NCBI RefSeq assembly: GCF_030296015.1
Contig: NZ_AP027368.1
Location: 4,450,839 to 4,514,838 of the forward strand
Source: Ferrimonas sp. YFM
GTDB taxonomy: Bacteria > Pseudomonadota > Gammaproteobacteria > Enterobacterales > Shewanellaceae
Direction: 5' to 3'
Length of the DNA stretch: 64,000 nucleotides
The notes beneath the pieces are model-generated. The model did not search any database and was not told the DNA's origin. It saw only the letters and a list, made by a program, of their open reading frames with translations. This document shows positions 1 through 64,000 of this stretch, one piece after another. Position numbers and translations under genes: made by a program. Within the stretch, counting starts at the first letter, position 1, and each line of letters starts with the position of its first letter.

Positions 1-85
1 AGCCACGGTGGCGGGTCACCCGCAGTACACGCTCCAAAACCTCTGGCGCCGGGTTCATCTCGATATACAAAGTGTGCTGACTCAT
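1..85 (-). CDS. ilvM: Acetolactate synthase II small (regulatory) subunit, 5' fragment
   Basis: Only the first 28 codons lie in the window; the gene runs off the left edge. The start ATG overlaps the ilvG stop in an ATGA arrangement (82-85), which is typical of translational coupling between the two subunits. The visible N-terminus ([20 protein letters not shown]) reads like the beginning of the ACT-type IlvM domain, where the beta strand is followed by a helix. IlvM binds the IlvG catalytic subunit and is needed for full acetolactate synthase activity. The call rests on position and this short match. Confidence 0.85.
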
Positions 86-1734
86 GACTGCTTCTCCATC
101 ATATCGCTATTGGATGCCCCGGGTGGTACCAGAGGCCAGACGTTTTCTTTTTCGGAGATGGACACGTGTAAAAGGAAAGGTCCATCGCTGTTTATCAGTT
201 GTTCCAGAGCTTCCTCCACCTGGTCTTCACGCCAGATGTGGGCCCCAGGGATATCGAAGGCCGCCGCCATGGCCACGAACTCCGGGTTGTCGGACAGGTT
301 GGTTTCGCTGTAGCGCTCCTCGAAGAACAGCTCCTGCCACTGCTTCACCATGCCCAGGCGCTGGTTGTCCAGCAGCAGGATCTTCACCGGCAGCTTGGCC
401 CGCTTGATGGTGGTCAGCTCCTGGCAGTTCATCATGAAAGAGCCATCACCTGAGACCACCAGCACCGGCTTGTCCGGGTGGGCAAACTGGGCGCCGATGC
501 CCACCGGCAGGCCGAAACCCATGGTGCCCAGGCCGGCACTGGAGAGGTGAGTCTCAGGGCCGTCGAACTCCATGTGCTGAGCCACCCACATCTGATGCTG
601 ACCCACGTCGCAGGCCACGGTGCTGCCCTTGGGCAGGCGATCGGAGATGGTCTTGAGCAGCCTGGGGGCAAAGATCCCCTCGAAGGGGGCGTCATACTTG
701 AACGCCCAGTCTCGGGAGCGCTGGTCACAGAGGTCACGCCACTGACCACACTCCAGCGCCATCGCCATGGCCGGCAGCACCTGCTTGAGATCGGCGCTGT
801 GGCTCAGGTGGGCTGCCTTACGCTTAGAGAACTCCGCCGGGTCGATGTCCAGGTGAATCACCTGGGCGTCTGGAGCGAAGGTGTCCAAGCGGCCGGTTAC
901 CCGGTCGTCAAAGCGGGCACCGACGGCGATCAGCAGGTCACACTCCTGTACCGCCATGTTGGCCGCCTTGGTGCCGTGCATCCCCAGCATCCCCATGTAG
1001 CCCGGCGTCCCTGGAGCCACGGCGCCGATCCCTTTGAGGGTAGCCACCGAAGGCATGCCTGTGGTGTCGATAAACTGACGCAGCTCGGCAACGGCGTCCG
1101 CCATGCCAACACCACCACCCACATAGAGGACAGGGCGCTTGGCCGCTTTCAACATCTGGTGCGCACGCTCCAGAGGGAAGTCGCCGATGCCGGCGGTACC
1201 ATTAGTGTGGGCGGTCAGGGGCGGGTGATACTCCACCATCCCCTGCTGAATGTCCTTGGGAATGTCCACCAGTACCGGGCCAGGGCGCCCCTCTGCCGCC
1301 AGGGCAAACGCCTGCTGCAGGGTGTCACACAGCTCATCGGCAGTGCGCACCAGGAAACTGTGCTTGGTGCAGGCCAGAGACAGGCCCAGCACATCGATCT
1401 CCTGGAAGGCGTCAGTGCCTATGGCCGCATTGGGCACCTGACCGGTGATGGCGACCAGCGGAATGGAATCCATGTACGCGTCCGCCAGGGCCGTCAACAG
1501 GTTGGTGGCGCCCGGACCTGAAGTGGCAATGCACACCCCGGTCTTGCCTGAGGCACGGGCGTAACCAATAGCGGCGAAGGCCGCCCCCTGCTCATGGCGA
1601 GTCAGGGTGTGGTTGACGGACGAGTCGAGCATGGCATCGTAAACGGGCATGATGGCACCGCCGGGATAGCCAAACACGGTATCCACCCCGAATCCTTCCA
1701 ATGTACGAATAACTGCTTCCGCTCCGCTGATCAT
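82..1734 (-). CDS. ilvG: Acetolactate synthase II large (catalytic) subunit
   Basis: ThDP-dependent enzyme that condenses two pyruvates to acetolactate, or pyruvate with 2-oxobutyrate, in valine, leucine and isoleucine synthesis. At 550 aa it has the length of IlvG. The catalytic glutamate sits in HEQGA (E48), and the ThDP/Mg motif begins at GDGSFMMN (about residue 430) with the downstream [13 protein letters not shown] segment typical of the family. It lies 4 bp downstream of ilvC on the same strand and overlaps ilvM by 4 bp, so the three genes should share one attenuated transcript. The frame is intact, unlike the frameshifted ilvG of E. coli K-12. Confidence 0.96.
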
Positions 1735-1738
1735 CGGC

Positions 1739-2737
1739 TTACTCCCCTCGGTTCAACCAGCTCATGCGGCTGCGCAGTTCGGCACCAACCTTCTCGATTG
1801 GGTGCTCACACTCCGCCTTCTGGGCGGCTCGGTAGTTGGTGCTGCCAGCCTTGTACTCTTCCACCCACTGACGGGTGAATTCGCCGGACTGAATCTCAGC
1901 CAACACCTGCTTCATGGTCTCCTTGGCGCGGTCATCGACGATGCGGTCACCACGGGTCAGGGCGCCGTAAGCCGCCGTGTCGGAAACAAACTCGTGCATG
2001 CGGGAGATGCCGCCCTCGTACAGCAGGTCAACAATCAGCTTCAGCTCGTGCAGACACTCGAAGTAGGCCAGCTCAGGCTGGTAACCCGCCTCAACCAGGG
2101 TCTCCCAACCCTTGCGCACCATGGCCACCGCGCCACCACACAGCACCGCCTGCTCACCGAAGAGATCGGTCTCGGTCTCCTCCTTGAAGTTGGTGGTCAG
2201 TACACCGCCACGGGTGCCGCCGATGGCATCGGCGTAAGCCAGGGCCTTGGCGTGGGCATAGCCGGTGGCATCCTGGTGCACCGCCATCAAGCAGGGAACA
2301 CCGGCGCCCTTCTCATACTCGGTACGAACCAGGTAACCCGGTCCCTTGGGGGCCACCATGGTCACGTCGATGTTGGCGGCGGGTTCGATCATGCCGTAGT
2401 GAACGTTCAGGCCGTGGCTGAACATCAGCATGGCGCCCTCTTTGATGTTGGGCTCGATGTGCTCCTTGTAGCAGTCCGCCTGGGCCATATCGGGGATCAG
2501 CACCATAACAACGTCGGCGTCGCGTACCGCTTCGGCGAAGGGAACGGGCTGCCAGCCCTCCTCTTCCGCCTGCTTCCAGCTGGCACCGCCAGGGCGCAGG
2601 CCGATGACTACATTCACTCCGCTGTCGCGCAGGTTCAGGGACTGGCCGCGGCCCTGGCTGCCATAGCCGAGGACAGCGACGGTCTTGCCTTGCAATAAAC
2701 TCGGGTTGGCGTCAGCTTGGTGATACATCTGGGTCAT
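1739..2737 (-). CDS. ilvC: Ketol-acid reductoisomerase (NADP+), short class I form
   Basis: Converts acetolactate or acetohydroxybutyrate to the dihydroxy acid, using NAD(P)H and Mg2+. The 332-aa length and a single C-terminal knotted domain mark it as class I, not the ~490-aa class II enzyme of E. coli. The Rossmann motif is GYGSQG (residues 24-29). The following segment reads [12 protein letters not shown], whereas many class I enzymes have HAHALN there. FSHGLNVH holds the catalytic histidine region, and [12 protein letters not shown] holds the metal-binding Asp/Glu. It is the first structural gene after the ilvL leader and attenuator, so its expression is probably coupled to branched-chain aminoacyl-tRNA supply. 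Confidence 0.95.
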
Positions 2738-2763
2738 GGTTGCTTCTCTCCGTGGACTACAGG

Positions 2764-2800
2764 GTAAAAAAAACCCCCCGGACCTTTCGGTGCGGGGGGT
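2764..2800 (-). terminator. ilv attenuator terminator
   Basis: On the minus strand a long GC hairpin (stem roughly 2773-2800, GAAA loop with CACC/GGTC flanks and six-G/six-C arms) is followed by eight T residues. It lies between the ilvL stop (2818) and the ilvC start (2737). Its placement and strength match the attenuator of ilv leader regions, in which ribosome stalling on leader Val/Leu/Ile codons prevents the hairpin from terminating transcription. Confidence 0.9.
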
Positions 2801-2817
2801 GGCTGTTTGGTTGACGT

Positions 2818-2919
2818 CTAGGCTGATTGTGCCTGAACCAAACGCGTTCCCCCGCCGGTGATAATAATCACCACGGTCAGGACCACGACTAGGACTAGGT
2901 TCAGGGTTACAGGCATCAT
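2818..2919 (-). CDS. ilvL: ilv operon leader peptide
   Basis: A 33-codon ORF (MMPVTLNLVLVVVLTVVIII then TGGGTRLVQAQSA). Residues 4-20 are almost all Val, Leu or Ile, the regulatory amino acids of this operon. The stop is 18 bp before the attenuator hairpin. A second in-frame ATG at 2916 could be the true start. The role is transcription attenuation; the peptide itself is probably not functional. Here the leader precedes ilvC, whereas in E. coli it precedes ilvG. Confidence 0.9.
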   Translation of the reverse strand: MMPVTLNLVLVVVLTVVIIITGGGTRLVQAQSA

Positions 2920-3145
2920 CGGTTCGATTCCTACGTCTTTTTCTCTTGTTGGTGACCCCCGCAAAGGCGTTTTGCGGACAGGTCGAAATTTAAGCTTATT
3001 TAGAATTAGCACACCCAAATTAACGATGCAAAGAAAATTTTCCATTTGTGAGAAAAAGAGAAATGTAACCAAATATTACAAACACAGTGTTCTCTGAGAA
3101 GGCGCTAAAATGGAGGGTAACCACGCAGTTGCAAGGAGGCAATTT

Positions 3146-4666
3146 ATGGCGTTGGCTCAAGTTTTTACCCGCGCGGAACTGGGGATGGACGCCCCGCTGA
3201 TCCGGGTGGAGGTGCACATCAGCGGTGGCCTGCCCAGCGTCACCCTGGTGGGATTGCCGGAAGCCTCGGTGAGGGAATCCAGGGAGCGGGTGCGCGCCGC
3301 CCTGAGCAGTTGCGGCTTTCAGTTTCCCGCCCGTCGGGTGACGGTCAACCTGGCCCCGGCAGAGCTGCCCAAACAGGGGGGGCGTTTCGACCTGGCCATC
3401 GCCCTGGGGATCCTGTGCGCCACGGGCCAACTTCCTGGAACATGCCTTAAAAATCGGGAGTTTTTCGGCGAACTGTCTCTATCTGGCGAGATAAGGCCCT
3501 GCTCCGGACTGCTGCCCGCCGCCCTGGCCGCCAAGGCAACGGGGCGGCAGATGGTGGTCCCCACCCAGGGCAGTGCCGAACTGTCCCTGGTGCCTGACCT
3601 GGATGCCCTGACGGCCCCCAGCCTGCCGCTGCTGGTGGCTGCCCTGACCGGCCAGGAACCTCTGGATCCCATACAGCAGACTTTGTCTCAGCCCGACATG
3701 CGGCACCGGGATCAGGATCTCAGCGAAGTGATCGGCCAGCAACAGGGCAAACTGGCGCTGATGATCGCCGCCAGCGGCGGTCACAATCTATTGCTGATGG
3801 GACCCCCTGGCACAGGCAAGACCATGCTGGCCAGCCGCCTGTGCGATCTGCTGCCCCAGTTGCAGGTGGCCAGCGCCCTGGAAGTGGCGGCCATCCACTC
3901 AGTCGCCGGGCTGTCCCGGTCACCGGCCCAGCTGCTTCACCGGCCGTTTCGTGCCCCCCACCACTCCAGCTCGGCGGTCTCCCTGGTGGGAGGCGGCAGC
4001 CTGCCCAAACCCGGAGAGATCTCCCTGGCACACCACGGCGTGCTGTTTCTTGATGAGCTGCCCGAGTTTCCCCGCACCGTACTGGACAGCCTGAGGGAGC
4101 CACTGGAATCTGGCGAGGTGGTGATCTCCCGGGCCGCCGCCAAACTGCGCTACCCAGCCCAGTTTCAACTGGTGGCGGCGATGAACCCCAGCCCCTGCGG
4201 CGAAACCGGCCCCCAAAGCCGCTCTACCCCGGACCAGATCCGCCGCTACCTGGGGCGGCTCTCCGGCCCCTTCCTGGACCGATTCGATCTGACGGTAGAG
4301 GTGGCAAGGCTCCCGCCAGGGGAGCTGACCCGCCAGCATCAGCCTCAGGGCCTGACCACAGAGGAGGCCAGGGCCCAGGTGTTGGCAGCGCGGGAGCGTG
4401 CCATGGCTCGCCAGGGGACCCTCAATGCCCGGCTTTCCCCGTCGGCATTGGGCAGCGAAGCCAAGATAGAGCAGGATGCCGCCGCCTTCGCCGAGCAGGG
4501 GCTCAACCGGCTTAGGCTCTCAGCTCGGGCCTTTCATCGCATATTGCGGGTCAGCCGCACCCTGGCGGATCTTCAGCAGCAGGATTGGGTGACCCGATCC
4601 CACGTGGCCAAGGCCTTTGGCTTCAGGGCCATGGACAAGCTGATGGCGCAGCTGAGGCTGGAGTAG
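3146..4666 (+). CDS. comM: YifB/ComM-family Mg chelatase-like AAA+ ATPase
   Basis: 506-aa AAA+ protein of the YifB/ComM family. ComM of Vibrio cholerae is a branch-migration helicase that helps integrate DNA taken up by transformation. The N-terminal ~200 residues form the Lon-protease-like (ChlI) domain. GPPGTGKT is Walker A near residue 225, LFLDELPEF is Walker B, and the C-terminal Mg-chelatase lid ends in AFGFRAMDKL. The ATG at 3146 is chosen over an upstream in-frame ATG (3110) because a strong AAGGAGG lies 6 bp before it. It is transcribed divergently from ilvL, as yifB is in E. coli. Confidence 0.93.
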   Translation: MALAQVFTRAELGMDAPLIRVEVHISGGLPSVTLVGLPEASVRESRERVRAALSSCGFQFPARRVTVNLAPAELPKQGGRFDLAIALGILCATGQLPGTCLKNREFFGELSLSGEIRPCSGLLPAALAAKATGRQMVVPTQGSAELSLVPDLDALTAPSLPLLVAALTGQEPLDPIQQTLSQPDMRHRDQDLSEVIGQQQGKLALMIAASGGHNLLLMGPPGTGKTMLASRLCDLLPQLQVASALEVAAIHSVAGLSRSPAQLLHRPFRAPHHSSSAVSLVGGGSLPKPGEISLAHHGVLFLDELPEFPRTVLDSLREPLESGEVVISRAAAKLRYPAQFQLVAAMNPSPCGETGPQSRSTPDQIRRYLGRLSGPFLDRFDLTVEVARLPPGELTRQHQPQGLTTEEARAQVLAARERAMARQGTLNARLSPSALGSEAKIEQDAAAFAEQGLNRLRLSARAFHRILRVSRTLADLQQQDWVTRSHVAKAFGFRAMDKLMAQLRLE

Positions 4667-4670
4667 TACA

Positions 4671-4720
4671 GAGACAAAGGCAGATCCGCCTTGAGACAAA
4701 GGCAGATCCGCCTTGAGACA
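4671..4720 (+). repeat. 22-bp tandem repeat with internal hairpin
   Basis: Two perfect 22-bp copies (4671-4692 and 4693-4714) and a 6-base start of a third follow the comM stop directly. Each unit holds the near-palindrome AAGGC-AGATCC-GCCTT, so the transcript would form two small stem-loops in series. There is no T-run. It may be a weak or Rho-linked 3' end for comM; this function is inferred. Confidence 0.7.
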
Positions 4721-4767
4721 CTGGTCAGAGCTGTTTAACATATCCCCAAGTTTAGCCTGCGTCACGG

Positions 4768-5655
4768 ATGGATCTGTTGAACACTTTACGCGGACTGTTG
4801 GCCTTTTCCGGCTACGTCATCAACACCCTGTTCTGGTTTCCCGTGGTCTTCGGCCTGGGATTGCTGAAACTGCTGCCCATCACCTCACTGAAGCGCGCCT
4901 GCAGCTGGGCCGCCGACCAATGTGCCACCGCCTGGATCAGCATCAACAACCTCAATCAGGCGGTGCTCAGCGGCAGCCGGATGGTGGTGCACTCCCTGCC
5001 GGACCTCTCCCCCAGCCAGTGGTATATGGTGATCTCCAACCACCAGTCCTGGGTAGATATCCTGGTGCTGCAACGCCTGTTCAACCGCCGCATCCCCTTC
5101 ATCAAGTTCTTCCTCAAGTGGGAGCTGATCTTCGTGCCGGTCATCGGCCTGTGCTGGTGGGCACTGGATTTTCCCTTTATGCGCCGCTTCTCCTCCCAGT
5201 ACCTGAAGAAGAACCCGCATATGAAGGGAAAAGACATTGAAACAACAAAAAAAGCCTGCGAAAAGTACAAGACTTCACCGGTCACCATCATGAATTTCGT
5301 CGAGGGCACCCGCTTTACAGAGGCCAAGCGGGACAGGCAAAATTCCCCCTTTTCGCAACTGCTCAGACCAAAGGCAGGGGGTTTAGCCTTTACCCTAGAC
5401 GCCATGGGACCCAAGTTACAGCGGATGCTGGATGTCACCATCTACTACCCGAATGGCGCCCCCAGCTTCTGGGATTACCTCTGCGGCCGGGTCCCGGAGA
5501 TCCGGGTCAGCGTGGACCAACGCTCTCTGGAGGAGCTCCACGCCATCGGCTACGACTCCCCGGAGCAGAGGGCCGAGTTCCAACAGTGGCTCAATGGCCT
5601 GTGGCATGAGAAGCAGCGGCAATTGTCCGACTGCAGTAACGATGAACACCGATAG
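4768..5655 (+). CDS. PlsC/YihG-family acyltransferase, copy 1
   Basis: 295-aa membrane-associated acyltransferase of the lysophosphatidate acyltransferase (PlsC) superfamily, closest in pattern to YihG. The catalytic HX4D motif is NHQSWVD near residue 90, the glycerophosphate-binding motif is FVEGTRFT near residue 176, and RPKAGGLAF corresponds to block IV. One or two hydrophobic segments at residues 5-40 anchor it to the membrane. It probably acylates lysophosphatidic acid at sn-2, but the acyl preference cannot be read from sequence. A close paralogue begins 3 bp downstream. The Shine-Dalgarno sequence is weak, and transcription may come from upstream of the 22-bp repeats. Confidence 0.88.
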   Translation: MDLLNTLRGLLAFSGYVINTLFWFPVVFGLGLLKLLPITSLKRACSWAADQCATAWISINNLNQAVLSGSRMVVHSLPDLSPSQWYMVISNHQSWVDILVLQRLFNRRIPFIKFFLKWELIFVPVIGLCWWALDFPFMRRFSSQYLKKNPHMKGKDIETTKKACEKYKTSPVTIMNFVEGTRFTEAKRDRQNSPFSQLLRPKAGGLAFTLDAMGPKLQRMLDVTIYYPNGAPSFWDYLCGRVPEIRVSVDQRSLEELHAIGYDSPEQRAEFQQWLNGLWHEKQRQLSDCSNDEHR

Positions 5656-5658
5656 ACT

Positions 5659-6597
5659 ATGTTGAATTTTCTTCCCAGCCCCGTGCTGTTTTTGCTAAAC
5701 GCCACCCTGGCGGCGTTGAACATCGCACTCTGGAGCACCCTGATCCTGATGCTGGCGCTGTTCAAGCTGGTGCTGCCCATCAAGGTGGTGCGGCTCAAAC
5801 TGACCGCCATGGCCAACGGCTGCATGAGATACTGGGTGGTGCTCAACCACGCCATCTTCGGCCTGACCACCCGCACCCGTTGGGACATCACCGGCCTGGA
5901 TGAGCGACTCAGCACCCGTGGCTGGTACCTGGTGCTCTCCAACCATATGAGCTGGGCCGATATCTTCGTGGTCTCCATCGTGCTGCGGGACAAGATCCCC
6001 ATGCTCAAGTTCTTCCTCAAGCATCAGCTGATCTACATTCCCCTGATGGGCATAGCCTGCTGGGCCCTGGACATGCCCTTTATGCGCCGCTACTCCAAAT
6101 CCCAGGTAGCCAAAAACCCCAAACTCAAGGGGAAGGATATCGAGACCACCCGCAAGGCGTGCGCCAAGTTCCGGGATATGCCCACCTCAGTGATCAACTT
6201 TATCGAGGGTTCGCGGCTCACTCCGGAGAAACACAAGCGCCAGCGCAGCCCCTACCGCTATCTGCTGAAACCCAAGGCCGGAGGCATCGCCTTCGCCATG
6301 GCCACCCTGGGGGATCAGTTCCGCCATGTGGTGGACCTGACCATCGTCTACCCCGGCGCCCGGGATAAAATCATGGCCTCCCTGCTCGGCGGTGAGCTGG
6401 AAACCATCGCCGTCGACGTCCGGGTCATCCCCATGTCCGAAGTCCCCCAAGGGGATTACGACAGGGATAAGGAGTATCGGGTCGAGTTTCAGCGCTGGCT
6501 CAACGAGCTGTGGCAGGAGAAGGACCACAAGATTGAGCAGCTGCTGCAGGAGCATGCCACCGCCCAGGGGTTTTACCGGACACTGGCGTCAAAGTGA
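5659..6597 (+). CDS. PlsC/YihG-family acyltransferase, copy 2
   Basis: 312-aa paralogue of the preceding gene with the same architecture. It has an N-terminal membrane segment, HX4D as NHMSWAD, the FIEGSRLTPEK block, and KPKAGGIAF. The two proteins share strings such as ALDMPFMRRYS / ALDFPFMRRFS, so a tandem duplication is evident. The stop of copy 1 and this start are 3 bp apart, indicating co-translation. The second enzyme may have a different acyl-chain or lysophospholipid preference, as proposed for multiple PlsC paralogues in cold-adapted Shewanella. That is family knowledge, not visible here. Confidence 0.88.
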   Translation: MLNFLPSPVLFLLNATLAALNIALWSTLILMLALFKLVLPIKVVRLKLTAMANGCMRYWVVLNHAIFGLTTRTRWDITGLDERLSTRGWYLVLSNHMSWADIFVVSIVLRDKIPMLKFFLKHQLIYIPLMGIACWALDMPFMRRYSKSQVAKNPKLKGKDIETTRKACAKFRDMPTSVINFIEGSRLTPEKHKRQRSPYRYLLKPKAGGIAFAMATLGDQFRHVVDLTIVYPGARDKIMASLLGGELETIAVDVRVIPMSEVPQGDYDRDKEYRVEFQRWLNELWQEKDHKIEQLLQEHATAQGFYRTLASK

Positions 6598-6611
6598 CTC
6601 TCAGTTCAACA

Positions 6612-6639
6612 AAAAAAGGCTCCTTTGGGGGCCTTTTTT
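6612..6639 (+). terminator. Rho-independent terminator after the acyltransferase pair
   Basis: Hairpin GGCTCC-TTTG-GGGGCC extended by A/T pairing and followed by six T residues, 15 bp past the second acyltransferase stop. The A-run on the other arm could also make it work on the opposite strand. Confidence 0.85.
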
Positions 6640-6651
6640 GATCCTGAGGCA

Positions 6652-6680
6652 TTGTCGACAACGCCTCGAGTTGTTGACAA
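6652..6680. promoter_or_regulatory. Two TTGTYGACAA palindromes upstream of the prp regulator
   Basis: TTGTCGACAA at 6652-6661 is a perfect 10-bp palindrome. TTGTTGACAA at 6671-6680 matches it except for one base. Their centres are 19 bp apart. A third copy lies at 6817-6826. The repetition in an otherwise unstructured AT-rich region before a GntR-family gene suggests operators for that regulator. Confidence 0.6.
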
Positions 6681-6816
6681 TAAGACGCAGATAAATATTT
6701 ATCATCAGCATTTTCACCCTGATTCAATAACAAAATAAACACAACACAATCAATGATTTAAATGCACAAGCCCCGCTGAACGCCACTCAGATTACACTAA
6801 CGTCTAAGTTAACACA

Positions 6817-6826
6817 TTGTTGACAA
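6817..6826. promoter_or_regulatory. Third TTGTTGACAA box, proximal to the prp operon start
   Basis: Identical to the box at 6671-6680 and 56 bp before the regulator ATG. This is a position where bound repressor would overlap the promoter or early transcript of the GntR-prpBCD-prpF operon. The operator role is inferred from repetition and position only. Confidence 0.55.
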
Positions 6827-6881
6827 TCGATCGAAATGCGCCCAAGCTGTGACCCATGTCTCACTTGGTGCTTTTTTGATC

Positions 6882-7556
6882 ATGGCCGAATCCCAACGTC
6901 AACTGACCCTGGCAGACCAGCTGGCTCACAAGCTGCAAGTGGCCATAGTCCAGGGCGAGATCTCTGCCGGCAGCAAGATCAATGAACAGGAGCTGGCCGC
7001 ACGCTACGGCGTCAGCCGCGGCCCTCTGCGGGAAGCCCTGCAGAAACTGGAACGGCGCCGCCTGGTGGTTAAGGCGCCCCACATCGGTGCCAGGGTCGCC
7101 CAACTGACCCCGGAAGAGCTGGGAGACCTCTACCAAGTTCGGGCCGAACTTGAAGCCATGGCCTGCCGCCTGGCCGCCAGCCGCATCAGCGCCAGCCAGC
7201 TGGCCCAGTTGCAGCTGCTGCTCAAACGCCAAGAAAAGGTGTTCACCGATCAGAGCGGCGACTACGCCCTGTTTGACGACATCGACTTTCACCTGGGCAT
7301 CATTCACGCCAGTGGCAACCAGACCCTGATCCACACCCTGACCGACGACCTTTACCACCTGCTGCAGATGTACCGCAACCAGTGCAGCAGTGGTCGCCGT
7401 CCCATGGAAGCCCTGGCCCAACACCGACGAATTCTGGACGCCATCGCCGACGGCGATGGTGAGCTTGCCGCCCTGCTGATGCGCCGCCACATCGAGTCTG
7501 GCCGCGCCAACACAGAGCGGGTACTGAGAAACCAAATGGAGGAGATTTCAGGATGA
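6882..7556 (+). CDS. GntR-family (FCD subfamily) regulator of propionate catabolism
   Basis: 224-aa regulator. An N-terminal winged helix ([20 protein letters not shown] is the recognition region, residues ~36-55) is followed by an FCD ligand-binding domain with metal-type residues in [16 protein letters not shown]. The ATG at 6882 is preferred to the in-frame GTG at 6849 because family N-termini begin close to this point. The gene overlaps prpB by 4 bp (ATGA), so it is autoregulated with the operon. The same gene order with a GntR regulator occurs in Shewanella. The ligand is probably a methylcitrate-cycle intermediate (inference). Confidence 0.9.
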
Positions 7557-8437
7557 CCATCCCAACCCCGGGCCAGCGTTTTCGCGACGCCGTAGCCAAC
7601 GCCAAGCCGCTGCAGATTGTCGGCACCATCAACGCCTACATGGCCCTGATGGCCGAACAGAGCGGCCATCAGGCCCTGTACCTCTCCGGTGCCGGGGTGG
7701 CCAACGCCTCCTTTGGCCTGCCGGATCTGGGCATGACCTCCATGAACGACGTGGTGATCGACGCCAGTCGCATCACCGCCGCCACCGATCTGCCCCTGCT
7801 GGTGGACATCGACACCGGCTGGGGCGGCGCCTTCAACATCGCCCGCACCATCCGCGAGTTCGAGCGTGCCGGCGTGGCCGCAGTGCACATGGAAGACCAG
7901 GTGGCCCAGAAGCGCTGTGGTCACCGCCCCAACAAGGCGGTGGTGAGCGTGGAGGAGATGTGCGACCGCATCAAAGCGGCGGTGGATGCCCGCCGTGACG
8001 ACAGCTTCGTCATCATGGCCCGTACCGACGCGGTGGCGGTCGAGGGACTGGAGAGCGGCATCGAGCGGGCTCAGGCCTACCTGGAGGCCGGAGCCGACAT
8101 GATCTTCGCCGAAGCCCTGACCGAGCTGGATCACTACCGTCAGTTCAAGGCCCAGGTGAAGGCGCCGATCCTGGCCAACATGACCGAGTTTGGTAAGACC
8201 GAACTGTTTGGCAAAGAGGAGCTGTTCGAGGCCGGCGCCGACATGGTGCTCTACCCTCTGTCCGCCTTCCGCGCCGCCAATGCCGCCGCCCTCAACGTCT
8301 ATGAGGCGCTTAAGACCGACGGTCATCAGCGCAGCCAGGTTGAGAACATGCAGACCCGCATGGACCTGTACAAATTCCTCGGCTATCACGACTACGAGCA
8401 GAAACTGGATCAGCTGTTCGCCGACAGCAAGGCGTAA
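7553..8437 (+). CDS. prpB: 2-Methylisocitrate lyase
   Basis: 294-aa member of the isocitrate lyase/PEP mutase superfamily. It cleaves 2-methylisocitrate to pyruvate and succinate, the last step of the 2-methylcitrate cycle for propionyl-CoA use. The active-site loop motif KRCGH occupies residues 120-124, with the catalytic cysteine at C122. VDIDTGWGG holds the Mg-binding aspartates, and MARTDA follows near residue 160. The start codon overlaps the regulator stop, and prpC follows after 44 bp. Confidence 0.97.
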
Positions 8438-8481
8438 CCCATCCAGTCCAAAGAGCAACTTCAGGAGAGAAGGAAAGAATC

Positions 8482-9606
8482 ATGGTAGATAAAGCACTTG
8501 GAGGCGCCGGCCTCCGCGGCCAAAGCGCCGGTGAAACCGCCCTCTGTACCGTTGGCAAGTCCGGCACCGGACTCACCTACCGCGGCTACGACATCGCCGA
8601 ACTGGCGGACAAAGTCAGCTTCGAAGAGGTGGCCCATCTGCTGCTCAAGGGGCACCTGCCCAACGCCCAGGAGCTGACCGCCTACCGCGAGAAGCTGAAG
8701 AATTTGCGCGGCCTGCCTCAACCTCTGAAAACCGTGCTGGAGCAGATCCCCGCCGACGCCCATCCCATGGACGTCATGCGCACCGGCTGCTCCATGCTGG
8801 GCAACCTGGAAACCGAAGACAGCTTCGACCAGCAGGGTGAGATGGCCGATCGTCTGTTGGCGGCCTTCCCCTCCATCATCTGTTACTGGTACCGCTACAG
8901 CCACGACGGCGTGCGCATCGTCACCGAGACCGAAGATGAGCAGATCGGTGCCCACTTCCTGCGTCTGCTGCACGGCAAGGCCCCCAGCGAACTGCATGCC
9001 AAGGTGATGGACGTCTCGCTGATCCTCTACGCCGAGCACGAGTTCAACGCCTCCACCTTCACCGCCCGGGTGTGTGCCTCCACCCTGTCCGACATGCACT
9101 CCTGCGTCACCGGTGCCATCGGCTCCCTGCGTGGCCCCCTGCATGGCGGTGCCAACGAGGCGGCCATGGAGCTTATCGAGGATATGAAGGATGAGCAGGA
9201 CGCCATCAATATCCTCAAGCAGAAGCTGGTCAACAAAGAGAAGATCATGGGCTTCGGCCACGCCATCTACCGGGAGTCCGACCCCAGGAACGCCATCATC
9301 AAGGGCTGGTCTGCCAAGCTGGCGGAAGAGTACGGCGACGACCGTCTCTACCGGGTGTCTGTGGCCTGTGAAGATCTGATGTGGCAGGAGAAGAAGCTGT
9401 TCTGTAACGCCGACTTCTTCCACGCCTCCGCCTATCACTTCATGGGGATCCCCACCAAGCTGTTCACCCCCATCTTCGTCTGCTCCCGCCTGACCGGCTG
9501 GGCCGCCCACGTGATGGAACAGCGGGCCAACAACCGCATCATCCGCCCGAGCGCGGACTACACAGGCGAAGAGCCTCGCAGTGTACCCGAGCTGAGCCAG
9601 CGCTAA
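8482..9606 (+). CDS. prpC: 2-Methylcitrate synthase
   Basis: 374-aa citrate-synthase-family enzyme condensing propionyl-CoA with oxaloacetate to 2-methylcitrate. The catalytic residues fall in the expected places: His in GPLHGGANE near residue 220, His in MGFGHAIYRESDPRN near residue 257, and Asp in ADFFHASAY near residue 311. The short length and its place between prpB and acnD distinguish it from the housekeeping GltA. An AGGAGAGAAGGAA region before the ATG gives a strong ribosome-binding site. Confidence 0.97.
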   Translation: MVDKALGGAGLRGQSAGETALCTVGKSGTGLTYRGYDIAELADKVSFEEVAHLLLKGHLPNAQELTAYREKLKNLRGLPQPLKTVLEQIPADAHPMDVMRTGCSMLGNLETEDSFDQQGEMADRLLAAFPSIICYWYRYSHDGVRIVTETEDEQIGAHFLRLLHGKAPSELHAKVMDVSLILYAEHEFNASTFTARVCASTLSDMHSCVTGAIGSLRGPLHGGANEAAMELIEDMKDEQDAINILKQKLVNKEKIMGFGHAIYRESDPRNAIIKGWSAKLAEEYGDDRLYRVSVACEDLMWQEKKLFCNADFFHASAYHFMGIPTKLFTPIFVCSRLTGWAAHVMEQRANNRIIRPSADYTGEEPRSVPELSQR

Positions 9607-9623
9607 GCCGCCCCCAGCCCAGT

Positions 9624-9643
9624 GGGCCGCCGTCCGGCGGCCC
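9624..9643 (+). other. Intercistronic stem-loop between prpC and acnD
   Basis: Perfect 8-bp stem (GGGCCGCC / GGCGGCCC) with a 4-base GTCC loop and no T-run, in the 62-bp gap after prpC. Likely roles are mRNA stabilisation or processing that sets the relative levels of PrpBC and AcnD-PrpF; it is not a classical terminator. Confidence 0.7.
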
Positions 9644-9668
9644 GGATTTCACTCTTTGGGTAGAGACT

Positions 9669-12281
9669 ATGAACACAGAATTCCGCAAACCCCTGCCCGG
9701 CACCGGCCTCGATTACTTCGACACCAAAGCCGCGGTAGAGGCCATCGTTCCGGGCAGCTACGCCACCCTGCCCTACACCTCCAGGGTGCTGGCCGAGCAG
9801 CTGGTACGCCGCTGCGACCCGGCCACGCTAGACGACGCCCTGGGGCAGATCATCCACCGCAAACGCGACCTGGACTTCCCCTGGTACCCGGCTCGGGTGG
9901 TGTGCCACGACATCCTGGGCCAGACCGCCCTGGTGGATCTGGCCGGCCTGCGTGACGCCATTGCCGATCAGGGCGGCGACCCCGCCAAGGTCAACCCTGT
10001 GGTGCCCACCCAGCTGATCGTCGACCACTCACTGGCGGTGGAACACGCTGGCTTCGATCCGGACGCGTTTGAGAAGAACCGCGCCATCGAGGATCGCCGC
10101 AACGAGGACAGATTCCACTTTATCGAGTGGACCAAGACCGCCTTCAAGAACGTGGACGTGATCCCCGCCGGTAACGGCATCATGCATCAGATCAACCTGG
10201 AGAAGATGTCCCCGGTCATTCAGTCCAGGGACGGCGTCGCCTTCCCCGACACCTGTGTCGGCACCGACAGCCACACTCCCCATGTGGATGCCCTCGGGGT
10301 GATCGCCATCGGCGTCGGTGGCCTGGAAGCGGAAAACGTGATGCTGGGGCGCGCCTCCATGATGCGCCTGCCGGAGATCGTCGGCGTGCGCCTGACCGGC
10401 AAGCGTCAGCCTGGGATCACCGCCACCGACATCGTGCTGGCGATCACCGAGTTCCTGCGCCAGCAGCGGGTGGTCTCCGCCTACCTGGAGTTCTTCGGCG
10501 ACGGCGCCGCGGATCTCACCATCGGCGACCGCGCCACCATCTCCAACATGACCCCGGAGTTCGGCGCCACCGCCGGCATGTTCTACATCGACCAGCAGAC
10601 TCTGGACTACCTGACCCTCACCGGCCGGGATCCGGATCAGGTGAAACTGGTGGAGCAATACGCCAAGACCACCGGGCTGTGGGCCGATGACCTGCGCGAT
10701 GCCGACTATGAGCGGGTGCTTGAGTTCGACCTGTCCAGCGTCTGCCGCAACATGGCCGGCCCCTCCAACCCCCATCGCCGACTGCCCACGGCCGATCTGG
10801 CCGAGCGCGGCATCGCCACCGACCTGGCTGCGGCCCAGGCCCAGGAAGCCGACGGCAAGATGCCCGACGGCGCGGTGATCATCGCCGCCATCACCAGCTG
10901 CACCAACACCTCCAACCCCAGGAACGTGGTGGCCGCCGGCCTGGTGGCCAAGAAGGCCAACGAGCTGGGACTGGTGCGCAAACCCTGGGTGAAATCCTCC
11001 TTCGCCCCAGGCTCCAAGGTGGCTCAGCTCTACCTGGAGGAGGCGGGACTGCTGCCTGAGCTGGAAAAGCTGGGCTTTGGCATCGTCGCCTTCGCCTGCA
11101 CCACCTGTAACGGCATGAGTGGCGCCCTGGACCCGGTGATTCAGCAGGAGATCATCGACCGCGACCTGTACGCCACCGCCGTGCTGTCCGGCAACCGCAA
11201 CTTCGATGGCCGCATCCACCCCTACGCCAAGCAGGCGTTCCTGGCCTCGCCACCCCTGGTGGTGGCCTACGCCATCGCCGGCACCGTGCGGTTCGACATC
11301 GAACAGGATGTGCTGGGCCATGACCCCCAGGGCAATCCGGTAACCCTCAAGGATCTCTGGCCCTCGGACGAGGAGATCGACGCCATCGTCGGCCAACATG
11401 TGAAGCCGGAGCAGTTCCGCCAGGTGTACGAGCCCATGTTCGATCTCAGCGTCGACTATGGTGAGGACAACGACCCTCTGTACGACTGGCGCCCCATGAG
11501 CACCTACATCCGCCGCCCCCCCTACTGGGAGGGTGCCCTGGCGGGCGAGCGCAGCCTCAAAGGGATGCGCCCCCTGGCGGTGCTGGGTGACAACATCACC
11601 ACCGACCACCTCTCCCCCTCCAACGCCATCCTGGCCAGCTCTGCCGCCGGCGAGTACCTGGCGAAGATGGGCCTGCCGGAGGAGGACTTCAACTCCTACG
11701 CCACCCACAGGGGCGATCACCTCACCGCCCAGCGAGCTACCTTCGCCAACCCCAAGCTGCTCAATGAGATGGTGCGGGATGAGCAGGGTGAGATCCGTCA
11801 GGGATCCCTGGCTCGCATCGAGCCTGAGGGTCAGGTCACCCGCATGTGGGAAGCCATTGAAACCTACATGGATCGCAAACAGCCACTGATCATCGTCGCC
11901 GGCGCCGACTACGGTCAGGGTTCCAGCCGTGACTGGGCCGCCAAAGGGGTCCGCCTGGCCGGGGTCGAGGCGATCGTCGCCGAGGGTTTCGAACGCATCC
12001 ACCGCACCAACCTGGTGGGCATGGGCGTGCTGCCCCTGGAGTTCAAACCGGGCACCACCCGACTGACCCTGGGGCTGGATGGCAGCGAGACCTACGACGT
12101 CATCGGCCAGCGCACCCCGGGGGCGACCCTGGCACTGCTGATCCACCGAGCCGACGGCAACACCCTGGAAGTGCCGGTGATCTGTCGCCTGGATACCGCC
12201 GAAGAGGTCTCCGTCTATGAGGCGGGTGGCGTACTGCAACGTTTCGCCAAGGACTTCCTGGCCTCGGAAGCGGCCGGCTAG
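9669..12281 (+). CDS. acnD: Fe/S-dependent 2-methylcitrate dehydratase
   Basis: 870-aa aconitase-family enzyme that dehydrates 2-methylcitrate and, with PrpF, replaces PrpD in this cycle. The [4Fe-4S] ligands are the cysteine of SCTNTSNPRN and the CTTC pair in FACTTCNGMSG. The C-terminal swivel domain carries the substrate-binding GADYGQGSSRDWAA segment. Its length matches AcnD and is slightly shorter than AcnA. Pairing with prpF directly downstream is diagnostic of the AcnD/PrpF variant. No prpD is present in the window. Confidence 0.96.
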   Translation: MNTEFRKPLPGTGLDYFDTKAAVEAIVPGSYATLPYTSRVLAEQLVRRCDPATLDDALGQIIHRKRDLDFPWYPARVVCHDILGQTALVDLAGLRDAIADQGGDPAKVNPVVPTQLIVDHSLAVEHAGFDPDAFEKNRAIEDRRNEDRFHFIEWTKTAFKNVDVIPAGNGIMHQINLEKMSPVIQSRDGVAFPDTCVGTDSHTPHVDALGVIAIGVGGLEAENVMLGRASMMRLPEIVGVRLTGKRQPGITATDIVLAITEFLRQQRVVSAYLEFFGDGAADLTIGDRATISNMTPEFGATAGMFYIDQQTLDYLTLTGRDPDQVKLVEQYAKTTGLWADDLRDADYERVLEFDLSSVCRNMAGPSNPHRRLPTADLAERGIATDLAAAQAQEADGKMPDGAVIIAAITSCTNTSNPRNVVAAGLVAKKANELGLVRKPWVKSSFAPGSKVAQLYLEEAGLLPELEKLGFGIVAFACTTCNGMSGALDPVIQQEIIDRDLYATAVLSGNRNFDGRIHPYAKQAFLASPPLVVAYAIAGTVRFDIEQDVLGHDPQGNPVTLKDLWPSDEEIDAIVGQHVKPEQFRQVYEPMFDLSVDYGEDNDPLYDWRPMSTYIRRPPYWEGALAGERSLKGMRPLAVLGDNITTDHLSPSNAILASSAAGEYLAKMGLPEEDFNSYATHRGDHLTAQRATFANPKLLNEMVRDEQGEIRQGSLARIEPEGQVTRMWEAIETYMDRKQPLIIVAGADYGQGSSRDWAAKGVRLAGVEAIVAEGFERIHRTNLVGMGVLPLEFKPGTTRLTLGLDGSETYDVIGQRTPGATLALLIHRADGNTLEVPVICRLDTAEEVSVYEAGGVLQRFAKDFLASEAAG

Positions 12282-12301
12282 ACCCAATCAGAACAAGCCA
12301 T

Positions 12302-12323
12302 GGGGCGTGGCCTGCCGCGCCCC
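12302..12323 (+). other. Intercistronic stem-loop between acnD and prpF
   Basis: A GGGGCG / CGCCCC stem with a 10-base loop lies between the acnD stop and the prpF Shine-Dalgarno sequence (AAAGGAG, ~12327-12335). No T-run follows. Its proximity to the ribosome-binding site could modulate prpF translation. Confidence 0.55.
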
Positions 12324-12339
12324 GGTAAAAGGAGAAACC

Positions 12340-13530
12340 ATGGCGTTTCCACCGCAAATCAAAATCCCCGCCACCTACATGCGCGGCGGCACCAGCAAGG
12401 GGGTGTTCTTCAGCCTCAGCGATCTGCCGGAAGCCGCCCAGCAACCGGGACCGGCCCGGGACGCCCTGCTGCTGAGGGTGATCGGCAGCCCGGACCCTTA
12501 CGGTAAACACACCGATGGCATGGGCGGCGCCACCTCCAGCACCAGTAAGACGGTGATTCTGGCCAGCAGCACCCAGCCGGGCCACGATGTGGACTACCTG
12601 TTCGGCCAGGTGGCCATCGACAAGCCCTTTATCGACTGGAGTGGCAACTGTGGCAACCTCACCGCCGCGGTAGGCGCCTTTGCCATCAGCAATGGCCTGG
12701 TGGACCCGAGCCGCATTCCCGACAACGGCATTGCCACGGTGCGGATCTGGCAGGCCAACATCCACAAGACCATCATCGCCCAGGTGCCCATCACCGACGG
12801 TCAGGTGCAGGAGACTGGCGACTTTGAGCTGGATGGGGTCACCTTCCCCGCCGCCGAGGTGGAGGTCAGCTTCCTGGATCCCGCCGACGGCGACGGCGCC
12901 ATGTTCCCCACCGGCAATTTGGTGGATACCCTGGAGGTGCCCGAGTCCCTGGTCCCCGGAGGCAAACTGGAAGCGACCCTGATCAACGCCGGCATCCCTA
13001 CCCTGTTCTTCAACGCCGAGGCCCTGGGTTACGACGGCACCGAACTGCAGGAGGCGATCAACGCCGATCCCGCCGCCCTGGAACGCTTCGAGGCGCTGCG
13101 TGCCATAGGTGCCGTCAAGATGGGGCTGATCAAGGAGGTGGGCGAAGCGGCCAGCCGCCAGCACACCCCGAAGATCGCCTTCGTCGCCCCACCGAAAAGC
13201 TACACCGCCTCCAGCGGCAAGGGGATTGACGCCGACAGCATCGACCTCAATGTGCGGGCCCTGTCCATGGGCAAGCTGCACCACGCCATGATGGGCACCG
13301 CCGCCGTGGCCATCGGCACCGCCGCCGCCATCCCGGGCACCCTGGTGAACCTGGCCGCCGGTGGCGGCGAGCGCAGCTTCGTGCGCTTCGGCCACCCCTC
13401 GGGCACCCTCAAGGTGGGTGCCCAGGCCAGCCAGCAGAATGGCCAGTGGCGGGTGGACTCCGCCATCATGAGCCGCAGCGCCCGGGTGCTGATGGAGGGC
13501 TGGGTCAGAGTTCCCGGCGACACCCTGTAA
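12340..13530 (+). CDS. prpF: AcnD-accessory protein PrpF (2-methylaconitate isomerase family)
   Basis: 396-aa PrpF family protein with the diaminopimelate-epimerase-like fold. It isomerises 2-methylaconitate produced by AcnD so the cycle can continue. The N-terminal YMRGGTSKGVFF and the DWSGNCGNLTAAVG segment carry the conserved lysine and cysteine regions of the family. The ATG at 12340 follows a good ribosome-binding site and replaces a longer reading that would overlap acnD. It is the last gene before a terminator, so it closes the prp operon. Confidence 0.95.
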   Translation: MAFPPQIKIPATYMRGGTSKGVFFSLSDLPEAAQQPGPARDALLLRVIGSPDPYGKHTDGMGGATSSTSKTVILASSTQPGHDVDYLFGQVAIDKPFIDWSGNCGNLTAAVGAFAISNGLVDPSRIPDNGIATVRIWQANIHKTIIAQVPITDGQVQETGDFELDGVTFPAAEVEVSFLDPADGDGAMFPTGNLVDTLEVPESLVPGGKLEATLINAGIPTLFFNAEALGYDGTELQEAINADPAALERFEALRAIGAVKMGLIKEVGEAASRQHTPKIAFVAPPKSYTASSGKGIDADSIDLNVRALSMGKLHHAMMGTAAVAIGTAAAIPGTLVNLAAGGGERSFVRFGHPSGTLKVGAQASQQNGQWRVDSAIMSRSARVLMEGWVRVPGDTL

Positions 13531-13551
13531 CCCCTTTCCTTCCCAACTTCA

Positions 13552-13577
13552 GCCCGGCAATCGCCGGGCCTTTTTTT
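13552..13577 (+). terminator. Rho-independent terminator of the prp operon
   Basis: Stem GCCCGGC / GCCGGGC with a 4-base loop followed by C and seven T residues, 22 bp after the prpF stop and just before the next start codon. Confidence 0.93.
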
Positions 13578-13586
13578 GGAGCCTCA

Positions 13587-14279
13587 ATGACCTTTCTCGA
13601 TATGGCCGGTGGCCTCAACAGCCTGATGATCGTCGCCAGCCTTTACGGCATCTGGGCCCAGCTGCGCACCGTATTGCAGCGCCGCGCCAGGGGCGAAACC
13701 GCCACCGACCTGCTCTCTTTGAATCAGTTCAGCGTCAGCTACTTCGCCTATTGGTCCTTCTTCCTCTACGGCCTGTCAGTCACCCCCATCAACCACTACC
13801 TGGTGTGGCCCAGGCTGGCGGCCGCCCTGCTGGTACTGGGAATACTGCTGCAGATGGCCAGGGAGCGGGGGCGGGCGGCCAAAGGTGTCTGCACCCTGGC
13901 ACTGCTGTCTCTGGGACTCGGCCTGGCGGTGGCCACCCTGGGCCCTCAGCTTCAGGACAGCGGCCGCTGGCTGGCCACAGTATTGATCCTGGGAATCAGC
14001 CTGATGCTGGCCCAAGGGTACGGCCATCAGATCTTGTTGATGTGGCGGGAAAAGAGAACCGGTGCCATCAATATACGCATGAGCCAGTGGATCCTGGCCA
14101 TGGATCTCTCCACCCTGCTGCTGGTGACCGCCATGGGCTGGCAAAGCGGCTGGCCACTGGCGGTGCTGGCCATCACCAGCGCCCTGACCAAGGTGATCCT
14201 GCTCGGGTTGTACCGATACCTGGCCACTGACGAATCCACAGGCCGATCTGGATCTCAGGCTGACGAGGCACACCCTTGA
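13587..14279 (+). CDS. Polytopic membrane protein, PQ-loop-like
   Basis: 230-aa protein with about seven hydrophobic segments. Two similar regions, YGIWAQLRTVLQRR...SLNQFSVSYFAYW and YGHQILLMWREKR...MSQWILAMDLSTL, have the look of PQ-loop (SemiSWEET-type) repeats: a helix ending in a Q-containing turn, a basic stretch, then a helix with aromatic residues. No substrate can be named. The ATG at 13587 begins 10 bp after the prp terminator, and the only purine-rich stretch before it (TTTGGAGCC) gives a usable ribosome-binding site. A tail of ~15 polar residues follows the last helix. Confidence 0.6.
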   Translation: MTFLDMAGGLNSLMIVASLYGIWAQLRTVLQRRARGETATDLLSLNQFSVSYFAYWSFFLYGLSVTPINHYLVWPRLAAALLVLGILLQMARERGRAAKGVCTLALLSLGLGLAVATLGPQLQDSGRWLATVLILGISLMLAQGYGHQILLMWREKRTGAINIRMSQWILAMDLSTLLLVTAMGWQSGWPLAVLAITSALTKVILLGLYRYLATDESTGRSGSQADEAHP

Positions 14280-14332
14280 AGCCATTCTCAAACTGATTCA
14301 AAATTGGCCTCTATTTTTCAACCAGTTGTGGA

Positions 14333-14863
14333 ATGAAGTCGGTGACATCCAGACCCTCGCCTCAAGGCTTTACCCTGATAGAACTGACCCTGGTGTTGGT
14401 GCTTCTGGCTGTGATGGCCGCTGCGGCTGTTCCCCGCTTCATCAACCTGAGCAGTGACGCCAAAGGGGCGGTCCTGACTCAGTTTCAGGCCGCAGTGCGC
14501 GGGGCCAACACTCAACTCTACCTGTTCTCCAAGCTGCCCAGCTACCGGGTTCGTGCCGTGTCCGGCCGGGGCGATCTCACCGATGTGGATGTGGATGGTG
14601 ACGGCACCTATGAGACCCGGCTCAAATGCGGCTATCTGGACAATACCGACGTGGCCAAGCGGCTGGATTACAGTGATGAGGCTCTGGGATTCGAGTATGA
14701 AGGGGTCGACAAGGTCTACTTCGGCTTCGGCACCGGCAACATCAAGGCCAGCCAGTGCTACTTCATGTATCGCCAAGCCTATGGCACCACCAACCCAGGC
14801 AGCTGCAGTCAGGATGACCCCAAGGCCGCCCCCACCTATGAACTGCAGCTGAGCGGCTGCTGA
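14333..14863 (+). CDS. Type IV pilin-like / MSHA-type prepilin
   Basis: 176-aa secreted pilin-like protein. The class III signal is explicit: QGFTLIELTLVLVLLAVMAA, with prepilin peptidase cleavage predicted after G12, F13 as residue 1 of the mature protein and E17 as mature E5. A ~20-residue hydrophobic helix follows. Four cysteines in the C-terminal half could form two disulfides (C103 in LKCGYL and three in the last ~30 residues). It stands alone with no pilus assembly genes nearby, so it may be a minor pilin or pseudopilin served by machinery encoded elsewhere. Confidence 0.82.
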   Translation: MKSVTSRPSPQGFTLIELTLVLVLLAVMAAAAVPRFINLSSDAKGAVLTQFQAAVRGANTQLYLFSKLPSYRVRAVSGRGDLTDVDVDGDGTYETRLKCGYLDNTDVAKRLDYSDEALGFEYEGVDKVYFGFGTGNIKASQCYFMYRQAYGTTNPGSCSQDDPKAAPTYELQLSGC

Positions 14864-14916
14864 TTCCTCCATCGAACACTGACAGGAATGTGTGCAGTCA
14901 ACTTAAGGAATAGAAG

Positions 14917-14988
14917 ATGAAAAACACCAAGTTCATTATGTTTATCGCAGGTACTCTGTTTGGTGCAGCAGTGTATCTGCTCATCTGA
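14917..14988 (+). CDS. 23-aa hydrophobic mini-protein (candidate)
   Basis: Short ORF reading MKNTKFIMFIAGTLFGAAVY then LLI. It has a basic N-terminus followed by a single ~17-residue transmembrane helix, the classic layout of bacterial small membrane proteins. AAGGA lies 8 bp upstream of the ATG. It sits in the 158-bp gap between the pilin gene and the convergent cupin gene. No family is recognised, and chance cannot be excluded at this length. Confidence 0.4.
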   Translation: MKNTKFIMFIAGTLFGAAVYLLI

Positions 14989-15021
14989 ACTTCATCGCCT
15001 TTAGCTGACATCAGAAGCCAA

Positions 15022-15642
15022 CTAAAAATGCCCGGCCTTGAGCCACACCAGGCTGGGAGCTTCCGCACGCAGCGGCGGACACAACCCGGCGGGGAAGCGG
15101 CACCAGTGGCCTCTGGAGAGACGATGGCCCGGCGCCTCCAACAGGCCATCCACCAGGAAAAACTCACAGGAGAAGGGCTGAGCCGGCAGCCCCTCGCCGG
15201 GATTCAGCCTGAACCAGCTGACCCGCTCTGACCCATGGCGGTGCAACTCCCGGGACGGGGCACCAAAGAGGCCGGGAATCACCAGAGACTGGCCGTCATC
15301 GTCGGCAAACTGGCAGAGTTTCACCAGCAGCACACAGCCCGGCTCGCTGGCCGGAGCGTGGCCACTGCCTGGCGGATTTCTCAGGTAGCTGCCCGCGCCG
15401 AAGTGGCCGCTTTCGTCGCTGAACACCCCCTCCAGAACCAGCAACTCTTCGCCGGCCGGGTGACCGTGATTGGGAAAGGCGCTGCCCGGGTCATAGCGCA
15501 CCAGGCTGGTGACATGGCCACGCTCTTCCGCGACGCACTCCAGGCGTTTTCGCCAGACTCCGGGGGCGGGGGAGGCCTGCCAGGTCAGGGCCTGGGTATC
15601 GATCACCAGGGGTTTGTCGAAGGCCATGTTCAGGGGCTGCAT
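15022..15642 (-). CDS. ChrR-like cupin protein
   Basis: 206-aa double-cupin-like protein. The first half carries a clear ChrR-type (cupin_7) site: PNHGHPAGEELLVLEGVFSD supplies HxH and Glu ligands, and NPPGSGH the last histidine. The second half repeats the fold but lacks an obvious metal site. In ChrR this C-terminal domain senses singlet oxygen or organic peroxides, but the N-terminal zinc anti-sigma domain and a partner ECF sigma factor gene are absent here. It is therefore probably a stand-alone cupin. The ATG at 15642 is preceded by AAAGGAGAGAGG, much better than upstream choices. Confidence 0.75.
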   Translation of the reverse strand: MQPLNMAFDKPLVIDTQALTWQASPAPGVWRKRLECVAEERGHVTSLVRYDPGSAFPNHGHPAGEELLVLEGVFSDESGHFGAGSYLRNPPGSGHAPASEPGCVLLVKLCQFADDDGQSLVIPGLFGAPSRELHRHGSERVSWFRLNPGEGLPAQPFSCEFFLVDGLLEAPGHRLSRGHWCRFPAGLCPPLRAEAPSLVWLKAGHF

Positions 15643-15700
15643 CCCTCTCTCCTTTGCACTGACCGATCCTCTAAGTATCGTCCCGGGACGCCCAGGGATC

Positions 15701-15725
15701 AAAAAAGGCAGCCCGGAGGCTGCCT
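15701..15725 (-). terminator. Terminator downstream of the porin gene (distal)
   Basis: Minus-strand hairpin GGCAGCC-TCCG-GGCTGCC followed by six T residues, lying between the porin stop and the ChrR-like cupin start. Confidence 0.85.
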
Positions 15726-15741
15726 GAAACGCAAGGATGTT

Positions 15742-15773
15742 AAAAAAGAGAGGGCCTGCCGGGGCAGCAGGCC
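15742..15773 (-). terminator. Terminator downstream of the porin gene (proximal)
   Basis: Minus-strand hairpin GGCCTGC / GCAGGCC followed by CTCTC and six T residues, 24 bp past the porin stop. Together with the hairpin at 15701-15725 it forms a tandem terminator that isolates the strongly expressed porin from the cupin gene. Confidence 0.75.
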
Positions 15774-15796
15774 TTCCCAAGGGTGAGCGGATGGGC

Positions 15797-16855
15797 TCAG
15801 AAGTTCCAGCCGAGGTCGAAGTCGTAACGCATGCCCACGGCAATGGAGGTGTCCTTGTCGGCGTTGTCGAAGTCCTTCACCAGGTACTCAACGTGCAGAC
15901 GCAGGTTTCCGGCAGGCTGCCACTCCAGGGTGGTGTTGTAGCCATCGTAGTCGCCACTGGCCACTTTCTTGCCGTCTTCAAACTTGAAGTAGCCCAGCTT
16001 CACCTTGTAGTCGTCGGCGAAGGGGTAGGCCAGGGCGGTATCTATGGTGCTGCCACTGCGATCGGCACCGCCGTCCAGGTTGTAGTCCTTGTCCTGGTAA
16101 GCAGCCGCCAGATAGAGGCCGTTGTCGAAGCTGTACGCCACCACGCCGCCCAGAGTCTTGTCGTCACCGATCACCTGGTTGCTGTCATCCAGGCGATCCG
16201 CGGCGACGTAACCCAGACCCAGGTGCAGGCCATCCAGGTCGTAACCCAGACCCAGGTTCACCAGATCGGCGTTGTCGTCACCCTTGTCGCCACTGATCTG
16301 AGCGCCGGCCATCAGGGTGACACCCTGGTGCTGCAGCTTGTAGGTGACGAAGTTGTCGACGAAGAAGGGGCTCTCCGCGTCATAGGCGTAGGGGCTGTTG
16401 GCGTGGTTGAAGATGTCCACGTACTCGGCCACCAGGGTGTACTGGGCAGGACGCTGCTTACCCACGCCCAGCTGGCCGTAAGGGGTGGACAGCGCCACGT
16501 AGGCCTGGCGGGCCTTGCCGAAGTCACCGTTGTTGGAGATGTCGACGCTCCACTCACCCTGGGCGATGGCTACCCAGCCATTGCTCAGTTCGGTGGTGGC
16601 CTTGATGCCCACCCGGGACAGGGCGTCACGCACGTCCCACTTTTTCTCACCATCCAGGTCCAGGTAGTTGAAGGTGGGGCGCAGGCTGCCGTACAGGTTG
16701 AAGGTGGTGCCTTCGGCGACCTGGGGGCCCTGCTGCTCCAGCTGCTGGACGCGCTCAGACAGGACGCGCACCTGCTCTTCCAGGGAGTCGGCGGCCAGGG
16801 CATTGAAAGACAGGGCGGCAACGGCGCCGGCAATCAGAGTCATCTTGGTGTTCAT
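15797..16855 (-). CDS. Outer-membrane porin
   Basis: 352-aa trimeric-porin-like protein. A 21-residue signal peptide (LIAGAVAALSFNALA, cleaved before ADS) is followed by a short coiled coil (SLEEQVRVLSERVQQLEQQ) as in Shewanella-type porins. Alternating amphipathic strands then run to the C-terminal RYDFDLGWNF, whose final Phe is the outer-membrane assembly signal. The ATG at 16855 places the signal peptide correctly; an upstream ATG at 16870 is possible. It lies just downstream of the molybdoenzyme operon on the same strand, separated by a GC-rich gap. The substrate is unknown. Confidence 0.88.
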   Translation of the reverse strand: MNTKMTLIAGAVAALSFNALAADSLEEQVRVLSERVQQLEQQGPQVAEGTTFNLYGSLRPTFNYLDLDGEKKWDVRDALSRVGIKATTELSNGWVAIAQGEWSVDISNNGDFGKARQAYVALSTPYGQLGVGKQRPAQYTLVAEYVDIFNHANSPYAYDAESPFFVDNFVTYKLQHQGVTLMAGAQISGDKGDDNADLVNLGLGYDLDGLHLGLGYVAADRLDDSNQVIGDDKTLGGVVAYSFDNGLYLAAAYQDKDYNLDGGADRSGSTIDTALAYPFADDYKVKLGYFKFEDGKKVASGDYDGYNTTLEWQPAGNLRLHVEYLVKDFDNADKDTSIAVGMRYDFDLGWNF

Positions 16856-16989
16856 TGTCGTAATTCTCATTCCGTTAGGTACTACGGGGCCGCACCTGCT
16901 CGCGGGGAGAGGTGAACGGCACGGATTCAATGAATCGGCCCCGGATGGGGCCGGGAGAGGCCGGGGACGCTGGCGCCCCCGGCATCAAG

Positions 16990-17952
16990 TTAGGACTTGC
17001 TTACCTGCTTGAACCACAGGTTGTGGTGTTGCTTGGCCCAGTTCTCGTCGCACTTACCGGTAACCATGCACTCCATACCACCTTCGGACATAACGGTGGC
17101 CATGAAGATGTGCACCACAGCGAAGGCGCCGATGATGGCCGCGCTCACCAGGTGCAGCACCAGGCTCAGGTTGGCGCCGTCTTTGGTCTCAACCAGGGTG
17201 GGGAACATCATCACCAGACCGGAACCCACAATCAGGGCGCCGCAGATGGCGAAGGTCCAGAACCACAGCTTCTCACCGGCGTTGGCAAAGCCCGCGTCGG
17301 GGTGCTGGCCCTTGAAGGGACCGAAGTTCAGGTAACCACCGGCCTTGGCAAACCAGGCCGCGTCGCAGGACTCAGGCAGCTGCTTGGGCAGCCACTTCAG
17401 GACCATCACCGCCCAACCGATGATGAAGGGCCAGGCCATCATGTCGTGCAGGGACACGGAGGTGTTGATCACGCCGACCCAGTGGCTGACGCCCATGTTG
17501 GGTTCCAGCAGGAAGCGACCGGCGCCCATGATCAGGCCGGTGATGATCAGGAACAGACAGGCGATGCCGCCCAGCCAGTGGACGAAGATGTCCATGCCGC
17601 TCCAACGATCCACTTTTTTGCCGGAGAAGCCGCCGTGCAGCTTGGACTTGCCGTTGATCATCACGAACAGAGTCAGCAGGGCGATCATGCCGAAGAAGGA
17701 GTAGGTCAGAATGTCCGCCCAGTAGGAAGCGGGGGACAGGGTCTGCAGGTAGCCTTCATTGACGGCGGTGTTCACCACGGGCAGGTCGGGAGACACAGGC
17801 ATGCCGCGCAGCTCAGGAATGTCACCGGGGATGGTCACTTCCTGAATGGGTTGCCACTGCTGAGGTTGCAGCTCGGCCTTCTCTGCGGCCACGGCCTGGC
17901 CGGCAAACGCCGCCACCAGCACCATCTGAAGTAAAGCAATAAAACGTTTCAT
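16990..17952 (-). CDS. FdnI-like cytochrome b subunit of a molybdoenzyme
   Basis: 320-aa integral membrane protein of the formate dehydrogenase gamma (cytochrome b556) family. A signal-like N-terminus is followed by about five transmembrane helices. Candidate heme-b histidines lie in HWLGGIACLFLIITG, LHDMMAWPFIIGW and LHLVSAAIIGAFAVVHIF. The C-terminal CDENWAKQHHNLW is shared with the two FdhC proteins of this window. It passes electrons between quinone and the iron-sulfur subunit. It is the last gene of the 16990-21367 operon, 58 bp after the TorD gene, in a gap that contains a stem-loop. Confidence 0.9.
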   Translation of the reverse strand: MKRFIALLQMVLVAAFAGQAVAAEKAELQPQQWQPIQEVTIPGDIPELRGMPVSPDLPVVNTAVNEGYLQTLSPASYWADILTYSFFGMIALLTLFVMINGKSKLHGGFSGKKVDRWSGMDIFVHWLGGIACLFLIITGLIMGAGRFLLEPNMGVSHWVGVINTSVSLHDMMAWPFIIGWAVMVLKWLPKQLPESCDAAWFAKAGGYLNFGPFKGQHPDAGFANAGEKLWFWTFAICGALIVGSGLVMMFPTLVETKDGANLSLVLHLVSAAIIGAFAVVHIFMATVMSEGGMECMVTGKCDENWAKQHHNLWFKQVSKS

Positions 17953-17989
17953 CTCATATCCTTAGGAGCCAAACCGGCGCCTTACAGGC

Positions 17990-18005
17990 GGGGACATCCG
18001 TCCCC
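17990..18005 (-). other. Intercistronic stem-loop before the cytochrome b gene
   Basis: Perfect 6-bp GGGGAC / GTCCCC stem with a 4-base loop in the 58-bp gap between the TorD-like gene and the cytochrome b gene. There is no T-run, so mRNA processing or partial attenuation is more likely than termination. Confidence 0.5.
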
Positions 18006-18010
18006 GGAAA

Positions 18011-18604
18011 TTAATGAGTTATTCGGGATGACAGGAACTCACTCAGAGCCGTCGCGTACAGGCGCCAGAACTCCAGCTCGGCGTGCTCACACATGCCGTC
18101 GGTGAAGGCCTGGTACCAGGTGCCCAGGTGCTTGTCGAGGAACTCCCCGGCCAGCGCCTTAAGCTCGGCGACGGTGTCGTCGTTACCCTGTTTTTGGTGC
18201 TCATGGGCCAGAGCCTCCAGGCAGTAGAGGAACTCCAGCTCATTGCCGATGTAATCCGCCGGCTCACTCAACTTCTCGTCGATCACCAGGCCGATGTGCT
18301 GATAGAAATCAGCCACGGCCACGGTCTCGTCGGTGTTGATCTGCCGACCGCTGGCGCGGTGAACGGACTCATAGGGTGGCACCAGCAGGCGAGTCGGTCC
18401 GATACACATCCGGTTGAAGTCACACTCCAACTCCATGGGCGCCTGCAGATGGCGGCGCGCCTCGGATAACAACGCATCGTTGTTCTCACCGGCTTCGAGG
18501 TAAGCAATCAGGCGCTCGAGGGACTCCGTGCTGGAGGGTTCAAACACCATGCCCTTGAAGGCGTGATACGCCGAAGCAATGGGACCAAACTCGCCGTTCA
18601 TCAT
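18011..18604 (-). CDS. TorD/DmsD-family molybdoenzyme chaperone
   Basis: 197-aa all-helical cytoplasmic chaperone. The family motif ECDFNRMCIGP (residues ~61-71) with LLVPPYESV directly after, and the later EFLYCLEALAHEH region, are typical of TorD/DmsD proteins. These bind the Tat signal of a molybdenum enzyme and help cofactor insertion. Its start overlaps the stop of the ferredoxin-subunit gene (ATGA at 18601-18604). Because it lies inside the operon it probably serves the 735-aa catalytic subunit. Confidence 0.88.
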   Translation of the reverse strand: MMNGEFGPIASAYHAFKGMVFEPSSTESLERLIAYLEAGENNDALLSEARRHLQAPMELECDFNRMCIGPTRLLVPPYESVHRASGRQINTDETVAVADFYQHIGLVIDEKLSEPADYIGNELEFLYCLEALAHEHQKQGNDDTVAELKALAGEFLDKHLGTWYQAFTDGMCEHAELEFWRLYATALSEFLSSRITH

Positions 18605-19149
18605 GCCCGCTCCTTAATAATCACCATGTTTGGCTTGGTTACGCAGTCACCGTAGCCCACACCCTGCTTGCTGGCAGAGGCTTTCTGATCCAGCACCTGG
18701 TTGACGTTGTCAGACTTCAGGCACTGTACCGGGCAACCATCGACACAGGCGGGGTTCTTGCCCTGGTCAATCAGCTCGATGCACATGTTGCACTTGGCCG
18801 CTTTGCCGTCGGTGTCCACCATGGCCACCGCGTCGTAGGGGCAGGCAGAGACACACAGGCCACAGCCGGTGCACTTCTCGCGATCCAACACCACCAGACC
18901 GTCGTGACGCACGGTGTAGGCCTTGGCGGGGCAGACCATCAGACAGGCGGGGTTGCCGCAATGCATGCAGGAGTGGCTCAGCCATACGTCGACGATGCCG
19001 TCGCCCTTCTGCACTTCGTAGCGGTCCACTTTACGGAAACGCACGTTTTCAGGCAGTTCGTTGTGAATCTGGCAGGCAATGGTACAGGCGCCACAACCCA
19101 CACAGTTCTCTTGTCTGAAGACAAATCCACGTTGATGTTTGTTTTCCAT
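18601..19149 (-). CDS. DmsB-like four-cluster ferredoxin subunit
   Basis: 182-aa electron-transfer subunit with the DmsB/NrfC cysteine pattern: CVGCGACTIAC, CMHCGNPACLMVC and CTGCGLCVSACPYDA, then CNMCIELIDQ...CVDGCPVQC. This is enough for four [4Fe-4S] clusters. It links the molybdenum subunit to the membrane cytochrome b. It has no signal peptide, so export would be by hitch-hiking with the Tat-signal-bearing catalytic subunit. It lies 10 bp downstream of the catalytic gene. Confidence 0.92.
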   Translation of the reverse strand: MENKHQRGFVFRQENCVGCGACTIACQIHNELPENVRFRKVDRYEVQKGDGIVDVWLSHSCMHCGNPACLMVCPAKAYTVRHDGLVVLDREKCTGCGLCVSACPYDAVAMVDTDGKAAKCNMCIELIDQGKNPACVDGCPVQCLKSDNVNQVLDQKASASKQGVGYGDCVTKPNMVIIKERA

Positions 19150-19159
19150 CGGTTACTCC

Positions 19160-21367
19160 TTACGCCTTGCTCAGGCCTACACGGGTTGAGTGATAGGCAG
19201 AGCAACCGCCCATATCGGTCAACTTGTCGGTGGTCAGGTTGTTGGTACAGCTGTCGAGGCCCTGAGGGTCCATACGACGCCAGTTGTTCTTGGGCGCCAT
19301 GATGGTTCCGGGGACAACCTGGCTGGTGACCTGGGCTACGAAGTAGGCCTCACCACGATGGTTGTTCAAACGGATCCGGTCGTTGTTCTTGATGCCGTAT
19401 TTCTCAGCATCAACCGGGCTGATCTTGGCGAAGTAAGCCGGGAAGTTACGGATGTACTTCACGTTGTAGAAGGAGCTGTTGGCACGCTGCGGGATCGCAG
19501 GGGACAGCAGCCGGAAAGGCAGATCCCGCTCTTCAGGAATCATCTCATCCTCTGGCAGACCCAGGTCGATCACTGGATCGAAGCCAGCCTTCTTCATGTA
19601 GTCGGAGTAGAGTTCAATCTTGCCGGACTCGGTGAAGTACTTGCCGTCGCCGAAGAATGGCTTAGGCACGTTCACCTTAACGAACTTCTCTTTGGCGATC
19701 TTTTCGTAGGTGATGCCTTCATAGGCGTAATCATCGGTGTCCAGGAAGTCGCGCAGGATCTGCTCGTGATCCACCTTGAACTCGGGATCGTCGTAGCCCA
19801 TGTGCTGAGCCAGCTCTTTGAAGAAGGTCCAGTTGTCCTTGGACTCGCCCACAGGCTCAATCACCTTCTCACAGATCTGCTGGTAGTAGCAGTTGTAGTC
19901 CGGGCAGTAATCGTCAGATTCAAACTGAGTCGCGGCAGGCACGATGATGTCAGCCAGCTCGGCGGTATCGGTCATGATGAAGTCATGCACCACCAGGAAC
20001 AGATCGTCACGCATGGCACCGAGGCGACAGGCGTTCGAATCCGGGGCAACCGCAACGAAGTTACCGTTGTAGTTGATCAGCGCGTGGATAGGCTTGCTGG
20101 GCTTGCCGTACGCGGTGGGGTTGGTGGGGTGAATCGCCTTGGCGATCTCAGTCATGTTGATGTGCTGAGCGGTCTTGTAGTTGGTCCGCAGGTGGGACGC
20201 AGTACCCTTGGCGTAGTTCATGCCGTCATCGGCCTGAACGTTGTCATAGACGAAGCCGTTACCGATCTCACCGAAGTTACCGGTGATGGCGTGCATCATG
20301 GCGATGGCACGGGACATACGGGCACCGTTGAAGTTACGCTGCATGCCGTAACCCAGGCGCAGTACGGACTTGGGAGACTCGCCGTACACCTTGGCAAACT
20401 CGAACATCTTCTCGCGAGGCACACCGGTGATCTGCTCCACTTCGTCGTAGCTGATCTCGTCCAGGCGAGCCACCAGCTCGTCGTAACCCAGGGTGTTCTT
20501 CTTGATGAAGTCGTGATCGACCAGATCCTTCTCCACCAGGTACTTCATGATACCGGCCGCCAGGTGGGTATCGGTAGACGGCTTGGGCTGCAGCCAGATG
20601 TCCGCCTGAGAAGCGATAGGAGTACGGATGGGGTTCACCACCAGCAGCTTGGCACCGTTGTCCATGGCACGGTGGATGTACTTGATGCCGTGTACGTTGG
20701 TGGCGGTTTCGTTCTGACCCCAGGCGATGTAACAGTCGGTCAGAGGGTTGTCCTCTGGATCCGGACCACGCCAGGTACCGGTGACGGACTTCAGGCCCTC
20801 GTAGGCGGCGAATACACACACCAGACGATCCAGCTGAGAAGAGCCCAGCTTGTGGAAGAAACGACATGGACCGCCGTACTTGCCGATCATGCCTTCGTGA
20901 CCGGAGTAGGAGTAGGGCAGTACCGCTTCTGGACCGTGCTCGGCGATCACCTGCTTCAGACGGGTGGAGATTTCGGCGTAAGCCTCATCCCAGGTAATGC
21001 GCTTCCACTTGCCTTCGCCTTTCTTACCCACGCGCTTCATGGGGTGCAGAATGCGGTCTGCGGCATAGGTGTACTGTACGTAGGTGTGGCCCTTCACACA
21101 GGGGGAAGTACCGGTCTTTTCCTGCTCTTCCGCACCACTTACGTAGGTCATACGACCATTCTGTACGCGGAACTTGAGCAGACAGCGGTCTGCACAGTTA
21201 CGGGCACAGGTGTGATACTTCACTTCACCATTACGCTTGTCCAGCAGGCTGTTGTGAGAGCCAGGCTGTTTCGCATTGGCCACACCAGGGGCCAGTCCAG
21301 ACAAGGAGGTAAAAACCGATGTAGCACCGACTCCTTTCAGGAACTTACGTCTATCGAGTTTCATCAT
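19160..21367 (-). CDS. Periplasmic DMSO-reductase-family molybdopterin oxidoreductase, substrate unknown
   Basis: 735-aa catalytic subunit. The Tat signal is RRKFLK (residues 6-11), ending near GVANA (28-32). An [4Fe-4S] site is formed by C54, C58, C62 and C90 (CARNCADRC...CVKG). The probable Mo ligand is C184 in LDRLVCVFAAYEGL, because the alternative Ser pattern of DMSO reductases is not seen at this point. The C-terminal molydop-binding domain ends the protein. Neighbours give a DmsB-like ferredoxin subunit but an FdnI-like cytochrome b, so it is not a standard Dms, Psr or Fdh set. A reductase or dehydrogenase coupled to quinone is a safe reading; the substrate is not. Confidence 0.88.
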   Translation of the reverse strand: MMKLDRRKFLKGVGATSVFTSLSGLAPGVANAKQPGSHNSLLDKRNGEVKYHTCARNCADRCLLKFRVQNGRMTYVSGAEEQEKTGTSPCVKGHTYVQYTYAADRILHPMKRVGKKGEGKWKRITWDEAYAEISTRLKQVIAEHGPEAVLPYSYSGHEGMIGKYGGPCRFFHKLGSSQLDRLVCVFAAYEGLKSVTGTWRGPDPEDNPLTDCYIAWGQNETATNVHGIKYIHRAMDNGAKLLVVNPIRTPIASQADIWLQPKPSTDTHLAAGIMKYLVEKDLVDHDFIKKNTLGYDELVARLDEISYDEVEQITGVPREKMFEFAKVYGESPKSVLRLGYGMQRNFNGARMSRAIAMMHAITGNFGEIGNGFVYDNVQADDGMNYAKGTASHLRTNYKTAQHINMTEIAKAIHPTNPTAYGKPSKPIHALINYNGNFVAVAPDSNACRLGAMRDDLFLVVHDFIMTDTAELADIIVPAATQFESDDYCPDYNCYYQQICEKVIEPVGESKDNWTFFKELAQHMGYDDPEFKVDHEQILRDFLDTDDYAYEGITYEKIAKEKFVKVNVPKPFFGDGKYFTESGKIELYSDYMKKAGFDPVIDLGLPEDEMIPEERDLPFRLLSPAIPQRANSSFYNVKYIRNFPAYFAKISPVDAEKYGIKNNDRIRLNNHRGEAYFVAQVTSQVVPGTIMAPKNNWRRMDPQGLDSCTNNLTTDKLTDMGGCSAYHSTRVGLSKA

Positions 21368-21811
21368 CTTACTACCAACCTTTTTAACTTTTTATGCAAG
21401 ATCAAATCATCGTCAGCTTGTTATTTAACACTTGATAAAAACTGATTAAAAAGACGGCCCGGGGCAAAACAACATTGCTTTAGGACAACTGAGGGTCATG
21501 CTTTAGCAGGGAATGAGAGAGATGAGTCCCACCGCCAGGCCTTATTTGCACCAACTTTTTAATTTCAGTTAAATATCAAACACGCAACAGGTAAACGATT
21601 TAAATGTTGTACTGGAAAATCAAGTTAAATCCCTTTCCGAGCCAGTGAGTGCACCAATGCAAAACCCACACAGCTCTTCCAGACTCTCCATGCCTTACCA
21701 GTACGTCAGGGTCCAGGCCTGTGGCGCGTCCCCCTGTTGGGAGTTGTCGCCTGACACAGCACCCTGAAACCACCCCCCGAGTCACCATCCTGCTGATGCC
21801 TCAAGGAGCTT
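21368..21811. other. Long non-coding region upstream of the molybdoenzyme operon
   Basis: About 440 bp with no convincing ORF. It is AT-rich near the molybdoenzyme start and more GC-rich from ~21640. A reading of 62 codons on the minus strand (21600-21788) has no ribosome-binding site and unnatural composition, so it was not called. The region must hold the operon promoter, and possibly the template of a plus-strand RNA ending at 21848. Confidence 0.5.
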
Positions 21812-21848
21812 GATAACTGACAACTCATTGTCAGTTATCGGGGTTTTT
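21812..21848 (+). terminator. Orphan plus-strand rho-independent terminator
   Basis: A perfect 12-bp stem (GATAACTGACAA / TTGTCAGTTATC) with a CTCA loop is followed by GGGG and five T residues on the plus strand. There is no plus-strand gene upstream for more than 6 kb, and the minus-strand reading has no T-run. It therefore appears to end an unannotated plus-strand transcript that starts in the 21.4-21.8 kb region. Confidence 0.75.
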
Positions 21849-22021
21849 CTTGGTCAAAGCCCTATATCAACCTAGGCTAATACTTGGGCTCTCAATATTT
21901 CACCTGCCCAATTGAGAACCATTAAAATTTAGATTAAGCCAGAATTTTGGGCATACGCTCCCCGGACGACCTCGTTTTAACGGGTCGCCAGGGTAAAGCA
22001 AACTATTGATTCGGATTAATA

Positions 22022-22984
22022 TTATCGCTCAGAGGCCTTTCGCCACTCTTTTTCGAGTCCGTAAATTAACTTGGATTTCACCCAGTTAAACGACGCGGAG
22101 TTATTAATGTCGCCATAGAGGATATAGTTGCCAATATCTCTCTCGGTTCTGCGCCGTTCCCGTACTCTTCTTGCCAATTCATCCGGAAGTTTCACGTAAT
22201 CAACGTGGGGCACCATATCCACAAACTGCCGGGTAAACTGGTTGCAACTTAATGTAATACTGTTGGAATCCGCCAGCATTCTCATGGCGGTGGCCACACT
22301 GTCGGTGTATCCGGCCACTTCCATCTCATGTCCCACTTCCCGGCACAAATTCACCAGGAGGGGGCAGGTCAGATCGTTATAGTTATCCAGCTCAAGCAGG
22401 GGATAACGGGCAATATCTGCCAGGTTGGGCTCCTTGGCCAAAATAGGGTGTCTGTGGTTGGCGAGAATATAAAGGTCGCCGGTTTCCGCAAACATATCCC
22501 AATTCAGGTTTTTACCCTCAAAGCCCTCATACACCACCATAAAATCGATGTCGCCGTTGGCCACTTCCACGGTACAGTCGTGGCTCAGGGTACGAATCTC
22601 AAACTTCAGATTGGGCGCCTCGGGAAGAATATGGTCATTGACCACCTTCTGCACCGCATAGACAAACTCGTCGTAGGCCAGGATGGTGAACTGACCGCCG
22701 GACTCCTCAGGAGTGAACACCGAGTAGTGCTGCTCAATCTGCTGGTACTGGTCCACCAGCTTCTTTGCCAGGGGGATCAGCTGATTTGTCTTCTCTGTGG
22801 GGATCAGACCACAGGAACGACGGACAAACAGGGAGTCCTTGAAGATGTCCCTTAAGCCCTTTAGCGTCCGGCTCACCGCCGACGCCGTCATGCCCAACTC
22901 ATTGGCAGCCTGGTGACCCTGACCGTGCTTATACACCGCCAGCAGGACCTTAAGTTGGTTGTAGTTCAGTTGATCCAGTTTCAT
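22022..22984 (-). CDS. LysR-family transcriptional regulator A
   Basis: 320-aa LTTR. The N-terminal winged helix is KVLLAVYKHGQGHQAANELG then MTASAVSRTLKGLRD (residues ~12-46), followed by a periplasmic-binding-like effector domain from about residue 95. The YNQLKVLLAVYKHGQ start is unusual: most LTTRs have FVAVAEHGSFSRAA. Large parts align with the divergent LysR B (shared ILPEAPNLKFEIRTLS / ILPQAPQLSFEVRTLS and NGDIDF.VVYE). It lies between the molybdoenzyme operon and LysR B and is a candidate regulator of either. The effector is unknown. Confidence 0.9.
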   Translation of the reverse strand: MKLDQLNYNQLKVLLAVYKHGQGHQAANELGMTASAVSRTLKGLRDIFKDSLFVRRSCGLIPTEKTNQLIPLAKKLVDQYQQIEQHYSVFTPEESGGQFTILAYDEFVYAVQKVVNDHILPEAPNLKFEIRTLSHDCTVEVANGDIDFMVVYEGFEGKNLNWDMFAETGDLYILANHRHPILAKEPNLADIARYPLLELDNYNDLTCPLLVNLCREVGHEMEVAGYTDSVATAMRMLADSNSITLSCNQFTRQFVDMVPHVDYVKLPDELARRVRERRRTERDIGNYILYGDINNSASFNWVKSKLIYGLEKEWRKASER

Positions 22985-23455
22985 AACACTCAGTTTCGCG
23001 AAAAGTGGGTGTGCGCTGATGGTCCCCCTTTCGGTGCTGGTTGACTATTACACAGATCACATTACCGGGGGGCCAAATTTGAAGAACTTGAGTTCTCACC
23101 TAACTTTCAAAATTCGATATTTCCTAATTTTTAGTTCGGCAATCCAGATGTGATGAAGCTCACTCGAAATCGGTGCTATTTTGTGCTCGAAGTATTGATA
23201 GAGACTAAATGAAAGCTTTAGTTTTGGTTAATTCAGGCGGGAAAGATATAAAGCAAATACTCAAAAGCTATACATACTGGCAACATATCCACCAGTGAGA
23301 CATTCTTGTATTAGTAAAAATTCATTTTTACGTATATGCAAATTCGGCTCAGGTTAACAGTTTTCGCATCACAGCTTTTCACCTTGTGATCTTGGGCATA
23401 GTGCCCCTGCCTCAGGCCCCCCACAATCAGGAAAAACAACCCTGGGAGAGCCTCC
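22985..23455. promoter_or_regulatory. Divergent LysR-LysR intergenic region
   Basis: 471 bp with no ORF, AT-rich in the middle. It must contain both LTTR promoters. The one recognisable site is a CRP-like box at 23149-23164. No obvious T-N11-A pairs stand out strongly enough to name an LTTR operator. Confidence 0.6.
23149..23164. promoter_or_regulatory. Candidate CRP-binding site
   Basis: TGTGA-TGAAGC-TCACT matches the CRP consensus TGTGA-N6-TCACA at nine of ten conserved positions. It lies in the intergenic region of the two LysR genes, about 165 bp from the LysR A start and 290 bp from LysR B. In Shewanella relatives CRP controls anaerobic respiration genes, which would fit this context. 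Confidence 0.5.
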
Positions 23456-24433
23456 GTGGATATAGAACGCCTCGACTACCGTTCCCTGATCGTCTTTGAG
23501 TCTGTAGCCCGCCACCTCAACGCGGGTCTGGCCGCCAATGAGCTGGGCATGAGCAGCTCCACCGTCAGCCGCCACATGGGCAACCTGAGGGAGGTGTTTG
23601 AAGACGTACTCTTTATCCGCCGAAGCCAGGGCTTTATCCCAACGGATAAGGCGATGGAGATTCTGCCAACGGTACAGCGCCTGATACAGAGCTATGGTGA
23701 GCTGAGGCAATCTCACACCAGGTTCGATCCCCGCACCGCCAAAGAACACTTCACCATCTACGCCTACAATGAGTTCACCTACGCCACCAACAGGGCGGTA
23801 CACGAGGTGATCCTGCCCCAGGCGCCCCAGCTCAGCTTCGAGGTGCGCACCTTGTCATCTGACTGCAGCCGGGCCATCGAGAATGGCGACATCGACTTTG
23901 CCGTAGTCTATGAGAACTTTGGCGGCAACAAGCTGGTGGCGGACCTGATCTCCCCCACCGAAGAGATGTACCTGGTGGCCCGGGAGGGACACCCGGTATT
24001 CCACGACACCATCACCCTGGAGAACCTGTGCCGCTTCCCCTATTTCGAGCTGGACAACTATGACGACATCCCCTGTCCCCTGCTGGCCCAGGTGGCCGCA
24101 AAGCAGGGACTGTCGGTCAAAGTGGCTGGATTCACCGACAACCTGGCAGCCCTGACCCGTCACCTGCTGGACAGCAGTGCCATCGCCATGAGCTGCAACG
24201 CCTTCACCCGCGATTACCTGAAACTGGTCAAGCGGATGCGCACCTGCAAACTTCCTGATGAGGTCACCGAGATGCTGATCGGCCAGATCGATGTGGGGCG
24301 TACCGTGGGCAACTACCTGGTCTACTCCAGCATCAATCAGTCCGTCTGCCATGACTGGGTCAAGCAACAGCTGCTGAACTCCCTGAGGAGCCAGTGGTAC
24401 GAAGCGCTGGAGAAGGGGCCTAAGCCCCTGTAG
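23456..24433 (+). CDS. LysR-family transcriptional regulator B
   Basis: 325-aa LTTR paralogous to LysR A, with the HTH in LAANELGMSSSTVSRHMGNL. The effector domain shares long blocks with A, including the FELDNYDDIPCPLLAQVAAK segment (A: LELDNYNDLTCPLLVNLCRE). The start is GTG at 23456, 7 bp after GGGAGAG; no ATG fits. The two genes are divergent across 471 bp, so they may cross-regulate. The shared odd HTH and effector domains suggest duplication within one lineage. Confidence 0.9.
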   Translation: MDIERLDYRSLIVFESVARHLNAGLAANELGMSSSTVSRHMGNLREVFEDVLFIRRSQGFIPTDKAMEILPTVQRLIQSYGELRQSHTRFDPRTAKEHFTIYAYNEFTYATNRAVHEVILPQAPQLSFEVRTLSSDCSRAIENGDIDFAVVYENFGGNKLVADLISPTEEMYLVAREGHPVFHDTITLENLCRFPYFELDNYDDIPCPLLAQVAAKQGLSVKVAGFTDNLAALTRHLLDSSAIAMSCNAFTRDYLKLVKRMRTCKLPDEVTEMLIGQIDVGRTVGNYLVYSSINQSVCHDWVKQQLLNSLRSQWYEALEKGPKPL

Positions 24434-25336
24434 TTACACCACGACTGCACTGCAGAAGCTGACATCAGCCTTGTGGGTGGTGGGATCCACACTGTGGTAC
24501 CACTCGAAGCAGGGGCGCTCGTCCACCTGAATACCGGCTTGCACCACCTGGCCAATCAGCTCTTCCCAGGCCCGGGGATACTGGGCCTTGTCGGTGATCT
24601 CCCGCCTCAATGTGGCGTAGCGCCCTCCGGGAAAGGGCTTTCGTTCCAGCCACTGGGGCAGGGTCAGCCCCTCGGGCACCATCAGACAGATGTCGGTCCG
24701 ACAATGCTCAGCCGGGGTAATCTCAGGGTTATCGTGATAGATAAACAGGCAGGGCGCCTCGGTCAGGCCCTGCATGCCTGCCCATTGGAACAAACGCCCG
24801 CAGGGCTCCTCATAGTTGTCGCCATAAGGCCCGGTGACGCGGATCGCCGCCAGAGAGGCGGGTTCGAAGTGTTTCATCTCCATATTGCAGCTCCATTGTG
24901 GGGTTGAGCCTGCATGGTAGGCCTCCTCACCACTGGTGGCGTGTCCTTTCTTGCGCAGCCGGTGTCCAATCTTGCTGTTTTGCAGAAGCTCGGACAGTTG
25001 CTCCAGGCAGGTACAGCGGTTGACCTCACTGGGGGTCAGTCCGAAGTGGCGGCGAAACGCCTTGGAGAGGCTCTGTGAGCTGGAAAAGCCGTGTTCCAAC
25101 GCCAGCTGGGTCACCGTTCCCTTGTGGTAGAACAGGGCACAAGCAACGCTCTCCAGGCGCAGGCGGCGGCGGAAATCATCCAGGGTTTCTCCGGTGACCG
25201 CCTTGAAGATGCGGTGAAAATGATAGGGAGAGAGGTGCGCCATGGCCGCCACCTCGGTCAGGTTCATCGGTTCTGCCAGGTTATTTTCCAGGTGGCGGAT
25301 CACTGGCTTCAGCCGGTTTGGGTAATCAACACTCAT
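24434..25336 (-). CDS. AraC-family regulator with GyrI-like C-terminal domain
   Basis: 300-aa regulator of the Rob/SbmC-like type. The N-terminal double HTH runs from NLTEVAAMAHLSPYHFHRIF to HGFSSSQSLSKAFRRHFGLT (residues ~25-97). A GyrI-like effector-binding domain covers ~150-300 (PASLAAIRVTGPYGDNYEEP). Such proteins often respond to hydrophobic or toxic small molecules. The ATG at 25336 is preferred to an upstream TTG. The gene stands alone and converges with LysR B with no gap: both stops meet at 24433/24434. Confidence 0.88.
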   Translation of the reverse strand: MSVDYPNRLKPVIRHLENNLAEPMNLTEVAAMAHLSPYHFHRIFKAVTGETLDDFRRRLRLESVACALFYHKGTVTQLALEHGFSSSQSLSKAFRRHFGLTPSEVNRCTCLEQLSELLQNSKIGHRLRKKGHATSGEEAYHAGSTPQWSCNMEMKHFEPASLAAIRVTGPYGDNYEEPCGRLFQWAGMQGLTEAPCLFIYHDNPEITPAEHCRTDICLMVPEGLTLPQWLERKPFPGGRYATLRREITDKAQYPRAWEELIGQVVQAGIQVDERPCFEWYHSVDPTTHKADVSFCSAVVV

Positions 25337-25457
25337 GGAGAAAAGGTCCAAATACTCAGGCTATTAGCCTGCCCAAAGCGGACCTATGGTGCAAGGCTCT
25401 GGCGTTGATCCTCTACAACGGGGGATAATGGGGCACGTTGTTTTACCAAGGCCCCCA

Positions 25458-26147
25458 ATGAGACTGGACAAATACCTCTGCAGCGCCACCGAGCTGACCC
25501 GCTCCCTGGCCAAGAAGCTGCTGCACCGCGGAGAGGTCACCTGCGATGGTGAAGTGATCAAAGACCCGGGTTTTAAGGTGGCGGATCACCACGTCATCTG
25601 CATCGATGGTGAACCGGTGACTCCCATGGGCGAGCGCTATCTGATGCTGTACAAACCGGACAACTGCGTCAGCTCCCATGTGGACGACGGCTACCCCTCG
25701 GTACTGATCTACATCGACCAGCCCCGCCGGGAGGAGCTGAAGATCGTTGGCCGGCTGGACGCAGACACCACAGGCTTGCTGCTGCTGACCACAGACGGCA
25801 AGTGGTCACACCGTATCACCTCTCCCAACAGCCGCTGCCCCAAACGCTACCGGGTCACCCTGGCGGATCCCATAGAGCCACAACAGCTCGAAGCCCTGAA
25901 CAATGGGGTGCTGCTCCATGGCGAATCTGAACCAGTGGCCGGACAGGCTGAACAGATCGACAGCCACAACCTGTGGTTGACCATAGGGGAGGGGAAGTAC
26001 CACCAGGTGAAGCGGATGTGTGCCGCCGTGGGCAACAAGGTGGTGGGCCTGCACCGTCACGCCATTGGCAGTCTCACTCTGGACTCCGAAATGGCCCCGG
26101 GTGAGTGGCGAGCCCTCACTCCGGAGGAGATCGCCCAGTTCCGGTAA
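25458..26147 (+). CDS. rsuA: 16S rRNA pseudouridine(516) synthase
   Basis: 229-aa RsuA-type pseudouridine synthase. The N-terminal S4 RNA-binding domain is MRLDKYLCSATELTRSLAKK followed by KLLHRGEV (residues 1-29). The catalytic aspartate is in GRLDADTTGLLLLT (near residue 104), and KYHQVKRMCAAVGNKV is the conserved C-terminal motif. It isomerises U516 of 16S rRNA. The ATG at 25458 gives the canonical N-terminus, in place of a longer reading beginning at 25386. Confidence 0.92.
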   Translation: MRLDKYLCSATELTRSLAKKLLHRGEVTCDGEVIKDPGFKVADHHVICIDGEPVTPMGERYLMLYKPDNCVSSHVDDGYPSVLIYIDQPRREELKIVGRLDADTTGLLLLTTDGKWSHRITSPNSRCPKRYRVTLADPIEPQQLEALNNGVLLHGESEPVAGQAEQIDSHNLWLTIGEGKYHQVKRMCAAVGNKVVGLHRHAIGSLTLDSEMAPGEWRALTPEEIAQFR

Positions 26148-26162
26148 CGGCAGTCGCAAGGA

Positions 26163-26195
26163 CAAAAAAAGGCGCCCAGTGGGCGCCTCTGTTTT
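26163..26195. terminator. Bidirectional terminator between rsuA and the glycerate kinase gene
   Basis: Stem GGCGCCC / GGGCGCC flanked by seven A residues on one side and TCTGTTTT on the other, so it can stop transcription of both converging genes. It overlaps the glycerate kinase stop codon region. Confidence 0.9.
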
Positions 26196-27327
26196 ATCTG
26201 GCCATCTGCCACACCGCCGCCAAGTTACGGGCAGTCAGGGTCAGGTTCTCCGCTCCCCTGGCCAGGGCATGGTCCAGATTGGTCACGCCCGGCACCACAC
26301 TGAACAGGGCGCCAATGCCCTCTTGATGGACCAACTCCGCTCCCGGTCCCAGTGAGCCTGCCAGGGCGACCACAGGCACGCCGGCGCGCTTGGCCAGCCG
26401 CGCCACCCCAACTGGGGTCTTGCCGTGGACCGACTGACCGTCGATGCAACCCTCTCCAGTGATCACCAGGTCGGCCCCTTGCAGCGCCTGCGCCAGCCCC
26501 ACGGCGTCCATCACGATCTCAATGCCTGGCTTCAGCCGAGCCTTGAGCAGCCCCGCCAGGGCCGCACCCAGACCGCCGGCGGCCCCAGCACCCGGGATAT
26601 CGGCCACGGCTACCCCATGCTGCTGAGCAATCACCTGGGCATAGTGACCCAGGTTGGCATCCAGCTGCGCCACCATCGCCTCGGTGGCTCCCTTTTGCGG
26701 GCCAAACACCGCAGACGCCCCCTTGGGACCACACAGGGGGTTGTCCACATCACAGGCCACCTCCAGAGACACCTGGCTCAGACGAGGGTCCAGCCCGGAA
26801 AGGTCCAGGCTGGCCAGTCTCTCCAGGGCACCGCCTCCGACCGGCAGGGCCTCGCCGCTCGCATCCAGCAATTTGGCCCCCAGGGCCTGCATCATACCGG
26901 CACCGCCATCATTGGTGGCGCTGCCCCCGATGCCAATGATGATCTTCTTCACCCCACGATCCAGGGCGGCGAGAATCAGCTCACCCGTACCCAGGGTGGT
27001 GGTCAGCAAGGGGTTGCGCGCTTCCCGCGGCACCAGGTGCAACCCGGATGCCTGAGCCATCTCCACCACCGCGGTGGTGCCATCCCCCAGCAGGCCAAAG
27101 TCCGCCTGCACCCGGTTTCCCAGAGGCGCGGTGACTTCGAGAGAGACCCTGTCACCCTTGGTGGCATCCAGCAGGGCCTGCACCGTGCCCTCGCCGCCAT
27201 CGGCCATGGGCAGCTTCACCACCTCGGCCTCAGCATCCACCTGGTGCCAGCCCGCCTCAATGGCATTGGCCACCTCCATGGCAGAAAGGCTCTCTTTAAA
27301 GGAGTCGGGGGCAATCACTATCTTCAT
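26194..27327 (-). CDS. Glycerate 2-kinase (GarK/GlxK family)
   Basis: 377-aa glycerate kinase type 1 that phosphorylates D-glycerate to 2-phosphoglycerate with ATP. The N-terminal MKIVIAPDSFKESLSAMEVA and PMADGGEGT, and the central IGIGGSATNDGGAGMMQALG glycine-rich segment, are family signatures. The length matches GarK/GlxK (~380 aa). It is monocistronic here with no glyoxylate or glucarate genes beside it, so the physiological source of glycerate is open. Confidence 0.93.
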   Translation of the reverse strand: MKIVIAPDSFKESLSAMEVANAIEAGWHQVDAEAEVVKLPMADGGEGTVQALLDATKGDRVSLEVTAPLGNRVQADFGLLGDGTTAVVEMAQASGLHLVPREARNPLLTTTLGTGELILAALDRGVKKIIIGIGGSATNDGGAGMMQALGAKLLDASGEALPVGGGALERLASLDLSGLDPRLSQVSLEVACDVDNPLCGPKGASAVFGPQKGATEAMVAQLDANLGHYAQVIAQQHGVAVADIPGAGAAGGLGAALAGLLKARLKPGIEIVMDAVGLAQALQGADLVITGEGCIDGQSVHGKTPVGVARLAKRAGVPVVALAGSLGPGAELVHQEGIGALFSVVPGVTNLDHALARGAENLTLTARNLAAVWQMAR

Positions 27328-27462
27328 GGCAATCTACTCTGGCAGTGGCAAAGAGGTCAGCATAGACCGGAGCATGGGCTCCCGGCCAGTACCGCTTCAC
27401 CAGAGTGAGGCCCGGCATCAACTTCATGCATCAACGAATTGAAGGACGCTATAGCCGCAACG

Positions 27463-27488
27463 AAAAAAAGCCCTGTGAATCGACAGGA
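27463..27488 (-). terminator. Terminator downstream of the TetR gene
   Basis: Minus-strand stem CCTGT / ACAGG followed by GC and seven T residues, about 110 bp after the TetR stop. The rest of the 272-bp gap to the glycerate kinase start holds nothing else that I recognise. Confidence 0.65.
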
Positions 27489-27599
27489 TCATCGGCCGGG
27501 GCCAGCCAGTAAGTGATGACTCACCGACTCCAGGGGTTGCGGGTGACGCCCTCCCACCCCGCGGACAGGATTACCTGGAAGTGAAACTGAAGTGGGTGC

Positions 27600-28211
27600 T
27601 CACACCTGATAGTGACTGAGGAACATGGCGGCGGACTGCTCCGCCAGATGTTGCCGCTGCGACGGCTCCAGCGGTGGCATCGACTTCATCACCTGGGGCC
27701 AGAATCCACACCCCTTGATCAAGCCATGCAGCTGCTCCATGGCAAATCGCACATCCAGCGGCTTTAACCGGCCATCGGCCTCGGCCGCCGTCAACCAACG
27801 CTGCAATCCGGTCTCCACCTCGGCAAACTTCGCCATCTCCGCCTGCATCTGCTCCGGGTGAAACAGGAAGTGACTGAAGGCCACCCGCATCATGTCCAGG
27901 TTGATGGGATCGCTGAGCATCGCCAGCTCCTCCTCCAGCAACGCCCGCAACTGAGGGGCCAGAGGCTGGTCCGCCCGATAGATGACACTTCCCTGGGTCA
28001 GGGCCTGCTGCCATACCTCCCTGAGCAGATGCATCACCAGCGCCTCCTTACTGGGAAAGTGGTTGTAAACGGTACGCTTGGAGACCTGAGCCAGGGCGGC
28101 CACCCTGTCCATACTGGTGCTCTGAACCCCATGCTCGGTAAAGGCTTGGCGGGCGGCATCGATGATCGCCTCTCTCTTGATTTCGCTTCGGGTTCTCTTT
28201 ACTTCACTCAT
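27600..28211 (-). CDS. TetR-family transcriptional repressor
   Basis: 203-aa TetR/AcrR regulator. The HTH is VAALAQVSKRTVYNHFPSKE with ALVMHL directly after (residues ~37-62); the rest is a helical ligand domain. It is divergent from the metallo-hydrolase/SDR pair, and the shared 111-bp region carries a GTTTACTTT inverted repeat. It probably represses itself and those two genes; the ligand is not predictable. Confidence 0.92.
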   Translation of the reverse strand: MSEVKRTRSEIKREAIIDAARQAFTEHGVQSTSMDRVAALAQVSKRTVYNHFPSKEALVMHLLREVWQQALTQGSVIYRADQPLAPQLRALLEEELAMLSDPINLDMMRVAFSHFLFHPEQMQAEMAKFAEVETGLQRWLTAAEADGRLKPLDVRFAMEQLHGLIKGCGFWPQVMKSMPPLEPSQRQHLAEQSAAMFLSHYQV

Positions 28212-28261
28212 GACCTATTCCCGCCTTTGGCTGGATGACACACAGAATTTTACACTTGTCG

Positions 28262-28310
28262 GTTTACTTTTAAAGAGCAGAAAGTAAACTACACCGCATA
28301 GTTTACTTAT
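28262..28310. promoter_or_regulatory. Candidate TetR operator, GTTTACTTT repeats
   Basis: GTTTACTTT (28262-28270) and its exact complement AAAGTAAAC (28281-28289) form an inverted repeat with a 10-bp spacer, followed by a further AGTTTACTTA (28300-28309) near the start of the divergent lipoprotein gene. The arrangement in a divergent TetR promoter region fits an operator with one extra half-site. Confidence 0.65.
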
Positions 28311-28322
28311 TTTGGTGACCCA

Positions 28323-29390
28323 ATGAAGACAGTGATCACCCTGTTGATAGGAGCTCTAGTGATGACCAGTTGTGCCCTGAGCCGTGACGCCGAGCGTCAG
28401 CCGAAGTTCACCAACACCGACGTCGACATTCGCAACAGCGCGGGCCAGATCTGGGAGATCACCAAGGCCTATTTCCGAGACAAGCGCGAAGCCGCCACCC
28501 CCAAGCAACCAATCCCCCTGCGTCCCATTCCTCTTGAGGAGTTGCAGCAGAGCGGTCCTCGGGTCTATCGCCTGGGTCACTCCACCGTATTGATGCAACT
28601 GGACGGCCACTGGCTGCTGACCGATCCGGTGTTCAGTGAACGGGCCTCGCCGGTTCAGTGGGCCGGCCCCAAGCGGTTTCACCCCAGCCCACTGGCGCTG
28701 GAAGACCTGCCCAGGATCAAAGCGGTGGTGATCAGCCACGATCACTATGACCATCTGGATAAGGCCTCCATCCAGGCCCTGGACAGCAAGGTGGAATGGT
28801 TTGTCACTCCTCTGCGCGTCGGTAATCACTTGCGTGACTGGGGGATCAGCGACGACAAGATCATCGAGCTGGAGTGGTGGCAGGAGGTCAATCTGGATGG
28901 TCTGAGCCTGACCGCAACCCCTACCCAGCACTTCTCCGGCCGAGGGCTGCTGGACCGGGACCGCACCCTGTGGGCCAGTTGGGTATTGGCCGGCGTGGAA
29001 GCGCGGATCTACTTCAGCGGAGACTCCGGCTATTTCAGTGGATTCAAGGAGATCGGTGACCGCCTGGGTCCCTTCGACCTGACCCTGATGGAGACAGGTG
29101 CCTACAACGATCTCTGGAGCGAGGTGCACATGTTGCCGGAGGAGAGCCTGCAGGCCCACCTTGATCTGCGCGGCAAGGCGATGCTGCCGATCCACAACGG
29201 TACCTTCGACCTGGCGCTGCACGAATGGTACGAGCCCCTGGAACGGATTCATCAGCTGGCCCGCCAGCACCAGGTCAACCTGGTGACCCCAGTCTTCGGC
29301 GAGGCCGTAGCCCTGAAACAGAGCTTCACCAGCCAAACCTGGTGGCCCTCGCCCCAGACCCAGGCCGTACTGGCCCAGGCAACCGAGTAG
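28323..29390 (+). CDS. Lipoprotein metallo-beta-lactamase-fold hydrolase (UlaG/NAPE-PLD-like)
   Basis: 355-aa MBL-fold hydrolase with a lipoprotein signal (MTSC lipobox, cysteine at residue 17), so it is anchored in the inner or outer membrane facing the periplasm. Metal motif HDHYDHLD lies near residue 140, with a later HFSGRG, then FSGDSGYF and PIHNGTFDL supplying the remaining ligands. The family includes N-acyl-phosphatidylethanolamine phospholipase D-like enzymes and RomA, which act on lipids or lactone-type substrates. The next gene, an SDR, starts 11 bp downstream, so the pair is probably co-transcribed under the divergent TetR. Confidence 0.88.
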   Translation: MKTVITLLIGALVMTSCALSRDAERQPKFTNTDVDIRNSAGQIWEITKAYFRDKREAATPKQPIPLRPIPLEELQQSGPRVYRLGHSTVLMQLDGHWLLTDPVFSERASPVQWAGPKRFHPSPLALEDLPRIKAVVISHDHYDHLDKASIQALDSKVEWFVTPLRVGNHLRDWGISDDKIIELEWWQEVNLDGLSLTATPTQHFSGRGLLDRDRTLWASWVLAGVEARIYFSGDSGYFSGFKEIGDRLGPFDLTLMETGAYNDLWSEVHMLPEESLQAHLDLRGKAMLPIHNGTFDLALHEWYEPLERIHQLARQHQVNLVTPVFGEAVALKQSFTSQTWWPSPQTQAVLAQATE

Positions 29391-29401
29391 GACAGAGCAC
29401 C

Positions 29402-30289
29402 ATGACGACCACTTCGCTGCCTGATCTGCAGGGCAAAATTGCCGTTGTGACCGGCGGCAACATCGGCCTGGGATTTGAGTCCAGTCTGCAACTGGCCCGG
29501 GCCGGCGCCCTGGTGGTGATCGCCTGCCGGGACAACGATAAGGGCGAGCGTGCCAGGACTCGAATCCTGCATCATCTGCCCCGGGCCCAGGTGGAAGTGC
29601 TGCCCCTGGATCTGACCTGCGCCGAGACCATCGACCGCTTCAGTCAAGCCTTTGCGGCCCGGCACCCAAGGCTGGACCTGCTGCTCAACAACGCCGGTGT
29701 GGTCAACCTGGAAAGTCTGCGTCACACCCACACCGGCCGCGAGATGCACATGGCCACCAACCATCTGGGTCACTTCGCCCTGACCGGCAGGCTGATGCCT
29801 CAGTTGCTGGCCGCACCCCAGGCGCGAGTGGTCACCGTCAGCAGCGGCGGCTACAAATGGGGGGTGATCGATTTTGACGACCTGGACTGGCACACCCGCC
29901 CCTATCACAGGGTCAAATCCTATGGCGACAGCAAGCTGGCCAACCTGCTGTTCATGGACGAGTTACAGCGACGGTTTGAGGCGCTGGGCAGCACAGCCCT
30001 CTCCCTGGCGGCCCACCCTGGGCTGACCGCCACCGAGCGCCAGCAATCCATCGGCATTGGCGGCCGTCTGAGTCGCTGCCTGGCCACCCCGGTGAGCAAG
30101 GGCGTGCGGCCACAGCTGGTGGCGGCCACCGCGCCTGAAGCCCGTGGCGGTGATTTCTGGGGACCGGCCTTCGGGCTCTGGGGGGCCCCAAAGCGACACA
30201 GTCTCAAGGCTGAGATTCTGGACAGAGAGATCAGCCAGCGACTGTGGTCCCTCTCTGAGCAGTTGACCGGCGTCCATTACCCTGAATAA
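29402..30289 (+). CDS. Short-chain dehydrogenase/reductase (retinol-dehydrogenase-like)
   Basis: 295-aa SDR. The cofactor motif TGGNIGLG begins near residue 19, NNAG lies near 97, and the catalytic Ser/Tyr/Lys are in VTVSSGGYKWG and SYGDSK (YxxSK). The pattern resembles the retinol-dehydrogenase/WWOX-like SDR branch, which oxidises or reduces hydrophobic alcohols and aldehydes with NADP(H). The ATG at 29402 is used; a longer reading would overlap the MBL gene. Confidence 0.9.
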   Translation: MTTTSLPDLQGKIAVVTGGNIGLGFESSLQLARAGALVVIACRDNDKGERARTRILHHLPRAQVEVLPLDLTCAETIDRFSQAFAARHPRLDLLLNNAGVVNLESLRHTHTGREMHMATNHLGHFALTGRLMPQLLAAPQARVVTVSSGGYKWGVIDFDDLDWHTRPYHRVKSYGDSKLANLLFMDELQRRFEALGSTALSLAAHPGLTATERQQSIGIGGRLSRCLATPVSKGVRPQLVAATAPEARGGDFWGPAFGLWGAPKRHSLKAEILDREISQRLWSLSEQLTGVHYPE

Positions 30290-30295
30290 CCCAAT

Positions 30296-30323
30296 AAAAA
30301 AGCCGCTGACCTGAGTCAGCGGC
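30296..30323. terminator. Terminator between the SDR and 2OG-oxygenase genes
   Basis: Perfect 9-bp stem GCCGCTGAC / GTCAGCGGC with a 4-base loop. Six A residues precede it, giving a T-run on the minus strand for the oxygenase gene; the plus-strand tail is a weaker TTAAA. Confidence 0.85.
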
Positions 30324-30347
30324 TTAAACCATCATCATGAATTTTGG

Positions 30348-31202
30348 CTAGATGACGCCAAGTTCACGCAATCGTTCCATCAGGTAGCTGTGAGCCGTAT
30401 GACGCTCCGACAACACCACCTCAGACCTGGGGTGAATGAAGAGCGGCAATGACACCCGAGACCGGTTGAAGTCCATCCCTTCAGGGTTGATCACCCTGTG
30501 GGTGGTGGAGGGGAAGTACCCCTTGGACGCTTCCTGCAACATGTCACCTATGTTGATGATCAGGTTACCGAAGTCACAGGGCACATCCAGCCACTGGCCA
30601 TCTTTTCCCTGCACCTGAAGCCCGGGCTCATTGGCCGCGGGCAAGATGGTGATCAGGTTGATGTCCTCGTGGGCGGCGGCACGAATGGCGCCGGGCTCCT
30701 CCTCGCCGGTCATGGGCGGATAGTGCAACACTCGCAGAAGGGACTGCTCACTGCCCTTGATCATATTGGGCAGGGGTTCGCGGTAGTGCTCGGCCACGTC
30801 GGCAGGTGTATGCCGCTCAATCCACTCCAATAGGGTGGTGGCAAACGCCAGCGTGGTGTCGTAGTACTCCTGCAGTTCCTCCTTCAACTGGGTGGGACAT
30901 TGACCCCAAGGGTAGTAGTGGTAGTACTCCTTGATGTCCCGCTTATCTGACCCCTTGGCGCTCTCCGCTACCTCCGCAGCGAAAAAGCCATCCTGGGCTT
31001 CCGGATTGAAAGCAAACTTGTGCTTCTCCTCGGTACCAAAAAAGGTCAGCCAGTTGTCGTAGATGCCTTGAACCCTCTGCTGTGACAGCGGATGGTTCTT
31101 CAGCACTCCAAACCCGGTATCCCGCAAAGACTTCACAAAACGCTCGGCGGCGTCCTCGCTGTGAAAGTCCACGGCTTCCAGGCGCGTTACCTGTGTATCC
31201 AT
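30348..31202 (-). CDS. 2-Oxoglutarate/Fe(II)-dependent oxygenase (IPNS-like)
   Basis: 284-aa non-heme iron oxygenase of the isopenicillin-N-synthase-like superfamily. The N-terminal DIOX_N domain is followed by the double-stranded beta helix, with HxD in AAAHEDINLITILPA (near residue 180) and the distal His in STTHRVINPEG. The Arg of RSRVSLPLFIHP is in the 2OG-binding position. The start at 31202 is chosen for the AAAGGGG upstream. No biosynthetic partners are adjacent; it is transcribed alone. Confidence 0.88.
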   Translation of the reverse strand: MDTQVTRLEAVDFHSEDAAERFVKSLRDTGFGVLKNHPLSQQRVQGIYDNWLTFFGTEEKHKFAFNPEAQDGFFAAEVAESAKGSDKRDIKEYYHYYPWGQCPTQLKEELQEYYDTTLAFATTLLEWIERHTPADVAEHYREPLPNMIKGSEQSLLRVLHYPPMTGEEEPGAIRAAAHEDINLITILPAANEPGLQVQGKDGQWLDVPCDFGNLIINIGDMLQEASKGYFPSTTHRVINPEGMDFNRSRVSLPLFIHPRSEVVLSERHTAHSYLMERLRELGVI

Positions 31203-31409
31203 ATTGACCCCTTTGCCCTGCTTGGCAGGTGCGTTTTTATCATCTTCCGTTGATGCGCTTTGGCGCGGCGCCATTGTAGCCTCGGGCAAAAGCGTGATCC
31301 AGCGCAAAATGTTTCAGAAAAGGTGAGCGACACACGGAGAGAGAGGTAACCCTTTGGTTAATAGGGATATTTGTGGCCTGCAATAAAAACACAGGCCAAA
31401 CAGGAGGGA

Positions 31410-32180
31410 TCAGAGCTTAGGGAGCTGGCGCACATCGTTATAGCCATGAAACTTCAGGCAACGCTCACAGTTTTTATTCGGCTTGTAATGTTTGTCAAAA
31501 AATAGCTCAATTTTATTGGCTAGATTCTCAAACTTGGTTTCAGTTGCCACCTCATTCCACTTATATCGATTCATCATCTCCGCCAAATGTCGATAATAAG
31601 TTGGGTTCTTGTCGGTTAAATATTTGCTTTCCATGAGTTGACTTTCATAAGAGGAAAGACTGCCCGCCATAAAGAAATAGATCGCCTGAGTTAATTCCAT
31701 CACCTGAGCCTCTGTAGCCTGCAGGGCACCGCTTTGCTGAGCCTGCTCTATGTGCAGATGCACCCGGCTCCAGAACAGGTTACAACGCTCCTTCAGCAGA
31801 GCGATCTTTTCGTCACTGGCCATCTGCCAGAACATGGAGTTGATGGACACCACCCGCAGAATATTGAAGGTCTGGCTGCGAGACACCGAGATCAAGGAGA
31901 ACACCGCCGGCACCGCCGCCCGCTCGAGCTCAGTCAGTTCAGGATGTTGGTCGAGAAACAGCGGCATGTAGTTGGAGGTGCAGTTGCGCAGGAACAGGCA
32001 CACCAGCACGTCCTCCTTGGATTGGAAGAACTTGTACAGGGTGTGGTTGGAACAGGAGGCTTCTTTGGCCATCTGAGCAAAGCGGAAGGAGACCACACCA
32101 TTTTCATCCACCAGGCTCTCCGCCACATTCAGCAACTCATTACAGCGCATGATATCCAGATTGGTTTTGGGGCAGTGCAT
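31410..32180 (-). CDS. TetR-like regulator of the flavoprotein cluster
   Basis: 256-aa TetR-type protein. The HTH reads FAQMAKEASCSNHTLYKFFQ and the ligand domain is long. The C-terminus has two cysteines in NKNCERCLKFHG, a CxxC-like pair that could bind metal or sense redox. It is divergent from the flavoprotein gene (32410), so it is the likely regulator of that operon. A TetR gene beside a flavocytochrome/tetraheme pair is also remembered from Shewanella oneidensis. The ATG at 32180 has GAGGTGACC before it. Confidence 0.85.
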   Translation of the reverse strand: MHCPKTNLDIMRCNELLNVAESLVDENGVVSFRFAQMAKEASCSNHTLYKFFQSKEDVLVCLFLRNCTSNYMPLFLDQHPELTELERAAVPAVFSLISVSRSQTFNILRVVSINSMFWQMASDEKIALLKERCNLFWSRVHLHIEQAQQSGALQATEAQVMELTQAIYFFMAGSLSSYESQLMESKYLTDKNPTYYRHLAEMMNRYKWNEVATETKFENLANKIELFFDKHYKPNKNCERCLKFHGYNDVRQLPKL

Positions 32181-32338
32181 GGTCACCTCGGCACTAAATT
32201 ATTTTTTGGCGGCATTACTGTGTCATAAGGGATGACTGATTTTCGCTACCCAGCCCACAATTTTTATTTCAAAAAACCCACCAGAAACTTTTTCTGAGAC
32301 GCCCTCACGAAAACTTTTTTCACTGAATTATCACTGTG

Positions 32339-32402
32339 ATCTCGCGCTTATTTTCCCTGCTCACTCCGGCGCTACAGTAATTTCACATTCACTGCGCGAG
32401 AT
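32339..32402. promoter_or_regulatory. Inverted repeat upstream of the flavoprotein gene
   Basis: ATCTCGCGC (32339-32347) and its exact complement GCGCGAGAT (32394-32402) flank 46 bp; the second arm ends 7 bp before the ATG. The wide spacing suggests two operator half-sites for a dimer pair or a looped repressor rather than a hairpin. It may bind the divergent TetR-like protein. The rest of the 229-bp gap is AT-rich promoter DNA. Confidence 0.5.
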
Positions 32403-32409
32403 AAACACT

Positions 32410-33915
32410 ATGCATAACAGACGTTCGTTTATGAAACTCGGCGCCGGCATGGCCGCCGGCGCCATGATGCCCATGGTGGCATCCGCCAAGTGTGGCGATG
32501 AGCCCACCCAATGGGACTCCGAGCACGAAGTCATCATCATCGGTTCCGGCTTTGCCGGCCTGGCCGCCGCCGTTGAGGCGATGCGCAAGGGTGCCAAAGA
32601 TGTGGTGGTCTTCGAAAAAATGGGGGTCTACGGCGGCAACAGCACCCTAAACGCCGGCCAAGCCTGCTTCGCCGGCACCGAGCTGCAGAAAAAACTGGGC
32701 ATCAAGGACAGCGCCGAGCTGATGGTAAAAGACCAGCTGAAGTCTGGCCGTGGCATCGCCAGCGAAACCCTGCTGCGCCACAGCGCCGAGCTGGGTCCCT
32801 ACATCTACCAGATGACCAAGGATTGCGGCTGCGTCTACCGTGACCACATCATCACCACCGGCGGCACCAGCGCCACTCGCAGCCACCAGGTTGTGGAGCG
32901 CTCCGGTTCCGGTTTCATCCGTCCCATGCTGGACACCGCTCGCAAGATGGGCGTGAAGACGCACATCCGCCACAAGTTCGAGCACCTGATCCGTGATGCC
33001 AAAGGTCGCGTTATCGGCATCAAGGTGCGTAAGGGTTACCACTTCGGTCACGAAGACAGCGGTGAGGTGATCAGCGTTAAGGCCAACCGAGGTGTGATCA
33101 TTGCTACCGGTGGCTTTGGCTACAACATCAACTTCCGCATGGCGCAGGATCCGACCCTGACCTCCGAAGTGGGCTGCACCAACGCCAAAGGCGCCACCGG
33201 CGACGGCCTGATCGAGATGCTGGCTGCGGGCGCGACCCCAGTGCACCTGGCCCACATCCAGTCCGGCCCCTGGGCCTCTCCAGACGAGGGTGGCTTCGGA
33301 TACGGTGCAGGCTTCTCCCTGTACAACTTCCCTCACTCCATCGCCATTGACCGCAACACCGGCCAGCGTTTCATGAACGAAATCGCCGACCGTAAGACCC
33401 GTGCCGACCTGGAACTGCAGCGTCGCGACCAGGATGGCAACCCCAACCCTGCCCTGCTGATCGCCCCCAAGCACGAGGCCAAGAAAGACCCCTCCATGCA
33501 CAACGTCCTCAAGTACAACGTCGCCTGGGAATTTGACTCTGTGGAAGCCATTGCCAAGCACTTCAATGTACCCCTGGCACCACTGAAGCAGCAGATTGCC
33601 GACTGGAACGGCTTCGTAGAAAACGGCGAAGACACCCAGTTTGGTAAACGCATGGACGCCGGTCGCGGCATCAAGCTGACCGCTCCCTTCATCGTTCAGC
33701 GCCTGTGGCCCAAGGTGCACTACTGCCAGGGTGGCATCCAGATCAACACCAAGGCCGAAGTACTGGCCGCCAAGACCGGCAAGCCGATCCCGGGCCTGTA
33801 CGCCGCTGGTGAGGTCACCGGTGGTATCCACGGAGTGAGCCGACTCGGTGGCTGCTCTACCCCTGAATGTATGGCGTTCGGCGTGACCGCTGCCCGCTCA
33901 ATCATGGAGGCCTAA
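32410..33915 (+). CDS. Tat-exported fumarate-reductase-like flavoprotein (flavocytochrome c flavin subunit)
   Basis: 501-aa FAD-dependent reductase. The Tat signal is RRSFMK (residues 4-9), cleaved near ASA-K27. The FAD motif GSGFAG occupies residues 45-50, with an FAD_binding_2 body. By comparison with Shewanella FccA, the catalytic Arg acid maps to R328 (NEIADRKTRAD), and substrate-binding His and Arg map to H474 and R478 (GGIHGVSRLGG). The dicarboxylate-binding His and Thr-Glu of FccA are replaced by an IQSGPWASPDE region (283-293), and the usual GGN after the last Arg is GGC. It has no heme or FMN domain; hemes come from the tetraheme protein encoded 5 bp downstream. Probable role: reduction of an unsaturated organic acid in the periplasm, substrate unknown. 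Confidence 0.88.
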   Translation: MHNRRSFMKLGAGMAAGAMMPMVASAKCGDEPTQWDSEHEVIIIGSGFAGLAAAVEAMRKGAKDVVVFEKMGVYGGNSTLNAGQACFAGTELQKKLGIKDSAELMVKDQLKSGRGIASETLLRHSAELGPYIYQMTKDCGCVYRDHIITTGGTSATRSHQVVERSGSGFIRPMLDTARKMGVKTHIRHKFEHLIRDAKGRVIGIKVRKGYHFGHEDSGEVISVKANRGVIIATGGFGYNINFRMAQDPTLTSEVGCTNAKGATGDGLIEMLAAGATPVHLAHIQSGPWASPDEGGFGYGAGFSLYNFPHSIAIDRNTGQRFMNEIADRKTRADLELQRRDQDGNPNPALLIAPKHEAKKDPSMHNVLKYNVAWEFDSVEAIAKHFNVPLAPLKQQIADWNGFVENGEDTQFGKRMDAGRGIKLTAPFIVQRLWPKVHYCQGGIQINTKAEVLAAKTGKPIPGLYAAGEVTGGIHGVSRLGGCSTPECMAFGVTAARSIMEA

Positions 33916-33920
33916 TCGCC

Positions 33921-34271
33921 ATGAAATCCACTGTAACTCTGTTTGCCGCCACCCTGGCCCTGACCCTGAGCTTTGGCGCCGCCGCCCAGAACAAGCGCGA
34001 CTACCACATGGACGTCTACGACGCCGGTTGTAAGACCTGCCACGACCAGGGCATGAAGCGCTTCCCATCCGATGAGGCCTGTTTGCAGTGCCACAGCATG
34101 GATGAGGTGGCCAAACAGACCGAACGCCACGGTGAGGTAGCCCGTCAAAACCCTCACGACAGCATGCACTACGGCAAGGAAGCCCCTTGTCAGGAGTGTC
34201 ATGGCGAGCACACCGCCAAGAAAGCGCTGTGCCAGGAATGCCACAACTTCGACTATCCGAAGTTCAAATAA
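33921..34271 (+). CDS. Periplasmic tetraheme cytochrome c
   Basis: 116-aa small cytochrome with a Sec signal peptide (cleaved near residue 22, GAAAQ). It has four CXXCH heme sites at residues 37-41, 54-58, 90-94 and 104-108. The spacing resembles the N-terminal heme domain of Shewanella flavocytochrome c (FccA), here encoded as a separate subunit. It would carry electrons from CymA-like or other periplasmic donors to the flavoprotein. It starts 5 bp after the flavoprotein stop and 21 bp before the cupin gene. Confidence 0.95.
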   Translation: MKSTVTLFAATLALTLSFGAAAQNKRDYHMDVYDAGCKTCHDQGMKRFPSDEACLQCHSMDEVAKQTERHGEVARQNPHDSMHYGKEAPCQECHGEHTAKKALCQECHNFDYPKFK

Positions 34272-34292
34272 CAACAACCTTCCGAGGAAACG

Positions 34293-35033
34293 ATGATGAA
34301 AAAACTCACTCTCACTCTTGCTGCTCTGATGGTTAGCGGTGCCGTATGCGCCGCCGACAAGCCAGCGGATCAACCCTGGCACAATGAGAAGCCTCTGCCT
34401 TACACCCCTTACGCACCCACCAAGCTGATGCCTCAGGTGTGTAAGCAGAAGCAGGCCCTGGCCTATCTGGAAGAGCTGAAGTCGGGTAAGAAGGACATCT
34501 ACACCGTTAAGTCCAACGACCACGGCGGTAAGGGTGCCAACGACTCTGGCTGGCTGACCTGGACCATCGACAACCCAGACAAGCTGATCCCCTGCCCCAA
34601 AGGCGGTGCTTCCGCCACCGAAGTGGGCATGTGCTGGAAAGAGCTGAACGACGAGCCTACCGTGATCGGTCTGGTGCGCGTGGCTCCCGGTACCGCCATC
34701 CCCCACTACCACCGCGAAATGGAGTGCTACTACGGTCTGAGCGGCGAGGGCCTGACCTGGTCCCAGGGTCGCATGCAGCACTTCCAGCCTGGTGATTACA
34801 TCGAGATCCCCTCCAAGGCGATGCACTACACCCCCAACACCTATGACGATCAGGATCTGATCTACATGTACTGGTTCCCTCAGGATGGCAAGTTCTCCAC
34901 CTTCAAGTACCAGTGGCCTCAGGATGTTGGCCCAGGTGAAACCCTGATGTTCGACTTCATCCCCTACACCCAGTCTCACGCCGTCCGTGAAGGCCGTGGT
35001 GGCTACGGCTTCGATGCGGTTCGTCCTCAATAA
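34293..35033 (+). CDS. Secreted single-domain cupin, DMSP-lyase-like metal site
   Basis: 246-aa protein with a Sec signal (cleaved near residue 20, AVCA-AD). The C-terminal half is one cupin barrel. PHYHREMECYYGLSGEG gives H138, H140, E144 and Y146, and PGDYIEIPSKAMH gives H178, a four-ligand metal site plus tyrosine. DMSP lyases of the DddW/Q type use this His-His-Glu-Tyr-His set with similar spacing, but it is also the general cupin pattern. Four Cys residues at about 50, 101, 114 and 145 may form disulfides. The two adjacent ATGs (34293, 34296) cannot be separated; GAGG is in range of both. The family assignment is uncertain. Confidence 0.7.
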   Translation: MMKKLTLTLAALMVSGAVCAADKPADQPWHNEKPLPYTPYAPTKLMPQVCKQKQALAYLEELKSGKKDIYTVKSNDHGGKGANDSGWLTWTIDNPDKLIPCPKGGASATEVGMCWKELNDEPTVIGLVRVAPGTAIPHYHREMECYYGLSGEGLTWSQGRMQHFQPGDYIEIPSKAMHYTPNTYDDQDLIYMYWFPQDGKFSTFKYQWPQDVGPGETLMFDFIPYTQSHAVREGRGGYGFDAVRPQ

Positions 35034-35066
35034 ATAAACGCCTTGTTTAGTTATCTCCAGGTTTAT

Positions 35067-35092
35067 GGCCGGCGCAAGCCGGCCATCTTTTC
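35067..35092 (+). terminator. Hairpin after the secreted cupin gene
   Basis: Stem GGCCGGC / GCCGGCC with a small loop followed by ATCTTTT. It may be a partial terminator, so the DUF3299-like and porin genes could be expressed at a lower level from the same promoter. Confidence 0.65.
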
Positions 35093-35104
35093 CAGGTAAG
35101 CACC

Positions 35105-35575
35105 ATGAAACTGACTCCACTGCTACTGCTGGCCGCCCTGCTCGCCCTGCCAACTCAGGCACAACCCCAGTCCCTGCTATGGCCCGAGCTGGCTGGCAGC
35201 AACACCGACGCCCAATCGGTGTTTGATCGCATCAATCCGGCCCTGGACGGCAAACAGGTCGTGATCCCCGGCTTTATTATCGAGAACAGTGTGGCCGCCG
35301 CCCTGCCCGGTCACGATCACGTGGACGCCCTGGCCTCCTCGGCACCCACCATCACCGTTCTCAGCCCTCAGCCGGAGATCTGTCTGCACAAGCCGCCGCC
35401 ACCGGCCAATCAGCTGATCCAGGTGAAGCTCAAGCCGGACGTCACCCTGGAGGCGGAACAGGGCAAACCTGTCTACCTCATCGGTGAGCTGCAGGTGGAT
35501 AAGCACCTGTCGGGCCTGTTCAGCACCGCCTACACCCTGTGGGTCTCCGCGGTGGAGCCCTATCCGGTGCCCTAG
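35105..35575 (+). CDS. Secreted DUF3299-like protein
   Basis: 156-aa protein with a clear Sec signal (residues 1-19, cleaved at TQA-QPQ). The CLHKPPPPANQ stretch (near residue 98) and the preceding GFIIENSV region match the pattern of DUF3299 proteins, whose members are small periplasmic proteins of unknown role. The usual segment between them is shorter and diverged here. The gene sits between the cupin and porin genes in the same orientation. No enzymatic motif is visible. Confidence 0.7.
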   Translation: MKLTPLLLLAALLALPTQAQPQSLLWPELAGSNTDAQSVFDRINPALDGKQVVIPGFIIENSVAAALPGHDHVDALASSAPTITVLSPQPEICLHKPPPPANQLIQVKLKPDVTLEAEQGKPVYLIGELQVDKHLSGLFSTAYTLWVSAVEPYPVP

Positions 35576-35606
35576 CCTGGAATTTCCACGTCAGGAATTG
35601 AATAAA

Positions 35607-36689
35607 ATGAATAAGATGAAATTGGTCAGCCTGCTGGCATTGACCCAGTTTACCCTCACCCCGCTGGTGCACGCCGCGCCCGCCGATGACGGCATGAGTT
35701 TCGGCGGCTTCCTGAGAGCCAACTACGGCTGGAAGGACTACAGCGACGCCTCCAAGGACAAGGGCGGTGATTTCGCCTTCGACGCCCTCTCCCTCACCTA
35801 TGACGGAATGATCGACGGCGTGGGCCTGAGCGCCGATTATCGCATCGCCAACGGCCTCAACTACGTCAAGCGCGCCTACGGCTACATGAACTTAGGTGAC
35901 ACCACCCAGGTTCAGGTGGGCATCGTCAAGGTGCCGTTCGGCAAACAGGGCTTTGTCTCCAACTCCTACTGGTTCAGCACCAACTACTACCTCGGCTTCG
36001 AAGACGACTACGATGCCGGGGTGAAGATGGTGTACGACCGTGATCAGTGGCACCTGGATCTGGCCTACTTCGCCAGCGCCGAGTACGGCCCGGGCACCGC
36101 CGACCGCTACGCCGCCGACATCATCGGCGACAACGAAGAGAGCAATCAGATTAACGCCCGCCTGGTGTACACCCTGCCTCTGGACCAGGGCCACCTGAAG
36201 CTGGGTGCCTCCGTTGAGGCAGGCCAGCTGTATCACGCCGAGCTGTCCGACAACGGCGATCGCCAGGCCTACGCGGTGCACGCCGATCTGCAGCTGGGTC
36301 ACTGGAACCTGCAGGCCCAGGTCACCGACTACAACATCGACAGTGCCGACAAGGCGGATACCGTGACCGTCGGCGTGGTGGGCGCCCGCTACGACATCGC
36401 CGCCGAAGCGACCGGTTACAACCTCAACCTGGCCCGTCACTTTGACACCAGCTGGGGAGGCTTCACCCTCTACAACGACTACGGCCTGGTCTCACCGGAC
36501 GGCAAGGATCAGGACGACTCCATGCAGAACGTCTTTGGCGTGTCGGTGAACCGAGGTCCCATCTGGGCCTACTTCGACTACATTGTCGGCGACAACATGA
36601 CCTTTGCCGGCGGCCCTGGCGTTGGCCTACCCAACCCGGACTCCCCCACCGACAGCCGCATCAACATCAACGTCGGTTACTACTTCTAA
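35607..36689 (+). CDS. Outer-membrane porin of the flavoprotein cluster
   Basis: 360-aa beta-barrel protein. The signal peptide ends near VHA-AP (residue ~23) and the mature protein begins with FGGFLRANYGW. Repeated alternating aromatic/glycine strands run to NINVGYYF, ending in Phe. The pattern is that of phosphate-selective or general substrate porins without a recognised ligand. The ATG at 35607 (AGGA upstream) replaces a longer reading overlapping the previous gene. Its place at the end of the reductase cluster suggests it admits that cluster's substrate. Confidence 0.85.
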   Translation: MNKMKLVSLLALTQFTLTPLVHAAPADDGMSFGGFLRANYGWKDYSDASKDKGGDFAFDALSLTYDGMIDGVGLSADYRIANGLNYVKRAYGYMNLGDTTQVQVGIVKVPFGKQGFVSNSYWFSTNYYLGFEDDYDAGVKMVYDRDQWHLDLAYFASAEYGPGTADRYAADIIGDNEESNQINARLVYTLPLDQGHLKLGASVEAGQLYHAELSDNGDRQAYAVHADLQLGHWNLQAQVTDYNIDSADKADTVTVGVVGARYDIAAEATGYNLNLARHFDTSWGGFTLYNDYGLVSPDGKDQDDSMQNVFGVSVNRGPIWAYFDYIVGDNMTFAGGPGVGLPNPDSPTDSRININVGYYF

Positions 36690-36697
36690 CCCCCGCA

Positions 36698-36733
36698 GCG
36701 GGTGACTCCTCTCTTGGTCGCCCGCTCTTTTGT
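36698..36733 (+). terminator. Terminator after the cluster porin
   Basis: Stem built from GCGGG-T-GAC and GTC-G-CCCGC around a CTCTCT loop, followed by TCTTTT. It closes the flavoprotein cluster. Confidence 0.75.
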
Positions 36734-36869
36734 GGTCATACCTGTTCACACTTCTGCAATAATCTGTTATCAACATAGGGTGCTCACCCCTGAGCCCGCA
36801 GCCTTACAGGATGTACAACCCATTGGGTTGATGAGGCAAAGATAACGACAACAAAGCAAGGATGACTCG

Positions 36870-39197
36870 ATGAGCTTTACCCGCCGCCGCTTTCTGCACA
36901 CCTTGGTGGTTTCCGCCGGGGCCATGACCCTCTCCAGCCTCACCGGCTGTTCCAACGACAACCCGGACGACAAGGCCACAGTGCTGCCGGAGATCATGCC
37001 GGAGTACTTTCCTCAGTCGGTGATGTCCGGCGATCCTCGCCCCGATTCGGTGATCCTCTGGACCCGGGCCGTGGACGGCGACGGGGATCTGTCCCTGACC
37101 CTGCAGCTCTCCACCGACCCCAGCTTCCAGGAAGTCATGGTGGAGGAGGCCTTTACTGCCGCCGCCGCCAATGGCCACTGTCTGAAGGTGCGGGTCACAG
37201 ACCTGTCCCCCTACAGCCACTACTACTACCGTTTCCTCTTTGAGAAAGAGGGCAAATTGGTCAGCTCCCGCATCGGCCGCACCAAGACCGCCCCGGCCGC
37301 CGATGCCGACGTGGAGGTGAAGTTCGGCTTTGCCTCCTGCCAGGACTACCTGGGCCGCTACTACAACACCTACCTGTCTCTGCTGGCCCGGGATGATCTG
37401 GATTTTGTCCTCCATCTGGGGGACTACATCTATGAGACCAGCGGCGATGCCAGCTTCCAGGCCACCGACGGCGAACGCCAGTTCGAGTTCCGCGACGGCG
37501 ACGGTGCACTGACCATAGGCACGGGCGACAGCGCCTTCCAGGCCGCCGCCAGCGTCGACAACTACCGCCAGCTGTATGAGGTCTACCGGGCTGACCCGGT
37601 TTTGCAGGAGCTGCATGAGCGCTACCCCCTGGTGGCCATCTGGGATGACCACGAGTTCTCCGACGACAGCTGGCAGACCAACGCCACCTATCTGGATGGC
37701 GCCGCCGGCGAGGAGCAGACCAGCCGCAAACGCAACGCCGAGCAGGTCTACTTCGAATTCATGCCCATCGACCATGCCGCCCCCCATGGCGACAGCGGCA
37801 GCGGCGCCCTGGAGGTGAGCGAACAGCAGCTGTTCCCCAACACCAAGATCTATCGCGACCTGAGGTTCGGCCAGCACCTGCACCTGGCGATGACCGACTA
37901 CCGCACCTTCCGCCCGGATCACCTGATCCCAGAGGATGCCTTCCCCGCCAGCGTGGTGATGGACAGCGCCACCCTGACCGCCTTCCTCGGTGCCCAAGGG
38001 ATGCCTCAGGCAGCCATCGACGCCACCCTGGCCCAGATGAGCCCTGTGGTGGACATAGACGCCGACGCCCTGGCGCCCTATAAAACCGCCTTCGTGGAGA
38101 TCTTCACCGGCCTCTACACTCAGGAGCTGATGACCCGACTGGGGCTGGATCAGCCAAGTGCCCTGGCCCAGGCAGCCGAGCGCGCCACCGCCGCCATCAC
38201 CGGCAAGCTCACCTCCAGCTACCTCAACCTGGTGTTGGTTCAGGCCCAGGCCACCCTGCCCGATGGCCACCCACTCAAGGCACTGCCCCCCTTACCGGAA
38301 ACCGGCGTGGGCACCGGCCTGGCCTACTACACCCTGGGCAAGACCACATTGTTCTCCGATCTGGGCGCCCGCTACCTGGTGATTCGGGAGACCTTTGATC
38401 TCTACGCCGGCTACCTGGAGTTTATGGCCCAGCAGCAGGGCGGCAGCGTGCAGACCCCCTATGACCAGGCCCAATTCAGCTGGCTGCAGGGGCTGCTGAC
38501 CCAGTCCGACGCCACCCACAAGGTGATGGCCAGCTCGGTCTCCTTCGCGCCTCTGCTGGCGGACCTCTCCCCCAGCCGCGCCGACAGCGGTGTGGCGGAT
38601 CTGGAGGCGGTACTGGACTCTGACCTGGTGCCCGCCGCCCTGAAGCAGCGGTTCTACCTGAACGTTGACCACTGGGACGGATTCCCCCAGTTCAAGGGCG
38701 GCCTGATCAATGACCTGCTCAGCGCCACCGGCACCCTGACCGTCTCCGGAGACATCCACGCCAGCTTCGTCACCCAGCACCCGGCCAACCCCAACACAGG
38801 CCTGGCCTCGGTGGACTTCACCACCTCCTCGGTCAGCTCCGGCACCTTCGGCAGCTTCCTGGACGATGGCCTCAACGGACTGCTGGCCCAACTCGGGGAC
38901 GTGCCACCCGAGGTGAGCCAGCTGAAGTACTTCTTCGACACCATCGCCCTGACCGCCAGCCAGCGGGACGACGTCAGCTCCAAGTTGATGTTCTCCCGCA
39001 TGTGGGAGCATGGGGTGAGTGTGGCCACCGCTTCCGCCAGCGGCTTTGCGGTGGAGTACTTCAACGTGCCCACGGTGTGGGATGGGGTCAACATGACCAA
39101 GACCTCCTTCTACAACAACCGCGCCGCCTTCCTGGCCAATGTCCGCACTCACAGGTTCCACTGGGACGGCAGCGAACTGCAGATGCTGCCCGCCTAA
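36870..39197 (+). CDS. PhoD-like alkaline phosphatase, Tat lipoprotein
   Basis: 775-aa phosphatase/phosphodiesterase of the PhoD family. The N-terminus has both a Tat motif (RRRFLH, residues 5-10) and a lipobox (LTGC), so it is exported folded and lipid-anchored. The N-terminal Ig-like PhoD_N domain precedes the catalytic domain, where SCQDY, HLGDYIYE, AIWDDHEFSDD and SGDIHASF carry the Fe/Ca ligands. It is longer than Bacillus PhoD because of insertions around residues 340-520. Its neighbour is the pst operon, consistent with phosphate scavenging. Confidence 0.9.
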   Translation: MSFTRRRFLHTLVVSAGAMTLSSLTGCSNDNPDDKATVLPEIMPEYFPQSVMSGDPRPDSVILWTRAVDGDGDLSLTLQLSTDPSFQEVMVEEAFTAAAANGHCLKVRVTDLSPYSHYYYRFLFEKEGKLVSSRIGRTKTAPAADADVEVKFGFASCQDYLGRYYNTYLSLLARDDLDFVLHLGDYIYETSGDASFQATDGERQFEFRDGDGALTIGTGDSAFQAAASVDNYRQLYEVYRADPVLQELHERYPLVAIWDDHEFSDDSWQTNATYLDGAAGEEQTSRKRNAEQVYFEFMPIDHAAPHGDSGSGALEVSEQQLFPNTKIYRDLRFGQHLHLAMTDYRTFRPDHLIPEDAFPASVVMDSATLTAFLGAQGMPQAAIDATLAQMSPVVDIDADALAPYKTAFVEIFTGLYTQELMTRLGLDQPSALAQAAERATAAITGKLTSSYLNLVLVQAQATLPDGHPLKALPPLPETGVGTGLAYYTLGKTTLFSDLGARYLVIRETFDLYAGYLEFMAQQQGGSVQTPYDQAQFSWLQGLLTQSDATHKVMASSVSFAPLLADLSPSRADSGVADLEAVLDSDLVPAALKQRFYLNVDHWDGFPQFKGGLINDLLSATGTLTVSGDIHASFVTQHPANPNTGLASVDFTTSSVSSGTFGSFLDDGLNGLLAQLGDVPPEVSQLKYFFDTIALTASQRDDVSSKLMFSRMWEHGVSVATASASGFAVEYFNVPTVWDGVNMTKTSFYNNRAAFLANVRTHRFHWDGSELQMLPA

Positions 39198-39206
39198 CCT
39201 AAGCTG

Positions 39207-39244
39207 GGCTCTGTGATCAGGCCGACTCTCCGGAGTCGGCCTTT
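39207..39244 (+). repeat. 38-bp duplicated terminator, copy 1
   Basis: The hairpin GGCCGACTC-TCC-GGAGTCGGCC with CTTT after it stands 3' of phoD. An exact 38-bp copy (this region) occurs at 42652-42689 after pstB. It acts as the phoD terminator. Confidence 0.9.
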
Positions 39245-39393
39245 GTCGTTTAGCGCCCCACCTGCCGCAAGCGCTTCCAGCACGCCTGACCCAGATCAAG
39301 CCACCTTCAACTACATTTCGCTACCGTTTGCCCCGTTAGCCGGGAGAACTTACCCTTGTCAGCCTCTTTAAGACCGATGAAAAGGTAAGAAAA

Positions 39394-40230
39394 TTGTTTC
39401 GCTTTTTTAAAGCCTTAGGCTTATCTGCACTCTCCCTATCCCTGACTCTGCTGCCGGCTCAGGCGACCGAATTGTCGGACTTCGATGGCCTGTCCGGCAC
39501 CCTGAACATCGCCGGCGGTACCGCCCACATCCCTGTGATGAAGAGTGCCGCCCGCACCATCATGTCCAGAAACTCTGACATTCGCATCACCATTGCCGGC
39601 GGCGGTTCAGGTGTTGGCGCCCAGCAGGTGGGTAAAGGGTTGGTGGATATCGGCAATACCGGTCGTGCCCTCAAGGCCTCCGAGCAACAGATGGGACTGA
39701 TCTCCTACCCCTTTGCCATCGACGGAGTGGCGGTGATTGTTCACCCTGACAACCCGGTCAGTGACCTGAGCTTCGAACAGGTGGCCGACATCTATGCAGG
39801 AAAGATCCGCAACTGGAAGCTGGTGGGAGGGGAAGACCGCCCCATCAACCTGTTCACCCGGGATGAAGCCAGTGGCACCCGCTCCGTGTTCGTCAAGAAA
39901 CTGCTTCACAAGGGCCCGGTAGCAACCACCGCCAATGTTGTGCCCTCCAATGGCGGCATGAAAGCGGCGATCTCCCGCGATCCCGGCGCCATCGGCTACA
40001 GCAGTGTCGGCTACATCGATGCCATGGTTAAAGCCCCCAGGCTGGCCGGCGTCGCGCCCAGCAACCAGGCCTGTGCCTCCGGGGAGTACCCCGTGGTGCG
40101 AAAACTCATTATGAACACCAAAGGCGAGGCCACCGGGCTGACCAAAACCTTCATCGGTTACCTCTACAGCGATGAGGGCAGCAAGTTCATCCAACAGGCC
40201 GGATACATCCCTCTGCCAGCCCATCCATGA
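39394..40230 (+). CDS. pstS: Phosphate ABC transporter substrate-binding protein
   Basis: 278-aa periplasmic protein. The signal peptide is followed by TLNIAGGTAHIPVM and AGGGSGVGAQQV, with FTRDEASGTRSVF near residue 160, all typical of the PstS-like 2 branch. The best start is TTG at 39394, preceded by AAAGGTAAG; no ATG is suitably placed. It overlaps pstC by 4 bp (ATGA). Confidence 0.88.
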   Translation: MFRFFKALGLSALSLSLTLLPAQATELSDFDGLSGTLNIAGGTAHIPVMKSAARTIMSRNSDIRITIAGGGSGVGAQQVGKGLVDIGNTGRALKASEQQMGLISYPFAIDGVAVIVHPDNPVSDLSFEQVADIYAGKIRNWKLVGGEDRPINLFTRDEASGTRSVFVKKLLHKGPVATTANVVPSNGGMKAAISRDPGAIGYSSVGYIDAMVKAPRLAGVAPSNQACASGEYPVVRKLIMNTKGEATGLTKTFIGYLYSDEGSKFIQQAGYIPLPAHP

Positions 40231-41072
40231 GAGCAGCCTCCCCCTGGCCACAGCAGTGGTTGGCGGTGATCTCAGCCCTGGTGCTGGTGTCGCTGTCGCT
40301 GCTGGTGCTGTTTATCCTGTACTTTGCCCTGCCGGTATTGGTGTCAGAGGGCGGGGCAGTAATGACCCTGCTCTGGCGCCCCGAGCAGGGGCATTTTGGG
40401 ATTCTGCCAATGCTGTGCACCTCCATATTGCTGGCGCTGGCAGCCCTGATGCTGGCGTATCCTCTGGCCCTGGGTATCGCCGGAAGCTGCCTGCTCTACA
40501 AAAGGCATTGGTGGGGTCGCTGGCTATTGCGAACCATACGCATGATGGCTGGGATTCCCACTGTGGTGCATGGCATTGCAGCGCTGTTTATCCTGATTCC
40601 CTGGCTGCGGGAGGCCTTTGGTCAAGGTTCCGGGTTCAGTATGCTGGCCGCTGTGCTGGTGATGGTGCTGCTGATTCTGCCGGTGATGGTGATGACCCTA
40701 GAGACCCACTGCGCTCCCAAGTTGCAGCGGCTGTCACTGCCAGCCGCATGTCTGGGGTTCTCTCAGGCGCAGGTGCTCTGGCACCTGGTGTTGCCCCAAT
40801 CACGGCCCATCCTGACCAGTGCCGCCCTGCTGGGGTTTGCCCGAGCCATAGGTGACACCCTCCTCCCTCTGATGCTGGCAGGCAATGCCCCCCAGTTCCC
40901 CGGCTCTCCCATGGACTCGGTCAGGGCCCTGACCGCACACATCGGCCTGGTTCTCTCCACCGAGCATGGCAGCACACTGCATAACTCTCTGTTTGTGGCC
41001 GGTTTGCTGTTATTGCTGGTGAGCGTATCGGTCTCACTGCTGCTACGGCGACTGATGAGGGCCAACTCATGA
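40227..41072 (+). CDS. pstC: Phosphate ABC transporter permease PstC
   Basis: 281-aa inner-membrane permease with six predicted helices. The EAA loop is near LGFSQAQVLWHLVLPQSRPI, and LLGFARAIGDTLLPLMLAGN lies in the following transmembrane segment, as in PstC. Overlapping ATGA junctions with pstS and pstA show tight operon structure. The first ~12 residues are short, which is usual for this smaller PstC type. Confidence 0.9.
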   Translation: MRAASPWPQQWLAVISALVLVSLSLLVLFILYFALPVLVSEGGAVMTLLWRPEQGHFGILPMLCTSILLALAALMLAYPLALGIAGSCLLYKRHWWGRWLLRTIRMMAGIPTVVHGIAALFILIPWLREAFGQGSGFSMLAAVLVMVLLILPVMVMTLETHCAPKLQRLSLPAACLGFSQAQVLWHLVLPQSRPILTSAALLGFARAIGDTLLPLMLAGNAPQFPGSPMDSVRALTAHIGLVLSTEHGSTLHNSLFVAGLLLLLVSVSVSLLLRRLMRANS

Positions 41073-41926
41073 TCGCCCGGCTTTTTTTAAGGTGGTGCCA
41101 GTTGTCGACCCTGGCGCTGCTCCTCTGTCTGGCCGCCATACTGGGTTTTCTGCTGATGCGGGGCGGCCCGGTCATCGGCCTGCCTCTGTTCTTTGGCGAC
41201 ACGCCGGCGATGGAGGCCCTGATGGGCCACTCGCCGGTCTGGGACGGGATCTGGCCCGCCTGCCTGGGCACACTGACCGTTGTGTTTCTGGCCATTGCCC
41301 TGGCACTGGTGCCGGGCATCGCTTGCGGCATCTGGCTGGCGGTGATGCCCAAAGGTCGGTTCAGTACGCTACTGGGGCTGGGGATCGATATTCTGGCAGG
41401 CACCCCCTCCATCCTAATGGGCCTGTTTGGATTCAACCTGATCCTGTTTCTGCGCAACACCTTCGCGCCTTCAGCCAATACCTGCCTGTTGCTGTCGTCA
41501 CTCTGCCTGGCCATGCTGGTGTTGCCCTATATGGCGGTCTCCACCCGAGCGGCGCTGTTGTCTGTACCCAGGGCGCTCTCCACCACCGCCCTCTCTCTGG
41601 GGTTGAGTCGATGGCAGGCTTTGTGGCACATCCAGTTACCACAAGCCAAACGCGGCATCTGGGGAGGGGTGATGCTGTCTCTCGGACGGGCCGCGGAGGA
41701 TACGGCCGTGATCATGCTAACCGGAGTGGTGGCCAATGCCGGCATACCTGGTGGCCTGTTCGAGCGTTACGAAGCCCTGCCGTTCACCATTTTCTATTTC
41801 AGCGCCCAGTATATGGATTACGCCGAACTGGAGCGGGCCTTCGGCGCCGCCCTGGTGCTGTTGTGTCTGACTGCCACCCTGTTTGCCCTGGCCGGGGCCC
41901 TGCAAAAAGGTGCACGGAGAAAATAA
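41069..41926 (+). CDS. pstA: Phosphate ABC transporter permease PstA
   Basis: 285-aa permease partner of PstC with about six helices. The EAA loop is LGLSRWQALWHIQLPQAKRG, followed by SLGRAAEDTAVIMLTGVVAN. The ATG overlaps the pstC stop by 4 bp; pstB starts 3 bp after the stop. Confidence 0.9.
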   Translation: MIARLFLRWCQLSTLALLLCLAAILGFLLMRGGPVIGLPLFFGDTPAMEALMGHSPVWDGIWPACLGTLTVVFLAIALALVPGIACGIWLAVMPKGRFSTLLGLGIDILAGTPSILMGLFGFNLILFLRNTFAPSANTCLLLSSLCLAMLVLPYMAVSTRAALLSVPRALSTTALSLGLSRWQALWHIQLPQAKRGIWGGVMLSLGRAAEDTAVIMLTGVVANAGIPGGLFERYEALPFTIFYFSAQYMDYAELERAFGAALVLLCLTATLFALAGALQKGARRK

Positions 41927-41929
41927 GCC

Positions 41930-42631
41930 ATGCCCAATCGCAAAATTCATGTTTCCGATCTGGCCGTCTACTTTGGAGGGCAACCCGCCCTGACCGGCGT
42001 GACCGCCAGCTTTGCGCCCAATCGCATTCACGTCATTACCGGGCCTTCCGGCTCGGGTAAAAGCACCTTCCTGCGAAGCCTCAATCGCCTCAACGAAAGC
42101 CTGGGTGAGTGCCGGACTGAAGGGGAGATCCTGATGGAACTGCAGGGACGGAATTGCCCCATCGACCAACTGAAGGAGGCTCAGCTGCCTTCTCTGCGAC
42201 AGAAGGTTGGTATGGTGTTCCAACATCCTCAGCTGCTGCCCGGCACCATCGAAGACAACCTGCTGCTGCCCCTGAAGCTGGTGGCGAACACCAAAGGGGA
42301 GCAAGCGCAGACACAGATGTCCGACGCATTGAAGCAGACCGGATTGTGGCATGAGGTCAACCAGCGACTTCGGGCGCCCGCCCAAAGCCTCTCAGGAGGG
42401 CAGCAGCAGCGCCTCTGCCTGGCCAGGACCCTGGCGATGCAACCAGAGGTTTTGCTACTGGATGAGCCGACTGCGTCACTGGACCCGGCCGCAACCGCTC
42501 AAATCGAAGAGCTGCTGAATTCGCTGAAGCAACGCTTTACTCTGCTGGTGGTCACTCACAACATGGCACAAGCCAACCGTCTGGCAGACAGACAACTGGC
42601 ATTCGACCAGGGAAAACTGATAACCGACTGA
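41930..42631 (+). CDS. pstB: Phosphate ABC transporter ATPase PstB
   Basis: 233-aa ABC ATPase. Walker A is GPSGSGKS (residues ~38-45), the Q-loop is VFQHPQLLPG, the signature is LSGGQQQR and Walker B is LLLDEPTASLDP. It is shorter than the typical ~250-270 aa PstB but otherwise regular. It closes the pstSCAB operon; no phoU or phoBR follows in the window. Confidence 0.9.
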   Translation: MPNRKIHVSDLAVYFGGQPALTGVTASFAPNRIHVITGPSGSGKSTFLRSLNRLNESLGECRTEGEILMELQGRNCPIDQLKEAQLPSLRQKVGMVFQHPQLLPGTIEDNLLLPLKLVANTKGEQAQTQMSDALKQTGLWHEVNQRLRAPAQSLSGGQQQRLCLARTLAMQPEVLLLDEPTASLDPAATAQIEELLNSLKQRFTLLVVTHNMAQANRLADRQLAFDQGKLITD

Positions 42632-42651
42632 CCCACACCCTTAATCAACTT

Positions 42652-42689
42652 GGCTCTGTGATCAGGCCGACTCTCCGGAGTCGGCCTTT
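42652..42689 (+). repeat. 38-bp duplicated terminator, copy 2
   Basis: Exact copy of 39207-39244, here followed by a longer T-run, 20 bp after pstB. It is the pst operon terminator. The two copies bracket pstSCAB as a ~3.4-kb unit with identical ends. Confidence 0.9.
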
Positions 42690-42763
42690 TTAACTGTAAG
42701 ACATAGAGTTAACTGATATGCTCAGTGGTATATCTCATCGCTCGATCCACATCTCTGGGTGTG

Positions 42764-42775
42764 TGGTCATAACCA
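42764..42775. promoter_or_regulatory. Candidate GntR operator TGGT-N4-ACCA
   Basis: TGGTCATAACCA, a TGGT/ACCA palindrome 36 bp before the GntR gene, resembles the operators of FCD-type GntR regulators (TGGT-N-ACCA in FadR and PdhR sites). Autoregulation is the simplest reading. A weaker match (TGGTCATACCT) is at ~36735, upstream of phoD. Confidence 0.45.
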
Positions 42776-42810
42776 GTGTCATTCTGCGGAACTGACATCA
42801 GGCTTCTCCC

Positions 42811-43446
42811 ATGAATAAAGAGACCTCATTAACCGACGTCGCCTACTCCGAGCTGGAGAGGATGATCACCTTTCAATCCCTGAAGCCAGGCGCCATGTAC
42901 TCGGAAAAACAACTGGCCGAGATGGTGGAAGCAGGACGCACCCCGGTGCGGGAAGCGCTGCAGAAACTGGCTTGGGAGCAGATGGTGATCATCCATCCAC
43001 GCCGGGGCATTCAGATCCCCGAGGTGACAGTAGAGAGTCAGTTGAAACTGCTGGAGATCCGACGGGGACTGGAATCCCTGTGTGCCGAACTGGCGGCCCA
43101 GCGCAGTACCCCGGAGCAGAAACGTCAGATGCTGGAGCTGGCGGACGCCATCGTCGAATGTGCCCATCGCCACGACGATCAGACCTTCTTCACTCTGCTT
43201 CGCCGGGTTCACGAGCTGCTGGTGGACGGTTCCCGCAATGAGTACATCCGTCAGGCGATGCTGCCCTTACAGGGCCTCTCCCGCCGCTTCTGGTTTATCC
43301 ACAAGGGACCGGACAGCGAGCACCCTGCCACCCTGCACGCAGAGGTGATGAAGGCGGTGGCTTCAGGGGACGCCAAGGCCGCAGCCAAGGCCGCCACCCA
43401 GGTGATCGACTACCTGCACAGCTTCGCCCTGGCCCGCCTCACCTGA
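42811..43446 (+). CDS. GntR-family (FCD) regulator, target unknown
   Basis: 211-aa GntR regulator. The winged helix is YSEKQLAEMVEAGRTPVREA followed by LQKLAWEQM (residues ~31-59). The helical FCD domain lies beyond residue 75, but its usual DxxxH metal pattern is weak (HDDQTFFTLLRRVHELLVDG). Its stop meets the convergent cupin gene stop exactly (43446/43447). The regulated genes are not obvious; it could act on the adjacent DUF985 gene or elsewhere. Confidence 0.88.
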   Translation: MNKETSLTDVAYSELERMITFQSLKPGAMYSEKQLAEMVEAGRTPVREALQKLAWEQMVIIHPRRGIQIPEVTVESQLKLLEIRRGLESLCAELAAQRSTPEQKRQMLELADAIVECAHRHDDQTFFTLLRRVHELLVDGSRNEYIRQAMLPLQGLSRRFWFIHKGPDSEHPATLHAEVMKAVASGDAKAAAKAATQVIDYLHSFALARLT

Positions 43447-43920
43447 TCAGCGGGTCAGCTTCTCGATGATGGTCCGGTGCTGAGGGTAGCGAGCCAGCAG
43501 ATCCTCGCGCTCAAACAGCTCAAAGTCGCCGAAGGTAAAGCCTGGAGAGACCATGCAGCCCACCAGGGAGTATCCCGGGTTGTTCATGGCCGATCCGAAG
43601 ATCGCCCCTTTGGGCACCAGCACCTGGGGACGCTCCCCCGCCGCCAAGTCCATTCCCAACTGCACCTCCTCGAGTCGCCCATCCGGATGAATCATGCTGA
43701 TGGTCATCGACTGACCGCCGTGGAAGTACCACATCTCATCGGCGGTCAGTCGGTGAAAATGGGACACCTCGCCGCACTTGAGCAAGAAATAGATGCTGGT
43801 CCACAAGGCACGCCGCTCATCAAAGGCGGCGTCAGAAGTGAAACTGGGAGCGTAGTAGCCGCCCTCCACGTGGGGCTGGAGGTTCAGGGAGTGAATCAAG
43901 TCATCGGCGGTGTGCGTCAT
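43447..43920 (-). CDS. DUF985 (cupin_5) protein
   Basis: 157-aa cupin of the YML079-like/DUF985 family. The start region LQPHVEGGYYAPSF, then LLKCGEVSHFHRLTADEMW with YFHGG following and MVSPGFTFGDFELF, are characteristic. The barrel holds a small-molecule site, but no activity is established for most members. The ATG at 43920 gives the canonical N-terminus. The 50-bp gap to the upstream membrane gene on the same strand suggests co-transcription. Confidence 0.88.
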   Translation of the reverse strand: MTHTADDLIHSLNLQPHVEGGYYAPSFTSDAAFDERRALWTSIYFLLKCGEVSHFHRLTADEMWYFHGGQSMTISMIHPDGRLEEVQLGMDLAAGERPQVLVPKGAIFGSAMNNPGYSLVGCMVSPGFTFGDFELFEREDLLARYPQHRTIIEKLTR

Positions 43921-43970
43921 GGGATCTCGTCGAGCAATCGGGAAAGGGAACAGCTTAGCGGCCAGGACAA

Positions 43971-44786
43971 TCAGATCAAGGCAAGAAGAGCGCTGCAAAG
44001 CAGCATCAGCAGATACCCCAGGCGCAGCCGCACCATGAGTTGGCCTTCGAATTGCTCAGTGACGTAATTGCCGTAAGCGAGCCAGGGCCCCAAGCCCTTG
44101 CGATGGCTGACATAGGCGGTCACCCAGAAGTAGATTGCCGTAACGGAGAGCACTGCCGCCAGCCCCAGGGTCAAGGAATCAAACTCCACCCGACTCAGCC
44201 AAGTCAGGGCAAACAGGCTGAATATCAGGGCAGAGGCCAGCCGAAACCACACCTGGGAACTCATGGCCGCCAACAGCAACCGGCTGTAAATACCGGGACG
44301 GGGCAACCTCAAGCTGTCAAATCGGATGCGGCTCCACAGGGGCAAAAGAAACCCCAGGGTGGCCAGCAGTATCAGGGTGGTGGCGTAGATGGCCAGGGAC
44401 CAGGGGGTTACCCACTCGTTCGGCAGCTTCAAAAAGGCGGCCGCCGCCACCACGATGAAGGGCAACAAGTAGGGGAACGCGGCCCTAAGGTGATTAAGCA
44501 TGGATCGCGCCCTGCCGTCCACATAGCTCAGATAGCCCAGCTCCTCCCGGTTCCACCACAGCCAGTAAAACAGCGACGGCAGCAGGGCAATCAACAGAAA
44601 CAGGGAGGCGCCCAGGGGGCGGGCCATCGCCTTGGTGGTGTCGAACATCAGGTATCCGGGGAGAGGGGCAAACAGCAGCATCAAAGGCACCACCAGGTTA
44701 ACCAGCCCCAACAGCAGGTAGTTGAACCAGGGGTGGGCAGCCCGGTAGAGGGCCACTTTTCGACGATGCATTTGACCATAGTTCAT
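43971..44786 (-). CDS. Polytopic membrane protein, probable ABC exporter permease
   Basis: 271-aa protein with about seven hydrophobic helices separated by short basic loops. The cytosolic N-terminus (MNYGQMHRRKVALYRAAHPW) is polar. No family name can be given from the sequence alone. It lies 244 bp downstream of a lone ABC ATPase gene on the same strand, so the pair is plausibly an ABC-2-type exporter. The gap between them contains no gene I can support. Confidence 0.55.
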   Translation of the reverse strand: MNYGQMHRRKVALYRAAHPWFNYLLLGLVNLVVPLMLLFAPLPGYLMFDTTKAMARPLGASLFLLIALLPSLFYWLWWNREELGYLSYVDGRARSMLNHLRAAFPYLLPFIVVAAAAFLKLPNEWVTPWSLAIYATTLILLATLGFLLPLWSRIRFDSLRLPRPGIYSRLLLAAMSSQVWFRLASALIFSLFALTWLSRVEFDSLTLGLAAVLSVTAIYFWVTAYVSHRKGLGPWLAYGNYVTEQFEGQLMVRLRLGYLLMLLCSALLALI

Positions 44787-45030
44787 AAGGGGATGTTGAC
44801 CTATGTTGATTATTTTTACGCCAACACTTGGCTGTTATGGGTTTAAAGCACTTGGTGATTGCATCAGAGGATGTTGAATTCGGGTAACGCGCGGCGCCCG
44901 ATGGGGCTGGCCTGACAACCACCACTCTGCGTTGTTCGGTCTTGACGTAGAACCACTATGCCTGTGATCAAACGCCTTGATTGGTGGCCGTCACTCTCAG
45001 CCAAATCCTAATCGTCATAGGCCAACACCC

Positions 45031-45591
45031 CTAAAGACACACCTCGGTATCCACCGCCAGCCGTCGCTGGTGGTCCACCAGGACCATCGGCCTGGCGTCG
45101 GCCAATATCGCTTGCTCCACCACAGGAAGGACTGCCGTATCCAGGCCGTTAAAGGGTTCATCCAACAACAGCCAGCGGGATTCCATGGTCAACGCCCGAA
45201 GCAGTGAGGCCTTCTTCTCGGTGCCGGTAGAGAGGCTGGCGTAGGCCTTATGCAGATGGGGCTCCAGCCCTAAAGTGGCGATCAGGCTGGCTTGCAGTTC
45301 GGAGTCCACCGGGTTGTGCCTGGATTCGAAAGCCAGCACTTCGGCCAGTGTCAACAACCCAGGGGGCGCCAGGCCATCGGAGGCCAGCACCACCTCTCTG
45401 CCTGCACCAGGGGCAAACACCACTCTGCCGCTGTCGGGTGTCACCGCACCGGCGATGATCTTCAGCAGCAGGGTCTTACCTCGGCCATTGGGACCGCTGA
45501 GCAGGGTACGGCGACTATCGAAGCGGGCACTGAAATTGTCCAGCACCGGACGACCACCAAATCCCTTGCTGAGAGCGTGACACTCGAGCAT
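45031..45591 (-). CDS. Short ABC transporter ATPase
   Basis: 186-aa ABC ATPase, shorter than usual (~220 aa and up) because the helical and C-terminal parts are trimmed. Walker A is GPNGRGKT (residues ~34-41), Walker B is WLLLDEPFNGLD, the H-loop is VLVDHQ, and the ABC signature is a degenerate LSTGTEKK in place of LSGGQ. This degeneracy is common in exporter-type ATPases related to CcmA. Its partner is likely the membrane protein encoded downstream. Confidence 0.85.
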   Translation of the reverse strand: MLECHALSKGFGGRPVLDNFSARFDSRRTLLSGPNGRGKTLLLKIIAGAVTPDSGRVVFAPGAGREVVLASDGLAPPGLLTLAEVLAFESRHNPVDSELQASLIATLGLEPHLHKAYASLSTGTEKKASLLRALTMESRWLLLDEPFNGLDTAVLPVVEQAILADARPMVLVDHQRRLAVDTEVCL

Positions 45592-45695
45592 GGCATCCTT
45601 GAATCAACTGATTGAGATGATTGCAGATTACCATTCAATAAAGGGAAATTTCTGCGAGAAGATGTAACCAGTTCTGACTGAGAATCCCCATAAAA

Positions 45696-45759
45696 AAAGC
45701 CCCGCCAGCCTGAGCTGTGCGGGGCTTGGTTTTCCCTTCCGAGGAAAGCGGTTTAGGCC
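45696..45759 (-). repeat. 64-bp direct repeat, left copy (duplicated fdhC 3' end and terminator)
   Basis: Identical to 47294-47357 over 64 bp, with a further five matching bases after one mismatch. It carries the GC hairpin AAGCCCCG...CGGGGCTT with flanking A/T runs and ends in the last seven bases of the fdhC gene (GGCCTAA on the minus strand). It is thus a displaced copy of the fdhC terminator. The two copies enclose 1,534 bp containing the lipoprotein gene. Confidence 0.92.
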
Positions 45760-45887
45760 TTTATCCCGATTGACGTAATTGTATCGGCTTTGCAGCTCAG
45801 CAACATTGTTAACGAAACAATAAAGCGCGATGTTTTTGCAACCCTATTTCCCATACCAGATTATACCAACCAAAAGACTTGATACTT

Positions 45888-47060
45888 TCAGTTATAGCCA
45901 GCTACAGGGAAGGGGGTTCCCAGCCTAAACTCTATGTAATTACCAGCCAAATTGGCACACTCACCCGGGTGGCTGTCTTTTATTAAGCATATCACTATTT
46001 TTTGTTTGTTACCCACTTCTTTAAACCGCCACCTGAAGAAGTCATCAACAATATCCCTCTCAGATTCCTGAGAAACATTGGATCGCAGAACCGTCCTATT
46101 TACAGGGCGCTTAAAAGCCCTTTTACCTATTAAAGGAGAAACACTGGGATCTACGGCGTCATATTCAACCTCGATAAAAACGCTTTTATTTTCATTTTGA
46201 GCCACTTTTTCTAACGCTGCCCTACTATATGTTACAACCGGCGTCTCAAACTCACGACCAAAATCCCAATTCCTCAATGGGTTTCTATATGCAACCCAAC
46301 GGTGTCCATGACCATTTGAGTATTCCACCATAACCTTTAGCTTCTCTTTTTCCTTCCAAGCCATATATTTTGAGGTCTTACCATTGAAATCAATACTGCC
46401 ATCAAACTCCGTCCAAGATAAACTCTTCCTGAGGGACAAATTTCCTTCATTTCTAAAATCATCCGTTTGGTATACTTTGCCATTAGAGTCAAGAAGATAT
46501 GTCTCCTCAGACTCTTTTGCTGTATACCAATAACCTACAGCTGAATTTCTAATTGAAGCATTTGGTTGCTCTTTCAAGAAATCTGTTAGATCTCCTGAAT
46601 ATATTTTAGCAGCATTTTCATATAGATTGATCTTGTAAGTGTCCTTATAAAACAGCTTAAACATTGGCCTGCTATTATCATAGTTCACACCCGCAATCCA
46701 ATATCCTGCATTCTTTATCTGACCTGAATTAACAGCAATTCGCCCTTTATCGCACAGCTTAAAAGAAACATTTTTGTATGTTGTTATTTTGTTCAGGCAA
46801 TAAACTCCTGGACTTACCTTTTTCAGAGCAAAGTTATTGCCAACCAAATCAATTTTAAAAGACTCTCTAGTATCAATATTCTTGATGGTTATCGAAGTAA
46901 CTGGCTCTCGATCATCGAATAGAGTCCCTTTATTGGACATAGACTTCAAAATGAAACCCATAAGAATGTAACCATCACCACCATCAATATCTTTATTAAT
47001 TGGTTTAGATGCACAGCCAGCAAGAAGAGATAAAAATAGTATAAGTGAGAAAAGTCTCAT
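45888..47060 (-). CDS. AT-rich lipoprotein of unknown function
   Basis: 390-aa protein with a lipobox (LAGC, cysteine at ~16) after a hydrophobic signal. An N-terminal domain (residues ~40-110) with TSITIKNIDTRESFKIDL and VSPGVYCLNKI looks like a carboxypeptidase-regulatory/SpaA-like beta sandwich. The rest is unrecognised. Codon use is strikingly A/T-rich compared with the neighbouring genes, and it sits between two copies of a 64-bp direct repeat, so horizontal acquisition is likely. AGGA precedes the ATG at 47060 by 6 bp. Confidence 0.75.
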   Translation of the reverse strand: MRLFSLILFLSLLAGCASKPINKDIDGGDGYILMGFILKSMSNKGTLFDDREPVTSITIKNIDTRESFKIDLVGNNFALKKVSPGVYCLNKITTYKNVSFKLCDKGRIAVNSGQIKNAGYWIAGVNYDNSRPMFKLFYKDTYKINLYENAAKIYSGDLTDFLKEQPNASIRNSAVGYWYTAKESEETYLLDSNGKVYQTDDFRNEGNLSLRKSLSWTEFDGSIDFNGKTSKYMAWKEKEKLKVMVEYSNGHGHRWVAYRNPLRNWDFGREFETPVVTYSRAALEKVAQNENKSVFIEVEYDAVDPSVSPLIGKRAFKRPVNRTVLRSNVSQESERDIVDDFFRWRFKEVGNKQKIVICLIKDSHPGECANLAGNYIEFRLGTPFPVAGYN

Positions 47061-47293
47061 AACGTTCCTATGTTCAATAGCAATTACCAATCCAGTTGGT
47101 CAATCAACTTACAATCTATTAATAGAATACACACTCTCATTTGGATAAATTTCTGACATAGCTCACACACTAGATCCCCCTTACTTAGAGTGCCGTAAAA
47201 AAGGCTTCTAAAAGCCACATTCTCGAAGTAGGTGTTATCAAGACACTCTGCATTGGATATGTGATTTACAAAAAGAATGAAAATCCAATAAAG

Positions 47294-47357
47294 AAAGCCC
47301 CGCCAGCCTGAGCTGTGCGGGGCTTGGTTTTCCCTTCCGAGGAAAGCGGTTTAGGCC
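47294..47357 (-). repeat. 64-bp direct repeat, right copy (fdhC stop and terminator)
   Basis: This copy is in place: it contains the last seven bases of the fdhC gene, stop TAA at 47351-47353, and the terminator hairpin. It is the working terminator of the downstream-most fdh operon on the minus strand. Positions 47358 onward belong to fdhC only and are absent from the left copy. Confidence 0.9.
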
Positions 47358-48349
47358 GATTCGGACTTGTACTTCAGCGTGCCGTTGGCCTTAATTTCGT
47401 CATACCACACATTGTGGTGCTGCTTGGCCCAGTTCTCATCACAGTAACCGGACTTCATGCACTCCATGCCGCCTTCAGACATCACGGTGGCCATGAAGAT
47501 GTGCACGATGGAGAAGGCACAGATGATGATGGCAGAAGCGCCGTGGGCGATGATCGCCAGCAGGCTCAGGGTACGGCTGGGCTCGAACACTGTCGGGAAC
47601 AGCAAGATGGCGCCAGAGGCAACAATTGCCGCACCGAACAGTACGAAGGTCCAGAACCACATCTTCTCACCGGCGTTGGCAAAGCCAGCGTCCGGGTGCT
47701 TGCCCTTGAAGGGGCCAAAGTTGATGTAGCCGCCCACCACCATGAACCAGTCCAGGTCGTACTTGGCCGGGATCTGGTTCTTGGCCCATTTGATGGTCAT
47801 CAGCAACCAACCAAACATGAACGGAATCGCCATGTAGTCGTGAATCGGCTTGGCCGCCGCCATGATGGCCGCGAAAGTGCCCTGACCCAGAGTTGGCTCG
47901 AAGAAGTGACGACCGGCCATCAGCAGCAAACCAGTGATGATCAGCAGCAAACAAGGGATGGCACCCAGCCAGTGAATGGCTACGTCCGCCTTGGACCAGC
48001 GGAACACCATCTTGCCTGAGTAACCGTCGTGCAACTTGGAGATGCCGTTAACCAGCACGAACAGCACAAACACGCCGATCATGCCGAACAAAGCCAGCAT
48101 CATGCCGGGAGCCAGATACTGCTCACGCACCGGAATGATGCGCTCGTCATAGGTGTTAATGGGCTTGGCGTGGAACGGGCTCTGGGAGGTGGTGTACCCC
48201 TCCTGACCCTGTTGCAGCGCCTGCCATACCACCTCAGTCTGGTTACCCGCCTGTTGGGCTACGGTACCGGGATCATCGGCCGCAAACCCCATCAGCGGCA
48301 GCATCAGAGCCACCAGCATCAGCAGAGGTCGTAACAGAGTTTTAGACAT
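47351..48349 (-). CDS. fdhC: Formate dehydrogenase cytochrome b556 (gamma) subunit, operon 1
   Basis: 332-aa FdnI-type membrane subunit. A signal-like N-terminus is followed by a periplasmic stretch and about five helices, with heme-b histidines in VAIHWLGAIPCLLLIITG, PIHDYMAIPFMFGW and IAHGASAIIICAFSIVHIF. The shared C-terminal CDENWAKQHHNVWYDE follows. It transfers electrons from FdhB to quinone. The ATG at 48349 (TGGAGAAACTT upstream) is preferred to one 12 bp earlier. It is the last gene of fdhX-fdhA-fdhB-fdhC; its stop lies inside the 64-bp repeat. Confidence 0.93.
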   Translation of the reverse strand: MSKTLLRPLLMLVALMLPLMGFAADDPGTVAQQAGNQTEVVWQALQQGQEGYTTSQSPFHAKPINTYDERIIPVREQYLAPGMMLALFGMIGVFVLFVLVNGISKLHDGYSGKMVFRWSKADVAIHWLGAIPCLLLIITGLLLMAGRHFFEPTLGQGTFAAIMAAAKPIHDYMAIPFMFGWLLMTIKWAKNQIPAKYDLDWFMVVGGYINFGPFKGKHPDAGFANAGEKMWFWTFVLFGAAIVASGAILLFPTVFEPSRTLSLLAIIAHGASAIIICAFSIVHIFMATVMSEGGMECMKSGYCDENWAKQHHNVWYDEIKANGTLKYKSESA

Positions 48350-48369
48350 AAGTTTCTCCATGGAGAAAA

Positions 48370-48401
48370 GGGGCGACTGGCGGCGTCCCGTCCAGCGCCC
48401 C
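48370..48401 (-). other. Stem-loop between fdhB and fdhC, operon 1
   Basis: GGGGCG-A-CTGG pairs with CCAG-CGCCCC across an 11-base loop, a strong 10-bp interrupted stem in the fdhB-fdhC gap. No T-run follows, so it more likely sets relative stability or translation of the two subunits than ends transcription. Confidence 0.6.
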
Positions 48402-48416
48402 TTGGGCCGATGCTAG

Positions 48417-49010
48417 TTAGGCACCAGTCTTGGTGTTAAACACGAAGGCCTGGTTGCCGCCGCGGCTCACCACACGCTCACGGAAGATGGAGGACACAGT
48501 GTCCGCATCACCCGCCAGCAGCGCTTTGGTGGAGCACAGCTCGGCGCACATGGGCAGCTTGCCCTCTGCCAGACGGTTGGCACCGTAGAGCTCGCGCTCC
48601 TTGGCACTGCCCGCTTCGGTGTTGGGGCCACCGGCGCAGAAGGTGCACTTGTCCATCTTGCCCTTGGAACCGAAGGTAGACTGCTTCGGGAACTGAGGGG
48701 CGCCGAATGGGCAGGCGTACAAGCAGTAGCCACAACCGATGCAGCGCTCCTTGTCGTGCAGCACGATGCCGTCGTCGGTCTTGGAGAACACATTCACAGG
48801 GCAAACGGCCATACAGGGCGCATCAGCACAGTGCATGCAGGCTACGGACAGGGACGCCTCCTTGCCAACCTGACCATCGTTGATGGTCACTACGCGGCGG
48901 CGGGAGATGCCCCATTCCAGGGCACTGTCGTTCTCGTTCTTACAAGCGGTGACGCAGCCGTTACATTCGATGCAGCGCTTGGTGTCACACATGAATTTCA
49001 TGGTTGCCAT
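48417..49010 (-). CDS. fdhB: Formate dehydrogenase iron-sulfur (beta) subunit, operon 1
   Basis: 197-aa ferredoxin-like subunit. Cysteine clusters CDTKRCIECNGCVTAC, CMHCADAPCMAVC, CIGCGYCLYAC and CTFCAGG...CAELC give four [4Fe-4S] centres, linking FdhA to FdhC. It lies 23 bp after the FdhA stop. It has no signal peptide and is co-exported with FdhA by Tat. Confidence 0.95.
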   Translation of the reverse strand: MATMKFMCDTKRCIECNGCVTACKNENDSALEWGISRRRVVTINDGQVGKEASLSVACMHCADAPCMAVCPVNVFSKTDDGIVLHDKERCIGCGYCLYACPFGAPQFPKQSTFGSKGKMDKCTFCAGGPNTEAGSAKERELYGANRLAEGKLPMCAELCSTKALLAGDADTVSSIFRERVVSRGGNQAFVFNTKTGA

Positions 49011-49033
49011 TGAGCTAATCTCCTCTAACGGCC

Positions 49034-51904
49034 TTAAGCTTTAACGATCTGACACAGGGACACTTTGGTTTCCTGCATCTGAGTCACCGGATCATAACCG
49101 TAGGTCATGGCGGTGTTGGCGGACTCACCCACCACATAGGGCTTGGTGCTCACGCCACCGCTCTCCGGATACTGCAGCTCTTCGCCTTCGAAGACACCGG
49201 CGAAGTGGTAAGGCATGAAGCACTCACCCTCGATCACTCGCTCGGTAACCATCGCCTGCATGGTCAGTACTGCACCTTCAGGGGACTTGAGCTTGATCTT
49301 GTCGCCATCGCGGATACCGCGGTCAGCAGCGTCGGCAGGGTTGATCTCAACGAACATCTCCTGCTGCAGCTCGGCCAGCCATGGGTTGGAACGGGTCTCT
49401 TCACCACCACCCTCGTACTCAACCAGACGACCTGTGGTCACCACCAGCGGGAACTTCTTATCCAGGTCCTCTTTGATCACCTTCTGCTGGATGGACTTGT
49501 ACAGGGTCGGCAGACGGTGAACCTGGCGATCGTCGTACGTGGGGTACTTGGCGATCAGGTCACGACGTGGGGTGTACAGAGGCTCGCGGTGTACCGGAAT
49601 CTCATCGGGGAAGGTCCACACACGTACACGGGCCTTAGCGTTACCGTAAGGGATACAGCCATGCTTCATGGCAACACGCTGGATACCACCGGAGATGTCG
49701 GTCTTCCAGTTCTTGCCTTCGGCGTGCTTCTTCTCCTCGGCGGTCAGCTCATCCCACCAACCCAGCTGCTTGAGCATGTCGGCGGTGAACTCTGGGTGAC
49801 CGTCACCCAGCTCGTTACCCTTGGAGCCTGGGTCTTCAGCCAGGATGTTGACACCGTTGTGCTCAACACCGAAGCGCGCACGGAAGTTACCGCCACCCTT
49901 CATGATGTGCTTGGAGGTGTCATACAGGATGTGGGTACCTGGGTGCTTAACTTCAGCAGTACCCCAGCAAGGCCAAGGCAGACCGTAGGTTTCGCCCTTG
50001 GCTGGGCCACCTGGTGCAGCCAGATCTTCCCAAGAGAAGGTGCCCCAGTTTTCCTGGTGGGTCTTCAGACGCTCAGGAGACTGACCGGTCATGCCGATGG
50101 TCCACATGCCGCGGTTCCACTCGCGGGTGATGTCTTCCACGTTAGGCTGGTTGTTCTGAACGGAGATGCGCTTGGTGTACTGCTCCGCGAAGCCCAGCTT
50201 CTTGGCCAGCAGGTACATGATCTCGTGGTCAGGCTTGGACTCGAACGCAGGCTCAACCACCTGGGTACGCCACTGGATGGAGCGGTTGGACGCAGTTACG
50301 GAACCATAGGTCTCGAACTGAGTCGCCGCAGGCAGCAGGTAGACACCGTCTTTACGCTGGTGCATCACACCGGCCATGGTTGGATAGGGATCCACAACCA
50401 CAACGGCGTCCATCTTGTTAAGGGCTTCACGAACTTCGCGACCACGGGTCTCGGTGTTCACGGACTGACCCCAGAAGAAGGCCATGCGAACGTTGTCTTT
50501 CTGACCCAGTTTCTTGGCATCTTCCAGAACGCCGTCATGCCAGCGCGAACATGGGATACCCGGGGTGTTCATGGGCACCTTGCCCAGGTACTCACCCTGG
50601 TCGAACTGGCCTTTCACCCAGTCGTAGTCCAGATCCCAAACGTTGGCCCAGTGCTTCCAGGAGCCGGTCTTCAGACCGTAGTAACCAGGCAGGGTGTCGA
50701 ACAGCAGGCCGATATCGGTGGCGCCCTGTACGTTGTCGTGACCACGGAAGATGTTGGCACCGCCGCCGGAGGTACCCATGTTACCCAGGGCCAGCTGCAG
50801 GATGCAGTAAGCACGGGTGTTGGCGTTACCTACGGTGTGCTGGGTACCACCCATACACCATACGATGGTGCCGGGACGGTGCTCAGCCAGAGTCTTGGCT
50901 ACGCGCTTCATCTGCTCACCGGTTACGCCGGTGATGTTCTCTACTTCGGCGGGGTGGTAGTTCTTCACCTCGTCACGAATCATCTCCATGCCGTATACGC
51001 GGCGACGGATGAAATCAGGATCTTCCCAGCCGTTCTCGAAGATGTGCCACAGCAGGCCGTAGATGAAGGGGATGTCGGTACCAGGACGGATGTGCACGTA
51101 CTCGTCGGCGTGGGCCGCAGTACGGGTGAATCTTGGGTCGACAACGATCATCTTGGCGCCGCGCTCTTTACCGGTCAGGATGTGCTGCATCGCGACAGGG
51201 TGCGCTTCGGCAGGGTTGGAACCGATGAAGATCATGCTCTTACAGTTGTGCATATCGTTGTAAGAGTTGGTCATCGCACCGTAACCCCAGGTGTTGGCTA
51301 CGCCGGCTACCGTGGTGGAGTGACAGATACGGGCAGAGTGGTCGATGTTGTTGGTGCCCCACATGGCCGCAAACTTACGGTACATGTAACATTGTTCGTT
51401 GGAGAACTTGGCGGAGCCCATGAAGAACAGGGCGTCTGGGCCAGACTCTTCACGAATCTTCAGCATCAGGTCACCGATCTCGTTGATCGCCTGATCCCAG
51501 GACAGTTTCTTCCACTTGCCGCCTTCCAGCTTCATGGGGTACTTAACCCGCTTTTCGCTGTGGCCGTGGTGACGGATGGAGGCACCCTTGGCGCAGTGGC
51601 CGCCACGGTTGATGGGGTGGTCGAAGGCAGGCTCCTGACCGGTCCATACACCGTTCTGTACTTCGGCGTAGATACCACAACCCACGGAGCAGTGGGAACA
51701 GATGGTACGCTTCACTTCGATCGGCGCGCTGGGATCAACGCTTTGAGACGCTTCAGCCTTACGGATCATGCCGGCACCCAGCATGGATGCTGCGGCAATG
51801 CCTCCGGTGGTCACACCGGCATTCTTCAGGAATTGACGACGGTTAAGGCCCAGTCCGACCTTCTTCTCGGCCGCCACAACCTTGGATTGACGTTCCAGTT
51901 TCAT
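49034..51904 (-). CDS. fdhA: Formate dehydrogenase catalytic (alpha) subunit, Cys-type, operon 1
   Basis: 956-aa periplasmic molybdo/tungsto-bis-PGD enzyme oxidising formate. The Tat motif NRRQFLK occupies residues 21-27, with a signal to ~52. [4Fe-4S] ligands are C69, C72, C76 and C104. The metal ligand is Cys, not selenocysteine: C194 in HSARICHSTTVAG. The body is typical FdhA/FdnG length without internal UGA. The start ATG at 51904 has GAGG upstream; an in-frame ATG 12 bp earlier is less well supported. A near twin is encoded at 57417-60278. Confidence 0.95.
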   Translation of the reverse strand: MKLERQSKVVAAEKKVGLGLNRRQFLKNAGVTTGGIAAASMLGAGMIRKAEASQSVDPSAPIEVKRTICSHCSVGCGIYAEVQNGVWTGQEPAFDHPINRGGHCAKGASIRHHGHSEKRVKYPMKLEGGKWKKLSWDQAINEIGDLMLKIREESGPDALFFMGSAKFSNEQCYMYRKFAAMWGTNNIDHSARICHSTTVAGVANTWGYGAMTNSYNDMHNCKSMIFIGSNPAEAHPVAMQHILTGKERGAKMIVVDPRFTRTAAHADEYVHIRPGTDIPFIYGLLWHIFENGWEDPDFIRRRVYGMEMIRDEVKNYHPAEVENITGVTGEQMKRVAKTLAEHRPGTIVWCMGGTQHTVGNANTRAYCILQLALGNMGTSGGGANIFRGHDNVQGATDIGLLFDTLPGYYGLKTGSWKHWANVWDLDYDWVKGQFDQGEYLGKVPMNTPGIPCSRWHDGVLEDAKKLGQKDNVRMAFFWGQSVNTETRGREVREALNKMDAVVVVDPYPTMAGVMHQRKDGVYLLPAATQFETYGSVTASNRSIQWRTQVVEPAFESKPDHEIMYLLAKKLGFAEQYTKRISVQNNQPNVEDITREWNRGMWTIGMTGQSPERLKTHQENWGTFSWEDLAAPGGPAKGETYGLPWPCWGTAEVKHPGTHILYDTSKHIMKGGGNFRARFGVEHNGVNILAEDPGSKGNELGDGHPEFTADMLKQLGWWDELTAEEKKHAEGKNWKTDISGGIQRVAMKHGCIPYGNAKARVRVWTFPDEIPVHREPLYTPRRDLIAKYPTYDDRQVHRLPTLYKSIQQKVIKEDLDKKFPLVVTTGRLVEYEGGGEETRSNPWLAELQQEMFVEINPADAADRGIRDGDKIKLKSPEGAVLTMQAMVTERVIEGECFMPYHFAGVFEGEELQYPESGGVSTKPYVVGESANTAMTYGYDPVTQMQETKVSLCQIVKA

Positions 51905-51916
51905 CGAAAACCTCAC

Positions 51917-52114
51917 TTATTGGCCGCGCAGGCTGGCGTAGTAGCTGCGGACATGGTCGGTTTCACGGTAGCCCTTATCGGACTCCGCACGCTTCTCTTC
52001 GGTGGCCGCGACCGCCTGGGTGCTGGTTACCGCTACCGCTGCGCCAGCAGCGACGGTGCCCATTCCCAGGTTCTTCAGAAACGCTCGGCGCGCCTGCTGG
52101 GTTTTGTTGGTCAT
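51917..52114 (-). CDS. FdhX-type Tat-targeted small protein, operon 1
   Basis: 65-aa protein beginning MTNKTQQARRAFLKNLGMGT, with a Tat motif ARRAFLK and a signal running to ~37, then a short mature part (TDHVRSYYASLRG). This matches the 'formate dehydrogenase region Tat target' family found first in Shewanella-type fdh operons. It lies 12 bp before fdhA. Its role in assembly is not established. Confidence 0.88.
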   Translation of the reverse strand: MTNKTQQARRAFLKNLGMGTVAAGAAVAVTSTQAVAATEEKRAESDKGYRETDHVRSYYASLRGQ

Positions 52115-52709
52115 TTGTTACCTCTTTCTAGGTAGACGGGGCTGAATGAGATCAGGCTCCTCGGTCCGTGAGAACCAGTCACTGCGCCATCACGCTCCAA
52201 CCCATTTTTTGAGTTCGCTCACATTAGCACCGCCGATTATGCCAGCACCCAAGAGGGAAAACGTGATTCAAATCAACTTTGGTTCGCTCTGATTTTCCGA
52301 GAAAAATCATAAGCATTGGGACATATTGACCGCGAATGTTATCAATTTGTGATCAATGGGTCAGAGTGGGACAGGTGGGGGATATCCCCGCTATAGGTAT
52401 GGTTATGCCAACGGGCTTTGAGTCAGACTTTTTCCGCCAACAAGTGAAAAATAATCCCCGAAAAGGGGCAAAAAAAGCGGTCTGGATCGAACTGTTTGCT
52501 CATTTTTTGTACAGTTCATCATCCGTCCTTCATAAATGCGCCTAGGCAAATCGTATTGAGCCACTCCTGGAAGGCAAACACCATATTCCGGTTCGAAACC
52601 CCTTATCTCAGTTAGCTCACAACCGGGAGCTTCCACCTGTGATTTCATTTGATGAGCGACTCACTCACCTCTAGCATCTTGCAGGAAGATATTGATTAGG
52701 AAGTACAAT
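52115..52709. other. Divergent region between fdh operon 1 and the lipoprotein genes
   Basis: 595 bp without a supported gene. It holds the fdhX promoter, an FNR-like box (52263-52276) and, from 52592, the duplicated leader of the lipoprotein gene. A plus-strand reading at 52336-52545 lacks a ribosome-binding site and was not called. Confidence 0.7.
52263..52276. promoter_or_regulatory. Candidate FNR/EtrA box upstream of the fdh operon
   Basis: GTGAT-TCAA-ATCAA differs from the FNR consensus TTGAT-N4-ATCAA at one of ten conserved positions. It is about 150 bp before the fdhX start. Anaerobic induction of formate dehydrogenase through FNR/EtrA is known in this group, but the distance is longer than usual for a class II site. 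Confidence 0.5.
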
Positions 52710-52770
52710 ATGGAAATTTCAAAGATTGCACTCTGCACTGCACTGGCCCTGACACTGACTGCCTGCGGGG
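52592..52770 (+). repeat. Duplicated lipoprotein leader, copy 1
   Basis: About 180 bp covering the upstream region, Shine-Dalgarno sequence and signal-peptide codons of the first lipoprotein. It matches 54127-54305 with only a few mismatches and no gaps at a constant offset of 1,535 bp. The two gene bodies are far more diverged. Confidence 0.85.
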
Positions 52771-54026
52771 GAGGCGGAAGCAATGACTCACCAAAGACTG
52801 ATAACGCTACAGAACCCACTAAGGCCTCCCCTCTTAAAGTTCAGGTATTTAACTCCTGCGGTCAGATTGAAGTTGTACCCACAACCTTTATTTTTCACGA
52901 TAAAGATGGAGTAGTTCTGGGCACAACGAAGTCCGAAGCGGGCATAGGCCCAGACACCCTTCCCAAGGGAACCCAGCACCTCACATTACTCCAGTTCAGG
53001 GACAACTTACCCGGTGTCCCGCCTTTCCTTAAGACTTTCATTGACTGGGATGGGCAAGGCATCGAAACTCTCACCCTGGATCGCTGGGGTCTACAGGAGA
53101 AATGTAACTGCCGAACACTCTCTGTGGATGCCAATGCTCTGAATACTCAGTTAGGTGACTACCAGATGAACATTGGAGGTAACGATCTAAGCTGGAAAAA
53201 TATCACTGATGTCACAACCTGCAAACGCAAGGGCGAGTGGTCCCCTCTAAGCGTTGTTGCACGTCCAAACATTGAAGGAACCGAGACTTACGGCGCATAC
53301 TTCCCTGTATCTGACAACACTCCAGATAAGATCTCACTGCCGGTTAACCTCATGGAAGCGTCAGAAAACACAGCCGAAGTTTTGGAGGTAAATTGGACAG
53401 GGATTGAAGGTGCAGGCCTAAGTTATTTTAAAAGTTACCAAGACCCAACCGGCTATTTAAGTCAGTATCTTCCCATTCGACATGAAGCTGGCAAAACCGC
53501 TTACTACCTTCCAAAGATGGGTAGTAACCCTATCTATCGGGCCGAACACACTACACATATAGATAAAGGAGTTATCTATAGTCACCAAATTACAGTCCCC
53601 ATCGAGGACAGGTCTGTGACAATCAATCTCTCAGACAATGGCGCCTTATACTATGAAGCTATCAAGCCGCTTTTAACGGTGACAAAAGAAACTGGAAAAG
53701 AAGCAATCTACGATTTGACCTCTTTCGACAATAACGGCAGCGAATTGTACTTAACGATACTAGCGGAAAACTTCACTCCACTCTGGATCATAAACGCCCC
53801 AATTAAAGGCGCTATTCCCGAGTTAAAGCTTCCAGATGAACTCATGGAAAAGGTAGAAACTCATCGCGGAAAGCTAACCGGTATCTCCATTACAGGCACC
53901 GATAAGCCAATGGCGTTTCAAGAGTACAGGCGCCTAGTAGAGAACGCTTATACCAAGTCAGTCGAAACGACCAAGCCACTTCTTCCTTACTACCAGACAG
54001 AAGCACTATCAATCTGGGCGGACTGA
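52710..54026 (+). CDS. Lipoprotein of unknown function, tandem copy 1
   Basis: 438-aa lipoprotein, lipobox LTAC at residue ~19, then a Gly/Ser/Thr-rich linker. Beta-rich domains follow, with no family I recognise. The start ATG 52710 is preceded by AGGAAG. Base composition is lower in GC than the fdh genes. Its tandem copy is 54245-55534; the two share the N-terminus and several blocks (VVARPNIEGTETYGAYFPVSD / LVAMPKTNGPKPYGALYPITD), but most of the body differs. Confidence 0.75.
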   Translation: MEISKIALCTALALTLTACGGGGSNDSPKTDNATEPTKASPLKVQVFNSCGQIEVVPTTFIFHDKDGVVLGTTKSEAGIGPDTLPKGTQHLTLLQFRDNLPGVPPFLKTFIDWDGQGIETLTLDRWGLQEKCNCRTLSVDANALNTQLGDYQMNIGGNDLSWKNITDVTTCKRKGEWSPLSVVARPNIEGTETYGAYFPVSDNTPDKISLPVNLMEASENTAEVLEVNWTGIEGAGLSYFKSYQDPTGYLSQYLPIRHEAGKTAYYLPKMGSNPIYRAEHTTHIDKGVIYSHQITVPIEDRSVTINLSDNGALYYEAIKPLLTVTKETGKEAIYDLTSFDNNGSELYLTILAENFTPLWIINAPIKGAIPELKLPDELMEKVETHRGKLTGISITGTDKPMAFQEYRRLVENAYTKSVETTKPLLPYYQTEALSIWAD

Positions 54027-54126
54027 TACTGCACTAGCCGGGTGTCGAGGAGAAAATAGCTCCTCGACCCTGTTCCTACTTTCAATCAAACCGTATTCCG
54101 CTCAAGCACCGGCCTGAGATTCCAGA

Positions 54127-54305
54127 TTCGAAACCCCTTATCTCAGTTGCCTCACAACCGGGAGCTTCCACCTGTGATTTCATTTGATGAGCGACTCTCT
54201 CACCTCTAGCATCTTGCAGGAAGATATTGATTAGGAAGTACAATATGGAAATTTCAAAGATTGCACTCTGCACTGCGCTGGCCCTGACACTGACTGCCTG
54301 CGGCG
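54127..54305 (+). repeat. Duplicated lipoprotein leader, copy 2
   Basis: Second copy of the ~180-bp leader described at 52592-52770, directly upstream of and inside the second lipoprotein gene. Conservation ends just after the lipobox, where the glycine-rich linkers differ in length. Confidence 0.85.
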
Positions 54306-55534
54306 GTGGCGGTGGCGGTGGCACTGCGAAAACAAACAGTGGCACAAGCCACCCGTTGCAGGTGAAGGTAATCAACGAAGCCGGTGAAGTCATGGTCGAC
54401 CCCACAACCCGCTTCGTTTTCCACAGCCTGGATGGTGCCGTTGTGGGCACCTATGACGCCAAGGACGGAGTTGGGCCCAAAGAACTTCCCGAAAATACGG
54501 CTCACCTCAGTATCGTTCAATCTCGTGGGCCCCAAACGGATCCCATCCCGGTGATCCACTCCTTCCTGAACTGGAACAGTCAGGGTATAGATACCCTGAC
54601 CCTGTCTCGGGAAGATATTGCTGGGGATCGCAATTGCAAGGAGATTAAGGTTGATACCACAGAGTTGAGGGCGCAACTGGGCAACTACAGCCTCACTGTC
54701 GACGACTTCGAAGACGTCAATGACACCCTCAGCTTCCAGACCTGTCAGCATCAAGGCAAGTGGCAACCCTTAAGTCTGGTAGCGATGCCAAAGACCAATG
54801 GCCCCAAGCCGTACGGCGCACTCTACCCCATCACCGACGCCACTCCTTCAACACTGTCCATTCCGGCAGACCTGATGAGCAGCGAGGAGAATGAAGCGAC
54901 AGAGCTTGAGGTTTCCTGGTCTTCCGAGGCCTTTGCAGGGGAGAGTTACATTAATGGAGCGGACGGGTTTGATGATTTGACGGTGGCCAACCCAGCAGGT
55001 GGCACCAGTTACTATTTCCCCAATCTGGGCAGCAAACCCTACTATCGAGGCTCTCAAGCACAGCGACTAGGCCCTGTTATCTTTTACACCCGCAGCGTTT
55101 CCGTGCCCATTAAAGAGCACCGGGCCACCCTAGCCATGGAGGACACTTCGGTCCAATTCAACGAGGTGGCCTTTAAGCTGATTGGCGCCGTGGCCGATGA
55201 GCAAGCACTGGCTCACTATGACCTGAGAGAGGCAGGCAGTGCCAGTGTCATGCTTGTTCAAACAAAGGCTAAGGATTATGCCACTCTCTGGTCCATTAGC
55301 GGCCCCACAAGCGGGACTCTGCCTCTGCTGAAGCTGCCAGAAGACGTTGAGCGCCAACTGGAAAAGCAGAACAAAGGGCGGATGATCTCCGTAATGACGA
55401 TGGGAATCGATAAACCTTTGACGCTGCAGGCCTATCGTCAGATGATGTTCGAAGAGCAGGCTAAGGCCCCGGATGAACGCTCCACTGACTATTCGCGCCT
55501 GAGCTTTCAGTCCCTCACGATCATGGGAACCTGA
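54245..55534 (+). CDS. Lipoprotein of unknown function, tandem copy 2
   Basis: 429-aa lipoprotein with the same signal peptide as copy 1 (MEISKIALCTALALTLTACG) and a run of seven Gly after the lipobox. The domain layout follows copy 1, including the FHSLDGAVVGTYDAKDGVGP region and the TMGIDKPLTLQAYRQMMFEE C-terminal segment. GC content is closer to the genome average than copy 1. No homologue is recognised. Confidence 0.75.
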   Translation: MEISKIALCTALALTLTACGGGGGGGTAKTNSGTSHPLQVKVINEAGEVMVDPTTRFVFHSLDGAVVGTYDAKDGVGPKELPENTAHLSIVQSRGPQTDPIPVIHSFLNWNSQGIDTLTLSREDIAGDRNCKEIKVDTTELRAQLGNYSLTVDDFEDVNDTLSFQTCQHQGKWQPLSLVAMPKTNGPKPYGALYPITDATPSTLSIPADLMSSEENEATELEVSWSSEAFAGESYINGADGFDDLTVANPAGGTSYYFPNLGSKPYYRGSQAQRLGPVIFYTRSVSVPIKEHRATLAMEDTSVQFNEVAFKLIGAVADEQALAHYDLREAGSASVMLVQTKAKDYATLWSISGPTSGTLPLLKLPEDVERQLEKQNKGRMISVMTMGIDKPLTLQAYRQMMFEEQAKAPDERSTDYSRLSFQSLTIMGT

Positions 55535-55536
55535 TT

Positions 55537-55575
55537 AAGGAAGACAAAGGGCCCAGACGGGCCCTTTGAATTTTA
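55537..55575 (+). terminator. Terminator after lipoprotein copy 2
   Basis: Stem AAAGGGCCC / GGGCCCTTT with an AGAC loop followed by GAATTTT, immediately past the lipoprotein stop. Confidence 0.85.
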
Positions 55576-55595
55576 GCTTGCTGAATCAACAGCGG

Positions 55596-55781
55596 TACTC
55601 GATGGAGCCCTCCGCTTTGATTTCGTCGACCGGAACACGTTGCTGGTGCTGCTCAGCACCGCGCTCACAGTCACGTTTTCAAGAGCGATACTCGATAGAG
55701 CCCTCCGCCTTGATTTCGTCGACCGGAACACGTTGCTGGTGCTGCTCAGCACCGCGCTCACAGTCACGTTTTCAAGAGCGA
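55596..55781 (-). repeat. Two 93-bp tandem copies of the fdhC 3' end
   Basis: Units at 55596-55688 and 55689-55781; the third, partial unit from 55782 is the genuine C-terminal coding part of fdhC. Each unit carries ~33 bases of fdhC coding end, the stop codon and ~60 bases after it, which include a GGTGCT / AGCACC hairpin. The units are near identical; the outer one has a few substitutions. 93 is a multiple of three. Confidence 0.9.
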
Positions 55782-56818
55782 TACTCGATAGAGCCCTCCG
55801 CTTTGATTTCGTCGTACCAGACATTGTGGTGCTGTTTGGCCCAGTTCTCATCGCAGTAACCGGAGACCATACACTCCATGCCCCCTTCCGACATCACCGT
55901 AGCCATGAAGATGTGCACTACGGTAAAGCCGGTCAGAACGATGGCACTGAGGCCATGGAGGGTGATCGCCAGCAGGCTGCCATTGCGGGTCGGCTCAACC
56001 AGATCCGGGAACAACATCACCACACCCGAGCCGATGATGATCAGCCCGAAGATGGTGAAACACCAGAACCACAACTTCTCACCGGCGTTGGAGAACCCCG
56101 CGTCCGGATGGGCGTCCTTGAAGGGCCCGAAGTTGAGGTAGCCGCCCACTGTGGTGAACCACTTGAGGTCATAGCCGGCAGGGATGTTGTGCTTCATCCA
56201 GCGCAACATCGCCAGTATGGCCCCAATGGCGAAAGGTATCGCCATGTAGTCGTGGATCGGCTTGGCCATGGCGGCCATGGCGGCCACCGCATCCGGCCCA
56301 AGCCAGGCACCGAACACATAGCGGCCCGCCAGCAGCATCAGGCCCGTGATGATCAGCAGCAGGCAGGGGATCGCCATCAGCCAGTGGATGAAAACGTCGG
56401 TCTTGGGCCAACGCTTCACCATGACATTGGAGAACCCGGCACTGAGCCGCGAGGGCCCATTCACCAGCACGAACAGGGCAAAGATCACGAACACCCCGAA
56501 CAGAGCCGCCGCCAGCGCAGGCGCCGTGGTGTCACTGCGGGTGGACACCAGCGCCGGGTCATAGGCGTTGATCAGCTGCCCGGCAAAGGGCCCCTGAGCC
56601 GTGGTACGCCCAGACTCACCGGCACGAACCTGGGTCCACAGGGGATCCGGTTCGTTGGCCGCCTGAGCTTCTGCAGCCTGTAACTCCGCCGCCTGAGCCG
56701 CCATCAGCGCCCTGCCCGCCTGCTCCTCGGCATCGGGCGAGGACGCGTACGCCCCCGCACTCAACACCAGGGCAAGCAGAGGCCAGCACAACAGGCGCAA
56801 CAGATTATTGCTTCGCAT
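55772..56818 (-). CDS. fdhC: Formate dehydrogenase cytochrome b556 (gamma) subunit, operon 2
   Basis: 348-aa FdnI-type cytochrome b. It aligns with the operon 1 FdhC, with a longer, Ala/Glu-rich periplasmic N-terminal part (EEQAGRALMAAQAAELQAAE). Helices with heme-b histidines lie in DVFIHWLMAIPCLLLIITG and PIHDYMAIPFAIG, and the C-terminal CDENWAKQHHNVWYDEIKAE is kept. AAGGAGG lies before the ATG. Its last codons are repeated twice downstream. Confidence 0.93.
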   Translation of the reverse strand: MRSNNLLRLLCWPLLALVLSAGAYASSPDAEEQAGRALMAAQAAELQAAEAQAANEPDPLWTQVRAGESGRTTAQGPFAGQLINAYDPALVSTRSDTTAPALAAALFGVFVIFALFVLVNGPSRLSAGFSNVMVKRWPKTDVFIHWLMAIPCLLLIITGLMLLAGRYVFGAWLGPDAVAAMAAMAKPIHDYMAIPFAIGAILAMLRWMKHNIPAGYDLKWFTTVGGYLNFGPFKDAHPDAGFSNAGEKLWFWCFTIFGLIIIGSGVVMLFPDLVEPTRNGSLLAITLHGLSAIVLTGFTVVHIFMATVMSEGGMECMVSGYCDENWAKQHHNVWYDEIKAEGSIEYRS

Positions 56819-56828
56819 TGCGACCTCC

Positions 56829-57407
56829 TTAGCTGTCCCAGCCCGCTTCCGATGCTCCTCGAACCGCTACCCTCTGGCGGAAGATCTCAGAGATGGTCTC
56901 GGCATCACCGGCCAGCAGCGACTTGGTGGAGCACACCTCGGCGCAGAAGGGCAGTTTGCCCTCGGCGATGCGGTTGGCACCGTACAACTCCCGCTCCTTC
57001 TCGGAACCAGGTTCGGCGTCAGGGCCACCGGCGCAATAGGTGCACTTGTCCATCTTGCCCTTGGATCCGAACACCGACTGTTTCGGGAACTGCGGCGCCC
57101 CAAAGGGGCAGGCGTAGAAGCAGTATCCACAACCGATGCACTTATCCTTGGAGTGACGGACGATGCCGTCGGCGGTGCGCTCAAAGCAGTCTGCCGGACA
57201 CACCGCCATACAGGGCGCGTCTGAGCAGTGCATGCAGGCCACCGAGATGGAGGCCTCCTTACCCACCTGACCGTCGTTGATGGTCACCACCCGACGGCGC
57301 TGGATGCCCCACTCCAGGGAGGAGTCGTTTTTACTCTTACAGGCGACCACGCAACCGTTACACTCGATGCAGCGCTTGGTGTCGCAAAGGAATTTCATCG
57401 TTGCCAT
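56829..57407 (-). CDS. fdhB: Formate dehydrogenase iron-sulfur (beta) subunit, operon 2
   Basis: 192-aa twin of the operon 1 FdhB with all cysteine clusters kept: CIECNGCVVAC, CMHCSDAPCMAVC, CIGCGYCFYAC, CTYCAGG...CAEVC. It lies 9 bp after fdhA and 10 bp before fdhC, tighter than operon 1. It connects FdhA to FdhC. Confidence 0.95.
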   Translation of the reverse strand: MATMKFLCDTKRCIECNGCVVACKSKNDSSLEWGIQRRRVVTINDGQVGKEASISVACMHCSDAPCMAVCPADCFERTADGIVRHSKDKCIGCGYCFYACPFGAPQFPKQSVFGSKGKMDKCTYCAGGPDAEPGSEKERELYGANRIAEGKLPFCAEVCSTKSLLAGDAETISEIFRQRVAVRGASEAGWDS

Positions 57408-57416
57408 GGAGCCTCC

Positions 57417-60278
57417 TTATGCCCTGTTGATCTGGCAGATGGACACCTTGGTTTCCTGCATCTGGGTCACCGGGTCATAACCATAGGTCATGGCGGTGTT
57501 GGCAGACTCACCCTGGACATAGGGCACCGTGCCCTCAGGGTATCTTGGAACCAGACTTTCGCCTTCGAAGATGCCGGCGAAGTGATAGGGCATGAAGCAC
57601 TCACCCGGTATCACCCGCTCGGTGATCATGGCGACGATCTCCAGCACCGGCCCTTCCGGACTGTGCAGGGTCACCGCATCCCCCTCCCTGATGCCGCGGT
57701 CCGCCGCATCCGCCGGATTCATCTCGACGAACATGGTCTGTTGCAGTTCCGCCAGCCAGGGGTTGGAACGGGTCTCCTCACCACCACCCTCGTACTCAAC
57801 CAGTCGTCCGGTGGTCACGATCAACGGGAACTTCTTATCCAGATTTTCGCGAATCACCTTCTCCTGAATCGACTTGTACAGGGTCGGCAGACGGTGCACC
57901 TGGCGGTCATCCAGGTTAGGGTACTTCAGCGCCAGATCCCGTCTCGGGGTATACAGGGGCTCACGGTGGATGGGCACAGGATCCGGGAAGGTCCACACCT
58001 TGCATCGGGCCCGGGCGTTGCCATAGGGGATACAACCATGGGCCATGGCCACCCGCTGAATGCCGCCGGACAGGTCGGTCTTCCAGTTGCGTCCTTCGGC
58101 CGCCTGCTGCTCCTCAGTGGTCAACTCGCTCCACCAGCCCAGCTGCTTGAGCATCTGATCGGTGAACTCAGGGTGGCCACCACCCAGCTCATTGCCCTTG
58201 GAACCCGGGTCGTTGGCCAGCAGGTTCTGCCCCTCATACTCCACGCCGAAGCGGGCACGGAAGTTACCGCCCCCCTCCATGATGTGCTTGGAGGTGTCAT
58301 AGAGGATGTGAGAACCCGGATGCCCAAGCTCCGGAGTGCCCCAACAGGGCCAGGGCAGACCATAGGTTTCGCCCTTGGCGGGGCCGCCGCGGGCAGAGAG
58401 GTCCTCGAACTCGAAGGTGCCCCAGTTCATCTGGTGCATCTTCAGCCGCTCTGGAGACTGGCCTGTCATGCCGATGGTCCACATGCCGCGGTTCCACTCG
58501 CGGGTCACGTCTTCCACCAGGGGTTCGTTGTTGTTGACCTTGATGTTCTTACAGAACTGGTCGCCGAAGCCCAGCTTCTTGGCCAGCAGATACATGATCT
58601 CCTGGTCGGGCTTGGACTCGAACACCGGATCGACCACCTTGTCGCGCCACTGAATGGAACGATTGGAGGCGGTCACCGAACCATAGGTCTCGAACTGGGT
58701 ACAGGCTGGCAACAGGAACACATTGTCCTTACGGGTGTGCATCACCGCCGCCATGGTGGGATAGGGATCCACCACCACCACCGCATCCATCTGGTTGAGG
58801 GCTTCCCGGACTTCCCGTCCACGGGTCTCGGTGTTCACCGACTGTCCCCAGTAGAAGGCCATGCGGATGTTGTCTTTCTGACCCAGCTTGGCCGGGTCCT
58901 CCATCACGCCGTCGTGCCAGCGGGAACAGGGGATGCCCGGGGTGGTCATCGGTTTCTTGCCCAGGTATTCGCCCTGATCGAAGCGGCTCTTCACCCAGTC
59001 ATAATCCAGCTCCCACACCCGCGACCAGTGTTTCCAGGCCCCTTCCGAGAGGCCGTAGTAACCGGGGAGGTTGTCAAACAGCAGCCCCAGGTCGGTGGCC
59101 CCCTGTACGTTGTCGTGACCGCGGAAGATGTTGGCACCGCCGCCGGAGGTGCCCATGTTGCCCAGGGCCAGCTGCAAGATGCAGTAAGCACGGGTGTTGG
59201 CGTTACCTACGGTATGCTGGGTTCCCCCCATGCACCAGACGATGGTGCCGGGGCGGTGCTCGGCCAGGGTCTTGGCCACCCGCTTCATCTGTTCACCGGA
59301 GACCCCGGTGATGTCCGCCACCTCGTCCGGCGGATAGTTCTTCACCTCGGCCTTGATCTCGTCCATGGCCCAGACCCGACGGTCGATGAAATCCTGGTCC
59401 TCCCAGCCATTTTCGAAGATGTGCCACAGCAGGCCGTAGATGAAGGGGATGTCGGTACCCGGGCGGATGTGCACGTACTCATCGGCGTGGGCCGCGGTAC
59501 GGGTGAACCTGGGATCGACCACGATCATCTTGGCGCCGCGCTCTTTACCCACCAGCACGTGCTGCAGGGAGACCGGGTGCGCTTCGGCAGGGTTGGAGCC
59601 GATAAACAGCATGCTCTTACAGTGGTGCATGTCGTTGTAAGAGTTGGTCATGGCCCCGTAGCCCCAGGTGTTGGCCACACCGGCTACCGTGGTGGAGTGA
59701 CAGATTCGCGCCGAGTGGTCGATGTTGTTGGTGCCCCACATGGCGGCGAATTTGCGGTAGAGATAACATTGCTCATTGGAGAACTTGGCACTGCCCATAA
59801 AGAACAGGGCATCCGGGCCGGACTCCTGGCGGATCTTCAGCATCAGGTCCCCCACCTGGTTGATCGCTTCATCCCAGGTGAGTTTCTTCCATTTTCCCCC
59901 CTCCAGCTTCATCGGATATTTCACCCGCTTTTCACTGTGAGTGTGGTGAACCACAGAGGCGCCTTTGGCGCAGTGGGCCCCCCGGTTGAAAGGATGATCA
60001 AAGGCGGGTTCATGGCCTGTCCAGACGCCGCTGCTGACCTCGGCATAGATGCCGCAGCCCACTGAGCAGTGGGTGCAGATGGTGCGTTTGGTTTCCACTG
60101 GCCCTTTGGCCGTGGTGGCCGCCTGAGCCTTGCGGATCATGCCGGAGCCCAACATGGAGGCCGCGGCGATGCCGCCAGAGGCGATGCCCGCCTGCTTAAG
60201 GAACTGACGTCGATTCAGCCCCAGCGAGACCGACTCGCGAGCGGGAGTATCGACGTGAAGTTTGCGCATCAGTTTCAT
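57417..60278 (-). CDS. fdhA: Formate dehydrogenase catalytic (alpha) subunit, Cys-type, operon 2
   Basis: 953-aa twin of the operon 1 FdhA. Tat motif NRRQFLK (residues 22-28); [4Fe-4S] ligands C68, C71, C75, C103; metal ligand C193 in HSARICHS. Long stretches are identical between the two enzymes, such as the block after WGTNNIDHSARICHS. Differences gather in the signal region, around residues 430-480, and near the C-terminus. Both enzymes oxidise formate in the periplasm, and they may differ in metal preference (Mo or W) or in expression. This is inference. Confidence 0.95.
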   Translation of the reverse strand: MKLMRKLHVDTPARESVSLGLNRRQFLKQAGIASGGIAAASMLGSGMIRKAQAATTAKGPVETKRTICTHCSVGCGIYAEVSSGVWTGHEPAFDHPFNRGAHCAKGASVVHHTHSEKRVKYPMKLEGGKWKKLTWDEAINQVGDLMLKIRQESGPDALFFMGSAKFSNEQCYLYRKFAAMWGTNNIDHSARICHSTTVAGVANTWGYGAMTNSYNDMHHCKSMLFIGSNPAEAHPVSLQHVLVGKERGAKMIVVDPRFTRTAAHADEYVHIRPGTDIPFIYGLLWHIFENGWEDQDFIDRRVWAMDEIKAEVKNYPPDEVADITGVSGEQMKRVAKTLAEHRPGTIVWCMGGTQHTVGNANTRAYCILQLALGNMGTSGGGANIFRGHDNVQGATDLGLLFDNLPGYYGLSEGAWKHWSRVWELDYDWVKSRFDQGEYLGKKPMTTPGIPCSRWHDGVMEDPAKLGQKDNIRMAFYWGQSVNTETRGREVREALNQMDAVVVVDPYPTMAAVMHTRKDNVFLLPACTQFETYGSVTASNRSIQWRDKVVDPVFESKPDQEIMYLLAKKLGFGDQFCKNIKVNNNEPLVEDVTREWNRGMWTIGMTGQSPERLKMHQMNWGTFEFEDLSARGGPAKGETYGLPWPCWGTPELGHPGSHILYDTSKHIMEGGGNFRARFGVEYEGQNLLANDPGSKGNELGGGHPEFTDQMLKQLGWWSELTTEEQQAAEGRNWKTDLSGGIQRVAMAHGCIPYGNARARCKVWTFPDPVPIHREPLYTPRRDLALKYPNLDDRQVHRLPTLYKSIQEKVIRENLDKKFPLIVTTGRLVEYEGGGEETRSNPWLAELQQTMFVEMNPADAADRGIREGDAVTLHSPEGPVLEIVAMITERVIPGECFMPYHFAGIFEGESLVPRYPEGTVPYVQGESANTAMTYGYDPVTQMQETKVSICQINRA

Positions 60279-60291
60279 ACTCGAGCCTCCC

Positions 60292-60486
60292 TCAGTCCTT
60301 TAGGGTCTTGTAGTAGGTTTGAACATGAGCCGTCACCCTGAACCGGGTGTCGGATTGCGCGTCTTGGGTGGGAGACGACGTCAGTGCCGCCTTGGCGCTG
60401 CCGCTGGCCAGTGCCAGGGTGCCCGCTCCCAGGCCGAAGGCCTTGAGCAGGGCGCGCCGCTGTTGCTGGGTTTGCCTGTCTTTCAT
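60292..60486 (-). CDS. FdhX-type Tat-targeted small protein, operon 2
   Basis: 64-aa counterpart of the operon 1 FdhX, with Tat motif RRALLKAFGLGA and the C-terminal TAHVQTYYKTLKD. It lies 13 bp before fdhA. In Shewanella oneidensis each of the two fdh operons likewise begins with such a gene. Confidence 0.87.
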   Translation of the reverse strand: MKDRQTQQQRRALLKAFGLGAGTLALASGSAKAALTSSPTQDAQSDTRFRVTAHVQTYYKTLKD

Positions 60487-60656
60487 AACACCTCCAAGGT
60501 GTTAATGGATTAAGGTGGGGCGACATCAGGCTGCCCCACCGCCGGGTACTCCGGACTTCAGGGAGTGGCTAGAAGTGTAGGGGGTGTTCACCTTTGGTGC
60601 CTGTTTTTACACCAACAAAGGCAAGCCCCCCTATCTGGCCTCTCCCACCGTTTCGG

Positions 60657-61286
60657 TTAAACGCTGCCCTCCTGAACCGGGGTATCCAGGGTCAGGGCGG
60701 CAAACTCATCCGCTTCCTGCGTAAAGAACTGCTCCGCCAGGTGGGCGACCGCCGCGTAGAAGGCCGCCGCCTTGGCGTTGGCCAGATCGCTCCAGAGGCG
60801 ATCCGCCCAGGGCTTCAGATGCTTGTTCCAGAAGCTCAGTTGCACATGCTGAGGGGTCTCCAGCAGCAGCACCGCCATCACTTCACAGATGGCGGCGATG
60901 TGATCCTCCGGCTCCTTCACCTGCTCCTCCCGGGCAAAGCCGAGACGGGCCAGGTCCTGACGCAGCTGCACCAGTTGGGTGTCCATCAGGGTGCCGGTCA
61001 TATACCAGCTGGCGTAGGGGATCACCTCGCCGTGACCCAGGCCGATAAACAGATCGGTGTACTCCTGGGTGACGCTTTCGACGCTGTAGGTCTGGGCGGC
61101 CAGCTTCAGGCCACTCCAGGCACGCACCATCTCACCGTCTTCGTCGCTGCTCACCTCCAGCTGGCTGAGGAAATCCATCAGGTCCTGAGAGGGGGCGCTG
61201 CGCAGCAGGGCCGCCAGCAACTGGTAAATGTCGGCGCGGAACTGTTGCAACTCAGGCACCACTCGATTTTGCTGTTGTTCTGTCAT
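60657..61286 (-). CDS. TorD-like formate dehydrogenase chaperone
   Basis: 209-aa helical protein of the TorD superfamily. VTQEYTDLFIGLGHGEVIPY with ASWYM (residues ~75-99) and EPEDHIAAICEVM are the recognisable blocks. It probably binds the FdhA Tat signals. It follows the ferredoxin-like gene at 61299 with 12 bp between them, in the same order as in the Shewanella fdh locus. The 170-bp gap to fdhX shows no other gene. Confidence 0.88.
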   Translation of the reverse strand: MTEQQQNRVVPELQQFRADIYQLLAALLRSAPSQDLMDFLSQLEVSSDEDGEMVRAWSGLKLAAQTYSVESVTQEYTDLFIGLGHGEVIPYASWYMTGTLMDTQLVQLRQDLARLGFAREEQVKEPEDHIAAICEVMAVLLLETPQHVQLSFWNKHLKPWADRLWSDLANAKAAAFYAAVAHLAEQFFTQEADEFAALTLDTPVQEGSV

Positions 61287-61298
61287 GATTACCTCTGT

Positions 61299-62993
61299 TT
61301 AAACGCGCAGTTGCTTCTCAGGATCGTTCAGGATGTCTTCAAACATGTCTTTGACTCTGCAGTCTTCACACATCTGAATACGCTTGATGGCATCACCGGC
61401 AAAGGCGGTGTGGTTCTGCATCTGGGCGGTGATCTTGTTGATCACTGCGGCGGTGGCAAAGGCCTTGCCACAGCGGATACATTCAAAAGGTGGCTCCTCA
61501 TGCAGTACCCGGGGTTGCTGACGCAGCTCCCGGTCCAGGGTCACCTGGCTGACAAGAGTAATGGCCTTTTCAGGACAGGCCTGCTCACACAGACCGCACT
61601 GAACGCAGGACTGCTCGGTAAAGTTGAGGGCCGGCATGTCACCGCCGTCGGTCAGGGCGCGGGGCGGACACAGGGCGGAGCAGCTCTGACACAGGGTGCA
61701 CTTGTCGGTGTCCACCACCACCTTGCCGTAGGGCAGGTGTGGGATGGTCAGGGTGTCCTGATTGTCTGCGGCGCAACCATTGAGGTGATCCAGGCCGTTG
61801 TAGAAGGCATCACGCTTTGCCAGGCTGGCCGGGTAAGCGGCGATGGCCAGCTCGGGCCACTGGGCAGACTCGGCCACCTTGGCGGCCAGCTGCGGCAGCT
61901 GCTCCACACTCATCAGCTCGATGCGACCCGGCAGGCCGATGGCCTCCAAAAGCTCGGCAGCCAGGGCCTGCTCCCGGGTCATCAGCGCCATCAGGGTGGG
62001 CGGAGTCACGTCGGTGGTCAGCACCACCACCTGGCGGGCGCCCCAGGCCAGGGCGGAGAACCAGCTGTCGGTAGCGGCAACGGCGATCTCCTCCAGGGCC
62101 ACGGGCAGCACTTCACCCGGCAGCGCCTGCATCTGCTTCAGCGCCTCGTCGCCGGCACTGGCGTCATGGAGCAGCACCACGGGGCGGTTGTCCGCCAGTT
62201 CGATGTATCGGGTGATCAGTCGCTTCAGGTAATCCTGCAGGGTGGCCGGTGCAGGCTGGTCATAACTGATGGCACCGGTGGGGCAGGCATTGGCACAGCT
62301 GCCGGCACCATGACACAGGTTGTGGTCGACCACGATCTGGTTGTCGACACTGGCGATGGCGTCGGCCGGGCAGAAGTTGAGGCAGCGGGTACAGCCATTG
62401 ATGCCACTGCCATGGTGGGCACAGATGTCCGCATTGATCTTCACATAGCGGGGCTTGGAAAACTCCCCCACCAGTTCAGGCAGTTGGGACAGCGCCGCCG
62501 CCAGCTTGTTGGCGTCCTCGCCCACGTGAAAGTAGCCCGGAGGCAGCAGCTCCAGAGTCAGGCTGGGGCTCTGCCCCAGGTCCAGCACCAGGTCATAGTG
62601 GGGACGGCGTACCGCAGCGGGCGCCAGTTCCAACTCCTTGTCGCTCTCCTTGATGAAGGCCTGGTACTGACCCAGGAAACCTTTCAGGCGAACCTGCTTG
62701 CTGTAGTAGCTGGGCAGGCTTTCGGTGCGCTCCACCGCATCCATTACTCGGGCCAGGTGATCTTCATCCTGGCTGGTGATGGGGTCGGTGGCCACCAGAG
62801 TCACGGAGGCCATGCCGTCGAGATCGGCGGCGGCCAGGCGAATGGCGTCCTCCGGCCCGAGAATCAAAAGGTGGCCGGCGGTAGTGTAGGTAACCGTCTG
62901 CGGGATCAGGTTCTCCAGCATCTGGACCTGAGCCAGCGCCTGTTCGGCGTATTGGGTATTGCTCACTGTGCGTTCCTGTTTCTTTGTTGCCAT
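61299..62993 (-). CDS. Multi-cluster 4Fe-4S protein of the fdh locus
   Basis: 564-aa cytoplasmic iron-sulfur protein. Cysteine motifs occur in two pairs: CTRCLNFCPADAI and CHGAGSCANACPTGAI near residues 205-260, then CTLCQSCSALCPP and CVQCGLCEQACPEKAI near 425-480. Two further CxxC sites lie in FECIRCG and CEDCRVKDMFED near the end. The first ~190 residues are not recognised. The homologous gene of the Shewanella fdh locus has this place and is thought to assist formate dehydrogenase maturation. The ATG at 62993 is used over a GTG 6 bp upstream. Confidence 0.85.
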   Translation of the reverse strand: MATKKQERTVSNTQYAEQALAQVQMLENLIPQTVTYTTAGHLLILGPEDAIRLAAADLDGMASVTLVATDPITSQDEDHLARVMDAVERTESLPSYYSKQVRLKGFLGQYQAFIKESDKELELAPAAVRRPHYDLVLDLGQSPSLTLELLPPGYFHVGEDANKLAAALSQLPELVGEFSKPRYVKINADICAHHGSGINGCTRCLNFCPADAIASVDNQIVVDHNLCHGAGSCANACPTGAISYDQPAPATLQDYLKRLITRYIELADNRPVVLLHDASAGDEALKQMQALPGEVLPVALEEIAVAATDSWFSALAWGARQVVVLTTDVTPPTLMALMTREQALAAELLEAIGLPGRIELMSVEQLPQLAAKVAESAQWPELAIAAYPASLAKRDAFYNGLDHLNGCAADNQDTLTIPHLPYGKVVVDTDKCTLCQSCSALCPPRALTDGGDMPALNFTEQSCVQCGLCEQACPEKAITLVSQVTLDRELRQQPRVLHEEPPFECIRCGKAFATAAVINKITAQMQNHTAFAGDAIKRIQMCEDCRVKDMFEDILNDPEKQLRV

Positions 62994-63102
62994 CGCCACC
63001 CTGTGTCTGTGCCGGATGGTCGTGACTGTGGATTCTTTTTTATACCGTTGATCAGCAAAGGCTGTACCAACAACTCACCTCAGAGGCTGACTTCAAGCCC
63101 GG

Positions 63103-63693
63103 TCAGCTCTGCTGAGTTGGGTCATCCTGTTCGACCTCTGGGTCAAGATGTCCCTGCTCCCCGTCGGCACCGGGTAATTCTGGCTGGTTTTCCTCGCCTT
63201 CGCCGGATTCCTGCTCGGCCTTCGCCAGGGCTTCCCGGCGACGCTCCTCCTCCAGCGCCTTATCCAGATGGCGGAACACCTGAGTGGCCACCTCTTTGGC
63301 CACCTGAGCACTGAGCTTGGGTTGATCGCTGTAATCCAGGGCGTACTCCGCCATGCCGTCGGTGATGTTGTATTGAGGCTGACTCCACAAGGCTCGCAAG
63401 GCATCACGCTTCTTGGTGGGGTCGACCCCCTCCTTCAGAAACGCAGCGAAACTGCCCCCCTCCTCGATGGCGTCCGGGTCCGGCAGCGCTTCGGCCTCCT
63501 CTTCGGAGCTGGCTTCCGCCTCCTCAGCCTCCCCGTCGACCGCCTCTTCCGCCTCTTTGGCCAGAGCCTGCTCTTTGGCCGCCAACTCTTCAGCAGCCTG
63601 CTCCTCGGCCAGGCGCTCCTCCTCCTGCTCCTCCTTGACCTTGGTCAGCCGCTGTTGCCAGCGGGAAAGCAGGCCAGGCTTAGGGTCGGTCAT
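63103..63693 (-). CDS. DUF3306 protein of the fdh locus
   Basis: 196-aa acidic protein. MTDPKPGLLSRWQQRL, a Glu/Ala-rich coiled-coil-like stretch (residues ~18-78), and then the DUF3306 core SFAAFLKEGVDPTKKRDALR with ALWSQPQYN. The tail is again Glu/Gln-rich. The stop and start overlap with the DUF3305 gene (63680-63693). Its function is unknown, but it is consistently found with fdh genes. Confidence 0.85.
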   Translation of the reverse strand: MTDPKPGLLSRWQQRLTKVKEEQEEERLAEEQAAEELAAKEQALAKEAEEAVDGEAEEAEASSEEEAEALPDPDAIEEGGSFAAFLKEGVDPTKKRDALRALWSQPQYNITDGMAEYALDYSDQPKLSAQVAKEVATQVFRHLDKALEEERRREALAKAEQESGEGEENQPELPGADGEQGHLDPEVEQDDPTQQS

Positions 63694-64000
63694 GGCGTTT
63701 CTCCCGGCGCTCTTTCATCTCTCCGCGCACATCGATGTGCTTACGGCGATGGGCGCAGATCTGCTGTTCGCCATGGCGGGTAATAAAGGCCTCAATCCAG
63801 CACCCCACCGCCTTGGGCAGCGGATAGGTAAACACCGGCTGATCGCTCTCCAGGCAGCCTGCGGCAATATTCTGGTTGGCGGTCACCAGCATGGGGATCG
63901 GCTGGCCAGATTCATCTTCGTCGCACACCACAAACAGCAGAGGGTTATCCAGGTCCAGGTTGAGGCGGTAGTTGGCCCGCTCATCCAGGTGCAGCTCCAG
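63680..64000 (-). CDS. DUF3305 protein of the fdh locus, 3' part
   Basis: The last 106 codons are visible and the gene continues past the right edge. LELHLDERANYRLNLDLDNP begins the visible part, with LLFVVCDED and PKAVGCWIEAFITRHGEQ later; these match DUF3305. It overlaps the DUF3306 start by 14 bp. With 61299-63693 it forms the accessory set upstream of the fdh operons in Shewanella-type genomes. Confidence 0.82.
   Translation of the reverse strand: MELHLDERANYRLNLDLDNPLLFVVCDEDESGQPIPMLVTANQNIAAGCLESDQPVFTYPLPKAVGCWIEAFITRHGEQQICAHRRKHIDVRGEMKERREKRHDRP

Follow-up and report, generated by a model that had tools for sequence, protein, structure and literature searches.

The five-gene operon at the center of the window (the whole 64,000-nucleotide stretch of Ferrimonas sp. 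YFM DNA analyzed) is, with moderate confidence, interpreted as an anaerobic "eliminate and respire" module, in which a DddK-like onium lyase feeds an acrylate-type reductase. It would be a variant of the module formed by DddY and flavocytochrome. The computed basis comprises the conserved gene order, the clade of the flavoprotein, the cupin's fold and its active-site residues, the equivalence of its position with that of DddY, and the presence of ergothionase-like lyases beside related reductases. The features are listed in Table 1.

Table 1. Features of the operon and of the separate methylcitrate operon (window coordinates)
Feature	Position	Strand	Basis or remark
prpB-prpC-acnD-prpF methylcitrate operon (separate)	7553..13530	+	Gene identities confirmed
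TetR-family regulator, divergent	31410..32186	-	TetR_N
Candidate operator, palindrome AGAAA-N3-TTTCT	32283..32295	.	Between TetR and flavoprotein genes
Tat-type exported flavoprotein, flavin half of split flavocytochrome c	32410..33915	+	TIGR01813
Tetraheme cytochrome c, periplasmic	33921..34271	+	Cytochrom_c3_2 E 2.5e-11; by reading, ATG at 33921, stop 34271, four CXXCH motifs
DddK-like metallo-cupin, exported, 246 aa	34293..35033	+	Cupin_2 E 2.2e-11
Perfect 9-bp hairpin	35065..35086	+	Between cupin and DUF3299 genes
Exported DUF3299 (ZrgE family, OB-like fold)	35105..35575	+	PF11736
Porin-like outer-membrane protein	35607..36689	+	By reading and company; ATG at 35607, stop 36689
Terminator-like hairpin	36697..36726	+	Immediately 3' of porin; consensus match; function putative

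Operon structure and conservation

All five plus-strand ORFs and the divergent TetR-like ORF were present in the ORF reading (31410-36689), in agreement with the original prediction of a one-direction cluster with small gaps. The plus-strand order was Tat flavoprotein, tetraheme cytochrome, exported cupin, DUF3299, and porin, with 5, 21, 71, and 31 nt between successive genes. Export signals of the operon proteins were called by sequence reading. In all 20 other cupin loci of the window type, the flavoprotein and tetraheme genes were 5' of the cupin gene and the DUF3299 gene was 3' of it, and the porin gene was also in the cassette in 17 of the 20; the gene set is therefore beyond chance. In the wider set of 52 cupin loci, 47 had flavoprotein and tetraheme genes upstream at a distance of at most 6 kb, and the reductase was absent at five (L107, L111, L122, and, at contig ends, L116 and L120). 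Five window-type flavoprotein-tetraheme pairs had no cupin at that position. No acuI gene was recognized adjoining the window operon. When viral contigs were searched, two stretches fitted a pattern and none was a relative; the plasmid search returned one distant cupin, spanning 39% of the query.

The DUF3299 protein scored 54.8 bits against PF11736 (cut-off 22), and its model resembled 4hsp, a DUF3299 structure (Foldseek E 7e-10). It shares its Pfam family with ZrgE of Vibrio parahaemolyticus, whose gene lies within a Zur-regulated zinc operon according to the accessible part of the source (PMC9817125), but the window protein is encoded in a respiratory operon. It probably supplies metal to the cupin. 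A histidine-rich tail was present in 16 of 17 Shewanella copies of the protein and absent from the three Ferrimonas copies. One paralogue in the genome has genes for a ZrgA protein and an ABC protein in its neighborhood. The porin had no match in Pfam or NCBIfam; its homologues in DddY modules and paralogous modules showed 36-65% identity, and the one in the near-identical orthologous locus L029 showed 97%.

TetR_N matched the regulator at E 1.4e-4 and 22 bits, slightly below the cut-off of 24, and a related TetR was encoded in 16 of 17 wide cassette regions. The candidate operator occurred in 18 of the 21 window-type intergenic regions scanned (window counted); the scan set aside L031 and L074, which are further copies of L076 and L029, as well as L081 and L082, whose contigs carry no TetR. 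The same palindrome was found once in the window and 26 times in the 2.07 Mb of all loci, which partly overlap. The RNA fold of positions 35045-35100, between the cupin and DUF3299 genes, had an energy of -22.5 kcal/mol (z -5.0), and the hairpin there is possibly an attenuator or a 3' stabilizer. The terminator signal after the porin gene is weak, since three terminator-type sites were found against 5.4 in shuffles.

Reductase and cupin

The flavoprotein scored 550.2 bits against the flavocytochrome c family (TIGR01813; cut-off 285.45) and together with the tetraheme protein makes up the split flavocytochrome c that had been predicted. In the flavoprotein tree, 12 window-type, 3 L028-type, and 13 DddY-linked rows fell into one supported group (96), with other cupin-linked flavoproteins outside it. 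Window-type and DddY-linked flavoproteins were sister groups and had most active-site residues in common: the motif HYCQGG was present in 28/28 window-type and 13/13 DddY-linked rows, and HYCMGG took its place in the remaining cupin-linked rows. The cupin and flavoprotein trees, when compared, contained few deep groups.

Like UrdA and FccA, the window flavoprotein has a flavin domain and the equivalents of FccA R402, H504, and R544. Unlike them, it is separate from the cytochrome. It lacks FccA H365, M375, and T377, residues of the C4-carboxylate site (G, G, and G in the active-site map), and at the H365 position it also lacks the tyrosine of UrdA. Fumarate and urocanate were rejected as substrates because the required active-site residues were absent. 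The protein is proposed to be an enoate reductase with the tetraheme cytochrome as its electron donor. It belongs to the clade of the DddY-linked split reductases, which are presumed acrylate reductases. Four pocket positions differ between the two types: the window type has GAGF-SL where DddY-linked reductases have VSNY-SI.

The cupin is proposed to be a beta-elimination lyase. In a structure-based search of the PDB with its model (Foldseek), ranks 1-6 were all DddK, a DMSP lyase, at E 8e-9 to 2e-8, followed by the next fold at 7e-7. DddK was also the best match in phmmer and profile searches of the PDB (profile E 4.3e-8), with quercetinase close behind in the profile search (3.4e-7). The DMSP-lyase likeness of the original prediction stood, with one correction: among DMSP lyases with solved structures, DddK came nearest, DddW itself being outside the comparison. 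The likeness was confined to about 84-110 of the 246 residues at 27-28% identity (28% over the core); the N-terminal ~110 residues had no counterpart in the DddK alignments. The window protein carries a signal peptide (by reading) and this N-terminal extension and is about 110 residues longer than DddK (chain of 136 aa), which is not known to be exported.

The residues H138, H140, E144, Y146, and H178 were present as predicted and, like W194 and Y206, were invariant in 24 cupin-family rows; F201 was kept in at least 90% of them. In the alignment with DddK (PDB 6a53, 5tfz), H138, H140, E144, and H178 correspond to the four metal ligands, Y146 to the catalytic Tyr64, Y206 to the carboxylate-binding Tyr122, and W194 and F201 to Trp110 and Phe117 of the aromatic cage. 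Of the other cage residues, Phe108 aligns with Met192, and Tyr21 and Trp26 lie beyond the aligned part. The DddK metal ligands and the aromatic and tyrosine residues were taken from the accessible part of PMC10686828. Among the 15 Cupin_2 matches of the genome, the residue pattern was found only in the three cassette cupins, with Phe or Trp accepted at the Phe117 place (Trp in the L028 cupin). The Pfam family DMSP_lyase (PF16867) gave 21.1 bits, below its cut-off of 27, and matched 5 of 24 family members at E 0.01. The DddY structures 5y4k and 5xkx were absent among the 24 PDB matches of the cupin (E up to 10). One cupin relative (G450) has an in-frame stop.

The lyase position and alternative functions

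The same genome has a DddY operon with the order flavoprotein-tetraheme-DddY-porin, and the cupin occupies the slot that DddY has there. Flavoprotein, tetraheme, and DddY genes followed each other in 13/13 DddY loci compared, with the porin next in 9/13; at one such locus, DddY was identified by an NCBIfam score above the cut-off and by 5y4k (E 6.7e-63). According to the accessible part of PMC3338564, the dddY-fccA-fccB locus of Shewanella sp. MR-4 similarly combines flavocytochrome c and tetraheme genes with a periplasmic DMSP lyase. Loci related to it share the gene order of the window, but the MR-4 lyase is DddY (about 414 aa), and the window has the 246-aa cupin and DUF3299. No description of a cupin in the DddY slot was found in the accessible parts of the literature searched, including PMC3338564, PMC5395565, and PMC10686828. 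A lyase-plus-reductase module is the best interpretation because a DddY-linked split flavocytochrome, an exported DMSP-lyase-like cupin in the DddY slot, and a porin are combined.

DddY was present in 22/26 genomes with a window-type cupin and in 39/120 without one (Fisher p 1.2e-6, taking genomes as independent and ignoring kinship). The idea that the cupin replaces DddY was rejected on account of this co-occurrence, and in those genomes another enzyme cleaving DMSP would be redundant. The cupin could still be a true periplasmic DMSP/DMSOP lyase, and the operon a second DMSP-to-acrylate-to-propionate module whose working concentrations or conditions differ from those of the DddY module. This narrower form of the eliminate-and-respire interpretation, compatible with it, draws on DddK as the nearest solved structure, the DddY-linked clade of the reductase, the prp operon within the window, and the cleavage of DMSOP by tested cupin DMSP lyases (accessible part of PMC10686828). 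It is rather unlikely in view of the DddY module and a reductase pocket unlike the DddY-linked type. Of the predicted "cleave and respire" module, the pairing of lyase and reductase was well supported by clade, slot, and fold. DMSP as the substrate is not established, given the complete DddY module in the genome, the frequency of DddY alongside the cupin, the sub-threshold PF16867 score, and the four pocket differences.

Two further operons of the genome pair exported ergothionase-like lyases with reductases of this kind; at L028, such a protein (PF00221) is encoded between tetraheme and porin. Ergothionase is a lyase that removes an onium group. It was the only PDB match of the L028 protein at E up to 1e-30 (6s7j), and the Ala-Ser-Gly MIO triad was not seen in the alignment; as the best PDB match was ergothionase, phenylalanine and histidine ammonia-lyase were rejected. 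A flavoprotein was encoded within 1.5 kb of an ergothionase-like protein in 29 of the best-scoring 30 loci. PF00221 is unrelated to the cupin, so the ergothionase-like modules are a parallel only.

An accessory isomerase, epimerase, or hydrolase fitting the enoate or its precursor to the reductase would agree with the catalytic diversity of cupins (RemF cyclase, KdgF, and sugar-phosphate isomerases aligned to the model) and with the presence of the cupin in cassettes with differing reductases. Such a role is improbable for a protein with invariant equivalents of DddK Tyr64 and Tyr122 that occupies the DddY slot, where L028 has an ergothionase-like lyase. A role as a passenger of the operon, as an oxygenase or binding protein with no tie to the chemistry of the reductase, accords with the five reductase pairs lacking a cupin and with three cupins standing alone, but is very improbable given the 47/52 cupins near a reductase, the conserved catalytic residue set, and the oddity of an oxygenase in an apparently anaerobic respiratory operon.

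Proposed mechanism and implications

For the eliminate-and-respire module, we infer the lyase activity and its substrate, the path of the electrons, the part of DUF3299 in metal supply, and regulation by TetR. The porin would admit a small zwitterion into the periplasm, where the metal ion of the cupin, provided by DUF3299, would bind the substrate carboxylate. Y146 would take the alpha proton, and the beta cationic group (dimethylsulfonium or a similar onium) would depart, leaving an acrylate-type enoate. A CymA/NapC-type quinol dehydrogenase would reduce the tetraheme cytochrome, which would pass the electrons on to the flavoprotein for reduction of this enoate, and TetR would regulate the operon. 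The predicted prp operon, in which prpB, prpC, acnD, and prpF were identified, is a possible sink for propionate.

A wider proposal, which we make tentatively and give slightly less than an even chance, is that Ferrimonas and Shewanella practice a plug-in respiration of onium osmolytes. A chassis of reductase, tetraheme cytochrome, and porin would take an exchangeable periplasmic lyase (DddY, ergothionase-like, or exported DddK-like cupin), with seven candidate modules in this genome. The cupins would form a new set of onium lyases in the periplasm, and some of them would liberate DMS, DMSO, or amines from compounds that so far are not known to support anaerobic respiration.

If true, DMSP-type cleavage joined to anaerobic respiration would be a modular strategy, with dddY as one case rather than a curiosity, and assays could be directed at a new lyase family whose partner reductase is defined. 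The lyase slot and the reductase pocket together would give a rule predicting substrates for many uncharacterized flavocytochromes. The modules would also add to the DMS, DMSO, or methylated amines formed in anoxic marine environments. Should assays confirm the activity, the several modules with unrelated lyases in this one genome would make such respiration a general strategy.

Cupin and reductase of the window operon

The window operon had been proposed to pair a DMSP lyase (the cupin) with an enoate reductase as a 'cleave and respire' module, and a structure-based search of the cupin had been called for. In that search DddK took ranks 1-6 of the 595 PDB matches (E ≤0.001) to the predicted model (mean pLDDT 77), followed by RemF (7e-7). 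DddK was also the best solved sequence match (5.8e-7) and led the family profile search (4.3e-8; quercetinase next, 3.4e-7).

In DddK, the metal ligands are His56, His58, Glu62 and His96, Tyr64 is the base, Tyr122 binds the carboxylate, and an aromatic cage is present (excerpt of PMC10686828). H138, H140, E144 and H178 of the window cupin align with the metal ligands, Y146 and Y206 with Tyr64 and Tyr122, and W194 and F201 with Trp110 and Phe117; M192 stands at Phe108. Seven aligned residues were invariant across 24 family members, and F201 was kept in at least 90%. As a control, the 15 Cupin_2 matches in the genome were examined, with Phe or Trp accepted at the Phe117 place: the pattern was confined to the three cupins found in cassettes (flavoprotein, tetraheme cytochrome, cupin and porin homologues), and HxHxxxExY occurred in 0 of the 12 non-cassette matches. 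Two motif-1 tyrosines are described as highly conserved in cupin DMSP lyases, unlike other cupins (excerpt of PMC5395565). Compared with these lyases, the window cupin has one of the two, Y146. The earlier one, which we place by DddQ positions, is apparently missing; the arrangement is that of DddK.

In a 57-row flavoprotein tree (fast search, rooted at the midpoint, with a number of long branches flagged outside this group), 12 window-type, 3 L028-type and 13 DddY-linked sequences formed one group (SH-aLRT 96), and the other cupin-linked flavoproteins fell outside it. Mapping to FccA showed that the equivalents of R402, H504 and R544 are kept in window-type and DddY-linked enzymes and those of H365, M375 and T377 are absent; we take these sets to be the C1- and C4-carboxylate sites, respectively. 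HYCQGG was present in 28/28 window-type and 13/13 DddY-linked rows, and HYCMGG in the remaining cupin-linked rows, L028-type included. The pocket residues are GAGF-SL in the window type versus VSNY-SI in the DddY-linked type, a sequence difference which suggests a related but perhaps non-identical enoate. The DddY-linked pair is presumably an acrylate reductase, after S. woodyi ArdA. One of the three NapC/NirT-type proteins matched over cut-off in the genome could feed electrons to the tetraheme cytochrome.

Operon layout and recurrence of the cassette

The genome, a single contig of 4.66 Mb, is termed Ferrimonas-like because its window cupin shares 99% identity with the Ferrimonas futtsuensis protein. 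The operon genes are likely co-transcribed. Export signals were assigned by reading; the flavoprotein N-terminus is Tat-type, with a Pfam TAT_signal match under cut-off. A scan of 21 window-type loci found the palindrome AGAAA-N3-TTTCT between the TetR and flavoprotein genes in 18.

Coordinates of the operon, related modules and neighbouring features
Feature	Coordinates	Description
Window operon	31410-36726	divergent TetR-like gene, then flavoprotein, tetraheme cytochrome, exported cupin, DUF3299, porin-like, terminator-like hairpin
Perfect GC-rich hairpin	window 35065-35086	between cupin and DUF3299 genes; fold z -5.0
Phosphate genes	window 36870-42631	PhoD-type phosphatase immediately 3' of operon, then phosphate-ABC-transporter-like genes (latter by reading)
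DddY module, own genome (L156)	C1:3416000-3435900	AcuI, LysR, flavoprotein, tetraheme, DddY, porin
Module, own genome	L028:12170-17618	ergothionase-like lyase, split flavocytochrome, porin
PF00221 protein	L028:14422-16101	between tetraheme and porin; best PDB match ergothionase, 2.4e-61
Module, own genome	L163:5016-12312	ergothionase-like lyase, split flavocytochrome, porin
PF00221 protein	L163:8362-10008	5' of flavoprotein and tetraheme, porin 2.2 kb upstream; ergothionase, 3.5e-86
Second exported cupin	L126:8273-15340 (C1:4268272-4275339)	with porin, two regulators, fused flavocytochrome; similar gene set at L127
Split flavoprotein	L167:9167-11115	DddY-linked type, two overlapping ORFs, adjoins tetraheme gene, no lyase recognised; possibly decaying copy
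Family cupin, Falsirhodobacter sp. alg1	L111:9881-12401	directly 5' of alginate lyase gene (PF08787); no reductase found nearby
Window-type cupin relative	G450:C85:83304-84038	44% identity, one in-frame stop

Cupin relatives (E ≤1e-10) occurred in 11/394 genomes of the order, at 18 places. Wide regions were read at the 17 places other than the window, two of these regions overlapping. In 15 of them, homologues of TetR, flavoprotein, tetraheme, cupin and porin were all present; L038 had no porin homologue, and L043, close to a contig end, had cupin and porin homologues alone. A named collection gave 52 cupin loci, 20 window-type (77-99% identity) and 32 others. Flavoprotein and tetraheme genes lay ≤6 kb upstream of the cupin in 20/20 and 27/32, respectively, and DUF3299 lay 3' in 20/20 and 0/32; the porin was 3' in 17/20 window-type loci and on either side in 22/32 others. 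The five reductase-less loci were L107, L111 and L122 (≥9 kb each side) and L116 and L120 (near contig ends). At five Shewanella loci the window-type reductase pair is present but the cupin is missing from that place, so this reductase may have a use of its own. The cassette also occurs on L118, a contig titled Marinobacter nauticus DP3N21-5; its cupin closely resembles the one from Ferrimonas balearica DP5N7-6, and the record may be misnamed.

The DUF3299 family includes zrgE of a Zur-regulated zinc operon in Vibrio parahaemolyticus (excerpt of PMC9817125), and a paralogue in the genome lies near ZrgA and ABC proteins. A His-rich C-terminal tail was present in 16/17 Shewanella window-type copies and 0/3 Ferrimonas copies; the predicted model is most like a DUF3299 structure, with OB-fold proteins next. 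DUF3299 may serve to metallate the exported cupin.

Parallel modules and the substrate

Two further modules of the genome (L028 and L163) combine a flavoprotein and tetraheme cytochrome with a PF00221-family lyase, whose export signal was assigned by reading. The L163 lyase also matched histidine ammonia-lyase (2.9e-52); its relatives (E ≤1e-50) occurred in 54/146 family genomes, with a flavoprotein ≤1.5 kb away at 29 of the best 30 loci. Another candidate, the L126 cupin, scored above the DMSP_lyase cut-off, lacks the HxH motif and lies ~4.5 kb from the fused flavocytochrome. Altogether, a candidate lyase accompanied 7 of the 11 flavocytochrome-type loci read in the genome (window, L027, two in L028, L126, L156, L163-L167); none was recognised at L164-L167 by ORF reading and comparison with a few references.

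The DMSP_lyase Pfam model picked up longer frames in the sister genus, mostly 414-428 aa, one of which was DddY (NCBIfam 782 bits, cut-off 650; PDB 5y4k match). At the 13 DddY loci sampled from 61 genomes holding DddY, flavoprotein and tetraheme genes were 5' in 13/13 and a related porin 3' in 9/13. A second Ferrimonas-like genome (L157) has the same module arrangement as L156. Shewanella sp. MR-4 was already reported to carry dddY together with fccA and fccB, and F. balearica to carry dddY (excerpt of PMC3338564).

DddY was found in 22 of 26 genomes with a window-type cupin versus 39 of the remaining 120, so the substrates of cupin and DddY, or their conditions of use, would differ. The original prediction holds in part: the window operon is probably a lyase-plus-reductase module, and DMSP is a possible, though rather doubtful, main substrate.
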